From positions 7,378,001 to 7,442,000 of the forward strand of contig OX442319.1 in assembly GCA_949358305.1 (NCBI GenBank): a DNA stretch of 64,000 bases, given 5' to 3'. Made by a program: the position numbers and the translations under genes. Position 1 is the first letter of the stretch. Every line of letters begins with the position of its first letter. The notes under the pieces were generated by a model. That model worked only from the letters and a program-made list of their open reading frames with translations, had not been told where the DNA came from and did not search any database. Positions 1 to 64,000 of this stretch are shown piece after piece. Source of the stretch: Strigamia acuminata. Its lineage: Eukaryota > Arthropoda > Chilopoda > Geophilomorpha > Linotaeniidae.

Positions 1-13
1 CTCCTGTAGCCAT
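1..13 (-). CDS. gag start of a minus-strand BEL/Pao copy (partial, runs off the window)
   Basis: The complement of positions 11-13 is an ATG. The surrounding bases match the start of gag in element A (5976 onward), including the Met-Ala-Thr-Gly opening. Only about four codons lie in the window, so nothing can be said about the rest. A splice-acceptor-like pyrimidine run ending in CCAG lies just upstream on the minus strand (about 21-35), as in A. I call it by homology only. Confidence 0.6.
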
Positions 14-758
14 GTCAAACCTGGAATGGCAGAAAGTGAAGACAATCAGTCAGTCAAAAACCAAAGACACACAACTCTAAACACAGGTGATATTTGGACA
101 AACAATGACCAAATACACTAACTGCTCAACTAAACCGCTATTGATCTGAATGATATACAGACAGACTCACTGTAAGCTCTATGCTACTAAAGATCTGAGT
201 GGCGCAACACCCAGTCTCTAATTCCTATAGTAGACTAATTCCTGTTAACTGCTAAACTCTCTAAACTCCTAAGGATTTGAGTGATGCAACACCCAAAAAC
301 TCTAAGCTGTCAAGCAGACTCTTTTAACTACTAGGCTATCTAAATTCTCCCCTGCCTAAGCAGTTATAGTGGAGAAAAACTTAAACTTTAACTTAAACAC
401 GAAAATGCACACTTCCCCTCCCCCCAGAAGGGACACATCAAAAAAACCCAAAAAACAGCCCACCAAAATACACTTTATAAACTAAAACTGTTCTTCTTCT
501 TTCAGGCTGTAGCGGTTCAACTTGCACATTGCGTTGTGTTTGACTTGGCAGACTCAGGACGTCAATGTCCGCTCTCACGTGACTCTCTGGCGTGCGCACT
601 TGATGCCGGTCGCTCACGGAACCAGCCGTACAAACAAACCAACTGGCACGCACCAAACCACTTGAATCACTTGCTGAACGTCCGAATGACCTCTTTTTCA
701 TGCGCGCTGTACACACGCGCATGAAATCCTGGAATCACGGTACCAAAAAACAGCTCCC
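14..758 (-). other. BEL 5' untranslated leader (minus copy)
   Basis: This is the reverse complement of A's leader (5296-5975) with moderate divergence. Read on the minus strand it holds: a PBS at 725-745 that resembles the tRNA-His 3' end with a 2-nt insertion; the box CACAACGCAATG near 525-538; and two short hairpins with stem TGGGTG/CACTCA near 192-212 and 268-290. No reading frame in it is convincing. It lies directly downstream of the LTR at 759-2331, so that LTR serves as the 5' LTR of an element that extends beyond position 1. Confidence 0.75.
725..745 (-). promoter_or_regulatory. Primer binding site, tRNA-His-like with a 2-nt insertion
   Basis: On the minus strand the site reads TGGTACCGTGATTCCAGGATT. 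Written as TGG TACCGTGA, TT, CCAGGATT, it is the same as A's PBS. The two outer parts match the acceptor-stem and T-arm complements of tRNA-His, except for one G-to-A change and two extra bases between them. It lies about 13 nt after the LTR end. Confidence 0.65.
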
Positions 759-2331
759 TGTAGCAAACAACCTTGGATCTCACAGGAAAAAACTGGCGAA
801 TTGGTCACCAAACTCTGGAAACCGCCCGAGACTGTATAGTGGTTGAAGAGACAAGTTGAAATCCTCTCTCTGAGCATAAGCCTAACTTGAAGAAGGGTTA
901 GGCCTGACTGCATGAAACTAGGCCTGACTGCATTTAGATGAAGTGATTGGCAAAACCTCTTTAGCTACTGGGTAGAAATTCCGTGCTCCCAGGGAGGAGG
1001 AGAGCAGGCAAAGCTCTCTACTCACAAGTCATCATGAATGTTGAAGTAAAAGAAACCCAGGAATAAATTATCCAAAGAAGGAGGAAAAATAACAACTGGT
1101 TTTAATACTTAACAACTGATAACAACTGTTGCTTCTTTAGCAACCTACTCTTAACAACTGGTCACCTGATTACAATAAATGTCAGTGACCAAACAATACA
1201 GATTTGAATAATAACAATAGTGCCGACAAGGTTTCCGTATATCTACAACAGATGTCAAACTTAACATAAATAAAGACAAAACTTAACCTAACACCTTGAT
1301 AACAGTATGACCTGTGCAAACAGCACTTCACTTAAACTTAACAAATAATTCAAAGGCTAAAACTAACATTAGTTACACTCAAAACACAATGCTGAGCCCA
1401 AACCCAATCACCACCAAAAGAGGGCGCAACGTGTCACAGTTTTAACCCCTTAACAACCATGCAATAACAAAAGTAAAAGCTTAGATTAACATCAACTAAT
1501 ATTGGTAAATATACAAACAATAACTAGTAAATATTCCCTATGTCCAGGTTCCATTAAAACCCCAAAAGAAACAATGACAGGGCACCAGTGCAGCACCAAA
1601 TCTAAGATGGCGACCATGCAACTGCTAAAATGACGTGAATGGAGCCAGACAAGGTCGCGAGCGACTCACAGGCCTTCTCAACGATGGATCTGCGTCCTAG
1701 AACGGTCAGTACAACTTTCCCAGTGCTTGGACATTGAAACCCGACCGATTCAACTCATTTGCAGGACCCATACGACCACGAGAGGCGTCGCAAGGCGTGC
1801 GCTCACGCCCGACGCTCGCAAACGCTCACAAACGATGTCCAACGTCCATCCAGCGACCCAAGACACCTGTGGACTACCTTAAACACCAATACAAGTTAGT
1901 ATAAATTAAATTACCAGTAAAACAAGCACTAAAACTGCAATTGTGCTTATTTCAGGTTCTCCTGCTTCCCAGTTCACTTGCGCTATGGCGGCCATCTTGC
2001 CGGTGCACGACTATCTCCCTCGCAAGTGAACTGGAAACGGGAGAGAACTTACAAATACTAGAAACAACACCTAAAAGTGAAAAAGACACATAAAACAATT
2101 ACAAAAGACTAAAAACACAACTTTCAAACATTCCAGGTGTGGCAGGCGAAGTGGCAACCCCCTTGAACTTCCAGGATCGTGTCAACAAAGCAGCAAACCA
2201 ACTGGACATGTCAGATATGTGTTAAAAATCTATTCAAACTTGACAACAAAATTAAAAAAGCCTTTTCTTCCTTTCAGAAGATAAACAACGTGAAATCTCC
2301 AGATCTTTTTGTTGCGTTCTTGCTCGCAACA
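759..2331 (-). repeat. LTR shared by two minus-strand BEL copies (3' LTR of B)
   Basis: On the minus strand it begins TGTTGCGAGC and ends GCTACA. It aligns along its length with A's LTRs (3742-5295), with scattered differences. It is flanked by B's pol end (2384) on one side and by a leader and gag start (1-758) on the other. One LTR therefore serves as the 3' LTR of B and the 5' LTR of the next copy, the layout expected from LTR-LTR recombination or tandem insertion. It carries an imperfect inverted repeat around 1963-2045 enclosing an ATGGCGGCC motif, as in A. Confidence 0.85.
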
Positions 2332-2383
2332 TCGCTGCCAGCCGAAAAAGAAGCAGACAGCCGGCTCAAACAAATCGACCACG
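2332..2383 (-). promoter_or_regulatory. B 3' non-coding end before the 3' LTR, with pyrimidine-GGC box
   Basis: This is a short spacer between the pol stop and the 3' LTR. In sense orientation it contains a CTTCTTTTTCGGC run followed by TGGCAGCGA and then the LTR. The same box precedes the 3' LTR of A, D, E, F and X. No purine tract is visible on the sense strand where a polypurine tract would be expected. Confidence 0.6.
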
Positions 2384-3741
2384 CTAATCCAGCTCCAAGG
2401 CCCTCACGTGTTTGACCGAGCGGCGGTATTCCTTTCCATTGGCTGTAACTACTCTCACGACGCGCACAAACCCATCTTCGCCGGGTAGGACCTCGATGAC
2501 CCGTGCCAGCGGCCAGAAGTACGGATTGCAGCCGACCTTTTCCAGCAATACTATCTGGTTGACCTCCGGATTCTTGAAACGTGAGTCGCCCTTAACTTCA
2601 TGAAAATTTCTTAGTTGTTTCAGGTAACTCTCGCGCCAAATCCGCCAGAACTCCCAAATGAAAAGTCGTCTCTTTCTATCCAATCGCCGTAGGTCTTTTT
2701 TCTGTATCGCGTGCAGCGGACGGTTGATTACCCACTTGGGCATTCCTCCAGTGAGGAAATTCTCAGGGCTGAGAATTCTCCCGCCGTCAACCTCCTCATG
2801 CACGTAGGACAGTGGCCTTGAGTTAAGCACGGAACCTATCTCGGCGGCTAGCGTCTGTAGCGTCTCCAAATCTACGGTCCTGCGCAGCAGCATCTTACGC
2901 AATTTATCTTTCACCGACCGCACAAGCCTCTCCCAGGCTCCTCCGGCCCATGGTGACAATGGTGGAATGAACGACCAAACCACTCGCTTCTCCGAAAGGA
3001 ACGTCCGGATCCCATCCTTGGTCAGCAATTTACCCCACGACTGTATCTCCTGGCTTCCTCGCTCGAAAGTTTTGGAGTTATCGGAGAACACTTTCGCCGG
3101 ATACCCAAATCTTGCGCCGAAACGACGGAAGGCCAGAAGAAACTTTTCCACTGAAAGATTCTCGGAAACTTCCAAATGTATCGCTCGCGTTACTAGGCAA
3201 GTAAATAATAGAATATAGACTTTCCTTCCTTTCTCCTTATGCCTGACTGTGAGAGGACCGAGGTGGTCAATTCCTGTATGCTGGAACGGGGCTGCCGGCG
3301 TGACGCGCTCCATCGGCGGGTCACCAGTGGATGGGTTATTGCGGTCCAACCGTTCTCGTTTGCAGACCAAGCAACTCCGGATCACAGCCTTGACCGTTCG
3401 GCGTCCTCTTACAATCCAATACTTGTCTCTCAACCGATAAAACGTCTCACTCAGCTCACCATGCAGGAGCTGCAAGTGAACCTTCTTGATGATTAGCCTT
3501 GTTACCCAACTATCCGGGTGTAACAAGATGGGAAACGTCTCGTCGAAGGGAAGCTCTGACTTCCCTAGACGGCTCCTTAGTCGTAGTAAATCTCTCTCAT
3601 CCAGAAATATGTCGAAATTTTTCAGGATGGAGCCCTTTGCCACCTTCTCCTTCACCATCGCGGCTTGTCTTTCGTCTGGAAAACTCAAGACCTGAGCCAA
3701 GCGGATGACTCTTTCCTCGGCAACTTCTATCTCGAGAACCT
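2384..3741 (-). CDS. pol: BEL/Pao Pol, C-terminal part of element B (integrase), split by element A
   Basis: This encodes the integrase end of a BEL/Pao polyprotein: the H2C2 zinc-binding region (cysteine pair in CLVCK), the catalytic core (Asp in HTGIDHLG, Asp in FSDNSK, Glu in GGAWERL) and a C-terminal DUF5641-like tail ending in RALELD. It is almost identical to the end of A's pol (about 19306-20663); the one substitution I see is Val for Ile in the VIEVLPG stretch. The reading frame breaks at 3741 because element A begins there, and the upstream part resumes at 22270. Skipping A and one ACCT duplication keeps the frame open, for about 1136 codons in total. Known function is insertion of the cDNA copy into host DNA. 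It lacks its own gag. Confidence 0.93.
3738..3741. repeat. Target-site duplication ACCT of element A (partner 22270-22273)
   Basis: ACCT stands immediately before A's 5' LTR and again immediately after its 3' LTR. Removing A plus one copy restores an uninterrupted B pol frame that matches A's own pol at 19306-19316. One flanking A makes a 5-bp reading possible if the LTR is taken to end one base earlier. Confidence 0.92.
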
Positions 3742-5295
3742 TGTTGCGAGCAAGAACGCAACAAAAAGATCTGGAGATTTCACGTTGTTTATCTTCTGAA
3801 AGGAAGAAAAGGCTTTTTTAATTTTGTTGTCAAGTTTGAATAGATTTTTAACACATATCTGACATGTCCAGTTGGTTTGCTGCTTTGTTGACACGATCCT
3901 GGAAGTTCAAGGGGGTTGCCACTTCGCCTGCCACACCTGGAATGTTTGAAAGTTGTGTTTTTAGTCTTTTGTAATTGTTTTATGTGTCTTTTTCACTTTT
4001 AGGTGTTGTTTCTAGTATTTGTAAGTTCTCTCCCGTTTCCAGTTCACTTGCGAGGGAGATAGTCGTGCACCGGCAAGATGGCCGCCATAGCGCAAGTGAA
4101 CTGGGAGACGGGAAGAACCTGAAATAAGCACAATTGCAGTTTTAGTGCTTGTTTTGCTTGTGATTTAATTTATACTAACTTGTATTGGTGTTTAAGGAAC
4201 TCCCCAGGTGTCCTGGGTCGCTGGATGAACGTTGGACATCGTTTGTGAGCGTTCGGGAGCGTCGGGCGTGAGCGCACGCCTTGCGACGCCTCTCGTGGTC
4301 GTGTGGGTCCTGCAAATGAGTTGAATTGGTCGGGTTTCAATGTCCAAGCACTGGGAAAGTTGTACTGACCGTTCTAGGACGCAGATCCATCGTTGAGAAG
4401 GCCTGTGAGTCGCTTGCGACCTTGTTTGGCTCCATTCACGTCATTTTAGCAGTTGCATGGTCGCCATCTTGGATTTGGTGCTGCACTGGTGCCCTGTTAT
4501 TATTTAGTTTGGGGTTTTAATGAAACCTGGACATAGGGAATATATACTAGTTATTGTTTGTATAAATTACCAATATTAAGAGTTATTAATCTAAGCCTTT
4601 ACCTTTGTTATTGCATGGTTGTAAAGGGGTTAAAACTGTGACACGTTGCGCCCTCTGTTGGTGGTGATTGGGTTTGGGCTAAGCATTGTGTTTTGAGTGT
4701 AATTAATGTTAGTTTTAGCCTTTGAATTATCTGTTAAGTTTAAGTGAAGTGCTGTTTGCACAGGTCATAATGTTATCAAGGTGTTAGGTTAAGTTTTGCC
4801 TTTACTTATGTTAAGTTTGACATCTGTTGTAGGAATACGGAAACCTTGTTGGCACTATTGTTATTATGCAAATCTGTATTGTTTGGTCACTGATATTTAT
4901 TGTAAGCAGGTGACCAGTTGTTGTGTGGTTGCTAAAGAAGCAATCAGTTGTTACTTGTTGTTAAGATTAAAAAGTTGATGTGTTTTCACTCCTGCTTTGA
5001 ACATTCTTTTCTGATCTTATTTCCTACTCAGGGAAATATGCAAATGAGTGAGTAGAAAGCTTTGCATGCTCTCCTCCTCACTGGAGGCACAAGGTTTTCC
5101 CCAGTATCCAGAGAGCTTCCTTTATCATTTTCAACTGAATGCAGTTAGGCCTGATTTCTCATGATGCAGTTAGGCCTAGAGTTTGGGCTGAGAGGTCAAC
5201 TTGTTTCATCAACCACTATACAGTCTCGGGCGGTCTCCAGAGTTTACAGACCAATTCGCCAGTATTCCTTGTGAGAGCCAAGGTTGTTTGCTACA
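3742..5295 (+). repeat. Element A 5' LTR (1554 bp)
   Basis: It begins TGTTGCGAGC and ends TTGCTACA, and corresponds base for base in length to 20716-22269 (offset 16974). Its first 22 nt form a hairpin-capable end (TGTTGC ... GCAACA, 3742-3763). A long inverted repeat at 4031-4052 and 4091-4113 encloses AAGATGGCCGCCAT, a YY1/Pleiohomeotic-type motif. Another GCCATCTTGG lies near 4464. Short ORFs inside are not coding candidates. Confidence 0.95.
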
Positions 5296-5309
5296 GGGAG
5301 CTGAGTTTT

Positions 5310-5330
5310 TGGTACCGTGATTCCAGGATT
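5310..5330 (+). promoter_or_regulatory. Element A primer binding site (tRNA-His-like, split by TT)
   Basis: TGGTACCGTGA and CCAGGATT are separated by TT. The unsplit consensus TGGTGCCGTGACCAGGATT, present at 26673-26691 on the minus strand, is complementary to the 3' end of animal tRNA-His. The site starts 14 nt after the LTR. The insertion falls at the border between the acceptor-stem and T-arm complements. Confidence 0.7.
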
Positions 5331-5768
5331 TCGTGCACGTTTGCGCAGCGTGTGCGTTTCAGTGGTCATTTGGGCGTTCAGCAAGTGGCTCAAGTGGTTT
5401 GGTGCGCGCCAGTTGGTTCGTCTTGTGCGGCTGGTTCCGCGAGCGTCCGGCATCAAGTGCGCACGCCAGAGAGTCACGTGAGAGCGGCCATGGACATCCT
5501 GAGTCTGCCAAGTAATTCACAACGCAATGTGCAAGTTGATCAGTTGCTGCCACCTGAAAGAAGAAGATTATTTAGTTGATTAAAGTGGTTTTGGTTGGGT
5601 TTTTATTGGGATTACTTGATGTGCCCTCTCAGGGGGGAGGGGAAGTGTGTTTTTTTGCATTTAAGTAGCAATTTAAGTTTGTCTCGCTCTAGATAACTGC
5701 ACAAGCAGGAGAGCACAGTTTAGAAGTAGTTAACAGGAAATAGTCTACTTTAGAGTTCAGGGAATTTT

Positions 5769-5848
5769 TGGGTGTTGCATCACTCAATTTCCTCAGCATA
5801 GAAAAGTTTAGCACCAGTTAAGAGAATTTTTGAGTGTTGTGTCACTCA
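5769..5848 (+). promoter_or_regulatory. Paired leader hairpins of element A, candidate packaging or dimer signal
   Basis: Hairpin 1 (5769-5786) is TGGGTG-TTGCAT-CACTCA with one G-T pair. Hairpin 2 (5831-5848) is TGAGTG-TTGTGT-CACTCA and pairs fully. Both have 6-nt loops starting TTG. The minus copy at 192-290 has the same pair with loops TTGCGC and TTGCAT. F has two hairpins with a different stem in the equivalent place. The role is inferred from position and conservation only. Confidence 0.45.
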
Positions 5849-5975
5849 GTTCTTTAGTTTAGCAGTTAGTGTATTTGGTCACTGTTTGGCCAACTGGTAC
5901 TTGTGTTTTGTCTGGTGTGTGTCTTTGGTTTTTGGCTGATTGATTGTCTTCACTTTCTGCCATTCCAGGTCTGAC

Positions 5976-7379
5976 ATGGCTACAGGAGGTGGATCAAGGT
6001 CAGGATCAGGGAGAACGACGCCAACAACGGTTGAGCAACAACCGCCAGAAGAAATGGACGTGTTGGCTGGTAGATTCACGACGATTGGAATCTCCTTGGA
6101 TGCGGTTTTGAGAAGGTCTTTGACCTTAAAAGACACAGGAGAGTTGGAAGCCATAGAAATGGTCGCCGATGAAAAGATCATGAAAATGATTAACGACCTG
6201 AACACTATGCAGCCAAAGCTGACAAGGGAGCAGTATTTAGGATATCTAAGGGAAATCGAAGAGTTAGAGACACCGATTTCAGTTCTTAAAAGCAGAACAC
6301 AGATGTCCAAGAAGCACGTGACTCATTGGTCAGCTAACCCGGCAAATGCTTCAGCGTCAATGACCAATACGTCCCAGGGTTCGATTTTGAACCAGACCTT
6401 GTCACAGTCGACAAGAAGGCATAATAATGCAAAGCTTCCTAAGTTGGAAATGCAGAAATTTAATGGAGATGTGACGACATTCCGTCCCTTCCTAAGCAGC
6501 TTTGACTCGGCGGTCCACAGCAACCCTGATTTATCAGAAATTGAGAAGTTGCAATACTTGCAGTCGCTGTGTACAGGAGAAGCCGCCATGCTGATCTCTG
6601 CATTCCCTTTAGTGGATGGTAATTACAATTTAGCAAGAGAAGAGTTGGTCCGTTCCTATGGGGACGATGAAGCCCAGAGAGTGGCTCTGGTCAAGTCCAT
6701 AAGGGACATGAGACAGGTTGCTGAGTTGCATCCGGTCAAAGCTGTCAGGACACAATTGACCAAGGTGTCCACTGCTATCCGCTTGCTGGAACAGTTGAGC
6801 GTTCCAGTACAGACTGCTGGTCTGCTTCTGGCACCAGACGTGCTGAGAAAATTTCCACCTGCCATGGTAATGAGGTTTTACCAGCAGCAAGGAGCTAAGA
6901 CCTCAAATTTAGTGACAATTTTGAATTTCTTTGCGGCTGAAGTTCAGCTCTTAGAGCAAATGGAAGACGTCATGGGAACAGGAGGTCTCGCAACAAAGAA
7001 AGACAAGTCTGGAAGTTCCGACAAGGATAAAGATCAACGCAAGGGCACAATGTCTACATGCGCTACATCCAAAAGAGCCAAAGAGTCTTCTAGCCCAAAG
7101 CTGACCGTGGAAAGCGCAATTTGCATTTTTTGCAAAGAAGGCCATGCCAACACCTTCTGTAAAAAAGAAATGAGCGTGGCAGAGAAGTCCACCATAGCCC
7201 AACAAAACAGACTTTGCTTCAATTGCCTGCAAGAAGGACACAGAGCAATGCGATGTCAGGTTAAAACCAGCTGCAGGACTTGCGGCGGACGACATCACTC
7301 GTCCATCTGCAGGAAATTGAATGCCCAGAGTAGAGGTGGTGTAGAGAAGCCCAAGGACGTGAGTGCAAACGTCTCCTTG
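5976..7379 (+). CDS. gag: Element A Gag (5' part of gag-pol, interrupted by G)
   Basis: The start is the ATG at 5976; the frame is open from 5940, but the upstream codons are not needed and the minus copy and F also start at the matching Met-Ala. The N-terminal half resembles BEL Gag (DUF1759 type: PKLEMQKFNGD, then the FxSAV-like region and YLQSLCTGEA). Three zinc knuckle-like motifs follow at about residues 380-445: CIFCKEGHANTFC, CFNCLQEGHRAMRC and CRTCGGRHHSSIC. Gag packages the RNA. The frame is cut after the Leu codon at 7377-7379 by insertion of G and resumes at 16794; the codon phase is conserved. Confidence 0.95.
7376..7379. repeat. Target-site duplication CTTG of element G (partner 16790-16793)
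   Basis: CTTG precedes G's left LTR and follows its right LTR. Deleting G plus one copy restores A's open frame across the site (Ser-Leu-Ala-Ile-Ser), at the same point where F reads continuously. Confidence 0.95.
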
Positions 7380-9282
7380 TGTGACGGTGACGACCACAAC
7401 TCCCATTTAACAATGGTACCGGGAAGAGATCGCAATAAATAAACAGTGAATACAATACGAGATAAATACAAGACAGTTTATTGTTGGTAAACAATAATAT
7501 CAAGGCTAAATTATACATAGGACTAATGCCGACATTTGGCAAGTTAAATCAGCTATTAAACTATACAAAGAATTGGCCAACTGGCCCTAGAATAATATCA
7601 CTACGGGTCTGGAATATGGGAGCGGTTTCCCCATCGCTCGACCTGATTATAGATGTCATCTTAAGCCGGATGGCTGTGTCCTGGAGTCCGATACGGCTTC
7701 GCTGGTTTCCTTGGTTCGCTGTGTAAACTATCGCACGTCGATAAATCGAATGATCTGAGCATTGCGGTTGACTTTGTCTGCACCGCCACAACTTTGGGAG
7801 GATATTGGTGTAAGTAAATGTATTCATTTACTTATCAATATTCCACTTATGAATTATATTTAATTCATATCGTTGTGAATTCTTATTTAGATATTTCGGG
7901 AATAAGTTGTCGTCAACTTATCGGTTATATTGAGTTCAATATGAGATTAAGTCTTCTGACTTGATTTTGGTCCAACTGGTTGTCGAGTTTAAGTTTTGCT
8001 GTTATAAATAAAATGAAGATTAAGCTTCCCGTCGCAACACACAATTGCCATCGATTAGAATATACGCCTTGCCATGCAGAACGGTATCAAGCGTCCCCGG
8101 CGTCGCAGCACGGTCGTCCATCGAGTGGTTGACGGTACCACGTACACAGGGGTCGATAGCTCGCGGCTCCGCACAGCAGTTTTATCTCTCGCGGTACTAA
8201 TAATAGACCGACTGCTTTGGCATCGAATACCATGAGAATCAGCTTGCCAAACACTTGGTGCTACTCGTGGTTACTGTAAAACAGACTGCTTTGGCACCAT
8301 CAGGTGAAGGAACCGATTCTCAACAATACCGATGCTACTCGTGGTAACGGAATACGTTCATACCGAAAAAGACAACTTGGTCCTGTCCGGAGGATACTGA
8401 ATTGCACAACGGCGGGTTCTCCTTCGGCGTCGCAACCGTAAACTGTAACATTTATGCAACATAATGATCCCAGCACTTCGACTTCAATTGCCGGCGGTGG
8501 CATGATTCTGTAGAATCATGCAACGGTTCTTTGCGAATAAATCAACAAAGAACCAAAAGGTTTTTTTACGTGAACAACGAATCATATTTCTTAAGTAACA
8601 ATACCAAACAGAAAATAATCAAACAGAGCTGCTGAATGGCCGGTTGTTTGGGTTTATATAACCTGACTGGATTAAGGATTAATCCAGTTATCCAATTGGA
8701 ACATGGGTTCCACGAATCCCTCCAATCCCGTATCACCGGAAGTGGATACGGAGGAACAATGTGCTAATTCTCACCACAACCGGAACTGGATACCCAGGAC
8801 CGGAAATGGATCCACCAATCAGATCTATTGGTTGATCGATTGATCACCAAATGTCCTGTCCCGCAGAAAATGGAAGTTACATTGTATTTAACATCACAAG
8901 ACATTAATATATCTTTATATTAATGTTCACAAAGCTTCGTTTCATTCTAGTAAATATAGTTTTATATTTATTTACATGTTTTATATTCATATCTTGAATT
9001 TGCCGCTAAATCGTAATCGCGCCATCTTGTGGCAACATTGCGCATTGACAAATGCGGTTTTAGCAGACGACTCTTCGTGATTCGGCCGGAATCCTTTGAT
9101 ATCAAGTAGGAATGAGTGTTTATTCTTAATAAACGAACATCTTTGTATTTGAAACATCATAAATAACTTTATTCCAGACATTTATCAGTTTTACACAGAA
9201 TATCTTCGAGATATCATGATAATGGCGCAACAGCGCTTCTTTCTAAGAAAATAGGCATTTATAGCCATTGTAAACCGTCACA
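7380..9282 (-). repeat. Element G 3' LTR (1903 bp)
   Basis: Identical in length to 14887-16789 (offset 7507) and apparently in sequence. The ends form the inverted pair TGTGACGGT/ACCGTCACA. Small ORFs inside occur in both copies and have no recognisable product. Confidence 0.95.
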
Positions 9283-9297
9283 CATCCCCCTTAATAA
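9283..9297 (-). promoter_or_regulatory. Element G polypurine tract
   Basis: On the minus strand, the last bases before the 3' LTR read TTATTAAGGGGGATG. This is a typical primer tract for plus-strand DNA synthesis and fixes the element's orientation. Confidence 0.8.
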
Positions 9298-9876
9298 CAC
9301 AATTATATAAAATTTTATAGAGTTTTCGTTATTCTCCTAATTAGCATAAATGCTATTTTCGGACTTGATGTATCTTGGAGATACCGTGACTTCCAATTTC
9401 GAATTTGAGCTTACATAAACTAACTTGAATTATCTAAGTTCTGATTTTCTGCCGAAATAATCTTTTCTAATAGCCTAAATTCAAGTCCAGAATTTATTTC
9501 CAAGTCTTCTTTTTGAAGAAACTTTCGTCATACATAAAATCATCATTTGTGTTATCACAAAATATTTATTTCATATGCCTAGTCAGATGTATCGCTATAA
9601 ATATACAATAAATAGCTTTTAGATGATAAGAGTTGACAATTAAGAAATCATAATTGTCCCCCTTAATTGTCATGACCGGAGTCACTTGGTATTCTTTGTA
9701 CAATTGACTAATTTAATTAAACTAGTTGTCTTAATAATGTAGCATTACTTTTCAAAATTTTGTTAATTCTAACTTTTATATTTTGTCCCCCTTTTCTTTA
9801 GAAGAGAGGTCATGATTTTTAGAAGAGGATTTTCTGTTTACACTATAATCGGGGAATCTTTGTGTATCATATCATG
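9298..9876. other. Element G 3' internal non-coding stretch
   Basis: AT-rich sequence between the small ORF and the polypurine tract. I find no ORF, tRNA or conserved domain. Several C5-T runs (for example near 9658 and 9786) resemble the polypurine tract complement and could act as secondary tracts. Confidence 0.6.
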
Positions 9877-10245
9877 TTAATCAACATGATTCTTTGCTAA
9901 ATATTGAGCTCGCATATTTGCAAATTTCCGAGATCTCTCAGCCTGCTGTACTGATTTCTTTCGACGTTTTTTCTTTGGGCAGTTACACACAGTGTACTCA
10001 CTTGGCAGTGTAAATGACCGTGACGACCCAACTTTTTGTTTTAGGTCATCTCTGGAAAACCATACATGAATGGGACCCTCATTGGAAAACCATACGTGGA
10101 AAGGACCCATATTTGGAATTGTGAAATCCCGCAACAAACGAGGGGATCTATATTTGACTCTAAGTCGTGGAACTGATGATTGGAAACCTGGGTTTTCAGT
10201 CAGTTTTTGAACATGTTGGTTTGTACTTTGAAGTTTCTTCATCAC
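9877..10245 (-). CDS. Element G small second ORF, 122 aa, unknown
   Basis: This ORF overlaps the 3' end of the 391-aa ORF by 50 nt, in the +1 frame. It holds an 11-residue tandem repeat (GPFHVWFSNE then GPIHVWFSRD) and a basic cluster KKKRRKK that could be a nuclear or RNA-binding signal, with two nearby cysteines. It might be expressed by frameshift, reinitiation or splicing, or not at all. I recognise no family. Confidence 0.4.
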   Translation of the reverse strand: MMKKLQSTNQHVQKLTENPGFQSSVPRLRVKYRSPRLLRDFTIPNMGPFHVWFSNEGPIHVWFSRDDLKQKVGSSRSFTLPSEYTVCNCPKKKRRKKSVQQAERSRKFANMRAQYLAKNHVD

Positions 10246-11371
10246 CAGCTGGACTTGGTGACCGAAAACGCTTTTTTGAAGTTCTTAATTCCTCTCGTTG
10301 AGATGAATTATTCTGGATATTGCAGGGTTGCTTTCCAGACGCAAATTGTTGTATCTCCGTCAGATTGACGACTGGGACGGGTTTTAGTCGTTGGTTACGG
10401 TATTGATTTCGAAATACGAATTGTTGCGCTTCGTTTATATTTTTAAATTCAGCTGAATTTAACTGGTATTGTTTACAATACTGTTCGAATTGATACCGGA
10501 TCTCCCGTGGGTTAGTCAAAAAACTTTCTTTTTTAGGTTTAAAATCATTCTCATTATCGTGTTGGTAATACTTTTTCAAGGGAAAAGTTTGCTTGACCTT
10601 TTTTCGATTTGAAATGGGCGTTAGGTAGAATTGTCTTGGCTGGGGACTCTTCTTGGTAGACAAATCATACGTCCGCAAACATGAGTTTGTGATCGGCGAT
10701 CGGGCACGTTGTTGTACGTTATTTGACTGCAAATGTTTGTTTGGAGTCCGAATATCTTTCCTTTGCGTTGATATTGGTGGCCCAAAACTTTTGTTTACGG
10801 TTCCCAATTCTTTTGATAGCGGTAGGTTAATCGACAGATTAAGGCTAGCCACATATCGTTGTGCTTCAGCTGGATTAGCATATCGAACTGAAATTAGCTG
10901 ATCTCGATTGTAAACGAGTTTTAATTTGTTCTGAACAACCGACTGGTTAGTTAACGAACTCTCTGGACGAGAATTATTAGGTTTATAATTCTCTTCCCCC
11001 TTATCTACCGAATTAGGTGGTTTAAACTTTTCTAACTTAGATCCCCTACTGGATGTTTGAAACATAGTATGAGAATCTTGATTCACTAAGTTTCGGCTGT
11101 ATGTTTGTGGATTCCGTACTGGATCTTGATGTGAAGATTGAGATTGGGTACGATCTCGCCAGTTCCTAGCTTTTACATAGTCTGAAGCTTCGATTATATT
11201 TTTAAACTTGGTTTTATCCAGTCCATGACGATTACAATACAGAGTAAAATGATCGGGAATCTTTTCTGTTTGATCGCCAAGTGGTACAGAACTTAAATTT
11301 AAGTTTGTCTGCTTATTATTTCCTTTTGGATCGATCATATTCAATGGTTTTTGAGCCATAAAAAAATTCAA
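10196..11371 (-). CDS. Element G 391-aa ORF, unknown (Gag-like by position)
   Basis: This is the only long frame in G, on the strand that reads 5' LTR to 3' LTR. The protein is basic and rich in Asn, Gln, Lys, Ser and Pro, with no zinc knuckle and no protease or polymerase motif. Two copies of a 35-40-residue module are visible: one near residues 38-75 (FTLYCNRHGLDKTKFKNI, then EASDYV) and one near 290-330 (FEQYCKQYQLNSAEFKNI, then EAQQFV). A looser third copy lies around 150-180 (NPAEAQRYVASLNL). The module could be a binding fold. A structural role by position is plausible, but no function is shown. An ATG-proximal alternative start is the Met at codon 5. Confidence 0.65.
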   Translation of the reverse strand: MNFFMAQKPLNMIDPKGNNKQTNLNLSSVPLGDQTEKIPDHFTLYCNRHGLDKTKFKNIIEASDYVKARNWRDRTQSQSSHQDPVRNPQTYSRNLVNQDSHTMFQTSSRGSKLEKFKPPNSVDKGEENYKPNNSRPESSLTNQSVVQNKLKLVYNRDQLISVRYANPAEAQRYVASLNLSINLPLSKELGTVNKSFGPPISTQRKDIRTPNKHLQSNNVQQRARSPITNSCLRTYDLSTKKSPQPRQFYLTPISNRKKVKQTFPLKKYYQHDNENDFKPKKESFLTNPREIRYQFEQYCKQYQLNSAEFKNINEAQQFVFRNQYRNQRLKPVPVVNLTEIQQFASGKQPCNIQNNSSQREELRTSKKRFRSPSPAGDEETSKYKPTCSKTD

Positions 11372-14300
11372 AATCTGACGATTTTAATTCTTTAATTTAT
11401 AAAGAAGACGAATATAATACACTTTTCAACAAGAAACACTTCTAAACTTTACTTTTGACAAAATAAAATTAAACTTCGCGTTTGTTTGACACGTGTTAGC
11501 TTTTGCAGGTTACACGGCACACAAAATTCGAATCGTGACTGAAATCGGGACGGCGTGGTCAAGATGACTCTGGAACACGTCTTCTGGTCTGGTCTGGATG
11601 CGAATGATCAGTATCTGATCTGGTCCTCCTTTAATAGCAGGGGGCTGGGGATCCCTAGATCTCCCAACTTCTGATTGGCGGATGTTAGTGTCGGCCAATG
11701 GTATAAAGGACGTTACATCTATTTAGTAGTTCTCTACTAAGTCCGTTCCCTTCGAGATTCAATTTTACCGATAAAATAAAATTCCTTCGGGAAGACATTC
11801 GTAAAATATTGTATTTTTCAAATGAAAATAAAATAAACTTACTTCAATCTTCTTGAACTTTGGGATTTTTACCAATCCAAATAATTTAAATAACTTTTCT
11901 TCAAAAAATATTTTTCTTTGATTATTCCGTTTAGTGTGTAATATCATTACAACCACAGTTTTAATAAAGTTTTCTCAAACTCTCAATTTTTCTTATTCTT
12001 ATTCAATTATCGTTCAAATAATCATTCCTTTGTAATTGAAATCTATTTTCGATTCCCAACATTGTGTATTCATTTCCAATAGGAAGAATAATTTTGACCA
12101 AGTCTTTACTTTTTCGGGTTTAAATTCCATTTTTCGAGTGTGAAAAAATAAATTTTCACCATCCATCTCCCCCTTTTTTAACAAATTTTTTTAACAAATA
12201 AAAATTCGTTAAAATTCTTTAAATTTGTTTTGCGAGAAAAATTATCTAATTCTCTAATCTTCCAAAAGAAAATATTCGAAATTTTACTTTAAACGATAAA
12301 GTTATTGGTACAAATGTGTACTTGTTTTTCGGGAGAAAACTATTCGACAATCCTTTAGACTTTTGGGTAAAAATTATTCATCAAATCTTTCTTTTTTGAT
12401 GACAATTGCTTTGATTTTTCGAAAGAAAATATCTAGCTAAATTCCACTTTTCCTGAGCGGACAATTGTTTTCACAATTAGTTATTCCTTTGCGATATTTA
12501 CGAAGGACGTGTCTTTGATTATTCGTTTTAATAATTTTCGTCCCCCTTATCTCTAATAACGAGATGTTTTTGCAGAGATCTTTTTATCTTTTGAATGAAA
12601 GAATATTTAAATCTCAATTGTCGTAAATACCTTCATCTGCTGCAGCATTTCCTCAATTTGAACTTTTCAAATGAAAAGACAAATCTGGAGAACTTTCACT
12701 GTCAAACTTCTATTCCTATCGCGCCAAAATTCGTAATTCACTGGTTTGGAATTCCGTATAACACGTGACACAATAACAGTATCGATGTCACAATTAAGCA
12801 GTTTACTACTCGGTCCGCGCGAGGACATGTAAATTACTTTTTTCCGATAAAAATAATTTTTCTTTGAAAAATATTTGAAATTGATTTTTCACAACTACTT
12901 TTGAATGAAATAAAATGAAGTTATTCCAACTTTTCGTTAATTGCTCACACATAACATTCCCTTTACTGTGGGATTTGCATCGAAATTCCATTTTTAAAGA
13001 ACCTTTCTTTTACTTATCGCAAATAAAACATATTCAATCGTTTTTCTGATTAAACTTTAACACGTAAATTACGAACGAAATATATGATGACATTCCATTA
13101 ACCTTTAGGAAAATTGACTAAATTCTTAATTTTTAGAGAAAAATAATGTATCTACAATCTTTCCTTTTCCGAATAAAATCTATGTTCAAAATAGAAGATA
13201 AATCTTGTGCAATTCTTAGTTTTTTCGAATGGAAAAATACAACTTTTCATCAGCGGTGATTTATTTGATTTTTCCGAAAGAAAAATAATTACTTTGAAAC
13301 TTATTTTCTTCGTTTAAATCAGCTATCTGATTTTAAAGCTTCAATCCAATCAAAAAATATTCGCTCCGTAAATATTTCATGTGGCAAAGTTCATAGCCAC
13401 AAATGGATTTGTTATTCCGGTTTTAAGAAATCATGTGGGAAAATGTCCGATTAGATTACTAAAAATATTCGTTGTTTTTCAAACAGCTAAATTTCATTTA
13501 GAAATTCTCAAAATTTGGGAGACCCAAATATCGTTGGAAACTTAAAACACTGTTAAATTTCCGAAAGGAAAGATTGAATGAAATCCTTTTACTTTTCCGA
13601 GGGAAAGCGTTTATCGTGATTCGTAACTTTCAATGTAAAAAATACTATTCTATGTGGTCGGCAACTTCATTCGCCGCCATTTTATATTTTCTTAATTTCC
13701 ATTGTCCCGAAGGAAAAAATGTACTTTTTGTGAAAATAGTTAATTCCTTCAAATAAAGGTAATATTCATTTCGATTTGCAAATCTTTTCTGCGAAATGGA
13801 GTGTGTTGTTTTTCTCCAACAACTAAATTATCTTTGGTACCGATGGCAGTGGAAAAATTAGTTCGCGACACTTAAATAAATCTCTACGAACCTTCTGTAA
13901 CATTTCTCCGCTGTCTTTTATCTGTTGTCCGCCATAATTTCCAAGCATTCGTTCGCACCTTGCGTTGAAGGTTTGAGTAGCTTCCCTGCTGCGTTTGATA
14001 CGGAGATCGACGCGTATTGCTATGGCGCGTGGTCGCTGGCTATCGGTGTCGACGTACAGTTACAAGAAACTTAATTTCTTGTAAATATTTCCAAATAGTT
14101 GCGGTGTTTTCTTCGTTTTAACTTTTCAGGTGGAAAGATAAATTCGTAAGAAGTCCGCCTTCTAAACTTGTATGTTTTTAGCTTTTCGAAATAAAACAAA
14201 CTTCGAAAAAAAATATCTGTATTCTTATTTCACTCGAAACTTTTTTGATTTCTTATTTAAAATACTTCGTATTCCTTAAATTGTCGAACGAAAATAGTAA

Positions 14301-14865
14301 AGAGAGTTCACTAAACGTTTCCATTTCGTCAGTTTAACTTTTCACATGAAAATATAAACTGAAAATCTATTTGTCTGTTTTAACTAAAATTTTTTAGTTA
14401 ATATCGGATTCAAGATTCGCTTTTGCAATTCGATCGAATTAATTTGCAACCTATTTCAGTGATCGTGTGATAGGTCTATAACTTCCGAAATTCCTAGTTA
14501 AAGGACTGTTTTGGTGTTTCTCAAGAAAATAAACATGGTTTGAAACTTGTCTGTTTTTTAACTAAATCTTTTAGTTAAATATTTATCTCAAAATTCACTT
14601 TTACAATTCTATCGAATTTAATTGCAACCTAATCTCGGTGGGACCTCCACGTGTGAGATTAGGTGGTAGTCTTTGAAATCCCTAAAATCTTCAAACGAAA
14701 ATAATGAAGGAAAATCTACTACGTATTTCTATTTCATCAGTTTAACTTCTTCACATGGAAATATAAACTGAAAATTTAATCTGTCTATTTTTAACTTAAA
14801 TCTTTTAGTTAAATATTTATCTCCAATATTCACTGTTGCAATTCAATCGAATTTAATTGCAACCT
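11372..14865 (-). other. Element G long 5' leader, AT-rich, with recurrent TTTTC...GAAAA palindromes
   Basis: About 3.5 kb without a credible ORF. It contains some two dozen degenerate copies of a short inverted repeat of the type CTTTTCNNATGAAAAG, for example near 11815, 12415, 12662, 13268, 14122, 14338 and 14750. The right end holds imperfect tandem units of about 235 bp (about 14370-14886). The length is unusual for a leader. Confidence 0.6.
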
Positions 14866-14886
14866 AATCTCGGTGGGACCTCCACG
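14370..14886 (-). repeat. Degenerate tandem units carrying the PBS of element G
   Basis: The unit contains a run of TTTTAGTTAA, an AATTTAATTGCAACC stretch and, in the last two copies, the 19-nt tRNA-Gln match (14631-14649 and 14866-14884; spacing 235). The upstream PBS copy is also followed by CGTGTGA, which imitates the start of the LTR. A third, more decayed unit ends near 14470. Confidence 0.7.
14866..14884 (-). promoter_or_regulatory. Element G primer binding site (tRNA-Gln)
   Basis: The minus strand reads TGGAGGTCCCACCGAGATT. Its complement AATCTCGGTGGGACCTCCA equals the 3' end (with CCA) of animal tRNA-Gln over 19 nt. It lies 2 nt from the 5' LTR. Confidence 0.88.
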
Positions 14887-16789
14887 TGTGACGGTGACGA
14901 CCACAACTCCCATTTAACAATGGTACCGGGAAGAGATCGCAATAAATAAACAGTGAATACAATACGAGATAAATACAAGACAGTTTATTGTTGGTAAACA
15001 ATAATATCAAGGCTAAATTATACATAGGACTAATGCCGACATTTGGCAAGTTAAATCAGCTATTAAACTATACAAAGAATTGGCCAACTGGCCCTAGAAT
15101 AATATCACTACGGGTCTGGAATATGGGAGCGGTTTCCCCATCGCTCGACCTGATTATAGATGTCATCTTAAGCCGGATGGCTGTGTCCTGGAGTCCGATA
15201 CGGCTTCGCTGGTTTCCTTGGTTCGCTGTGTAAACTATCGCACGTCGATAAATCGAATGATCTGAGCATTGCGGTTGACTTTGTCTGCACCGCCACAACT
15301 TTGGGAGGATATTGGTGTAAGTAAATGTATTCATTTACTTATCAATATTCCACTTATGAATTATATTTAATTCATATCGTTGTGAATTCTTATTTAGATA
15401 TTTCGGGAATAAGTTGTCGTCAACTTATCGGTTATATTGAGTTCAATATGAGATTAAGTCTTCTGACTTGATTTTGGTCCAACTGGTTGTCGAGTTTAAG
15501 TTTTGCTGTTATAAATAAAATGAAGATTAAGCTTCCCGTCGCAACACACAATTGCCATCGATTAGAATATACGCCTTGCCATGCAGAACGGTATCAAGCG
15601 TCCCCGGCGTCGCAGCACGGTCGTCCATCGAGTGGTTGACGGTACCACGTACACAGGGGTCGATAGCTCGCGGCTCCGCACAGCAGTTTTATCTCTCGCG
15701 GTACTAATAATAGACCGACTGCTTTGGCATCGAATACCATGAGAATCAGCTTGCCAAACACTTGGTGCTACTCGTGGTTACTGTAAAACAGACTGCTTTG
15801 GCACCATCAGGTGAAGGAACCGATTCTCAACAATACCGATGCTACTCGTGGTAACGGAATACGTTCATACCGAAAAAGACAACTTGGTCCTGTCCGGAGG
15901 ATACTGAATTGCACAACGGCGGGTTCTCCTTCGGCGTCGCAACCGTAAACTGTAACATTTATGCAACATAATGATCCCAGCACTTCGACTTCAATTGCCG
16001 GCGGTGGCATGATTCTGTAGAATCATGCAACGGTTCTTTGCGAATAAATCAACAAAGAACCAAAAGGTTTTTTTACGTGAACAACGAATCATATTTCTTA
16101 AGTAACAATACCAAACAGAAAATAATCAAACAGAGCTGCTGAATGGCCGGTTGTTTGGGTTTATATAACCTGACTGGATTAAGGATTAATCCAGTTATCC
16201 AATTGGAACATGGGTTCCACGAATCCCTCCAATCCCGTATCACCGGAAGTGGATACGGAGGAACAATGTGCTAATTCTCACCACAACCGGAACTGGATAC
16301 CCAGGACCGGAAATGGATCCACCAATCAGATCTATTGGTTGATCGATTGATCACCAAATGTCCTGTCCCGCAGAAAATGGAAGTTACATTGTATTTAACA
16401 TCACAAGACATTAATATATCTTTATATTAATGTTCACAAAGCTTCGTTTCATTCTAGTAAATATAGTTTTATATTTATTTACATGTTTTATATTCATATC
16501 TTGAATTTGCCGCTAAATCGTAATCGCGCCATCTTGTGGCAACATTGCGCATTGACAAATGCGGTTTTAGCAGACGACTCTTCGTGATTCGGCCGGAATC
16601 CTTTGATATCAAGTAGGAATGAGTGTTTATTCTTAATAAACGAACATCTTTGTATTTGAAACATCATAAATAACTTTATTCCAGACATTTATCAGTTTTA
16701 CACAGAATATCTTCGAGATATCATGATAATGGCGCAACAGCGCTTCTTTCTAAGAAAATAGGCATTTATAGCCATTGTAAACCGTCACA
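14887..16789 (-). repeat. Element G 5' LTR (1903 bp)
   Basis: Second copy of the LTR at 7380-9282, same length. It drives transcription leftwards by the orientation of PBS and polypurine tract. Confidence 0.95.
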
Positions 16790-16793
16790 CTTG

Positions 16794-19700
16794 GCGATCT
16801 CATCAACGCTTCAGTTGATGATATTCACAGCGGAGTTAAAAACAAAGTCTGGAGGTTCGCACACGATACGTGGCATGTTAGATCCGGGCAGCCATCGGTC
16901 CTACATTTTAAAGAGTGTAGCCGACCGGATACGGTTGAAGAGTTGTGGGTCGATCGAAGCCACCGCACAACGCCTCAATGAGGAGAAAGCTGGATCGGCG
17001 TCTTATGACGTTTATAGGATACTCCTTCAGTCTAGACACGGAGCCAGAGAGCTCAAGGTGACGGCTTTAAGTGCAAGAAGCCTACCGCATGTGTATGGGA
17101 TAGCCAGCCCTGATACCATTCAGAAGGTTAAAGATTTGGGGTTCGAATTGGCTGAAGACTTACCTTCGACTGCAGGCAATGTTGATATCTTGCTTGGGGT
17201 TGATGTTTGGTGGGAAATCTGCCTTGACGGACGGAAGCGATTGGATAACCGCTTGGGTTTGGTCAATACCATTTTTGGGTGGGTGTTGTCAGGAGCCGCT
17301 GGGTCGACAGATGTCTTCTCCGAGAGCTCGCGTGACGTTTCTTGCTGCAACACCTGTGAGATTAAGACTGACCGTGACTTGGAAAAGCTTTGGAGTCTGG
17401 AGGCTGTTGGAATTACAGCAGGCGAACGCGATTCAGATTTTGTTCGAGATCGCTTTGAGAAGTCGCACAAGCGAATGGAGGATGGTCGCTACCAGGTTTG
17501 CTTGCCCTTCAACGATAAGATTGGGGCTTTGGAGTCGAACTGGGAGTTGGCTCTGAATCAACTATCACATACGCTTAGGCGAATTGATAGTAACAGCGAC
17601 CACAAGGAACGTTATAACAAAGCCATGTGGGACTACGTCAAAGAAGAGCACGCGGAAGTAGTACCTCTGGCAGAGAGATACAAGAAGACTAGCGTTTATG
17701 TTATTCCGCACCATCCAGTGATCAAGGAGGACCGGGAAACGACCAAGTTCCGTGTCGTTTTCAACGCGTCGTCGGCGAAGAAGGGGCTACCTTCGCTGAA
17801 CGACTGCCTGTATCCTGGCCCCTCTTTAAATCCGGATATTGTCCCAGTTATGATCCGTTTTCGCCTTTTCTGTGTAGTGGCGATAGCAGACATTAAGCAG
17901 GCTTTCCTGCAAGTGCTGATTAATCCGGACCATTGCGATTTTTTGCGATTCCTTTGGGTTTCAGAAGAATACTTCCAAGAAGGATATTCTTGGCAGAATT
18001 TGTGGGATCATCTGGTCGTTTTAAGAATGATAGTCGTACCATTCGGGGTGAATTCGTCGCCATTCTTGTTGTGCGCTGTGATCCGCGCGCAAGGGCGATT
18101 GTATTTGGTGCTTTTCCCCAAAGAGGCAGATGCCCTAGACAAGGGCATCTACATGGACGACTTGACGTCCGGTGCCGATGGAACCAAAGAGACAGTAAAA
18201 CACTGTGTCAATCTACGCAGAATCCTTGACGAGGGAAAGCTGCCTCTCGTCAAGTGGGCAACATCAAAGGCAGAGGTCTTTGACGCACTCAAAGACAAAG
18301 ATTTCCACATGCGTGCAGACAAGTTTGAAGATTTAGGCATTGTCAAAATGCTGGGCATCCTTTGGAGTGTCCAAGACGACACGCTTATGTTCAGGATCCC
18401 CACCGGTGTTGAGATCCCCCGGTCCAGGAGGGGCATTCTGTCATTATTGGCATCAGTCTTCGACCCCTTGGGGTTGATAGCTCCAGTCATTTTGAGGATG
18501 AAGATACTCTTGCAGAGTATGTGGGGTCACGACATCAGATGGGACGACATTATCTCAGAAGAGAACCGAGAGATAGTGGCCAAATGGTACGCCGATCTTC
18601 AGCGCCTCACCGAAGCCCGGGTGAAGCGTTGGATGGGGACGTACTCGGGCCAAGAGATGGACATTGACGTTTTTTGCGACGCAAGTCCACAGGCGTACGG
18701 GTGCGCAATCTACGTTCGAGCTGCGTCAGGCGCAACCCAACTGCTCTTGAGCAAAAGCAGAATTGCCCCCACCACTAAGTTGACTTTACCTCGCCTTGAG
18801 TTGACAGCAACGGTTGTTGGAGTCCGGATGGTGGAGTACATCTTAGAAGATTTCTTACCGGGTTATCCGATTGGGAAGATAAGGTATTACTCGGACTCAA
18901 TGGTCGCGCTCGGGTGGTTGAAGTCTAATAAGAACAGGTGGAAGCCATATGTCTCCAACAGAGTGGCAGAAGTTCTTGAGAAGTCAAGTCCGAGTCAGTG
19001 GGCATACGTCCCGACGGATCGAAATCCGGCGGACGTATTGACACGCCCATGCGAGGCAAAGAGCCTTTTGGCCAACCGTCTCTGGTGGGACGGGCCTGGT
19101 CAGTTGGAAGACCTCGTGGACGAACCCGAAGACGTTGACCTCCCAATGGAAGAGGCAAAGAAGGAAAAGGTAGCTTTAGTTGCGTCAGATGGAGAAGCGC
19201 ATATATGCGAGGTTTTCAAGCGGTTTAGCAGTTTTAATCGCCTCGTACGAGTTTTCGCATTCATGCGGCGCTGGCTTCCTTTTTCCGCCCGCGGGAGGGA
19301 CCTCGAGGTTCTCGAGATAGAAGTTGCCGAGGAAAGAGTCATCCGCTTGGCTCAGGTCTTGAGTTTTCCAGACGAAAGACAAGCCGCGATGGTGAAGGAG
19401 AAGGTGGCAAAGGGCTCCATCCTGAAAAATTTCGACATATTTCTGGATGAGAGAGATTTACTACGACTAAGGAGCCGTCTAGGGAAGTCAGAGCTTCCCT
19501 TCGACGAGACGTTTCCCATCTTGTTACACCCGGATAGTTGGGTAACAAGGCTAATCATCAAGAAGGTTCACTTGCAGCTCCTGCATGGTGAGCTGAGTGA
19601 GACGTTTTATCGGTTGAGGGACAAGTATTGGATTGTAAGAGGACGCCGAACGGTCAAGGCTGTGATCCGGAGTTGCTTGGTCTGCAAACGAGAACGGTTG

Positions 19701-20663
19701 GACCGCAATAACCCATCCACTGGTGACCCGCCGATGGAGCGCGTCACGCCGGCAGCCCCGTTCCAGCATACAGGAATTGACCACCTCGGTCCTCTCACAG
19801 TCAGGCATAAGGAGAAAGGAAGGAAAGTCTATATTCTATTATTTACTTGCCTAGTAACGCGAGCGATACATTTGGAAGTTTCCGAGAATCTTTCAGTGGA
19901 AAAGTTTCTTCTGGCCTTCCGTCGTTTCGGCGCAAGATTTGGGTATCCGGCGAAAGTGTTCTCCGATAACTCCAAAACTTTCGAGCGAGGAAGCCAGGAG
20001 ATACAGTCGTGGGGTAAATTGCTGACCAAGGATGGGATCCGGACGTTCCTTTCGGAGAAGCGAGTGGTTTGGTCGTTCATTCCACCATTGTCACCATGGG
20101 CCGGGGGAGCCTGGGAGAGGCTTGTGCGGTCGGTGAAAGATAAATTGCGTAAGATGCTGCTGCGCAGGACCGTAGATTTGGAGACGCTACAGACGCTAGC
20201 CGCCGAGATAGGTTCCGTGCTTAACTCAAGGCCACTGTCCTACGTGCATGAGGAGGTTGACGGCGGGAGAATTCTCAGCCCTGAGAATTTCCTCACTGGA
20301 GGAATGCCCAAGTGGGTAATCAACCGTCCGCTGCACGCGATACAGAAAAAAGACCTACGGCGATTGGATAGAAAGAGACGACTTTTCATTTGGGAGTTCT
20401 GGCGGATTTGGCGCGAGAGTTACCTGAAACAACTAAGAAATTTTCATGAAGTTAAGGGCGACTCACGTTTCAAGAATCCGGAGGTCAACCAGATAGTATT
20501 GCTGGAAAAGGTCGGCTGCAATCCGTACTTCTGGCCGCTGGCACGGGTCATCGAGATCCTACCCGGCGAAGATGGGTTTGTGCGCGTCGTGAGAGTAGTT
20601 ACAGCCAATGGAAAGGAATACCGCCGCTCGGTCAAACACGTGAGGGCCTTGGAGCTGGATTAG
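16794..20663 (+). CDS. pol: Element A protease, reverse transcriptase, RNase H and integrase (3' part of gag-pol)
   Basis: In frame with 5976-7379 once G is removed. Domains in order: retropepsin-like DUF1758 with DPGSHRSY near the start; reverse transcriptase with FRVVFNASS, ADIKQAFLQ and the active-site box YMDD (about 18150-18161); RNase H with FCDASP, LPRLELTA, YSDSMVAL and NPADVLTRP; zinc-binding H2C2; and an integrase core with Asp, Asp, Glu in GIDHLG, SDNSK and GGAWERL. A C-terminal DUF5641-like part ends in RALELD. All catalytic residues I can check are present. It converts the RNA to DNA and inserts it. The codon at 16791-16793 belongs to the target duplication. Confidence 0.95.
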   Translation, partial: AISSTLQLMIFTAELKTKSGGSHTIRGMLDPGSHRSYILKSVADRIRLKSCGSIEATAQRLNEEKAGSASYDVYRILLQSRHGARELKVTALSARSLPHVYGIASPDTIQKVKDLGFELAEDLPSTAGNVDILLGVDVWWEICLDGRKRLDNRLGLVNTIFGWVLSGAAGSTDVFSESSRDVSCCNTCEIKTDRDLEKLWSLEAVGITAGERDSDFVRDRFEKSHKRMEDGRYQVCLPFNDKIGALESNWELALNQLSHTLRRIDSNSDHKERYNKAMWDYVKEEHAEVVPLAERYKKTSVYVIPHHPVIKEDRETTKFRVVFNASSAKKGLPSLNDCLYPGPSLNPDIVPVMIRFRLFCVVAIADIKQAFLQVLINPDHCDFLRFLWVSEEYFQEGYSWQNLWDHLVVLRMIVVPFGVNSSPFLLCAVIRAQGRLYLVLFPKEADALDKGIYMDDLTSGADGTKETVKHCVNLRRILDEGKLPLVKWATSKAEVFDALKDKDFHMRADKFEDLGIVKMLGILWSVQDDTLMFRIPTGVEIPRSRRGILSLLASVFDPLGLIAPVILRMKILLQSMWGHDIRWDDIISEENREIVAKWYADLQRLTEARVKRWMGTYSGQEMDIDVFCDASPQAYGCAIYVRAASGATQLLLSKSRIAPTTKLTLPRLELTATVVGVRMVEYILEDFLPGYPIGKIRYYSDSMVALGWLKSNKNRWKPYVSNRVAEVLEKSSPSQWAYVPTDRNPADVLTRPCEAKSLLANRLWWDGPGQLEDLVDEPEDVDLPMEEAKKEKVALVASDGEAHICEVFKRFSSFNRLVRVFAFMRRWLPFSARGRDLEVLEIEVAEERVIRLAQVLSFPDERQAAMVKEKVAKGSILKNFDIFLDERDLLRLRSRLGKSELPFDETFPILLHPDSWVTRLIIKKVHLQLLHGELSETFYRLRDKYWIVRGRRTVKAVIRSCLVCKRERLDRNNPSTGDPPMERVTPAAPFQHTGIDHLGPLTVRHKEKGRKVYILLFTCLVTRAIHLEVSENLSVEKFLLAFRRFGARFGYPAKVFSDNSKTFERGSQEIQSWGKLLTKDGIRTFLSEKRVVWSFIPPLSPWAGGAWERLVRSVKDKLRKMLLRRTVDLETLQTLAAEIGSVLNSRPLSYVHEEVDGGRILSPENFLTGGMPKWVINRPLHAIQKKDLRRLDRKRRLFIWEFWRIWRESYLKQLRNFHEVKGDSRFKNPEVNQIVLLEKVGCNPYFWPLARVIEILPGEDGFVRVVRVVTANGKEYRRSVKHVRALELD

Positions 20664-20715
20664 CGTGGTCGATTTGTTTGAGCCGGCTGTCTGCTTCTTT
20701 TTCGGCTGGCAGCGA
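20664..20715 (+). promoter_or_regulatory. Element A end before the 3' LTR, with pyrimidine-GGC box
   Basis: CTTCTTTTTCGGCTGGCAG is followed by CGA and the LTR. The sense strand is pyrimidine-rich where a polypurine tract is expected. The box recurs in B, D, E, F and X. Confidence 0.55.
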
Positions 20716-22269
20716 TGTTGCGAGCAAGAACGCAACAAAAAGATCTGGAGATTTCACGTTGTTTATCTTCTGAAAGGAAGAAAAGGCTTTTTTAATTTTG
20801 TTGTCAAGTTTGAATAGATTTTTAACACATATCTGACATGTCCAGTTGGTTTGCTGCTTTGTTGACACGATCCTGGAAGTTCAAGGGGGTTGCCACTTCG
20901 CCTGCCACACCTGGAATGTTTGAAAGTTGTGTTTTTAGTCTTTTGTAATTGTTTTATGTGTCTTTTTCACTTTTAGGTGTTGTTTCTAGTATTTGTAAGT
21001 TCTCTCCCGTTTCCAGTTCACTTGCGAGGGAGATAGTCGTGCACCGGCAAGATGGCCGCCATAGCGCAAGTGAACTGGGAGACGGGAAGAACCTGAAATA
21101 AGCACAATTGCAGTTTTAGTGCTTGTTTTGCTTGTGATTTAATTTATACTAACTTGTATTGGTGTTTAAGGAACTCCCCAGGTGTCCTGGGTCGCTGGAT
21201 GAACGTTGGACATCGTTTGTGAGCGTTCGGGAGCGTCGGGCGTGAGCGCACGCCTTGCGACGCCTCTCGTGGTCGTGTGGGTCCTGCAAATGAGTTGAAT
21301 TGGTCGGGTTTCAATGTCCAAGCACTGGGAAAGTTGTACTGACCGTTCTAGGACGCAGATCCATCGTTGAGAAGGCCTGTGAGTCGCTTGCGACCTTGTT
21401 TGGCTCCATTCACGTCATTTTAGCAGTTGCATGGTCGCCATCTTGGATTTGGTGCTGCACTGGTGCCCTGTTATTATTTAGTTTGGGGTTTTAATGAAAC
21501 CTGGACATAGGGAATATATACTAGTTATTGTTTGTATAAATTACCAATATTAAGAGTTATTAATCTAAGCCTTTACCTTTGTTATTGCATGGTTGTAAAG
21601 GGGTTAAAACTGTGACACGTTGCGCCCTCTGTTGGTGGTGATTGGGTTTGGGCTAAGCATTGTGTTTTGAGTGTAATTAATGTTAGTTTTAGCCTTTGAA
21701 TTATCTGTTAAGTTTAAGTGAAGTGCTGTTTGCACAGGTCATAATGTTATCAAGGTGTTAGGTTAAGTTTTGCCTTTACTTATGTTAAGTTTGACATCTG
21801 TTGTAGGAATACGGAAACCTTGTTGGCACTATTGTTATTATGCAAATCTGTATTGTTTGGTCACTGATATTTATTGTAAGCAGGTGACCAGTTGTTGTGT
21901 GGTTGCTAAAGAAGCAATCAGTTGTTACTTGTTGTTAAGATTAAAAAGTTGATGTGTTTTCACTCCTGCTTTGAACATTCTTTTCTGATCTTATTTCCTA
22001 CTCAGGGAAATATGCAAATGAGTGAGTAGAAAGCTTTGCATGCTCTCCTCCTCACTGGAGGCACAAGGTTTTCCCCAGTATCCAGAGAGCTTCCTTTATC
22101 ATTTTCAACTGAATGCAGTTAGGCCTGATTTCTCATGATGCAGTTAGGCCTAGAGTTTGGGCTGAGAGGTCAACTTGTTTCATCAACCACTATACAGTCT
22201 CGGGCGGTCTCCAGAGTTTACAGACCAATTCGCCAGTATTCCTTGTGAGAGCCAAGGTTGTTTGCTACA
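20716..22269 (+). repeat. Element A 3' LTR (1554 bp)
   Basis: Matches 3742-5295 in length and apparently in sequence up to the final TTGCTACA. The next bases (ACCT) are the target duplication and B's pol on the minus strand. Confidence 0.95.
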
Positions 22270-24332
22270 ACCTCGAGGTCCCTCCCGCGGGCGGAAAAAG
22301 GAAGCCAGCGCCGCATGAATGCGAAAACTCGTACGAGGCGATTAAAACTGCTAAACCGCTTGAAAACCTCGCATATATGCGCTTCTCCATCTGACGCAAC
22401 TAAAGCTACCTTTTCCTTCTTTGCCTCTTCCATTGGGAGGTCAACGTCTTCGGGTTCGTCCACGAGGTCTTCCAACTGACCAGGCCCGTCCCACCAGAGA
22501 CGGTTGGCCAAAAGGCTCTTTGCCTCGCATGGGCGTGTCAATACGTCCGCCGGATTTCGATCCGTCGGGACGTATGCCCACTGACTCGGACTTGACTTCT
22601 CAAGAACTTCTGCCACTCTGTTGGAGACATATGGCTTCCACCTGTTCTTATTAGACTTCAACCACCCGAGCGCGACCATTGAGTCCGAGTAATACCTTAT
22701 CTTCCCAATCGGATAACCCGGTAAGAAATCTTCTAAGATGTACTCCACCATCCGGACTCCAACAACCGTTGCTGTCAACTCAAGGCGAGGTAAAGTCAAC
22801 TTAGTGGTGGGGGCAATTCTGCTTTTGCTCAAGAGCAGTTGGGTTGCGCCTGACGCAGCTCGAACGTAGATTGCGCACCCGTACGCCTGTGGACTTGCGT
22901 CGCAAAAAACGTCAATGTCCATCTCTTGGCCCGAGTACGTCCCCATCCAACGCTTCACCCGGGCTTCGGTGAGGCGCTGAAGATCGGCGTACCATTTGGC
23001 CACTATCTCTCGGTTCTCTTCTGAGATAATGTCGTCCCATCTGATGTCGTGACCCCACATACTCTGCAAGAGTATCTTCATCCTCAAAATGACTGGAGCT
23101 ATCAACCCCAAGGGGTCGAAGACTGATGCCAATAATGACAGAATGCCCCTCCTGGACCGGGGGATCTCAACACCGGTGGGGATCCTGAACATAAGCGTGT
23201 CGTCTTGGACACTCCAAAGGATGCCCAGCATTTTGACAATGCCTAAATCTTCAAACTTGTCTGCACGCATGTGGAAATCTTTGTCTTTGAGTGCGTCAAA
23301 GACCTCTGCCTTTGATGTTGCCCACTTGACGAGAGGCAGCTTTCCCTCGTCAAGGATTCTGCGTAGATTGACACAGTGTTTTACTGTCTCTTTGGTTCCA
23401 TCGGCACCGGACGTCAAGTCGTCCATGTAGATGCCCTTGTCTAGGGCATCTGCCTCTTTGGGGAAAAGCACCAAATACAATCGCCCTTGCGCGCGGATCA
23501 CAGCGCACAACAAGAATGGCGACGAATTCACCCCGAATGGTACGACTATCATTCTTAAAACGACCAGATGATCCCACAAATTCTGCCAAGAATATCCTTC
23601 TTGGAAGTATTCTTCTGAAACCCAAAGGAATCGCAAAAAATCGCAATGGTCCGGATTAATCAGCACTTGCAGGAAAGCCTGCTTAATGTCTGCTATCGCC
23701 ACTACACAGAAAAGGCGAAAACGGATCATAACTGGGACAATATCCGGATTTAAAGAGGGGCCAGGATACAGGCAGTCGTTCAGCGAAGGTAGCCCCTTCT
23801 TCGCCGACGACGCGTTGAAAACGACACGGAACTTGGTCGTTTCCCGGTCCTCCTTGATCACTGGATGGTGCGGAATAACATAAACGCTAGTCTTCTTGTA
23901 TCTCTCTGCCAGAGGTACTACTTCCGCGTGCTCTTCTTTGACGTAGTCCCACATGGCTTTGTTATAACGTTCCTTGTGGTCGCTGTTACTATCAATTCGC
24001 CTAAGCGTATGTGATAGTTGATTCAGAGCCAACTCCCAGTTCGACTCCAAAGCCCCAATCTTATCGTTGAAGGGCAAGCAAACCTGGTAGCGACCATCCT
24101 CCATTCGCTTGTGCGACTTCTCAAAGCGATCTCGAACAAAATCTGAATCGCGTTCGCCTGCTGTAATTCCAACAGCCTCCAGACTCCAAAGCTTTTCCAA
24201 GTCACGGTCAGTCTTAATCTCACAGGTGTTGCAGCAAGAAACGTCACGCGAGCTCTCGGAGAAGACATCTGTCGACCCAGCGGCTCCTGACAACACCCAC
24301 CCAAAAATGGTATTGACCAAACCCAAGCGGTT
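22270..24332 (-). CDS. pol: Element B Pol, RT-RNase H part lacking gag and protease
   Basis: On the minus strand this is the 5' part of B's pol, continuing at 3737 after element A. It matches A's pol from Gly-Leu-Val-Asn-Thr-Ile-Phe-Gly-Trp onward and includes the RT motifs (FRVVFNASS, ADIKQAFLQ, YMDD) and RNase H motifs (FCDASP, LPRLELTA, YSDSMVAL). Similarity stops abruptly at 24332, with an in-frame stop (TAG) shortly upstream. There is no ATG at the start; the first in-frame Met lies well inside. Gag and protease are absent, replaced by the unrelated stretch 24333-26290. Translation is uncertain. It could be a recombinant relic or a trans-supplier of RT and integrase. Confidence 0.9.
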
Positions 24333-26290
24333 GGACTACTTAACTATGCTATAACTAAATTCCCTAAGAAACAAATTCGGAAAACTATCTTAACTTAAAC
24401 CGCAGGAACAACAAGTCTTCAAAAGAGAGAGAAGTGCTGAGTTTCTCTTTCCAAAAATGAAATTCTACAACATCCTCAAACACTACCTCTCTCGCTGGCT
24501 TTGCTGACCAACCATTGTTCCATTCGTCAATGCGGCACTCTGCTCCGCCAACCGCAAATGGCCTAGTGCCAAATGGGTGCTCGAACAAGCAGGTCAACTA
24601 ATCGCACAAAAAAACCCGAATATGTAACTTTCTATTTCTTATAGAGACAACTTTCAATAAAAATAAATTTAAAGACTGTTAACCTCTAATATCTAAATTC
24701 TACAACTGTGGAGTCTCGAAAAATGCTCTTACAACCCTGATCTGATCAATTAAGCGCCCTTATACCCCTTCCAACCACACAATGTGCAAGGTGGAGACTG
24801 CACTTACTATCATCAATTGTCTCGAATTTGAAAGACTGACTCTAATGGGCGGTCGTTTCACCCTGAACAAGCCCCACCATACAGTGACTAACTTTCCAAA
24901 AAGGGGGTACCCACCCAACTGATCCACAAGCGCCCTCGCAAAGAGGCTTGGTGGCTGCGAACTTAACAAGCAATTTTCTCCAAAACTCTGAAAACTAACT
25001 TATAACTAAAAGGTTTACACTAAGAAAAATAATGACGAACCCAGTAACGTATCCAAACATCTTAACCAAATTGTGGACGCACTAAAACGAGATTTGGCTT
25101 GCTTAAAGCAGTCGTTCTGCCCTAAATCCCAAAAAACAACCGAAAAAACGAGCTTACTCCAATCACAAACTAAAGGTACAACAAGCTGGCAGTGGGAACG
25201 TCTACAAATTCTTAGCAGTAACTTCTCAAAAAACCTTTTATCACAAAATGAAACTGATTGGAGGACTGATTTCTAACTTTCCGCCTTCTCTTTCCAAACA
25301 GCTAGTGTGGCTTCTCTTATCTCAACCCACGCACAGGTAATTCTAAAAACCTCACACACCAAAACTTGCTTAAAAACTGCGAAATAACGCGGAAATTCCC
25401 CAAAACAGACTCAAAACACTTCTACGGGTGGTCAGCCCACTGAAAGGTTGTCGGACAAACACGGCAGCCCTTTGAGGCGGAATCCCTCGCCTCCACTCTC
25501 CCACACAACCCAAATAGCAGGCTGAGTGTATTAAAGGAGAAGGAGCGACCACTCGCTTGCGACAACCTAAAAACCAAGCAAACGAGCGCGGGACCTCTTT
25601 CCAACAAGCCTCAAACCTGGCGGCTCCGCAGCAGTCCGAAACCCTCGCAGTTCACAATAGAACTGACCGCACAAACTTAATCAACTCTTAAACTTAACAA
25701 AATTCTTTTACTTAAACTACTAACAAAGAACAAAAGAAAAAAGACGAATTGGCTTGAAACTTTGCTGCAGTCAAGCAACCATTGTCCAGCTCCTTGAGCT
25801 TGTCTTGGCTGGTGATATGATTCGTCTTTGCTGATTGGCACTCTTTTTCTCAACATTGTGACTTGTACTCTCGATCTTGGGCCCGAACTGTGGGCTCCCT
25901 TTCAATGACGAAACTTGACCAAACAAGCTGCTTTCTCCTCTGCTCTGATGGCAAGCGTCCACCTTCCTGTACAGCTGGGTGACTTGTCCCTTGGCCCGTC
26001 TGCGCCAACCAACAGTCAACCTACATCTTGGACAGTTCAGGCGCTGTGCAGATGTGGAATCATCGTGCTTGACGTGTGGAAACCACAGCTGCATGCATCT
26101 CCATCTCGCCTGATGAGACCAAAACCTTGCGTCGCCCTTCACTGTCGACCACTTGATGACAAAGCGCATATTGGAAGTTCTAAGAATCAAAGACAACTGT
26201 AATGTCCCGCCCAACATGACTGACTCTTGTGTAAACTCAACAACAGGTGAGCCAACACTTAAACTAACTTAAATCAAACAAGAAAAAACT
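24333..26290 (-). other. Unidentified non-coding stretch in place of gag-protease in element B
   Basis: About 2 kb between B's pol and its leader. Only short ORFs on both strands, the longest about 148 codons, with no recognisable motif and no similarity to the gag frames of A, D, E or F. It could come from another element subfamily or from captured host DNA. Confidence 0.6.
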
Positions 26291-26705
26291 CCCCTGCTTA
26301 AAGCAGTTATAATGGAGTCAAAACGCACTTAAAGTAAAATTACAAAGCAAAAAAATGTACACACTATCCTCCCCCCAAGAGGGCACAACCAATCACCCAG
26401 TAACAGCCCACCAAAAACACTAAGCATAAACAACTAAATGTTCTTCTTCTTCAGGCAGCTGTCCAACTTGCACATTGCGTTGTGTTGACGACTTGGCAGA
26501 CTCAGGACGTCAATGGCCGCTCTCACGTGACTCTCTGGCGTGCGCACTTGATGCAGGTCGCTCACAGAACCAGCTGCACAAACGAACCAACTGGCACGCA
26601 CCAAACCACTTGAATCACTTGCTGAACGTCCAAATGACCTCTTTTCCATGCGCGCTGTACACACGCGCACGAAATCCTGGTCACGGCACCAAAAAAACAG
26701 CTCCC
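26291..26705 (-). other. Element B 5' leader (subfamily C)
   Basis: Diverged copy of the leader at 340-758, with the same order: CCTGC(T/C)TAA(A)GCAGTTATA, a C-rich run, the CACAACGCAATGTGCAAG box (26467-26484, minus) and the PBS. The hairpin pair of A is missing because similarity ends before that point. Confidence 0.75.
26673..26691 (-). promoter_or_regulatory. Primer binding site, 19-nt match to tRNA-His
   Basis: The minus strand reads TGGTGCCGTGACCAGGATT. Its complement AATCCTGGTCACGGCACCA is the 3' end of animal tRNA-His with CCA. This is the unsplit form from which the other BEL sites in the window can be read. Confidence 0.88.
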
Positions 26706-28203
26706 TGTAGCAAACAACCTTGGATCTCACAGGAAAAGACTGGCGAATTGGTCACCAAACTCTGGAAACCGCCCGAGACTGTATAGTGGATGATGAAACA
26801 AGTTGAATTCTCAGCCCAAGTTGTAGGCCTAAATGCATCTGGAGAAATTAGGCCCAACTGCATTTAGTTGAAGTGATTAAAGCAGCTCTCTGGATACTGG
26901 GGAAAAAACCTTGTGCCTTCAGTGAGGAGGAGAGCATGCAAAACTCTCTACTCACTCATTATCATGTTTCTTGTAGCAGAAAACCAGATCAGAAATGATT
27001 CACCCAAAGCAGAGTAAAAACACATCAACTGGCTTTATTCTTAACAACAGATAACAACTATTGCTTCTTTTGCAACCTACTCTAACAACAGTGCGCCTAG
27101 CAACTAAATCATAGCAACAACAAGCTACAATGCAATGATGCAACAATGGCGTAATTCAATCTGAACTAAAATAGCTTAAAACCTATGTACATTTGTTCTT
27201 AAAACATAAATAGAATTTAGACAAAATAAAGCAATGAAACCAAGGCAAAACTCAATCTAAAATATACTTAACAATTAACAAAGCAAAAAGAAGATTAACA
27301 ACCAATGGCAAGGCAGCCTACCTCAATACTCATCTCTGCACTTGTTTGTAAAGTTAAGTGAAATTAACAAATGTACAGTTAAAACACTTCTATAAAATCA
27401 CAAAGTATTAAAATAAATATTGCTACCCAGCTTGCTATGTTCTAGGAAAATCTCCCAGCAGTGCTCAAACACAAAGAGAACCGCTCCTTTCCAAAATGGC
27501 GGCCAGGCAGTTGCTAACTGCCGTGAATGAGAGCAGAAACGAGTCAAACAGACTTCCAGGGTCGACCAAGGCATGACAACAGCGCTGGGACTTCCAAACT
27601 CAGTGTGGGGACGTTGCAGGGAAGCCAAACGAGGCGTTTCCTGGTCTCTCTCTCTCCCGAACACGATCCCAATGCGCTCATGTGCACTCAAATGCCAAGG
27701 ACACCCAAAACCGTTTGTTTCTTGCTGTCCCACGTCTCCAATGAGCATCAAAACACTAAAACATCCAGCAAAGGTTAGCAACCGTCAAAACAATATGTAA
27801 AACCTCTTTAAAACTAATAAATACACAGTTTCCTGAATCCAGTTGACCTATGCTATGGCGATTATGCTGAGAATATACACTCAGCTCATTCACAAGTGTA
27901 CTGGAACCCGAACCGAACACAAAAACGTCTCAAAAGCAAATAACAGAGGTAAACAACTAATAACAAATACTAAAACAACCACAAAACGATCAAAGACATA
28001 TCCCCTGACCAATTCCAGGTGCGATCGACAACACGACAACCGCCGAGGTCTGCTCTGCATGCGACCGTCGGTCAAAACCGGCAACTGGACATCTCAGATA
28101 TGTCCCAAACTCATGGTCAAAACTATGGACTAAAATTAAAAAGATCTTCTACCATTTTCAGAGGTGAAACGCGAGTCTTCTAATCTTTTTGTTGCGTCCT
28201 TGC
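26706..28203 (-). repeat. Element B 5' LTR, diverged subfamily, outer end truncated
   Basis: Inner end TGTAGCAAAC and following bases match the LTR at 759. The middle differs strongly. The outer end keeps GCAAGGACGCAACAAAAAGAT (sense) but lacks about seven terminal bases where X sequence starts at 28203. It contains AAAATGGCGGCC near 27494. The two LTRs of B differ far more than its pol differs from A's, so B is probably a recombinant. Confidence 0.8.
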
Positions 28204-29120
28204 CCTCACTCTTACCTCAAAAAATTAACACGGGAAATAAAAATACAGGGTGCTTAGAATAAACCCAAGATATGGGGGGTTCAGATAAATATCGAATGTC
28301 CTTGATTGGATAACAACAAGAAACTAACCCCTCCATTGGAAAATAGTAGAATGTGGAATAATTGGTCTTGACAAGGTTTTCTTTTTAAACAAAGTTGAAG
28401 GAATTTTCCAAGGCAGAATTAAGATAGGAAAATATTAGAGATTTACAGAGCTGATAGTAAAAGTTGTTGTCTAAAACAAGTGAAGTGGATTAGCAAATAA
28501 GAGAAGTCCGTTGTTGCTGGGTCCACGGGTTCGGCAATCTTGACTTCCTCTTTTAAGAATTTAAGAGAATTTTTAAGACATTCGAGAGTTAACAGAAGAC
28601 GATTCCGGTTTGTAAAAGGAATTTTAAGCGGTCCGGAAGTCGTTGTCTCCGAATAAGAAAAGAAAAAGTAGTCAAAGAACATCGGCACGTGAAGTGGTTA
28701 ATTGAGCCGTGTCGAGAGTCACAAGTCGTAAGAATACGACGTCAGGTGAATTGAGTTAGAGTCTGGAATTTAAAAAGAGGCGATCAGATTTTCTCAAGAG
28801 AAGCGATTAAAGGCTGTGAATCGAAAATAATTTCGTTTGCATAAATAATAGAGAGTGTCTGTATTTCCTATTCCCCTCCCTCTTAGGTCCTTAAACTCGG
28901 TCTCTTGGAAAAAAGAGAAAAGGCCGAGATGGGAGTCTGAGAGAGGGGATGGGTTGCGGGGGTACAGATAAGAGAGACGGTTGTTCGTCTTAAGCGTCTC
29001 CACAGCGTCACCTGTGGTAATTAGCGAGGTTAGATGGGTTGTCCTAGTAACATAGAGAGGTGGATTTATTAGGATGAAATTTCCCCCCCCCGCTATCCTC
29101 TTTCTTTTTGGTGGGAGCGA
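28203..29120 (+). mobile_element. Element X, 3' internal fragment (truncated)
   Basis: Matches 36291-37208 (offset 8088) and, inverted, 40727-41644. No gene. The left edge abuts the truncated B LTR. A C10 run at 29087-29096 lies close to the LTR, on the strand opposite to the C runs in the inverted copies. Confidence 0.85.
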
Positions 29121-30860
29121 TGTTGCGAGCAGATACGCAACAAAATAATATTCGGAAAAGAGAAAGAAACTTTGATTCATTTGCATGATTCGAATTAACA
29201 TTCGTGGAATGTCTACCTTGCAAGTTGTCGGGGTTTGCTGAATCGTTTCGGTCATTTCGTTTCTTTGAAAGTCTCAATTTCTCGAAGAGTTCGCAACGTT
29301 AGAAATGAGAGGTGAGCGTGTCGCGCCATCTTGTGTTAAGTTCGGGCATCGGATTTATCTAAAAGGAAAAGTTAAGGTTTTTAATTTCGGTTCCGGTTAG
29401 TTTGAATAGTTTTCGAGAACTTATCTGACACGGTACAGGCAGGCATTGGATCGCTAATTAAAGGAGATAACGGCGAGGATGGGTTTCAAAGCGAAAAGCG
29501 AAGTCGTTGTTGATTATCGAGCGGTTTGGTCTGGTCGGAGCGCACTCGGAAAGATGTTGTTTGAACCTGTAGATTTAATTACTTTCGGTTAGAAATCACT
29601 CCGTTGATTAAATGAATAGCTTTAGATGTAATTTACCGTGGATTAAAGTCCGATGATTCGGCGTTGGGCCGAGGCGAAGCTTCGTTGGTCACCAAGGAGC
29701 GTTGATCGGCTAGATCCGCCATTAGAAGACAGTTGGTACAACGAGCCTCGTTCTCGATTGAGATTTAAGTTGATTCAGATTGAGATTTGTTCGACTTAAG
29801 TTTTTGTTGGGTGATTTTAATACGATTTCGAAATGATTAGTTGATTACTTTTTCGTTGTTTTGTGTTTCGGATAAGATTCAATCGTTTGGTCGAGTGTCA
29901 CGTGATTTGGCGAATCGAGCATCTTTTCGGTCGAGTTCGGGTTTTCTAACTCGCCCGCGAATAGCATTGGGTTTAGTGCGGGAGATGGGAATTTAATTCC
30001 GTGCAATGCAAGAGATTTATTAAATGCGCACAAAGAGTGTTGAGGATGCATTATTTGGGTTCTTTATTCGTATTTTTGACAGTGGCCATGTCCGGGATGC
30101 GAGAATTGCGATTGATTAGATTAAGTTTTCATTGACATTGATTAGGCGACGTCTCGTGGCGAAATGTAGCAGTTTTCGGGTTTTCGAGATTTCCATTCGA
30201 TGTTCGTTGAGGTTTTAATTTTGAAGGTTTGCACCTTCTTTCAATTCATTTCAGTGGTATTAAATAATCATTAGGGTTTGGGTTATTTATATGCACGATT
30301 TTCGATAATAAAGATAAGTTTTTTGGTGTAATTTGAACTCTCAACGGCCGTTCTTGTTTTGTTGTACGGAGGCCGTTTTGAGACATTGGGGTTTTAATAT
30401 ATTGTTGTCTATTTTATTAATAATGCACTCGTGTTGACGTTTATTGTTATTAGAGTCCGTGGCACGAGTTTGTACATTGTAATAACAGTTAAGATTTGAT
30501 TATGTACGAATAAACATCGTATCTTTTTATTTCTTCTGAAGTAAATGATTTCCTCCGTAGGCGCGCGCGTTATTCGAATCGCCGCCATTAGAGATTCTTC
30601 ATAATTTGATCGAGATAACTTGAGAACTTCCTACCCTGAGTCATGTTCATTGTGAAGGAACGGTGGTCCAGTTTCCAAGGACCAAGGGATGAAATTGACG
30701 ACGGATCTGTGAGGAAATATGAGATGAGAAAACAAATCGCTCATTATTTCCGACCGAGTCGAATGGAAGAACGCGCCGTGCATCGCTGGGATCATTATAA
30801 TATTTATTACAAAGCTACTAGTTTGCCAGTGGCTTTTGCCACAACGGTCAGCTGGCAACA
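29121..30860 (+). repeat. Element X LTR copy X1 (1740 bp)
   Basis: Begins TGTTGCGAGC and ends GCTGGCAACA. Same length as 37209-38948, 38987-40726 (inverted) and the E-interrupted copy 53691-62136. It contains CCGCCATTAG and AAGATGGCGCG-type motifs. After it comes TAGGCTTTTTT, the spacer that elsewhere leads to the PBS; here element D begins instead. Confidence 0.92.
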
Positions 30861-30870
30861 TAGGCTTTTT

Positions 30871-32228
30871 TGTTTCTGGCAAGGTCGCAGGCGACAACCA
30901 GGCCAGAAGGAGGGGCGGCAATACTTGACTGCTGCTTGGCTAAAACTGATACACAGAAGTTGGCCAAAGACTTGAAGAAATGCAAACACTGGAATTGAAC
31001 TTGCTGCTTCACATGATGATCTGCCACTGGTGAGTTCAAGGAGGAGGAAGGAGGATTTTTCTACTCACTGCACATTGCTTTCTGGTTGTATAGAGAAATG
31101 AGACTTGGAGAGAAATAAAAAGCAACCATTTTATTCTCTAAATTCTTAACAAGACTACTACAATTGAATCACGAGGATTTTACAAAGAAATCACACTTTA
31201 ACAATAATAAGAAACAACAAGTGTAACTATCTCCACATTGTATAAGGACACTTGCACTTAAAGTTACAGAGGTCTCTAAGTGCTTGTAAAGAGAAATAAG
31301 TACTGCTGGCACAACAAAACTACCGTAGAAGTTAATAGTTGAAAACACATAAGCCTAACAGCAAGTATTTGACATTAAATGCAAAAGTATACATTAACAA
31401 CAGTCTCTAAACACAATGCTCATTGAGAACTAAATTATTCACTCTAAAACACACTGAACAACTCATAAAATAGAGAAAAGAATAAGTAAAGACATTTTAG
31501 ACCAATGAGCTGGCAACTTTACAGTAAGTGCAGAAGTTAAGTTATAAATCAACACAGATAAATCTTAAACTTAACACTTTTACATTGCATAATAATTAAG
31601 TGATTAATTATTAATCAGAACCCACAAAAACTCTTTGGGATTAAACATTTTCTCCTCTCTTTACAGATACAAGTAGACCACTCCCACAGTAATGGCCGAC
31701 AATGTAAACAGAGATCACTTGCAGGAAGATAGAAAGGCTTGAAATTAGCTCACTAGACAGGCTACACACAATCTAAGTTAACAAAACGCTTAATTGGTTA
31801 GTAATATACAGAAAACAAACAGAAATTGATTGAAACAGCTTAAAACTGATAATAACATACATTTCTCATTCTAGTACCCTTTTGCTGTCTGAGAGCATCA
31901 TTACACCTTGTCACTACATTGACAGTAGTGGACTGGAAACAGGAAAACACTTGGAAACATCAAAACATGCATAACACAGGTAAACAAGATAGAAAATAAA
32001 TTCTAAGTGGATAAATATCTAATGTAAAAACTCTTTTCTTCCCAGATTTATCCGGTCAGATCAACCAGTACTGAGAAATTCACTCAAACTAACTCAAAGA
32101 AGACTTATATTCAGATAAGTGTCTAATTAAATTCCCAATCTAAGATAAATATTAAAAACCCTTTTTAATAATTCCAGATGACTAATTTTTAAGACGTTTA
32201 GCAGCTTTCCTTTATGTTGCTAGCAACA
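30871..32228 (-). repeat. Element D 3' LTR (1358 bp)
   Basis: Plus-strand ends TGTTTCTGGC and TGTTGCTAGCAACA. The latter is a 14-nt perfect palindrome at the sense 5' end of the LTR. Parts align with E's LTR (for example the ATTGTATAAGGACA stretch near 31238). It contains GTAATGGCCGAC near 31691. Confidence 0.85.
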
Positions 32229-32263
32229 TAGATTGCCGGCGAAAAGAAAGTGCGAACAACCCA
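32229..32263 (-). promoter_or_regulatory. Element D box before the 3' LTR
   Basis: In sense: CTTTCTTTTCGCCGGCAA then TCTA and the LTR. The equivalent sits at 56319-56345 in E and before 50430 in F. There is no sense-strand purine tract. Confidence 0.5.
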
Positions 32264-35200
32264 TCATTTAGTTTGATTACTTCTGGTCTTTGATGATAAT
32301 ATTTGGGAGACCTCTTTCACCTTTTCGTATTCCACTCTGGGTGGCATGATTCTTTGACGGATCAAATTTGGTATCCACGGAGGTATTCTTCGGTTGACAA
32401 TCATACAACTAAGTCGAATAATTCCGTTGATGATTTTCCTTTTCGTCTCTAGGGACTTCATGGGCTTTGAGAAACATACTCGACAGGTTGGTTTGTATTT
32501 GTCGATCCCTCCTATCATCTTGACTCTGGTTTCGTGCGAAATTCGTCTTGAAAATTCAGCTTTATCTCCGCAAAAATAACATTTTGCTTGTAGTTTCACA
32601 ACAGACTCGGCTAGTGGAACTAACTTGGATATCTGATCAAATGGCTTCCTCTTGAAGTCGACGTCTAATGCGGCGACTATTACCTTTTTCTTTTGCTCAG
32701 CCATTTCATTTGAAAAAGTAAAAATGTCGGGAAAAAACTGTCCTTCGTCAATTCCGATTGCCTTCACTAATTTCGTTTTTTCCACAGCATTGATTAGGCT
32801 ACTGGTCGCGATTGCTTCTCGTCGATGACCGTCGTGGGTCACGACTTCGGTTTTACTGTAACGATCGTCATTGGAGTGTTTAATTAGCAGGGACGACGTC
32901 TTCTCTTCCTTTTCTAAAAGCTTCAATAACTTGGTCGTTTTCCCCGCATACATTGGACCAATGATGAGATGAATTCCCTTTTGATTGGTTGACAAATCAA
33001 TTTTATTTTTCCAGAAATTCAGAATCACGTTTCCACTCCATCTCACGATTGCACACAATTTGGGTAAACTGGGCACTTGGTTTGTAAGTAATTCGACGTT
33101 CTTTCTCCCTGACTCTAACTGATTTCGCCCTCGTAATTCCGGCTTCATGTCCGAGCTTGGAGTTCTGTTGACCAATCCTCCATCCTTGAACGACTTTTTC
33201 GTTTTTTGGAGGGTGGTGTCCAGTTCCTCTTTCTCCAGACCACTGGAGAGGCTCGCGGCAAAACAAGAAGGTGTGACGTCTGTCTGTTTATTCACACCGG
33301 GTTCGCCATTTATGTTGGGCAGTGATTTCGGAATTAATTGGACTATTTTGTTTTCGTCATTTTCAGGTTGATTTGAGATCACTTCTTCTTTGGACTCGAC
33401 CGCCATGCAAGAAATGTTGCACGCTGCCATGTTTTCTTCAAGCGGGTTGTTTGGTTTCAGTCGACCGTTTAGAATCCACCCAAAAATTGTCTCCATTAAT
33501 CCCAACTCGTCGTTGATTTTTCGGCTTCCACCTTGACAAATCTTCCACCATGCGTTGCTTCCTAATAAGACGTCAATGTCTTCCGATTCTGACGGATGTA
33601 TCTCAGCCATCTCAAGTCCGAGTGATTGGACTTGCTTTATGGCTTCTGCTCCAATTATCCCTTTGACTTTCGGGAGTGTGTCGGTTTCTAATGCAAGGAT
33701 TGATGTCTTTTTTGTTCCGTGTCTTGATTGTAGTTCGAATCTAAAGACATCATGTGTCGTCGGAACTGGCTTTTTGTTGAGCAGACACTGTGTCATCGTG
33801 TGTAGTGTCTCGATCTTTTGCATCCGGAATTTATTTACTAGTCTCTTCGTGACGTAGGAGCGATGGCTTCCTGGATCTAGTAATCCGCGGACGGGGTACA
33901 TGTCTCCATTTTTCTTCACAAAAAGAGCAGTGAAGACCATCAGTTGAATCTCCACCGACTCGGTAAGCGATACATTAGTAGACACGTTTTCTTCTTTTGG
34001 TGTAATCGCTTTTTCTTTGTTGTTTTTGTTGCAGATCGATGTGTGATGTCTTCCACCACACAAGCGACAACAAAACTTCACGGTACATTCTTTGGCTGTG
34101 TGGTTATATCTCAAGCAGTTGAAACAAAGTCGTTTCTTCTTCACTATTTCGATCCTCGCTGGTACATCGAGATCCGCATCACAATTTGCGTGTGCGTGAT
34201 CACCATCACAATAAGCGCAGGCGGGTTTGCGGTTTGGATTTGACTTGGAATTCATACTCAATTTTCCATTCTCGGAAGTCACGAATGAGGACATGGTTCC
34301 AGTTGGTCTTTCTCTTGTTTCCTTTGAAGTTTTCTCAAATTTTTCTGACTTCTTCAGATGAGCGCGCTTAAGGAGAACGCTTTCTTCCGACAATTCAGCC
34401 AGTTGTATCTCGGTTGCTACGAAGTCCAGAAAAACGTTAACATCATCAACTTTTCCTTGATGCTTTCGGTAAAAACGTTGGGAGATCTCCGGTGGAAATT
34501 TTCTAAGTAGTTCTGGAATAAGGTACGTTCCAGTAGTGTCAACTGACACAGACAGTTGCGCCATGGTCCGGACAGCAGATGCCAATGACGTGAATAGAGC
34601 TTTGAGTGGCTCGATTGGGTAGAGATCGAAAACGGGTTTCGACTCCCTAATCATCTTTGAAATAGCATTTCTCTGCGTGTTTTCAGAACCGAATAGACTC
34701 TCCAATGTATTTTTCGCTAATGGGTAGGCGTCATCAGTTATTGGGTACGACTTGATTGCGGATTCTGCAGCCCCAGTGCAGCATGACCTCAGATATATAA
34801 GCTTTTCCACGTTCGAAAGCTCCGTGTTCTGATCAACTGCTGATTCAAATAAATTCGCAAAGCCTCTATATTCAGTTGCATCGCCACTAAATTTGGCAAT
34901 GTCGGTTTTCGGCAATCTCGTGTTTCTCCTAGCTAAAGCGGAAGTCTGGTTTAAACTGGAATTCTGTCCCGGATGGGAACCAAATTGCCCTGCCATTTTT
35001 CCAGACACTTTTGCTCTTTGCTTCAATAAATTTACTCTGGTTCTAATGTCTTCAATTCGTTGAAGCCCCGCTAAATAATCCTCTCTTTTTGACTCGTTTT
35101 TAAGATCTTTCAATTCATCGGCGAGATCGCTCAATTGCTGGTCAACCGTTATTTGCATGGCTTCCAGCTCTCCTCCGTCTAGAATGTTGACTGAAGATCC

Positions 35201-35281
35201 CAGCAGATCCTCGGCTCCTTGAGCCTTTGCTTTCCAAATGACCTCCTTTTCCTCGAGATCAGCAGCGGATAATGTAGCCAT
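32264..35281 (-). CDS. Element D Gag-protease fused to a TK1-type thymidine kinase (1005 aa)
   Basis: The first ATG is at 35281; the frame is open three codons further up from a GTG. N-terminal BEL Gag (DUF1759-like) is followed by three zinc knuckles (CAYCDGDHAHANC, CFNCLRYNHTAKEC, CRLCGGRHHTSIC) and a protease region with DPGSHRSY, ending at ETIFGWILNG, the point where RT starts in A and F. After a linker of about 130 aa comes a thymidine kinase domain from about residue 770: P-loop GPMYAGKTT (about 32936-32962), DEGQFFPD (catalytic Glu in the family), VVAALDVDFKRKPF, LVPLAESVVKL, and two Cys-x2-Cys pairs (CYFC, CRVC) as in the TK1 zinc site. Known reaction: thymidine plus ATP to dTMP. All these residues look intact. 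The last 60-70 aa (RRIPPWIPNLIRQRI) are not TK but recur in E. RT, RNase H and integrase are missing. I infer the enzyme supplies dTTP for cDNA synthesis. Confidence 0.9.
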   Translation of the reverse strand: MATLSAADLEEKEVIWKAKAQGAEDLLGSSVNILDGGELEAMQITVDQQLSDLADELKDLKNESKREDYLAGLQRIEDIRTRVNLLKQRAKVSGKMAGQFGSHPGQNSSLNQTSALARRNTRLPKTDIAKFSGDATEYRGFANLFESAVDQNTELSNVEKLIYLRSCCTGAAESAIKSYPITDDAYPLAKNTLESLFGSENTQRNAISKMIRESKPVFDLYPIEPLKALFTSLASAVRTMAQLSVSVDTTGTYLIPELLRKFPPEISQRFYRKHQGKVDDVNVFLDFVATEIQLAELSEESVLLKRAHLKKSEKFEKTSKETRERPTGTMSSFVTSENGKLSMNSKSNPNRKPACAYCDGDHAHANCDADLDVPARIEIVKKKRLCFNCLRYNHTAKECTVKFCCRLCGGRHHTSICNKNNKEKAITPKEENVSTNVSLTESVEIQLMVFTALFVKKNGDMYPVRGLLDPGSHRSYVTKRLVNKFRMQKIETLHTMTQCLLNKKPVPTTHDVFRFELQSRHGTKKTSILALETDTLPKVKGIIGAEAIKQVQSLGLEMAEIHPSESEDIDVLLGSNAWWKICQGGSRKINDELGLMETIFGWILNGRLKPNNPLEENMAACNISCMAVESKEEVISNQPENDENKIVQLIPKSLPNINGEPGVNKQTDVTPSCFAASLSSGLEKEELDTTLQKTKKSFKDGGLVNRTPSSDMKPELRGRNQLESGRKNVELLTNQVPSLPKLCAIVRWSGNVILNFWKNKIDLSTNQKGIHLIIGPMYAGKTTKLLKLLEKEEKTSSLLIKHSNDDRYSKTEVVTHDGHRREAIATSSLINAVEKTKLVKAIGIDEGQFFPDIFTFSNEMAEQKKKVIVAALDVDFKRKPFDQISKLVPLAESVVKLQAKCYFCGDKAEFSRRISHETRVKMIGGIDKYKPTCRVCFSKPMKSLETKRKIINGIIRLSCMIVNRRIPPWIPNLIRQRIMPPRVEYEKVKEVSQILSSKTRSNQTK

Positions 35282-35473
35282 AATACGCACCGAGAAATTG
35301 AGAATTCAAGGATCAGTTCAGGATTCAAAATCAACTTAACTGACTAAATTGGTTAACAAGAAATTGTCTAATTCTTTTACACTCTAGGATTTACTGAACA
35401 CACAAAAACAGGATGGATATACACGAACTGTTAACAGGATTAAAACACACGGGATGTTAACAGGATTGGCACA
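35282..35473 (-). other. Element D remaining leader
   Basis: Short non-coding stretch up to the switch into X sequence. No PBS or CACAACGCA box is visible, because the 5' part is lost. A CTGTTAACAGGATT-type direct repeat occurs near 35428 and 35456. Confidence 0.6.
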
Positions 35474-37208
35474 CACGTATGGGTTACGTTGTCCTTTTAG
35501 GGTTAGAAAATACATACAGAAGCAAATAGAATAGAAAACCTTGACCTCTTAAACCTTCATAACAGTCAAACTAGATAATAGAAGTTTCAAGCCATTTAGA
35601 TGAATGAATCGCTTTTCCCCTCGGGATTAGACGAAAATGGAAGTTTCTCCTATTTAATGCAGTTATTTAGATCTAAAACTAATGCGGGAGTATGTCGGGA
35701 CCTGTTCATGTCAGCTTATCTAATGTGACAAGGACAGTGCTTTCATGCACACAATTCAGATATAAAGTCCCTCTACACCCCTTCTCTCTATATGATTCTA
35801 ATGGTTCAATTTCCAGGTTAGTTCCCCGCACAAAGAAATAAATAGTTATATTTTACAATATATAAGCTCCGCACTTAAGTTAACTTGATATTCATACTTA
35901 TTGACACGAAATAACCCCTTTATTCTAATGGTTCCTCGTTTGAATGTTCGATTTTTCGACATGCAAGATGGCAAACACCAATGGGTTGCTCGAATCCATT
36001 AGAGACCTCCAGCCAGAGTTAGCAGGAGTAGGGACCCGAATAGCAATAGAGCTTCCCTTCTTGTTTCTTTTTTTTGAGTCGGGAGGGAATTATATGAATA
36101 TATAAAATAAAGTTGGAGTTGGAAACGACAAGATGTGTCCGGGAAAGTCCTGCCGGCCACCGGCGGAGTGCACGCCGTCGGTCGCCGAAGAGGAACGGTC
36201 ACTAAACTTTTTTGATCAATTTCCTGTTTTCCTAATCCTAAGATTTTATATTGTGAAAAAAAATAACAAATAGAAGAGTCCTCATAGCCTCCCTCACTCT
36301 TACCTCAAAAAATTAACACGGGAAATAAAAATACAGGGTGCTTAGAATAAACCCAAGATATGGGGGGTTCAGATAAATATCGAATGTCCTTGATTGGATA
36401 ACAACAAGAAACTAACCCCTCCATTGGAAAATAGTAGAATGTGGAATAATTGGTCTTGACAAGGTTTTCTTTTTAAACAAAGTTGAAGGAATTTTCCAAG
36501 GCAGAATTAAGATAGGAAAATATTAGAGATTTACAGAGCTGATAGTAAAAGTTGTTGTCTAAAACAAGTGAAGTGGATTAGCAAATAAGAGAAGTCCGTT
36601 GTTGCTGGGTCCACGGGTTCGGCAATCTTGACTTCCTCTTTTAAGAATTTAAGAGAATTTTTAAGACATTCGAGAGTTAACAGAAGACGATTCCGGTTTG
36701 TAAAAGGAATTTTAAGCGGTCCGGAAGTCGTTGTCTCCGAATAAGAAAAGAAAAAGTAGTCAAAGAACATCGGCACGTGAAGTGGTTAATTGAGCCGTGT
36801 CGAGAGTCACAAGTCGTAAGAATACGACGTCAGGTGAATTGAGTTAGAGTCTGGAATTTAAAAAGAGGCGATCAGATTTTCTCAAGAGAAGCGATTAAAG
36901 GCTGTGAATCGAAAATAATTTCGTTTGCATAAATAATAGAGAGTGTCTGTATTTCCTATTCCCCTCCCTCTTAGGTCCTTAAACTCGGTCTCTTGGAAAA
37001 AAGAGAAAAGGCCGAGATGGGAGTCTGAGAGAGGGGATGGGTTGCGGGGGTACAGATAAGAGAGACGGTTGTTCGTCTTAAGCGTCTCCACAGCGTCACC
37101 TGTGGTAATTAGCGAGGTTAGATGGGTTGTCCTAGTAACATAGAGAGGTGGATTTATTAGGATGAAATTTCCCCCCCCCGCTATCCTCTTTCTTTTTGGT
37201 GGGAGCGA
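35474..37208 (+). mobile_element. Element X 3' internal part, copy X2
   Basis: Inverted equivalent of 40727-42461. No credible ORF. It ends with CTTTCTTTTTGGTGGGAGCGA directly before the LTR, the X version of the box before the 3' LTR. Confidence 0.85.
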
Positions 37209-38948
37209 TGTTGCGAGCAGATACGCAACAAAATAATATTCGGAAAAGAGAAAGAAACTTTGATTCATTTGCATGATTCGAATTAACATTCGTGGAATGT
37301 CTACCTTGCAAGTTGTCGGGGTTTGCTGAATCGTTTCGGTCATTTCGTTTCTTTGAAAGTCTCAATTTCTCGAAGAGTTCGCAACGTTAGAAATGAGAGG
37401 TGAGCGTGTCGCGCCATCTTGTGTTAAGTTCGGGCATCGGATTTATCTAAAAGGAAAAGTTAAGGTTTTTAATTTCGGTTCCGGTTAGTTTGAATAGTTT
37501 TCGAGAACTTATCTGACACGGTACAGGCAGGCATTGGATCGCTAATTAAAGGAGATAACGGCGAGGATGGGTTTCAAAGCGAAAAGCGAAGTCGTTGTTG
37601 ATTATCGAGCGGTTTGGTCTGGTCGGAGCGCACTCGGAAAGATGTTGTTTGAACCTGTAGATTTAATTACTTTCGGTTAGAAATCACTCCGTTGATTAAA
37701 TGAATAGCTTTAGATGTAATTTACCGTGGATTAAAGTCCGATGATTCGGCGTTGGGCCGAGGCGAAGCTTCGTTGGTCACCAAGGAGCGTTGATCGGCTA
37801 GATCCGCCATTAGAAGACAGTTGGTACAACGAGCCTCGTTCTCGATTGAGATTTAAGTTGATTCAGATTGAGATTTGTTCGACTTAAGTTTTTGTTGGGT
37901 GATTTTAATACGATTTCGAAATGATTAGTTGATTACTTTTTCGTTGTTTTGTGTTTCGGATAAGATTCAATCGTTTGGTCGAGTGTCACGTGATTTGGCG
38001 AATCGAGCATCTTTTCGGTCGAGTTCGGGTTTTCTAACTCGCCCGCGAATAGCATTGGGTTTAGTGCGGGAGATGGGAATTTAATTCCGTGCAATGCAAG
38101 AGATTTATTAAATGCGCACAAAGAGTGTTGAGGATGCATTATTTGGGTTCTTTATTCGTATTTTTGACAGTGGCCATGTCCGGGATGCGAGAATTGCGAT
38201 TGATTAGATTAAGTTTTCATTGACATTGATTAGGCGACGTCTCGTGGCGAAATGTAGCAGTTTTCGGGTTTTCGAGATTTCCATTCGATGTTCGTTGAGG
38301 TTTTAATTTTGAAGGTTTGCACCTTCTTTCAATTCATTTCAGTGGTATTAAATAATCATTAGGGTTTGGGTTATTTATATGCACGATTTTCGATAATAAA
38401 GATAAGTTTTTTGGTGTAATTTGAACTCTCAACGGCCGTTCTTGTTTTGTTGTACGGAGGCCGTTTTGAGACATTGGGGTTTTAATATATTGTTGTCTAT
38501 TTTATTAATAATGCACTCGTGTTGACGTTTATTGTTAGTAGAGTCCGTGGCACGAGTTTGTACATTGTAATAACAGTTAAGATTTGATTATGTACGAATA
38601 AACATCGTATCTTTTTATTTCTTCTGAAGTAAATGATTTCCTCCGTAGGCGCGCGCGTTATTCGAATCGCCGCCATTAGAGATTCTTCATAATTTGATCG
38701 AGATAACTTGAGAACTTCCTACCCTGAGTCATGTTCATTGTGAAGGAACGGTGGTCCAGTTTCCAAGGACCAAGGGATGAAATTGACGACGGATCTGTGA
38801 GGAAATATGAGATGAGAAAACAAATCGCTCATTATTTCCGACCGAGTCGAATGGAAGAACGCGCCGTGCATCGCTGGGATCATTATAATATTTATTACAA
38901 AGCTACTAGTTTGCCAGTGGCTTTTGCCACAACGGTCAGCTGGCAACA
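37209..38948 (+). repeat. Element X LTR copy X2 (1740 bp)
   Basis: TGTTGCGAGC ... GCTGGCAACA; length equal to the other X LTRs. It is followed by spacer TAGGCTTTTTTG and a PBS. Confidence 0.93.
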
Positions 38949-38960
38949 TAGGCTTTTTTG

Positions 38961-38974
38961 TGGTGCCGTGACCA
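38961..38974 (+). promoter_or_regulatory. Truncated tRNA-His primer binding site at the palindrome centre
   Basis: TGGTGCCGTGACCA equals the first 14 nt of the tRNA-His PBS. Its TGGT and ACCA ends are complementary and form the innermost pairs of the giant inverted repeat. Confidence 0.75.
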
Positions 38975-38986
38975 CAAAAAAGCCTA

Positions 38987-40726
38987 TGTTGCCAGCTGAC
39001 CGTTGTGGCAAAAGCCACTGGCAAACTAGTAGCTTTGTAATAAATATTATAATGATCCCAGCGATGCACGGCGCGTTCTTCCATTCGACTCGGTCGGAAA
39101 TAATGAGCGATTTGTTTTCTCATCTCATATTTCCTCACAGATCCGTCGTCAATTTCATCCCTTGGTCCTTGGAAACTGGACCACCGTTCCTTCACAATGA
39201 ACATGACTCAGGGTAGGAAGTTCTCAAGTTATCTCGATCAAATTATGAAGAATCTCTAATGGCGGCGATTCGAATAACGCGCGCGCCTACGGAGGAAATC
39301 ATTTACTTCAGAAGAAATAAAAAGATACGATGTTTATTCGTACATAATCAAATCTTAACTGTTATTACAATGTACAAACTCGTGCCACGGACTCTAATAA
39401 CAATAAACGTCAACACGAGTGCATTATTAATAAAATAGACAACAATATATTAAAACCCCAATGTCTCAAAACGGCCTCCGTACAACAAAACAAGAACGGC
39501 CGTTGAGAGTTCAAATTACACCAAAAAACTTATCTTTATTATCGAAAATCGTGCATATAAATAACCCAAACCCTAATGATTATTTAATACCACTGAAATG
39601 AATTGAAAGAAGGTGCAAACCTTCAAAATTAAAACCTCAACGAACATCGAATGGAAATCTCGAAAACCCGAAAACTGCTACATTTCGCCACGAGACGTCG
39701 CCTAATCAATGTCAATGAAAACTTAATCTAATCAATCGCAATTCTCGCATCCCGGACATGGCCACTGTCAAAAATACGAATAAAGAACCCAAATAATGCA
39801 TCCTCAACACTCTTTGTGCGCATTTAATAAATCTCTTGCATTGCACGGAATTAAATTCCCATCTCCCGCACTAAACCCAATGCTATTCGCGGGCGAGTTA
39901 GAAAACCCGAACTCGACCGAAAAGATGCTCGATTCGCCAAATCACGTGACACTCGACCAAACGATTGAATCTTATCCGAAACACAAAACAACGAAAAAGT
40001 AATCAACTAATCATTTCGAAATCGTATTAAAATCACCCAACAAAAACTTAAGTCGAACAAATCTCAATCTGAATCAACTTAAATCTCAATCGAGAACGAG
40101 GCTCGTTGTACCAACTGTCTTCTAATGGCGGATCTAGCCGATCAACGCTCCTTGGTGACCAACGAAGCTTCGCCTCGGCCCAACGCCGAATCATCGGACT
40201 TTAATCCACGGTAAATTACATCTAAAGCTATTCATTTAATCAACGGAGTGATTTCTAACCGAAAGTAATTAAATCTACAGGTTCAAACAACATCTTTCCG
40301 AGTGCGCTCCGACCAGACCAAACCGCTCGATAATCAACAACGACTTCGCTTTTCGCTTTGAAACCCATCCTCGCCGTTATCTCCTTTAATTAGCGATCCA
40401 ATGCCTGCCTGTACCGTGTCAGATAAGTTCTCGAAAACTATTCAAACTAACCGGAACCGAAATTAAAAACCTTAACTTTTCCTTTTAGATAAATCCGATG
40501 CCCGAACTTAACACAAGATGGCGCGACACGCTCACCTCTCATTTCTAACGTTGCGAACTCTTCGAGAAATTGAGACTTTCAAAGAAACGAAATGACCGAA
40601 ACGATTCAGCAAACCCCGACAACTTGCAAGGTAGACATTCCACGAATGTTAATTCGAATCATGCAAATGAATCAAAGTTTCTTTCTCTTTTCCGAATATT
40701 ATTTTGTTGCGTATCTGCTCGCAACA
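38987..40726 (-). repeat. Element X 3' LTR copy X3 (1740 bp)
   Basis: Plus-strand ends TGTTGCCAGC and GCAACA; inverse of X2. ORFs inside recur in every X LTR and look non-coding. Confidence 0.93.
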
Positions 40727-43467
40727 TCGCTCCCACCAAAAAGAAAGAGGATAGCGGGGGGGGGAAATTTCATCCTAATAAATCCACCTCTCTATGTTAC
40801 TAGGACAACCCATCTAACCTCGCTAATTACCACAGGTGACGCTGTGGAGACGCTTAAGACGAACAACCGTCTCTCTTATCTGTACCCCCGCAACCCATCC
40901 CCTCTCTCAGACTCCCATCTCGGCCTTTTCTCTTTTTTCCAAGAGACCGAGTTTAAGGACCTAAGAGGGAGGGGAATAGGAAATACAGACACTCTCTATT
41001 ATTTATGCAAACGAAATTATTTTCGATTCACAGCCTTTAATCGCTTCTCTTGAGAAAATCTGATCGCCTCTTTTTAAATTCCAGACTCTAACTCAATTCA
41101 CCTGACGTCGTATTCTTACGACTTGTGACTCTCGACACGGCTCAATTAACCACTTCACGTGCCGATGTTCTTTGACTACTTTTTCTTTTCTTATTCGGAG
41201 ACAACGACTTCCGGACCGCTTAAAATTCCTTTTACAAACCGGAATCGTCTTCTGTTAACTCTCGAATGTCTTAAAAATTCTCTTAAATTCTTAAAAGAGG
41301 AAGTCAAGATTGCCGAACCCGTGGACCCAGCAACAACGGACTTCTCTTATTTGCTAATCCACTTCACTTGTTTTAGACAACAACTTTTACTATCAGCTCT
41401 GTAAATCTCTAATATTTTCCTATCTTAATTCTGCCTTGGAAAATTCCTTCAACTTTGTTTAAAAAGAAAACCTTGTCAAGACCAATTATTCCACATTCTA
41501 CTATTTTCCAATGGAGGGGTTAGTTTCTTGTTGTTATCCAATCAAGGACATTCGATATTTATCTGAACCCCCCATATCTTGGGTTTATTCTAAGCACCCT
41601 GTATTTTTATTTCCCGTGTTAATTTTTTGAGGTAAGAGTGAGGGAGGCTATGAGGACTCTTCTATTTGTTATTTTTTTTCACAATATAAAATCTTAGGAT
41701 TAGGAAAACAGGAAATTGATCAAAAAAGTTTAGTGACCGTTCCTCTTCGGCGACCGACGGCGTGCACTCCGCCGGTGGCCGGCAGGACTTTCCCGGACAC
41801 ATCTTGTCGTTTCCAACTCCAACTTTATTTTATATATTCATATAATTCCCTCCCGACTCAAAAAAAAGAAACAAGAAGGGAAGCTCTATTGCTATTCGGG
41901 TCCCTACTCCTGCTAACTCTGGCTGGAGGTCTCTAATGGATTCGAGCAACCCATTGGTGTTTGCCATCTTGCATGTCGAAAAATCGAACATTCAAACGAG
42001 GAACCATTAGAATAAAGGGGTTATTTCGTGTCAATAAGTATGAATATCAAGTTAACTTAAGTGCGGAGCTTATATATTGTAAAATATAACTATTTATTTC
42101 TTTGTGCGGGGAACTAACCTGGAAATTGAACCATTAGAATCATATAGAGAGAAGGGGTGTAGAGGGACTTTATATCTGAATTGTGTGCATGAAAGCACTG
42201 TCCTTGTCACATTAGATAAGCTGACATGAACAGGTCCCGACATACTCCCGCATTAGTTTTAGATCTAAATAACTGCATTAAATAGGAGAAACTTCCATTT
42301 TCGTCTAATCCCGAGGGGAAAAGCGATTCATTCATCTAAATGGCTTGAAACTTCTATTATCTAGTTTGACTGTTATGAAGGTTTAAGAGGTCAAGGTTTT
42401 CTATTCTATTTGCTTCTGTATGTATTTTCTAACCCTAAAAGGACAACGTAACCCATACGTGAACGCCACAATGCGAAGGATTTGTTTGCTAACTTCCGAA
42501 CAGAAAGTCTTACAAAGCCATTACTTCACAAATTGAATCGTTTTTCTGAAAATGTCCAGAACTCTCAAGATTCCCAGTGTTCAAAGGCGATTGCAGTTGG
42601 CTGCCCCTGAATCAAAGCTTTCCAGAGGAAAAAAGGGATGGCTGGTTATAACAGAAAAGCTAATCTATCTCTTTTAGAGGAGAACCTATTGAAAAAACTT
42701 TCTCGTTCTGTTATTCTTATGTTAGATGTAAAGGATTTTTCTATTTAGTCAGGATTTAAGTATGGTATGGATTGATATTTAGGAAGCGACAGCATGTATC
42801 TTGACACACTCGGCGCCAAGGAGTAGATCCACTTTTCAGGAGATTTCCCGAAATAAAGTGGCGAACTTTTCTAATACTGAAACTGTCAAAAAAAACGACT
42901 AAAGGTTAGAGAAGGAGGAAGGCTTTATTTTCTAAGATGCACCCGGCAGCAATGAATTTCTCAACAGATCGGCTCATGTGGTTTTGACTAATGCCATAAA
43001 TACTAACACCGATTGCTATATCTGACCAACACCTGAATTCGACTGTAATAGAAATTCTAAATTCTTACGTCCAAACTTAATCTGCTCCTCATTTATTCAA
43101 CTTGTTCTAACTGTAATATCCTGGAGAATAAGTATTTCTACTGTGAAGATCTTTTATGCTTTCAAAGAAATCGATCGGGAAACTTCCGAAACTTGAAATC
43201 ACTAAATTCTCAAGAGGAATTGTCTGTATTTTCTTAAATAAAAAGCTGTATAAAAAGGACTGGAAGAATAAACTAAATTAATTTCTATTTTTCTGAGTGA
43301 CGAGAGATTCGGATTCTTTTCTGTTGGTTCTGGGGTCTTTAATTCTCAATAAACTGGAATTCGCTCCTTTTCTCAACTGAACCTTTTTACTGTCACCTTG
43401 TTTCTTCGGCTGACTTCACACGGCTCTTCCCAACTCAACAACTTCTTCAGACCAACTTGCACCGGAC
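40727..43467 (-). other. Element X interior, 3' half, non-coding
   Basis: 2.7 kb without a credible gene; its distal part (to 42590 and beyond) is repeated at 62137-64000. It includes a C/G-rich run near 40755-40764 and ends at the F insertion (GGAC). Confidence 0.75.
43464..43467. repeat. Target-site duplication GGAC of element F (partner 51349-51352)
   Basis: GGAC borders both outer LTR ends of F. Confidence 0.9.
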
Positions 43468-44386
43468 TGTTGCTAGCAACCGCGATGGAATCGTTAGCGG
43501 TTCAACTTTTGGTTTTTAGACAGAAAGTGCCTTTAGATTTTCAATAATCTTTTTGTCTTCATTTAGTATTTTCTAGCCTGATCGCCAGGAATTTGGAGCA
43601 CTTACCTGCACTGATTTCTTGGTCTTGACCGTCTGGACGAGCTGCGTTGCCATGCCAACTCGTCACTGTTTTAGATTTAAGTTTTAGTAGAGCTTAGAGC
43701 ATTTTCTCCTATGTTTGTATAAGTTTTTAGGCCTCCCGTGTTTGAGCGCCATCTCTTGTTCTGCTTGGTAATTAGTTATTGTTGTTGATATGCCTTATTG
43801 ACAAGTGTTAAAGTGTTATTTGATTTAAGTGACACTGCTCATGCCTGTCAAAGCTTTGAGCTGTGTCTGAGGTTTAGTTTTGGGCCTTTCAGGCCAGAGT
43901 GTTCTTTGCCTGAGTGCATCTGTTACTTATAAGTATTTATTTCCTATGTATTTGCTTTATTTCCATGTAACTGATGCATTTCGCTCATTTTGTTCTTGCC
44001 TATTGTCGCGCGCCTAACAATGAGCGCGTGCCTCTTGTGTTGTTGAAACTTAACCCTAACGGTTGAGTTTTATTTTCCTCTCTCTCACTTTGGAATAAAA
44101 CTGTTGTTTTCTTCCCCAAACCAGTCTATTTCTTCTGCCTACATGATGTGTAGTGAGTAGAGAACCGGGCGCGCTTTCTCCTCCTACTGGCCGCCACTTT
44201 GTGAGTTGATTCGAACGTTTATGCCTGAGATCGTTAACCCTAATTTGCCGTGGTTGGGCCCGACCTTGTCTGGTTGCGCATGCGCACGTCCACACACCCA
44301 CTATACTTTCACTTTTCTCCTGGGATTTCTTCCGCCATCGTCGCTGACCGTTTCCCCGTCCTGGTCTGTTGCCAGTGCTAGCAACA
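43468..44386 (+). repeat. Element F 5' LTR (919 bp)
   Basis: Begins TGTTGCTAGCAACC and ends TGCTAGCAACA; equals 50430-51348 in length. AATAAA at about 44093 is a candidate polyadenylation signal. GCGCCATCT and GGCCGCCACTTTG motifs are present. Confidence 0.95.
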
Positions 44387-44398
44387 GAATTCACTTCG

Positions 44399-44423
44399 TG
44401 GTGCCGTTTTGCTTGACCAGGAT
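44399..44423 (+). promoter_or_regulatory. Element F primer binding site, tRNA-His type with an internal insertion
   Basis: TGGTGCCG and TGACCAGGAT are both present but separated by about seven T-rich extra bases. The outer blocks fit tRNA-His exactly. It lies 12 nt after the LTR. Confidence 0.6.
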
Positions 44424-44872
44424 AGATGACCGTTTTCGCCAGTTGTGTGCGCCTGATCATCGCGTGCGACTGCGAGCTTCGACCGTCTGTTTCCTGCCTG
44501 AGTTTGCGCCAGTGTTTAGTCCAGTCGTCGCTGTCGTGTGTGTCCAGCGTGTGGTTCCTTGTAGGCAATCGAGCTGCAGAGAAGCCGCATCCAGTTTACG
44601 CCGTCGTGTCGAGTGGATCGTCCAGTTGGCGTCCGAATTTCGTCGTGTGATCACAACGCAGCGTGCATTTGTGCTTTCCATTCTGGAAGATGACATTTCT
44701 TGTGTCTTTTCTTGGCTTTTTGGGGGTTTTTTCGAGTCGATTAGCTTAGTGTGTGTATCAGATTCGAGGAAAAAGTGTGTCTTTTTGTGTAAAGAGTATC
44801 TTATCGTGTTAGCTCCGTATAACTGCTGGAAAAAGCAGGGGAGTTTAAGTCGCTTTAGATAAGATAGTTTCT

Positions 44873-44930
44873 AGACGTTGTATCGTCTCGTTAGTTAGCT
44901 AAAAGATAGTTTCTAGACGTCTGACCGTCT
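44873..44930 (+). promoter_or_regulatory. Paired leader hairpins of element F
   Basis: AGACG-TTGTAT-CGTCT (44873-44888) and AGACG-TCTGAC-CGTCT (44915-44930). Position before gag and stem-loop size (5-bp stem, 6-nt loop) mirror the pair in A, with different stem bases. Confidence 0.45.
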
Positions 44931-45104
44931 TGTTAGTTGTGTGTTTCTCAGTGAAGCTCACGCGCCATTGGTTGCTATCAAACCGTGGTGTTGTTTTCTT
45001 GCTTACGCCAGTGGCAGTTGTGTCGCCTTGGTGTCTTGCCGTGTGTTAAAAGTTACCGTGCTATCTAATTGTCTTTGCTTTCCTACTTGCAGAGGACAGT
45101 TGGC

Positions 45105-48100
45105 ATGGCAACTCAGACGGGAACGGGTTCCAGACCCACCACTCCGGGTGGAACTCCAATCTCTCCGCGAGCTCCTACGCCAGAGCAAATGGACTTGGTG
45201 GAGGCTCGCTACAATTCGCTGGTCCAAGCATTGGATCAATTCCTGACGAGGTCGCGTAGCTTGACCGATCCCGGAGAAGTCGAAGCAGCTCTCTTGTCTG
45301 CAGAGCAGCAAGAGCGTCGGCTTTTGAACGATGCGAATACGTTGCAGGCTTATTGGACTCGTGCAACATATTTGCAAGGAATAGCTCAGATAGAGGAATT
45401 GTCTTCTCAGGTGGATCATCTGCGTAACAGACATCAGGTGTCTCAGAGGATGGTCACTCATTGGTCAGCGTCGCAGTTGAACCAAACGATTAATACGAGT
45501 GCGTTGTCTGGCTTTCCAGGGGCTGGAACGACGGTTAATACCCGCCGGCCTCCTAATACGAAATTGCCTACGCTGCAGACAGTGAAGTTCACTGGAGATG
45601 TGGTCAAATTCCGCTCCTTCTTGAGTAGCTTTGACACATCAGTGCACACAAACTCGGAGTTGTCCGAGACAGAGAAGTTGCAATACTTACAGTCTATGTG
45701 TGAAGGTGATGCGGCAACGCTCATCTCTTCCTATCAGTTGGTTGATGGGTCGTATATTCTTGCTAGAGAAGAGCTCATCCGCAGTTACGGAGGTGATGAG
45801 GCTCAAAGAACGGCTCTCATGAAGAGCATAAAAGATATGAAGCCGATTCTTGACGTGCATCCTACCAAGGTGCTCAAGTCGCAGCTTGCCCGTGTTTCCA
45901 CGACAGTTCGCATGCTGGAGCAACTGCAAGTTCCGGTTCAGACTGCGGGGTACGTGCTAGCTGACGACGTTCTCAGGAAGTTCCCGTATCGAATGGTTCT
46001 TCGATATTACGAGGTTAAGGGAACCAAGTCACAGAATTTGGTGAACATGTTGGACTTCTTTGCGGAAGAACTTAAGATTCTTGAGCGCATTGAAGAGGTT
46101 ATCGGGTTCACACACCTGCCGTCCTTGAAGCAGGTTTCCGAAAAGGCTGACCGGTCTGAGAAAGAGCGTAAAGGTGCCATGGCGTCTTTGGTCGCTGCTC
46201 AGAGTCCGAAAGGGCCGTTAAGTCCAAGACAGGGGCCAACCAAGCCCGCTTGTCCGTTCTGTAAGGCTGATCATTTGGCTCAAGATTGTACAAAGGTTGT
46301 AGAGGTAGAGGCAAGAACTGAAATAGTTCGCCGTGACAGGCTCTGTTTCAATTGTCTTCGCAGCGGTCACTCATTCAAGCAGTGTCCGAGTCGTTTTGCC
46401 TGCCGTTCGTGCGGTGGTCGTCACCATACCGCAATTTGTCGGGGTGCTAAGGACAAATCTCCTGTTCTTCAAGACAGACCAAGGGAATTGCAGGTCGTTA
46501 CGAACGTTACATTGTCCGTTGCTTCATCTTTGCAGCTGATGATCTTTTCAGCAGAACTGACCACTAAGTCAGGTGGGTCGCATCGCATTCGAGGCATGCT
46601 GGACCCAGGAAGCCATCGCTCATACATTCTGAAGAGCTTGGCCGACCGCATTAAGTTGCGACGATGTGGTGTCGTGCACGCTTCTACTCAGCGCTTTAAT
46701 GAGCGTGATCCAGTGCCGACAGATTACGACGTTTTCTCCATACGTCTTAAGTCTCGCCATAGCGCGAAAAACATCACAGTGTCCGCTCTGAGTGTGGAAC
46801 ATCTTCCGCAGGTGTCGGGAATCGTTCACGCCGAGACCATTGAGAAGGTCAAAGCCCTAGGTCTTGAGTTGGCCGAGGACTTACCGTCGACCGCCCAGCA
46901 CATTGACGTCCTGTTAGGGGTTGATGTTTGGTGGCAGGTCTGTCTAAACGGTCGCAAGCGACTCGACCAGTCGTCCGGGTTGATTAACACCATATTCGGA
47001 TGGATTTTGTCGGGTGCAGCTGGATCTGCGGATTTGCTTCTCGATGACACGTCTTCAGTAGCTTGCTGTGCGACGTGCGACGTTTCTCCTGACAAAGAGC
47101 TGGAACGCCTATGGTCACTTGAAGCTGTGGGTATTCGTGCAGGGGAGCGCGATTCTGATTTCGTTCGAGATCGATTCGAACAGTCCACTGTTCGCCTCGA
47201 AGACGGTCGTTACCAGGTACGCTTACCTTTTAATGAGCATGTTACCGGACTTGAGTCCAATTGGGAGCTGGCAGTCACGCAGCTTTCCAATACGCTGAAG
47301 CGCATAGATGCGAGTACTGACCACAAGAAACGCTATCATGACGCGATGTGGGCATATGTTCGCGAGGATCATGCCGAAGTGGTTCCTCCGGCCGAACGTT
47401 TCTGGACAGAAGGGGTTTACAATATCCCACATCACCCTGTTATTAAGGAGGACCGTGAGACCACGAAGTTCAGGGTCGTTTTTAACGCCTCTTCTTCAAA
47501 GAAGGGCGCGCGGTCGCTCAATGACTGTTTATACCCGGGGCCGTCTCTCAATCCCGATATCATCCGGGTTTTGATTAGGTTTCGTTTGATGTGCATTGCT
47601 ATCATTGCCGACATCAAACAGGCATTTCTGCAAGTATCGATCGATCCGAAGCATCGCAATTTCTTGCGCTTTCTTTGGGTGGCGGATGAATATTTCGCCG
47701 ACGTGTATTCGTGGCGAAACCTGTGGGACAACTTGGTTGTCCTACGGATGACGGTGGTTCCGTTCGGTGTAAACTCATCACCATTTTTACTTTGCGCAAC
47801 GATTCGTGCGCAAGGGCAACTTCATGCTGCCTCACACCCGAAAGAGGCGGATGCTCTCGATAAGGGTATCTTCATGGACGACCTTACGTCTGGCGCTGAT
47901 CGTCCGCCAGCAGCTGTTGCTCATTGTTTGAATTTACGCAATATTCTCGACGACGCAAAGTTACCACTTGTTAAGTGGGCAGCGTCGAATGGTGAAGTCT
48001 TTGGTTCCCTGAAAGAGGAAGGGTTCCATATGAGAGCTGATTCGTTCGAGAATCTCGGTGTTATTAAAATGCTGGGCATTCTCTGGGACGTCCAGCAAGA

Positions 48101-50375
48101 CGCGATTCTTTTTCGAGTTCCCGAGTTCGATGAGGTCCCTAGCACTAGGCGGGGAGTCCTCTCGCTCGTCGCGTCCCTGTTTGACCCGTTAGGTTTCCTG
48201 GCCGCGATCGTTTTGCCGATGAAGCTGCTGATGCAGAGCTTCTGGGGCCGAGCTTTCGCCTGGGACCAGGTGTTACCGGACGACGACCGTGTTCAGGTTG
48301 CTCGTTGGTATGCCGACCTTCAACATCTGAAAGAAGTAAAGGTGCAGAGATGGGTGGGCACGTATTCTGGTGAAGGTCTAAGTTTAGAAGTGTATTGCGA
48401 TGCGAGTCCTCGAGCTTATGGATGCGCAGTTTACATTCGGAATTCTTCCGGTGTAAGCAAGCTTCTCGTCGGAAAGAGCAGGATCGCTCCGTTGGACAAG
48501 CTTACGCTCCCGAGACTTGAGCTGACCGCCACGGTGATTGGTGTTCGCATGCTCGAATACATTCAGACCGATTTTTTACCTGATTTCCCTATCTCGAGTG
48601 TAAGATTTTTTACCGACTCTATGGTCGCATTGGGTTGGATCCGATCAGAAAAGAACCGTTGGAAACCCTATGTTTCGAATCGAGTAGCCGAGGTCCTCGA
48701 CAAGTCAAGGGTTGACCAATGGTCTTACGTCCCAACCGCAAAAAATCCTGCCGACATTTTGACACGTCCTTGCGACGTACCGACCTTGATTTCAAGTCAC
48801 CTTTGGTGGAATGGTCCAGACCCGAAGGAGTTCGACCAGGTCGACGCCCCTCCGGTGGTCCTTCCCAAAGAAGAAGAGAAGCTGGTCTCTTCTGCAGTGA
48901 CGTTGTACGATGACTTTCTCGATCAGTTTTTTAAGCGATTCCGCTCATTCAATCGCTTGACTCGCGTACTCGCGTTCATTCGCCGATGGCGCTTTCCCGC
49001 GCCCGGGAAGGAATTGAATGTGTATGAGTTGGAGGAGGCGGAACGGAAGCTGATCTACTGGTCACAGCGCATGCATTTTTTAGAAGAATGTGTAGCCGTT
49101 GAACGCAAAGAGGATGTTGAGAAGTCATCCCCCCTCAGAAATTTCGACATATTCCTGGACGAAACCGGTTTGCTACGACTCCGAAGTCGTCTTGCCAAAT
49201 CGTTTCTTCCGTTTGATGAGGTTTATCCGATTTTGCTACACCCGAGTAGTTGGGTGACCCGGTTACTTATCCGTCGTGAGCACGTTTTGCTCTTACACGG
49301 CGACTTAAGTGAAACTCTCTACCATATGAGAAACCGTTTTTGGATCATACGCGGTCGCCGAACAGTGCAGTCGGTCTTGCGAAGCTGTCTCGTCTGCAGG
49401 AGAGGGAGGCTGATGCGCGAGGACCCGCCTACCGGTGATCCGCCGTCCGAGCGTGTTACACCTGCGGCTCCGTTCCAACACACCGGGATCGACCATTTGG
49501 GTCCGGTGGTGCTGGGGAGTGGGCGCAAGGCTTCTAAAGCCTACATACTGTTGTTTACCTGTTTAGTTACGCGTAGTGTTCACCTTGAGGTGTCCGAGGA
49601 TCTCTCGGTGGAGAAATTCTTGCTTGCGTTTAGACGTTTCGCAGCCCGCTTTGGCTATCCAGCTAAAGTCTTCTCCGATAACTCGAAGACTTTTTCTCGC
49701 GGTGCCCAAGAGATTCAATCTTGGGGGAAGTTGGTCGCCAAGGAAGGGATGCGTACGCTCTTGTCTGAGAAGCGAGTCTTATGGACGTTTATTCCCCCCT
49801 TGTCCCCCTGGGCAGGAGGAGCTTGGGAGCGCTTAGTACGGTCCGTAAAAGACAAGCTACGCAAGACTTTATTGCGACAAACCATCGACTTGGAGTCCTT
49901 GCAGACTCTAGTGGCCGAGATAAGTTCAGTGCTTAACTCGCGTCCGCTATCTTATGTTCACGAGGAGGTGGACGGTGGTCGTATCCTGAGCCCGGAGAAC
50001 TTCCTCACCGGCGGTACGACTAAATACGTCATCAATCGTCCCGTTCACGCGATTCGTCAGAAAGATTTGAGACGACTTGACCACAAGCGCAGACTCGCCT
50101 TATGGGAGTTCTGGCGTTTGTGGAAAGAAAGTTATCTTAAGCAATTACGTAATTTTCATGAAGTCAAAGGAGATCGACATCCCCGCAACCCCGAAGTGGG
50201 ACAAATTGTTTTACTTGAAAAGGTGGGGTCAAACCCATACTTCTGGCCCTTAGCGCGAGTTGACGTTGTGTATCCCGGCGACGACGGGATAATCCGTGTC
50301 GTGCGAGTCACGTCTGCTGAAGGGAAACAATTTCTCCGTTCGGTCAAGCACATCCGTGTGCTTGAGTTAGATTGA
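45105..50375 (+). CDS. gag-pol: Element F Gag-Pol polyprotein (1756 aa)
   Basis: Start chosen at the ATG at 45105; the frame is open from 45069 but the upstream codons fall in a splice-acceptor-like sequence. Order: Gag (DUF1759-like, about 1-370); zinc knuckles about 382-450 (CPFCKADHLAQDC, CFNCLRSGHSFKQC, CRSCGGRHHTAIC); protease DUF1758 with DPGSHRSY about 500; RT with FRVVFNASS (about 788), ADIKQAFLQ (about 835) and FMDD at 923-926 (A has YMDD); RNase H from YCDASP (about 1097) through LPRLELTA and FTDSMVAL; H2C2 zinc region with CLVCR; integrase Asp in GIDHLG (about 1462), Asp in FSDNSK (about 1525), Glu in GGAWERL (about 1575); DUF5641-like end. It supplies all functions for reverse transcription and insertion. 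No defect seen. Confidence 0.97.
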   Translation: MATQTGTGSRPTTPGGTPISPRAPTPEQMDLVEARYNSLVQALDQFLTRSRSLTDPGEVEAALLSAEQQERRLLNDANTLQAYWTRATYLQGIAQIEELSSQVDHLRNRHQVSQRMVTHWSASQLNQTINTSALSGFPGAGTTVNTRRPPNTKLPTLQTVKFTGDVVKFRSFLSSFDTSVHTNSELSETEKLQYLQSMCEGDAATLISSYQLVDGSYILAREELIRSYGGDEAQRTALMKSIKDMKPILDVHPTKVLKSQLARVSTTVRMLEQLQVPVQTAGYVLADDVLRKFPYRMVLRYYEVKGTKSQNLVNMLDFFAEELKILERIEEVIGFTHLPSLKQVSEKADRSEKERKGAMASLVAAQSPKGPLSPRQGPTKPACPFCKADHLAQDCTKVVEVEARTEIVRRDRLCFNCLRSGHSFKQCPSRFACRSCGGRHHTAICRGAKDKSPVLQDRPRELQVVTNVTLSVASSLQLMIFSAELTTKSGGSHRIRGMLDPGSHRSYILKSLADRIKLRRCGVVHASTQRFNERDPVPTDYDVFSIRLKSRHSAKNITVSALSVEHLPQVSGIVHAETIEKVKALGLELAEDLPSTAQHIDVLLGVDVWWQVCLNGRKRLDQSSGLINTIFGWILSGAAGSADLLLDDTSSVACCATCDVSPDKELERLWSLEAVGIRAGERDSDFVRDRFEQSTVRLEDGRYQVRLPFNEHVTGLESNWELAVTQLSNTLKRIDASTDHKKRYHDAMWAYVREDHAEVVPPAERFWTEGVYNIPHHPVIKEDRETTKFRVVFNASSSKKGARSLNDCLYPGPSLNPDIIRVLIRFRLMCIAIIADIKQAFLQVSIDPKHRNFLRFLWVADEYFADVYSWRNLWDNLVVLRMTVVPFGVNSSPFLLCATIRAQGQLHAASHPKEADALDKGIFMDDLTSGADRPPAAVAHCLNLRNILDDAKLPLVKWAASNGEVFGSLKEEGFHMRADSFENLGVIKMLGILWDVQQDAILFRVPEFDEVPSTRRGVLSLVASLFDPLGFLAAIVLPMKLLMQSFWGRAFAWDQVLPDDDRVQVARWYADLQHLKEVKVQRWVGTYSGEGLSLEVYCDASPRAYGCAVYIRNSSGVSKLLVGKSRIAPLDKLTLPRLELTATVIGVRMLEYIQTDFLPDFPISSVRFFTDSMVALGWIRSEKNRWKPYVSNRVAEVLDKSRVDQWSYVPTAKNPADILTRPCDVPTLISSHLWWNGPDPKEFDQVDAPPVVLPKEEEKLVSSAVTLYDDFLDQFFKRFRSFNRLTRVLAFIRRWRFPAPGKELNVYELEEAERKLIYWSQRMHFLEECVAVERKEDVEKSSPLRNFDIFLDETGLLRLRSRLAKSFLPFDEVYPILLHPSSWVTRLLIRREHVLLLHGDLSETLYHMRNRFWIIRGRRTVQSVLRSCLVCRRGRLMREDPPTGDPPSERVTPAAPFQHTGIDHLGPVVLGSGRKASKAYILLFTCLVTRSVHLEVSEDLSVEKFLLAFRRFAARFGYPAKVFSDNSKTFSRGAQEIQSWGKLVAKEGMRTLLSEKRVLWTFIPPLSPWAGGAWERLVRSVKDKLRKTLLRQTIDLESLQTLVAEISSVLNSRPLSYVHEEVDGGRILSPENFLTGGTTKYVINRPVHAIRQKDLRRLDHKRRLALWEFWRLWKESYLKQLRNFHEVKGDRHPRNPEVGQIVLLEKVGSNPYFWPLARVDVVYPGDDGIIRVVRVTSAEGKQFLRSVKHIRVLELD

Positions 50376-50429
50376 CGTTTGAGAAGTCGCAGTTCTTCCG
50401 GCGTTGTCTTCTTCCCGCCGGCAAGACGC
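50376..50429 (+). promoter_or_regulatory. Element F box before the 3' LTR
   Basis: GTCTTCTTCCCGCCGGCAAG, then ACGC and the LTR. Same pyrimidine plus GCCGGCAA plan as D and E; no sense purine tract. Confidence 0.5.
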
Positions 50430-51348
50430 TGTTGCTAGCAACCGCGATGGAATCGTTAGCGGTTCAACTTTTGGTTTTTAGACAGAAAGTGCCTTTAGAT
50501 TTTCAATAATCTTTTTGTCTTCATTTAGTATTTTCTAGCCTGATCGCCAGGAATTTGGAGCACTTACCTGCACTGATTTCTTGGTCTTGACCGTCTGGAC
50601 GAGCTGCGTTGCCATGCCAACTCGTCACTGTTTTAGATTTAAGTTTTAGTAGAGCTTAGAGCATTTTCTCCTATGTTTGTATAAGTTTTTAGGCCTCCCG
50701 TGTTTGAGCGCCATCTCTTGTTCTGCTTGGTAATTAGTTATTGTTGTTGATATGCCTTATTGACAAGTGTTAAAGTGTTATTTGATTTAAGTGACACTGC
50801 TCATGCCTGTCAAAGCTTTGAGCTGTGTCTGAGGTTTAGTTTTGGGCCTTTCAGGCCAGAGTGTTCTTTGCCTGAGTGCATCTGTTACTTATAAGTATTT
50901 ATTTCCTATGTATTTGCTTTATTTCCATGTAACTGATGCATTTCGCTCATTTTGTTCTTGCCTATTGTCGCGCGCCTAACAATGAGCGCGTGCCTCTTGT
51001 GTTGTTGAAACTTAACCCTAACGGTTGAGTTTTATTTTCCTCTCTCTCACTTTGGAATAAAACTGTTGTTTTCTTCCCCAAACCAGTCTATTTCTTCTGC
51101 CTACATGATGTGTAGTGAGTAGAGAACCGGGCGCGCTTTCTCCTCCTACTGGCCGCCACTTTGTGAGTTGATTCGAACGTTTATGCCTGAGATCGTTAAC
51201 CCTAATTTGCCGTGGTTGGGCCCGACCTTGTCTGGTTGCGCATGCGCACGTCCACACACCCACTATACTTTCACTTTTCTCCTGGGATTTCTTCCGCCAT
51301 CGTCGCTGACCGTTTCCCCGTCCTGGTCTGTTGCCAGTGCTAGCAACA
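50430..51348 (+). repeat. Element F 3' LTR (919 bp)
   Basis: Copy of 43468-44386. Followed by GGAC and X interior. Confidence 0.95.
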
Positions 51349-51352
51349 GGAC

Positions 51353-53656
51353 TAACTCTAACTGATTGCTTTAAAAAATCCTTTCAGCATAACTTTATGA
51401 TCCCTTTTTATTCTATTAGCTGAAAGCTGATAATTGTTGCCTTTTTCTACTCTACAAGGAGGAAGATGGATCTCTATCTTTAGGCTTGAAGGACCACTGT
51501 TAACCAACTAAAACCTTTTCTTTAATCTAATACTTGGGTTTGATGGACCACTGTTAACCAACTAAAACCTTTTCCATTTCTGTCTTTTGTATAGGGGGGA
51601 ATTTTCAGCGTTAAAACTTTGTTAAGCAACCTCGAGACTTTCCCGAGTTCCTCCCCTTTTTATTTCCATTTCTTGAGGAGTGAATTCAGCGCGAAATTCT
51701 CACGCGTCAATTACCCTCTCCTCATTATGCTAGTGAAACTCGACGGACCAACTGTTAACCGACTGAACTTCTATAGTGCAAGCTTTCTAAATTAGACTGA
51801 CCGTGCTGTTAACAGCTCAAAAGAGAAATTTTCTTGCTACTAAAGGAACTTCCAAAAACCAATGTAATATTTTCTTTCTGTAGCTTGTTGCTTCGAAAAT
51901 AAAGACAAAGAATCACGGAAAATTAATGACGAACAACTTCTTTTTCTGTACAATAAGATTTATCTCTCTTTGGTTTGATTTATTGCGAATCAACACCAAC
52001 GGAACTTATTGCGCTCTTTCTTCGCCGGAGGAAGTATCAATTTCGATCCAAGTGACCAACTGGGACCTCCCGCTAAGGCGATGCTGCATTTGCAGACAAT
52101 GACGAACTCTCTCTTTCCTTCATTAGTCTGAACTTATTCTTGCGCGTGGCGAATCATATTCTTTAACTAGCTTTCGACCCCCTTCAAATCGCTTGGATAC
52201 TTTAATAAAAGTAAAACCTCTTGAAGTCGACCATAGTTTTCTATTGCCACGGATGATGAAACCCAAAACTCCTTCTTTCATTCGGCGTCCCGAAAACTGA
52301 ATAGAGAATCGAAATTCCACGCATCATCTCTTATTTCTTGCTAGCTAAATTTCCTCAAAATCCAGTGATTTCTCTAAAATATAAACTTAGCTCGCAATAA
52401 AATTTCTTATGATATTCACGAATTGGACCCTTAACCTGGGGTTTGCAGATTCTCTTTTCTGGTTCTTTAAAAGGCTGTCCAGCTTTTTAAATTATGCATA
52501 CTCCCAAACGGATTCCAACCGTGTTCAAACTTAAGAGACTCGTAATTTTCTTTTCTATTAAAACTCACATCAATCCCAAAATTGTCGATTGGGGGAACCC
52601 ACGTCTTTATCTATAAAGGGAATTTATCTTTCTGCCCCTGTTCTACTTAACGTGGACTTGTCCATACTTGAATGCAACTTTCTTAAACGTCGGAAATTAA
52701 TTTCTAAACTCGCAATTGGAACTCAAATTTAACTCAAAGCTTTTTACCTTTAATTCATCAACGTGACAAAAAGAAAGGACTGACTAGAAACTTCAATCTC
52801 CAAAGAAAATCCAGTTCACATAAAAAAAAACCGACTAATTATGCATAAGCAATTGAAAATCAATCCCCCCAAAAGGACACACTTCGAACTTTGAATGTGA
52901 CTCGCAAAACTCAACACTTAAAAGTTAAGATCGTAACGGAAATTCTCCACATCGAACGGCGCTCACGAAATTGTCAGGTCGGAAACAACTCGAAAATATA
53001 CTAGTCTGAAAATTATACACACTAGAGTAAACTTTACAAGGCGTTTTTTCAATGACTCGCTTCATTAGGCAAGAGTGTCTTACGACCCTCGTTGAGCCTT
53101 GAAACAGAGCACGCCCCACAAATTAAGACTACTAATATACCGCACACCAAATCGAATCCGACATGAAAACCTCGCGATACACATACACTAGCCGAACGAA
53201 ACAAAACCCCCAAAACAATCCTAAAACAACTCTAAGCTAACTTAAAACAAGTAAACAATTCGAAAAAAGAAAACACAAGACTCTTCTCTTCTAGTGTCAT
53301 TGCGTTGTGTAAATTAGGCTCGCTCCAGAATCCCTTGCGTCGTTCTCCAATTCTCCGCTCGAGTTGAACCCTTTTTCCTTCAGCGTGCTTCGAACCGATT
53401 TCCGGCTGCGCTCTTTTTGAATCCTCCGACGACGCCGACCTTGACGAAATCGACCATTTGCCGTTGTGTAACGCTTCCAAATAGTCGCTGCCATCTTGCT
53501 AACTCGTCTGCTGCGTTGTCTGACTCCTTCACGCTTTTCTTTCTCTCGAACGGAATTTTCGACCGCGCCTTCTACTCGACGTTGCCGTCTCACTTCAACG
53601 AAATGCCGTTCATTTCCCTCTCGCTTCCTCGCACTCCGCTTTTCGACTCGTTCAGG
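51353..53656 (-). other. Element X interior, 5' half and leader, non-coding
   Basis: 2.3 kb with no convincing frame. A partial direct repeat (GGACCACTGTTAACCAACTAAAACCTTTTC) occurs near 51490 and 51545; here only its first part is meant as a label. The box CACAACGCAATG (minus, 53298-53310) marks the leader. Confidence 0.7.
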
Positions 53657-53678
53657 ATCCTGGTGTTGCACGGCGCCA
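53657..53678 (-). promoter_or_regulatory. Element X primer binding site, tRNA-His type with an insertion
   Basis: Minus strand: TGGCGCCGTG, CAAC, ACCAGGAT. Apart from one T-to-C change and the four extra bases, this is the tRNA-His site. It lies 12 nt from the LTR. Confidence 0.65.
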
Positions 53679-53690
53679 CAAAAAAGCCTA

Positions 53691-54854
53691 TGTTGCCAGC
53701 TGACCGTTGTGGCAAAAGCCACTGGCAAACTAGTAGCTTTGTAATAAATATTATAATGATCCCAGCGATGCACGGCGCGTTCTTCCATTCGACTCGGTCG
53801 GAAATAATGAGCGATTTGTTTTCTCATCTCATATTTCCTCACAGATCCGTCGTCAATTTCATCCCTTGGTCCTTGGAAACTGGACCACCGTTCCTTCACA
53901 ATGAACATGACTCAGGGTAGGAAGTTCTCAAGTTATCTCGATCAAATTATGAAGAATCTCTAATGGCGGCGATTCGAATAACGCGCGCGCCTACGGAGGA
54001 AATCATTTACTTCAGAAGAAATAAAAAGATACGATGTTTATTCGTACATAATCAAATCTTAACTGTTATTACAATGTACAAACTCGTGCCACGGACTCTA
54101 ATAACAATAAACGTCAACACGAGTGCATTATTAATAAAATAGACAACAATATATTAAAACCCCAATGTCTCAAAACGGCCTCCGTACAACAAAACAAGAA
54201 CGGCCGTTGAGAGTTCAAATTACACCAAAAAACTTATCTTTATTATCGAAAATCGTGCATATAAATAACCCAAACCCTAATGATTATTTAATACCACTGA
54301 AATGAATTGAAAGAAGGTGCAAACCTTCAAAATTAAAACCTCAACGAACATCGAATGGAAATCTCGAAAACCCGAAAACTGCTACATTTCGCCACGAGAC
54401 GTCGCCTAATCAATGTCAATGAAAACTTAATCTAATCAATCGCAATTCTCGCATCCCGGACATGGCCACTGTCAAAAATACGAATAAAGAACCCAAATAA
54501 TGCATCCTCAACACTCTTTGTGCGCATTTAATAAATCTCTTGCATTGCACGGAATTAAATTCCCATCTCCCGCACTAAACCCAATGCTATTCGCGGGCGA
54601 GTTAGAAAACCCGAACTCGACCGAAAAGATGCTCGATTCGCCAAATCACGTGACACTCGACCAAACGATTGAATCTTATCCGAAACACAAAACAACGAAA
54701 AAGTAATCAACTAATCATTTCGAAATCGTATTAAAATCACCCAACAAAAACTTAAGTCGAACAAATCTCAATCTGAATCAACTTAAATCTCAATCGAGAA
54801 CGAGGCTCGTTGTACCAACTGTCTTCTAATGGCGGATCTAGCCGATCAACGCTC
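53691..54854 (-). repeat. Element X 5' LTR, part 1 (copy X4, split by E)
   Basis: 1164 bp; together with 61561-62136 (576 bp) gives 1740 bp, the exact X LTR length. Confidence 0.93.
54851..54854. repeat. Target-site duplication GCTC of element E (partner 61557-61560)
   Basis: The unbroken X LTR at about 40147 reads AACGCTCCTTGG; E splits it with GCTC on both sides. Confidence 0.93.
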
Positions 54855-56318
54855 TGTTGCAACTGGCCTGGGTTGGGCCAATTATGAAACTAAGGACCTT
54901 CTTTTTGACCGCTGATTTTGTATAGTGGCTTTGAAGATTCAATGTCCATCTGTCAGGCATCCAGAACAGCAGGTACTTTGGAGGAAACAAGGAGTTTTTA
55001 CTCCTCACTCATTCTGTTAATAAAATCCACGGGAGTAAAAATAAACATCGTTTAATATCATTGAAAACATGAATAACACAGATACAATGCAGCGCGAGAG
55101 CAGAAACAAAGCAGTTACACTTAAAACAATAAACTATAACAAGTGCAATCACATAAGCATTGTATAAGGACATATGCACTTGAAAGTAAGGAAGCCTTAG
55201 GTCCCTAAAAAAGGGAGGAAATAAACCATCTGATACAAATAGACTACCGTACAGGGCATCAAGTACATTTGCTTAAGCCTAACAACTGAAAACCTACATT
55301 AAATGTAATAAATCAGTTTTACAATCAATCTTTAGATGCTATATTCAAGAACCCATTGGAAATGCATTAAATCCAAGTAAATATTCATGAAACACAAGAA
55401 AAAGAATAAATACAGAGGTTTTTCTGCCAATCAAATTGCAGCTCTACAGTGAGTGCAGTATTTACATCAGAAAGCATTATCATCATGCAATAAAACTTAA
55501 TACTATTACATTGCTAAATACACAAATGCCCAATTACTCACAAATACCTCATAAAACCCACAGAAAGGTAATTTTAAATACATCTTTACAGAAACACTTA
55601 AGCCACGCCCACAGCAATGGCGGACAAGGAGAGAGAGATTGCTCATATGAGCACAAAAGCAATCCAATTAAACTTCCAGGACAAGTGAGAGGCATTTTAA
55701 GGTAACAAATTAATTAATAGGCATACAAACAACTAATATAGGTGGTTTTTAATCCGTGACAGGACCTGGAACATTTCTACCAGCTGTCCAGAGGCGGACA
55801 CGCATGGGAGGCAATCAATTGCACGCATTTTAAACGTTTTCACACCTGAAACGAGCGGTGTTAAACACACATGCGCACAATAGACACACAGGACATTAAA
55901 CAAGGTAGGAAAATTGCTAATACACTGATAAAATGCACTGAATGCATTTAAACATTAATAATAACAGTTAGATCTCTTCCAGTCCACATTTGAATTGAGC
56001 GAGATGCATCCAGCTTGTCAGACTGCTTACACTAATGAACTGGAAATAGATAACACTCAAGAAACAGGTAAAATTTGCACAAAACGTTAATAAGTGACAA
56101 CAAAAACTTACAAAGAAATATTTTGACATTTCAGATAATTAATTCACATGGCAAACGCTTTTATACGGGGAAATATTCAGATAATTGACAAATTCGAACT
56201 CAAACACACAAGAATATTATTAAAAACGTTTTGTCTGTATTTCCAGGAAATTGCCACATGTATAGATTTTCTTCCTAGCCGGTAAACGTTTTGACAACTC
56301 CATTTGTTGCTAGCAACA
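54855..56318 (-). repeat. Element E 3' LTR (1464 bp)
   Basis: Plus-strand ends TGTTGCAACTGG and TGTTGCTAGCAACA; equals 60093-61556 (offset 5238). Related to D's LTR. CAATGGCGGAC near 55615 is a YY1/Pho-like motif. Confidence 0.94.
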
Positions 56319-56351
56319 AAGATTGCCGGCCGAAAGAAAGAAACCGACATC
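56319..56351 (-). promoter_or_regulatory. Element E box before the 3' LTR
   Basis: In sense: TTTCTTTCGGCCGGCAATCT, then T and the LTR. Matches D and F. Confidence 0.5.
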
Positions 56352-59027
56352 CTATGTAATTCTTTGACGTAATAGGTTTGAAATCCATTCAGGTATTCTT
56401 TTACCAACAGCGACCAAGCTTAACTTGACCAGTGTATTTATCATCTGTTTCTGTTTCAGTGGATCTTTTGAATAGAAACCATAGTCTTGATGAGTGAAAG
56501 AAAATTTCTGATTTTTGCCTACAAACGACTTCATCTTTGCGCAAGGCGATCTATATCGATACTTAGGACGACGTGCATCTGCTTCCTTTACCAATTCGAT
56601 TTCTGCGCCAACATTTCGATCTTGTTTGATAATAGTTTGACTCAAAACGTCTCTTGTATTTCTGAATAGTAAAGGTTTTTTGTCTATTTTCAGCAACTCG
56701 AGAAGCTTTTCCTTTTTTCCCAAGAACATTGGGCCTTTAATCGATTGAATTTCCTCTAGATTACTTCGAATCGAGCCCCAGAAATTTAAAAAGTCCGGGT
56801 GGGATAACCTTACACTCCAATTCCGAGTCCAACTCTTCTCCACACGGTAACGAGGAATATTTTCCCGGCCGAAAGAACCAAGTAGCCAGCTCTTGACTGC
56901 TTTTCCAGATCCTTCCTTTCGAGAAAGCATGGTCTTTGATGATTCGGGAAGGTTTGAGTTGACTGTGCAGAAACAACTTGACTTTTCATCTGAAATTTGA
57001 CTCAACTTCTTGCGATGGACGACTTCCGATGCCTGAGTTGCGATTAGGATCGGATTTTTTGATTTGTTGCGGATAATTTGGCCTTGTTCTACCGAGAGAC
57101 ACGATACAGCTGCGCTAGTATCCGAATATTCATCCAAATCGTGGTTTGTGTTTCCAATCGATCCATTGGCAATCCAACCAAATATCGTGCGAGACAAACC
57201 AAATGTTTTGCTAATCCGTTTTCTTCCACAGAGAGCAACTTTCCAAAAGTTGTCACCTCCTATTAGGGAGTCAATTTCATCCGTGACTGACGGATGCGGT
57301 TCAGCTAATTCCAATCCAAACGCCAATATTTTCTTGATAGTTTCGGCGTTTGTCAGTCCACTGACTGTGGGCAACGCTTTAGCTTTTAACGCATCAAATG
57401 TAAGCTTTTGATTTCCGTGACGTGACTGTAGCTCCACTGGAATTACGTCGTAATTAGCGGGAACCGCATGTTCATCATCCAATCGCTTCATCATGTATGC
57501 TACGGATCCCTTCTTTGTCATCCGAAGGCATTCGACCAATTTGGTAGATACGTAAGACCGGTGACTCCCGGGGTCAAGAAGACCTCGGACGATAACTGGC
57601 TCCTTGTTTTTTCGGATTAATTGAGCTGAAAATACCATCAACTGAATACTCGATGCAACTGCTAAAGATACATTTGCAGAGACACTGGATTGGGTGGGAA
57701 TTTCTTCTTTCTTTTCAGCAGGTTTTTCTTCCCCTTTTTGACAAATTATCGTGTGATGTCGACCACCACATTTCCTGCAACTGAAGCTTACCAAGCAGTC
57801 TTTCGCCGAATGATTTCTGCGGAGGCAATTAAAGCATAAGCGCTTTTGTTTAGCGATTTCTGTTCGTTCCGCAACAGTAAGAGAAGCGTCGCATTTCGCA
57901 TTATAATGTGATCCGTCACAAAAAACGCAGACGATTTTTCCCGACCCCATTGGACCGGATGGTTTAGGTTTGTCCTTCCCTGACTGTGAGATGAAACAGG
58001 TTGACATGGTGCCTTTTCGCGCAAAATCCGACTCTTTCGGTGACTTTTCTGATTTTTCTTGTTTTTTCTTAGATGCTTTAGCTTTCATAACCGTTTCTTC
58101 GGCAAGTTCAGCGATTCTAAGTTCTTCCGCAACAAATTCCACGAACTTCAGCACGTTGTCCATTCGACCTTGGTTGGTGCGGTGGTAACGTTTCGCTATG
58201 TCAGGTGGAAACTTTTCCAGAAGGTCAGGCACAAGGAAAAGACCAGCTGTTCGGATAGGTACATGTAACTTATCGAGCGTTTTTAATGAGGATGAAATCG
58301 ATGTCAACAATTGCTTGACCGGCAAGACTGGATACATCTCGTGTACCGCCTTGAGTTCGCGTATCGATTTTACCAACGCATTCTTCTGATTAATTTCAGA
58401 TCCATAACGACTTCTTAGCTCCGCCAATGCAAGAGAGTAAGAGTCTTTGGTTAGTGGAAAAGATCCAACGACCTTTTCCGCATCTCCGGTACAGGTTGAC
58501 TTCAAGTATTGTAGTTTCTCGATGTCCGACAATTCATCGTTCTTGTCGACAGCAGCATCGAACATGTCTATATATGACTGGAACTTCAGTGGGCTTCCAT
58601 CATATTTGGTGATCTCAATCTTGGGTAGGCGTAAGTTATGCTTCTTTGACGACACCGATGTGAATCCGGTGTTGAACGTCTGTGAAGCAATGGCACTAGC
58701 TCCCAAGGAGGTTGAACTGGTCCGGGCGACTTCCACTCGCTTCTTCAAGTGGTTGACCTTCGATCCAATCTTGTCCAAACGAACGATGAAATCCAGATAT
58801 TTCTCCCTTGCCAGGTGCGGTTGGAGAACGGTGAGATCATCTATCAATGTAGCATGTTGCTCCTGAATTGATTGGGAAATGGCATCCAACTCCCCAAAAT
58901 CCTGCATGTTTGTTGACGTTCCCAACAAGTCTTCTATGTTCCCTATCTTCGATTTCCATAAGATTTCCCATTCTTCTATCTGATCTGCGGACGGCGGCGC
59001 GACTGGAGTGGTTACTGGAAGTGACAT
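56352..59027 (-). CDS. Element E Gag-protease with a thymidine kinase-derived C-terminal domain (891 aa)
   Basis: The ATG at 59027 starts Met-Ser-Leu-Pro. Gag is followed by zinc knuckles CVFCDGSHYNAKC, CFNCLRRNHSAKDC and CRKCGGRHHTIIC and by a protease region with DPGSHRSY, running to RTIFGWIANG, the point where RT starts in A and F. The remaining 220-230 aa align with D: LNFW, then GPMFLGKKEKLLELL in place of D's P-loop GPMYAGKTTKLLKLL, and the shared tail KRIPEWISNLLRQRI. The P-loop Thr pair is changed, and the DEGQFF motif and both zinc Cys pairs are gone, so kinase activity is very unlikely. The frame stays open to the end, which suggests that the domain is kept for another role or decayed recently. 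Confidence 0.88.
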   Translation of the reverse strand: MSLPVTTPVAPPSADQIEEWEILWKSKIGNIEDLLGTSTNMQDFGELDAISQSIQEQHATLIDDLTVLQPHLAREKYLDFIVRLDKIGSKVNHLKKRVEVARTSSTSLGASAIASQTFNTGFTSVSSKKHNLRLPKIEITKYDGSPLKFQSYIDMFDAAVDKNDELSDIEKLQYLKSTCTGDAEKVVGSFPLTKDSYSLALAELRSRYGSEINQKNALVKSIRELKAVHEMYPVLPVKQLLTSISSSLKTLDKLHVPIRTAGLFLVPDLLEKFPPDIAKRYHRTNQGRMDNVLKFVEFVAEELRIAELAEETVMKAKASKKKQEKSEKSPKESDFARKGTMSTCFISQSGKDKPKPSGPMGSGKIVCVFCDGSHYNAKCDASLTVAERTEIAKQKRLCFNCLRRNHSAKDCLVSFSCRKCGGRHHTIICQKGEEKPAEKKEEIPTQSSVSANVSLAVASSIQLMVFSAQLIRKNKEPVIVRGLLDPGSHRSYVSTKLVECLRMTKKGSVAYMMKRLDDEHAVPANYDVIPVELQSRHGNQKLTFDALKAKALPTVSGLTNAETIKKILAFGLELAEPHPSVTDEIDSLIGGDNFWKVALCGRKRISKTFGLSRTIFGWIANGSIGNTNHDLDEYSDTSAAVSCLSVEQGQIIRNKSKNPILIATQASEVVHRKKLSQISDEKSSCFCTVNSNLPESSKTMLSRKEGSGKAVKSWLLGSFGRENIPRYRVEKSWTRNWSVRLSHPDFLNFWGSIRSNLEEIQSIKGPMFLGKKEKLLELLKIDKKPLLFRNTRDVLSQTIIKQDRNVGAEIELVKEADARRPKYRYRSPCAKMKSFVGKNQKFSFTHQDYGFYSKDPLKQKQMINTLVKLSLVAVGKRIPEWISNLLRQRIT

Positions 59028-60092
59028 TTTTCAGATAAGTAAACTTTGACAACAGGAATTGATTCTTTGTGTAAAAATAAAATCTCCTTTTCCAGTTGGA
59101 TCCCAACCCAACGGACGACACACTAAGGGCAAAGCAGAGACACCAACAAACAAAAAGGACGGATTTGACTTACACACTCGAATTTCGACCTCGAAATCCC
59201 ACGTTCAAGGATCGATGCGACAGCGCTTAATTTATGTGAGCTAACTATTGACTTTGGAGATGACAAGGACCCCCAAAACCCCGAGTCACAATAAATTTCG
59301 ATACGCTTATATCTACGGAAATGCACACTGGCGTAATTAAGACGACAATTGCTCTCTGCCTAATGCAGTAATGGCGAGCGAACTTGAGTATTTGCCCAGA
59401 TTCAATTGTAGGTTTAACAACCAAATTGCAAACAAAACACTCCTAACTGAATTATTCTCGAAAATCTTTTCTTATTAGACCAAAACTGATCACTTGAATA
59501 AGACTTTGCTAAATAAACGATTTGTTTTCCCCCAAAGACCTGACTGAATGCTGGACATATACTTAAGAAGATTATATTTAATTTATTTGAGACAAAATTA
59601 TAAATATAAATCTTTGATTCAGATGGACATCGCATTGCGTTGTGTGATGATTGACGACTAGTTGACAGCCAGGAACGTCCGCGACCAGTGGTGCGCTGCG
59701 GCTTGAACTCCACACTGAGGACGTTGTCCACTCGAAGGAGATCCACTGTCACGACGACACAAAACGGGAAAAGGACGATTTGCTCCAAACAGGCGAATTC
59801 ACTGCACGGCTCACTGTCACTTGGCACAAACTCGTGTGCGCACTTGAAGACAGACGGCGCTAAGCAGCTGGAAACACCTGATGCACTTGAAATACACCTT
59901 TCTGCACTCTCACAAGATACGTGACCGCAACTGACCGGAAATACAGGCGTACAACGGCGCACGGACGACACGCATACAAAAAGCACTGGTGCTTGACACT
60001 TGAATTGAGAGCAAATCATAAATCACACAATAAACCTGGCACAGACTCGAATTCGCGATGACACGAAGTATCCTGGTCACTGGGACCAAAAA
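59028..60092 (-). other. Element E 5' leader
   Basis: About 1.07 kb, non-coding. It holds the box CACAACGCAATGCG (minus, 59631-59644) and the PBS. No A-type hairpin pair was found. Confidence 0.7.
60070..60088 (-). promoter_or_regulatory. Element E primer binding site (tRNA-His-like)
   Basis: Minus strand TGGTCCCAGTGACCAGGAT; differs from the tRNA-His complement by a few bases in the acceptor part. It lies 4 nt after the LTR. Confidence 0.65.
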
Positions 60093-61556
60093 TGTTGCAA
60101 CTGGCCTGGGTTGGGCCAATTATGAAACTAAGGACCTTCTTTTTGACCGCTGATTTTGTATAGTGGCTTTGAAGATTCAATGTCCATCTGTCAGGCATCC
60201 AGAACAGCAGGTACTTTGGAGGAAACAAGGAGTTTTTACTCCTCACTCATTCTGTTAATAAAATCCACGGGAGTAAAAATAAACATCGTTTAATATCATT
60301 GAAAACATGAATAACACAGATACAATGCAGCGCGAGAGCAGAAACAAAGCAGTTACACTTAAAACAATAAACTATAACAAGTGCAATCACATAAGCATTG
60401 TATAAGGACATATGCACTTGAAAGTAAGGAAGCCTTAGGTCCCTAAAAAAGGGAGGAAATAAACCATCTGATACAAATAGACTACCGTACAGGGCATCAA
60501 GTACATTTGCTTAAGCCTAACAACTGAAAACCTACATTAAATGTAATAAATCAGTTTTACAATCAATCTTTAGATGCTATATTCAAGAACCCATTGGAAA
60601 TGCATTAAATCCAAGTAAATATTCATGAAACACAAGAAAAAGAATAAATACAGAGGTTTTTCTGCCAATCAAATTGCAGCTCTACAGTGAGTGCAGTATT
60701 TACATCAGAAAGCATTATCATCATGCAATAAAACTTAATACTATTACATTGCTAAATACACAAATGCCCAATTACTCACAAATACCTCATAAAACCCACA
60801 GAAAGGTAATTTTAAATACATCTTTACAGAAACACTTAAGCCACGCCCACAGCAATGGCGGACAAGGAGAGAGAGATTGCTCATATGAGCACAAAAGCAA
60901 TCCAATTAAACTTCCAGGACAAGTGAGAGGCATTTTAAGGTAACAAATTAATTAATAGGCATACAAACAACTAATATAGGTGGTTTTTAATCCGTGACAG
61001 GACCTGGAACATTTCTACCAGCTGTCCAGAGGCGGACACGCATGGGAGGCAATCAATTGCACGCATTTTAAACGTTTTCACACCTGAAACGAGCGGTGTT
61101 AAACACACATGCGCACAATAGACACACAGGACATTAAACAAGGTAGGAAAATTGCTAATACACTGATAAAATGCACTGAATGCATTTAAACATTAATAAT
61201 AACAGTTAGATCTCTTCCAGTCCACATTTGAATTGAGCGAGATGCATCCAGCTTGTCAGACTGCTTACACTAATGAACTGGAAATAGATAACACTCAAGA
61301 AACAGGTAAAATTTGCACAAAACGTTAATAAGTGACAACAAAAACTTACAAAGAAATATTTTGACATTTCAGATAATTAATTCACATGGCAAACGCTTTT
61401 ATACGGGGAAATATTCAGATAATTGACAAATTCGAACTCAAACACACAAGAATATTATTAAAAACGTTTTGTCTGTATTTCCAGGAAATTGCCACATGTA
61501 TAGATTTTCTTCCTAGCCGGTAAACGTTTTGACAACTCCATTTGTTGCTAGCAACA
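60093..61556 (-). repeat. Element E 5' LTR (1464 bp)
   Basis: Copy of 54855-56318, same length; followed by GCTC and X LTR sequence. Confidence 0.94.
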
Positions 61557-61560
61557 GCTC

Positions 61561-62136
61561 CTTGGTGACCAACGAAGCTTCGCCTCGGCCCAACGCCGAA
61601 TCATCGGACTTTAATCCACGGTAAATTACATCTAAAGCTATTCATTTAATCAACGGAGTGATTTCTAACCGAAAGTAATTAAATCTACAGGTTCAAACAA
61701 CATCTTTCCGAGTGCGCTCCGACCAGACCAAACCGCTCGATAATCAACAACGACTTCGCTTTTCGCTTTGAAACCCATCCTCGCCGTTATCTCCTTTAAT
61801 TAGCGATCCAATGCCTGCCTGTACCGTGTCAGATAAGTTCTCGAAAACTATTCAAACTAACCGGAACCGAAATTAAAAACCTTAACTTTTCCTTTTAGAT
61901 AAATCCGATGCCCGAACTTAACACAAGATGGCGCGACACGCTCACCTCTCATTTCTAACGTTGCGAACTCTTCGAGAAATTGAGACTTTCAAAGAAACGA
62001 AATGACCGAAACGATTCAGCAAACCCCGACAACTTGCAAGGTAGACATTCCACGAATGTTAATTCGAATCATGCAAATGAATCAAAGTTTCTTTCTCTTT
62101 TCCGAATATTATTTTGTTGCGTATCTGCTCGCAACA
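61561..62136 (-). repeat. Element X 5' LTR, part 2 (copy X4)
   Basis: 576 bp completing the LTR begun at 53691; ends GCAACA at 62136. Confidence 0.93.
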
Positions 62137-64000
62137 TCGCTCCCACCAAAAAGAAAGAGGATAGCGGGGGGGGGAAATTTCATCCTAATAAATCCACCTC
62201 TCTATGTTACTAGGACAACCCATCTAACCTCGCTAATTACCACAGGTGACGCTGTGGAGACGCTTAAGACGAACAACCGTCTCTCTTATCTGTACCCCCG
62301 CAACCCATCCCCTCTCTCAGACTCCCATCTCGGCCTTTTCTCTTTTTTCCAAGAGACCGAGTTTAAGGACCTAAGAGGGAGGGGAATAGGAAATACAGAC
62401 ACTCTCTATTATTTATGCAAACGAAATTATTTTCGATTCACAGCCTTTAATCGCTTCTCTTGAGAAAATCTGATCGCCTCTTTTTAAATTCCAGACTCTA
62501 ACTCAATTCACCTGACGTCGTATTCTTACGACTTGTGACTCTCGACACGGCTCAATTAACCACTTCACGTGCCGATGTTCTTTGACTACTTTTTCTTTTC
62601 TTATTCGGAGACAACGACTTCCGGACCGCTTAAAATTCCTTTTACAAACCGGAATCGTCTTCTGTTAACTCTCGAATGTCTTAAAAATTCTCTTAAATTC
62701 TTAAAAGAGGAAGTCAAGATTGCCGAACCCGTGGACCCAGCAACAACGGACTTCTCTTATTTGCTAATCCACTTCACTTGTTTTAGACAACAACTTTTAC
62801 TATCAGCTCTGTAAATCTCTAATATTTTCCTATCTTAATTCTGCCTTGGAAAATTCCTTCAACTTTGTTTAAAAAGAAAACCTTGTCAAGACCAATTATT
62901 CCACATTCTACTATTTTCCAATGGAGGGGTTAGTTTCTTGTTGTTATCCAATCAAGGACATTCGATATTTATCTGAACCCCCCATATCTTGGGTTTATTC
63001 TAAGCACCCTGTATTTTTATTTCCCGTGTTAATTTTTTGAGGTAAGAGTGAGGGAGGCTATGAGGACTCTTCTATTTGTTATTTTTTTTCACAATATAAA
63101 ATCTTAGGATTAGGAAAACAGGAAATTGATCAAAAAAGTTTAGTGACCGTTCCTCTTCGGCGACCGACGGCGTGCACTCCGCCGGTGGCCGGCAGGACTT
63201 TCCCGGACACATCTTGTCGTTTCCAACTCCAACTTTATTTTATATATTCATATAATTCCCTCCCGACTCAAAAAAAAGAAACAAGAAGGGAAGCTCTATT
63301 GCTATTCGGGTCCCTACTCCTGCTAACTCTGGCTGGAGGTCTCTAATGGATTCGAGCAACCCATTGGTGTTTGCCATCTTGCATGTCGAAAAATCGAACA
63401 TTCAAACGAGGAACCATTAGAATAAAGGGGTTATTTCGTGTCAATAAGTATGAATATCAAGTGAACTTAAGTGCGGAGCTTATATATTGTAAAATATAAC
63501 TATTTATTTCTTTGTGCGGGGAACTAACCTGGAAATTGAACCATTAGAATCATATAGAGAGAAGGGGTGTAGAGGGACTTTATATCTGAATTGTGTGCAT
63601 GAAAGCACTGTCCTTGTCACATTAGATAAGCTGACATGAACAGGTCCCGACATACTCCCGCATTAGTTTTAGATCTAAATAACTGCATTAAATAGGAGAA
63701 ACTTCCATTTTCGTCTAATCCCGAGGGGAAAAGCGATTCATTCATCTAAATGGCTTGAAACTTCTATTATCTAGTTTGACTGTTATGAAGGTTTAAGAGG
63801 TCAAGGTTTTCTATTCTATTTGCTTCTGTATGTATTTTCTAACCCTAAAAGGACAACGTAACCCATACGTGAACGCCACAATGCGAAGGATTTGTTTGCT
63901 AACTTCCGAACAGAAAGTCTTACAAAGCCATTACTTCACAAATTGAATCGTTTTTCTGAAAATGTCCAGAACTCTCAAGATTCCCAGTGTTCAAAGGCGA
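62137..64000 (-). mobile_element. Further X copy, 3' internal part (runs off the window)
   Basis: Matches 40727-42590 with rare changes (for example AAGTGAACTT near 63460 for AAGTTAACTT). It directly abuts the X LTR, which it shares as its 3' LTR. No gene seen. Confidence 0.9.

What the first reader, a model, noticed from the sequence alone, without database searches (positions are those of the whole stretch)
32264..35281. Retrotransposon polyprotein with a TK1-type thymidine kinase in place of RT, RNase H and integrase
Seen: one open frame joins BEL Gag, zinc knuckles and a DPG protease to a domain with GPMYAGKTT, DEGQFFPD, LVPLAESVVKL and two Cys-x2-Cys pairs. These are the P-loop, catalytic Glu region, thymidine-binding region and zinc site of TK1-family kinases. 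Known: TK1 makes dTMP and is cell-cycle limited in animals. Inferred: packaging a kinase with Gag could raise dTTP for reverse transcription in resting cells, or favour this element in a shared particle. I know of no BEL element described with a thymidine kinase.
Basis: partly seen in the sequence, partly recalled or inferred. Interest (0 to 1): 0.95.

Follow-up and report, generated by a model that had tools for sequence, protein, structure and literature searches.

The report
Retrotransposon carrying a thymidine kinase
In a centipede genome, jumping elements of the BEL/Pao type have swapped their copying enzymes for a thymidine kinase, the enzyme that recycles one DNA building block, and many near-identical copies suggest that these incomplete elements have spread recently.

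Summary
Window 35281-32264 (minus strand) is one open frame with BEL/Pao Gag, zinc knuckles, DPG protease and a TK1-type thymidine kinase (PF00265, E 2.4e-54), without RT, RNase H or integrase. The host is the centipede Strigamia acuminata. It is no assembly join: 84 of 150 scored TK matches lie in open frames of 995-1013 codons, in two subfamilies whose TK domains share 56% of residues with saturated silent change. Two copies examined outside the window are complete LTR elements with identical LTR pairs and 4-bp target duplications; cis-sequences resemble those of canonical BEL elements, so mobilisation in trans is the best inference. The window copy lacks its own 5' LTR. TK is under purifying selection (dN/dS 0.11 between A2 types) and keeps P-loop, catalytic Glu and zinc Cys. 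Against a simple story, sister subfamily A3, whose TK is no longer recognisable, has also multiplied, so intact TK is not needed for movement. The same TK lineage sits as a free gene in three other repeats and differs from the host's spliced TK1. Kinase activity, packaging and any dTTP benefit are untested. My paper searches listed no TK-bearing retrotransposon.

The parts
32264..35281 (-). Gag-protease-TK open frame, 1005 codons from ATG, stop included
34466..34891 (-). Gag core, DUF1759 (PF03564), residues 134-275
   Evidence: E 1.7e-17
34028..34138 (-). two zinc knuckles (LCFNCLRYNHTAKEC; CRLCGGRHHTSIC), residues about 385-421
   Evidence: read from the frame; weak PF00098
33464..33961 (-). 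aspartic-protease region with LLDPGS, residues about 444-609; homologous to that of the canonical BEL
   Evidence: 46% identity with the canonical BEL over 222 codons of knuckle plus protease; no Pfam protease hit of its own
32978..33463 (-). fast-evolving linker between protease and TK
   Evidence: 28-30% identity between A1 and the A2 types, 58% between A2 and A2b; dN/dS 0.37-0.43
32471..32974 (-). TK1-type thymidine kinase domain, residues 773-940
   Evidence: PF00265 E 2.4e-54
32936..32959 (-). P-loop GPMYAGKT, residues 778-785
32732..32749 (-). DEGQFF with the catalytic Glu (role recalled), residues 848-853
   Evidence: invariant in alignment A1
32267..32470 (-). C-terminal tail (KRKIINGIIRLS...RIPPWIPNLIRQRI), its core shared by subfamilies A1, A2, A3
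30871..32228 (-). the element's 3' LTR (1358 bp, TGTTGCTAGCAACA...AAACA)
   Evidence: 99.4% identical to the 5' LTR of the copy at C8:6820903-6827492; LTR limits
35471..35477 (-). junction where the 5' LTR and most of the leader are missing and sequence of another repeat (Z) begins
28203..30873 (-). [not shown]
35474..38961 (-). copy of repeat Z upstream of the TK frame; left arm of a 7-kb palindrome (35474-42461)
54855..61556 (-). complete sister element A3: identical LTRs (54855-56318, 60093-61556), TSD GAGC
56352..59027 (-). A3 frame, 891 aa: Gag-protease, a P-loop-like GPMFLGKK, no recognisable TK beyond it, and the shared tail
43468..51348 (+). canonical BEL element: identical LTRs, TSD GGAC, Gag-Pol frame 45069-50375 (1768 aa); example of a possible helper type
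5119..5122 (+). CCTT of the uninterrupted paralogue (in another BEL copy) of the site where the C8:6820903 TK element inserted

Best explanation
A non-autonomous BEL/Pao LTR retrotransposon family in which the polymerase half of the polyprotein was replaced by a captured TK1-type thymidine kinase. Shown: LTR pairs and 4-bp target duplications in the copies examined (one A1, one A2), many near-identical intact frames, Gag, protease and TK in one frame, no Pol, purifying selection on TK, P-loop, catalytic Glu and zinc Cys kept. Inferred from LTR ends, primer site, pre-LTR motif and duplication length: a canonical BEL supplies reverse transcriptase and integrase in trans. Inferred from the fusion to Gag: TK is built into the particle, where the element's protease may release it; it phosphorylates thymidine to dTMP and so raises dTTP for reverse transcription, of itself and of whatever shares the particle. 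Rough likelihoods: architecture and mobility 0.97; mobilised in trans by a BEL polymerase 0.85; active thymidine kinase 0.75; benefit through dTTP for reverse transcription 0.45.
For: PF00265 E 2.4e-54. 92 of 150 scored TK matches (205 candidates) are of this fusion type, by frame length plus the loci read; 84 of the 150 lie in open frames of 995-1013 codons. Of 71 scored Gag-protease relatives (1312 candidates) none has a frame over 1013 codons; 66 of 71 have TK-type lengths. Subfamily A1: C8:6820903-6827492, LTR 1358 bp, identical pair, 4-bp TSD, paralogous empty site. Subfamily A2: C5:12596577-12602700, LTR 956 bp, identical pair, TSD CAGT. The canonical BEL and A3 also have TGTT...AACA ends and 4-bp TSDs; the primer-site start TGGTACCGTGA is shared by A1, A2 and one BEL copy in the window. 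TK dN/dS 0.11 between A2 and A2b, against 0.06 for knuckle plus protease and 0.37 for the linker. P-loop, Glu and zinc Cys invariant; TK1 fold.
Against: A3, in which TK is no longer recognisable, has also multiplied (28 of 30 matches at 98-100% identity, 19 of 30 with the full 892-codon frame; 123 of 123 candidates scored), so active TK is not needed for movement. No expression, packaging or activity data. A helper with the same LTR was not sought, and none shows among the 71 scored Gag relatives; the primer site agrees with one BEL copy only in part, and the canonical BEL at 43468 has another one. The window copy lacks its own 5' LTR. Free TK genes in three other repeats show that TK is not tied to Gag.
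Confidence: 0.6

Rival explanations
1. The kinase acts in the cell, not in the particle: protease-released or unassembled Gag-Pro-TK raises the dTTP pool of germ-line or resting cells, to the benefit of all reverse transcription, or the host tolerates it as extra salvage capacity.
For: TK1 enzymes are soluble cytosolic oligomers (recalled). TK of the same lineage occurs without Gag in repeats B (40), C (13) and D (5) of the 150 scored matches (assigned by frame length and by loci L031-L045).
Against: The fusion to Gag-protease is kept as one frame in two diverged subfamilies.
Confidence: 0.2
2. The C-terminal module now serves assembly, RNA binding or targeting; catalysis is secondary or lost.
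For: A3 keeps an open C-terminal stretch without recognisable TK, and the tail core (..INGIIRLS..RIPPWIPNLIRQRI) is shared by A1, A2 and A3.
Against: P-loop, DEGQFF and the four zinc Cys stand in all 8 repeat rows (A1, A2, A2b, B, C, D) across saturated silent divergence. Single C copies deviate (L043, L044).
Confidence: 0.12
3. A recently captured passenger without function, carried along by copying.
For: Copies within A1 or A3 are mostly 97-100% alike in protein, so selection within them is hard to see.
Against: Between subfamilies TK stands at 56% identity with pS 0.77; dN/dS is 0.11 (A2-A2b TK), 0.17 (A1-L047 TK) and 0.19 (A1 against L046, frame up to its stop).
Confidence: 0.06
4. Assembly join.
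For: The window copy sits beside a 7-kb palindrome with rearranged flanks.
Against: 84 of 150 matches in open frames of 995-1013 codons on many contigs, in two diverged subfamilies; HiFi assembly at 98-fold coverage (PMC10556566); two complete copies with TSDs. Reads across the window's own junctions were not seen.
Confidence: 0.01

Closest known systems
BEL/Pao LTR retrotransposons
   Same: DUF1759 Gag, zinc knuckles, DPG protease, TGTT...AACA LTRs, 4-bp TSD, primer site just after the 5' LTR
   Different: no RT, RNase H or integrase; TK instead
Maize Bs1 and other gene-transducing LTR elements (review PMC7264820, passages seen)
   Same: an LTR element that has transduced host gene sequences; loss of RT and Gag fusion in Bs1 are recalled
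   Different: here a whole TK domain, two diverged subfamilies with many intact copies, selection on the cargo
dUTPase-bearing retroviruses and bdelloid LTR elements (PMC5408684, abstract and passages seen)
   Same: a nucleotide-pool enzyme in the polyprotein; in bdelloids dUTPase lies between protease and RT
   Different: an addition there, a replacement of Pol here; hydrolase versus salvage kinase
Acutely transforming retroviruses with Gag-oncogene fusions (recalled)
   Same: Gag fused to a cellular gene at the expense of pol, helper-dependent
   Different: not oncogenes; families of genomic copies with long divergence
TK1 of animals and poxviruses
   Same: fold, P-loop, catalytic Glu, zinc Cys pairs; 40-51% identity of the 8 repeat rows to the 6 TKs compared, host TK1 among them
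   Different: separate clade, a 2-5 residue deletion after the first helix, Asp for Thr in ALDGT; A1 has Ser at the human Thr163 position

Membership tests
BEL/Pao LTR retrotransposon | Gag of DUF1759 type | tested here: met
   PF03564 E 1.7e-17
BEL/Pao LTR retrotransposon | LTR pair and short target-site duplication | tested here: met
   met in the A1 copy at C8:6820903, the A2 copy at C5:12596577 and A3; the window A1 copy has only its 3' LTR
BEL/Pao LTR retrotransposon | aspartic protease | tested here: met
   DPG region; knuckle plus protease 46% identical to the canonical BEL; no Pfam protease hit of its own
BEL/Pao LTR retrotransposon | RT, RNase H and integrase (autonomous member) | tested here: not met
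   absent from the frame; no frame over 1013 codons among 71 scored relatives of 1312 candidates. Filed as a non-autonomous derivative only
TK1-type thymidine kinase | profile and fold | tested here: met
   PF00265 E 2.4e-54; best PDB matches human TK1
TK1-type thymidine kinase | P-loop, catalytic Glu, zinc-binding Cys | tested here: met
   invariant columns of alignment A1, 21 sequences
TK1-type thymidine kinase | phosphorylates thymidine | not testable with these tools
   needs an assay
Recent capture of the host TK1 gene | closest to the host's own TK1 | tested here: not met
   42-47% identity to host TK1, which is 71% identical to a spider TK1; separate clade 99/96, though one clade with host TK1 is not rejected, p-AU 0.257, so an old capture stays possible

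The most novel reading that the evidence does not exclude
A lineage of thymidine kinase has become mobile cargo in a centipede: it sits in at least four repeat families and, fused to Gag-protease, is built into retrotransposon particles, so that the particle makes its own dTMP during reverse transcription. It would be the first known retroelement enzyme for nucleoside salvage, and a cheating element that pays its helper in dTTP.
Probability: 0.35. Interest if true: 0.92.

Novelty: new variant of a known kind. Interest (0 to 1): 0.82.

Why it matters
dNTP supply limits reverse transcription in resting cells (recalled). Here natural retroelements carry a salvage kinase fused to Gag, under selection and in many intact copies, beside a sister family that has lost it. 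That pair makes the question whether mobile elements gain from their own nucleotide enzymes testable by comparison. It also shows a stable Gag-plus-enzyme architecture, the retrotransposon counterpart of gene-transducing retroviruses, kept over long divergence rather than as a one-off.

Tried and rejected
Rejected: the 2671-bp direct repeats 28203-30873 and 36291-38961 as the element's LTRs (my first reading, notebook entry 1). Genome matches show that they belong to another repeat, Z, and the true LTR is 1358 bp.

Led nowhere: a search of 5.77 billion proteins for other Gag-TK fusions (5 hits from 1200 candidates, none a retroelement by name or Pfam domain); the ends and element type of repeats B, C and D: no LTR pair seen in the stretches fetched; a transposase fragment (PF13843 DDE_Tnp_1_7; piggyBac type is recalled) lies in one C copy. 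A BLAST alignment of the A3 C-terminus with an A2-type TK (25% over 134 residues, E 3e-6) is anchored by the tail and puts GPMFLGKK opposite another part of TK, so how A3 lost its TK is unclear.

Literature, listings only: of the papers found I saw 25 of 1312, 0 of 0, 8 of 8, 10 of 170, 20 of 342, 1 of 1, 0 of 0. None of those listed is, by title and abstract start, about a TK-bearing retrotransposon. The library lacks most subscription journals. In 'BEL/Pao retrotransposons in metazoan genomes' (PMC3118150) I searched six terms only, thymidine among them: 0 occurrences.

Not done: S. maritima and other myriapods (no such genome held here); expression data; read data; a search for a helper with the same LTR.

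Full report
WHAT WAS CHECKED. The frame lies on the minus strand, ATG at 35281 to stop at 32264. Pfam finds DUF1759, the BEL Gag core (E 1.7e-17), and TK (E 2.4e-54, residues 773-940), and no polymerase domain at E up to 1. The region with LLDPGS aligns with that of a canonical BEL in the same window (46% over 222 codons, knuckle plus protease). The TK domain matches human TK1 in the PDB (E 1.7e-41). It keeps the P-loop, the DEGQFF with the catalytic Glu, and the four zinc Cys; these are invariant columns in an alignment with 20 other TKs. The model has mean pLDDT 83.5 and its best Foldseek match is human TK1.

HOST. The window's assembly has 237,517,015 bases, and contig C1 has 66,985,994. 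The genome note of the centipede Strigamia acuminata gives 237,534,282 bp and a longest scaffold of 66,985,994 bp, with 98-fold HiFi coverage (PMC10556566, parts 1 and 2 of 3 read). COX1 agrees: the best hit is Mecistocephalus marmoratus (85%), a geophilomorph centipede (recalled). By length C13 is the Y chromosome and C8 chromosome 6.

NOT AN ARTEFACT. A TK profile search of the genome scored 150 of 205 candidates. By open-frame length, and by the loci read, 92 are Gag-Pro-TK fusions, 84 of them in open frames of 995-1013 codons; 40 are a 190-codon free TK (repeat B), 13 are repeat C, 5 are repeat D. Rows without a fetched locus were assigned by frame length alone, and the ranking favours intact copies. 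A Gag-protease search scored 71 of 1312 candidates: 34 frames of 1013, 13 of 1009, 19 of 995 or 1002, and five shorter (954, 880, 836, 799, 453). None was longer. So no Pol-bearing close relative was seen among those scored.

ANATOMY. The window copy misled me at first: the large repeats around it belong to another repeat, Z. A copy at C8:6820903-6827492 (6590 bp) shows the real element: LTRs of 1358 bp, identical, a 4-bp duplication CCTT, and a paralogous uninterrupted site at window 5119 in another BEL copy. An A2 copy at C5:12596577-12602700 has LTRs of 956 bp, identical, duplication CAGT, inside a satellite array. These two are the only complete A copies I examined end to end. In the window, only the 3' LTR (32228-30871) is present; upstream of 35471-35477 the leader gives way to Z sequence. 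Whether this arose by template switching or by rearrangement I cannot tell.

HELPER. LTR ends (TGTTG or TGTTT ... AACA) and 4-bp duplications are common to A1, A2, A3 and the canonical BEL at 43468-51348. The primer site starts TGGTACCGTGA in A1, A2 and the BEL copy at 5119 onwards, but differs beyond that, and the canonical BEL at 43468 and A3 have other sites. The stretch before the 3' LTR reads CTTTTCGSCGGCAATC in A1 and A2, CGGCCGGCAATC in A3, CCGCCGGCAAG in the canonical BEL. Mobilisation in trans by some canonical BEL is inferred, not shown.

SELECTION. Own NG86 script. Between A2 and its relative A2b: TK dN/dS 0.11, knuckle plus protease 0.06, linker 0.37, tail 0.34. Between A1 and A2 silent sites are saturated (TK pS 0.77, pN 0.28; 56% identity). 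A1 against copy L046, up to its stop, gives 0.19; A1 against L047, TK only, 0.17. TK is thus held much harder than the linker, and somewhat less than the protease.

AGAINST A SIMPLE STORY. Subfamily A3 (window 54855-61556) has identical LTRs and a frame of 891 aa, but Pfam sees no TK in it at E up to 0.1. It keeps a P-loop-like GPMFLGKK and the tail. A BLAST alignment with an A2-type TK (25% over 134 residues) is anchored by the tail and does not pair the P-loops, so A3's C-terminus is either a degenerate TK or what a deletion left. A3 has 30 matches, 28 at 98-100% identity, 19 with the full frame. An intact TK is therefore not required to spread. Either A3 lives on particles of others, or TK serves something other than mobility as such.

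ORIGIN OF THE TK. All 8 TK rows from repeats (A1 two, A2, A2b, B, C, D two) form one side of a branch, 98/93 with 45 other TKs and 99/96 with the host TK1 added and three long branches left out. The host's own spliced TK1 lies at C9 about 8.319 Mb and is 71% identical to a spider TK1; the repeat TKs are 42-47% identical to it. The repeat TKs share a deletion after the first helix and Asp for Thr in ALDGT. So a single old source is likely; that this was the host TK1 is not rejected (p-AU 0.257). The branches are long, so the grouping may owe something to attraction.

WHAT IS KNOWN. Gene capture by LTR elements is known (Bs1 in maize, PMC7264820, passages seen), and so are dUTPase domains in retroviruses and bdelloid LTR elements (PMC5408684, abstract and passages seen). 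None of the papers listed by searches is about a TK-bearing retrotransposon; three of the lists were capped (see Tried and rejected). No Gag-TK fusion came up in the protein search (5 hits from 1200 candidates). I rate it a new variant of a known kind.

MOST LIKELY WORKING. Transcript from the LTR; Gag-Pro-TK assembles with Gag-Pol of a helper; helper RT and integrase copy and insert it (inferred). TK phosphorylates thymidine in or near the particle (inferred from the intact active site). A1 has Ser where human TK1 has Thr163, the site whose change to Ser shifts human TK1 towards a nucleoside analogue, by the title of 2wvj; the substrate range may differ.

Noticed in passing
L031-L033 (repeat B), L034, L035, L039-L045 (repeat C), L036-L038 (repeat D): Free, intronless TK genes of the same lineage in three repeats without Gag; 40, 13 and 5 of 150 scored matches, mostly by frame length. 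Element type unresolved.
   Followed up: partly
L044:8005-8562: Transposase fragment (PF13843 DDE_Tnp_1_7, E 1.5e-13; piggyBac type is recalled) in a copy of repeat C.
   Followed up: no
window 54855-61556: Sister element A3 without recognisable TK; recently multiplied.
   Followed up: partly
window 35474-42461: 7-kb palindrome (99.9%) of repeat Z, centre 38962-38973; head-to-head rearrangement.
   Followed up: partly
C1 64.2-66.5 Mb, C5 12.2-15.5 Mb, C8 6.8-7.5 Mb, C9 0.3-0.7 Mb, C13 (Y) 7.9-10.3 Mb: Gag-Pro-TK matches cluster in a few chromosome regions, the Y among them, and on small contigs (not tested statistically); one A2 copy sits in a satellite array of about 143-bp period.
   Followed up: no
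P0002: A 587-aa unnamed protein with TK and PF05203 domains.
   Followed up: no
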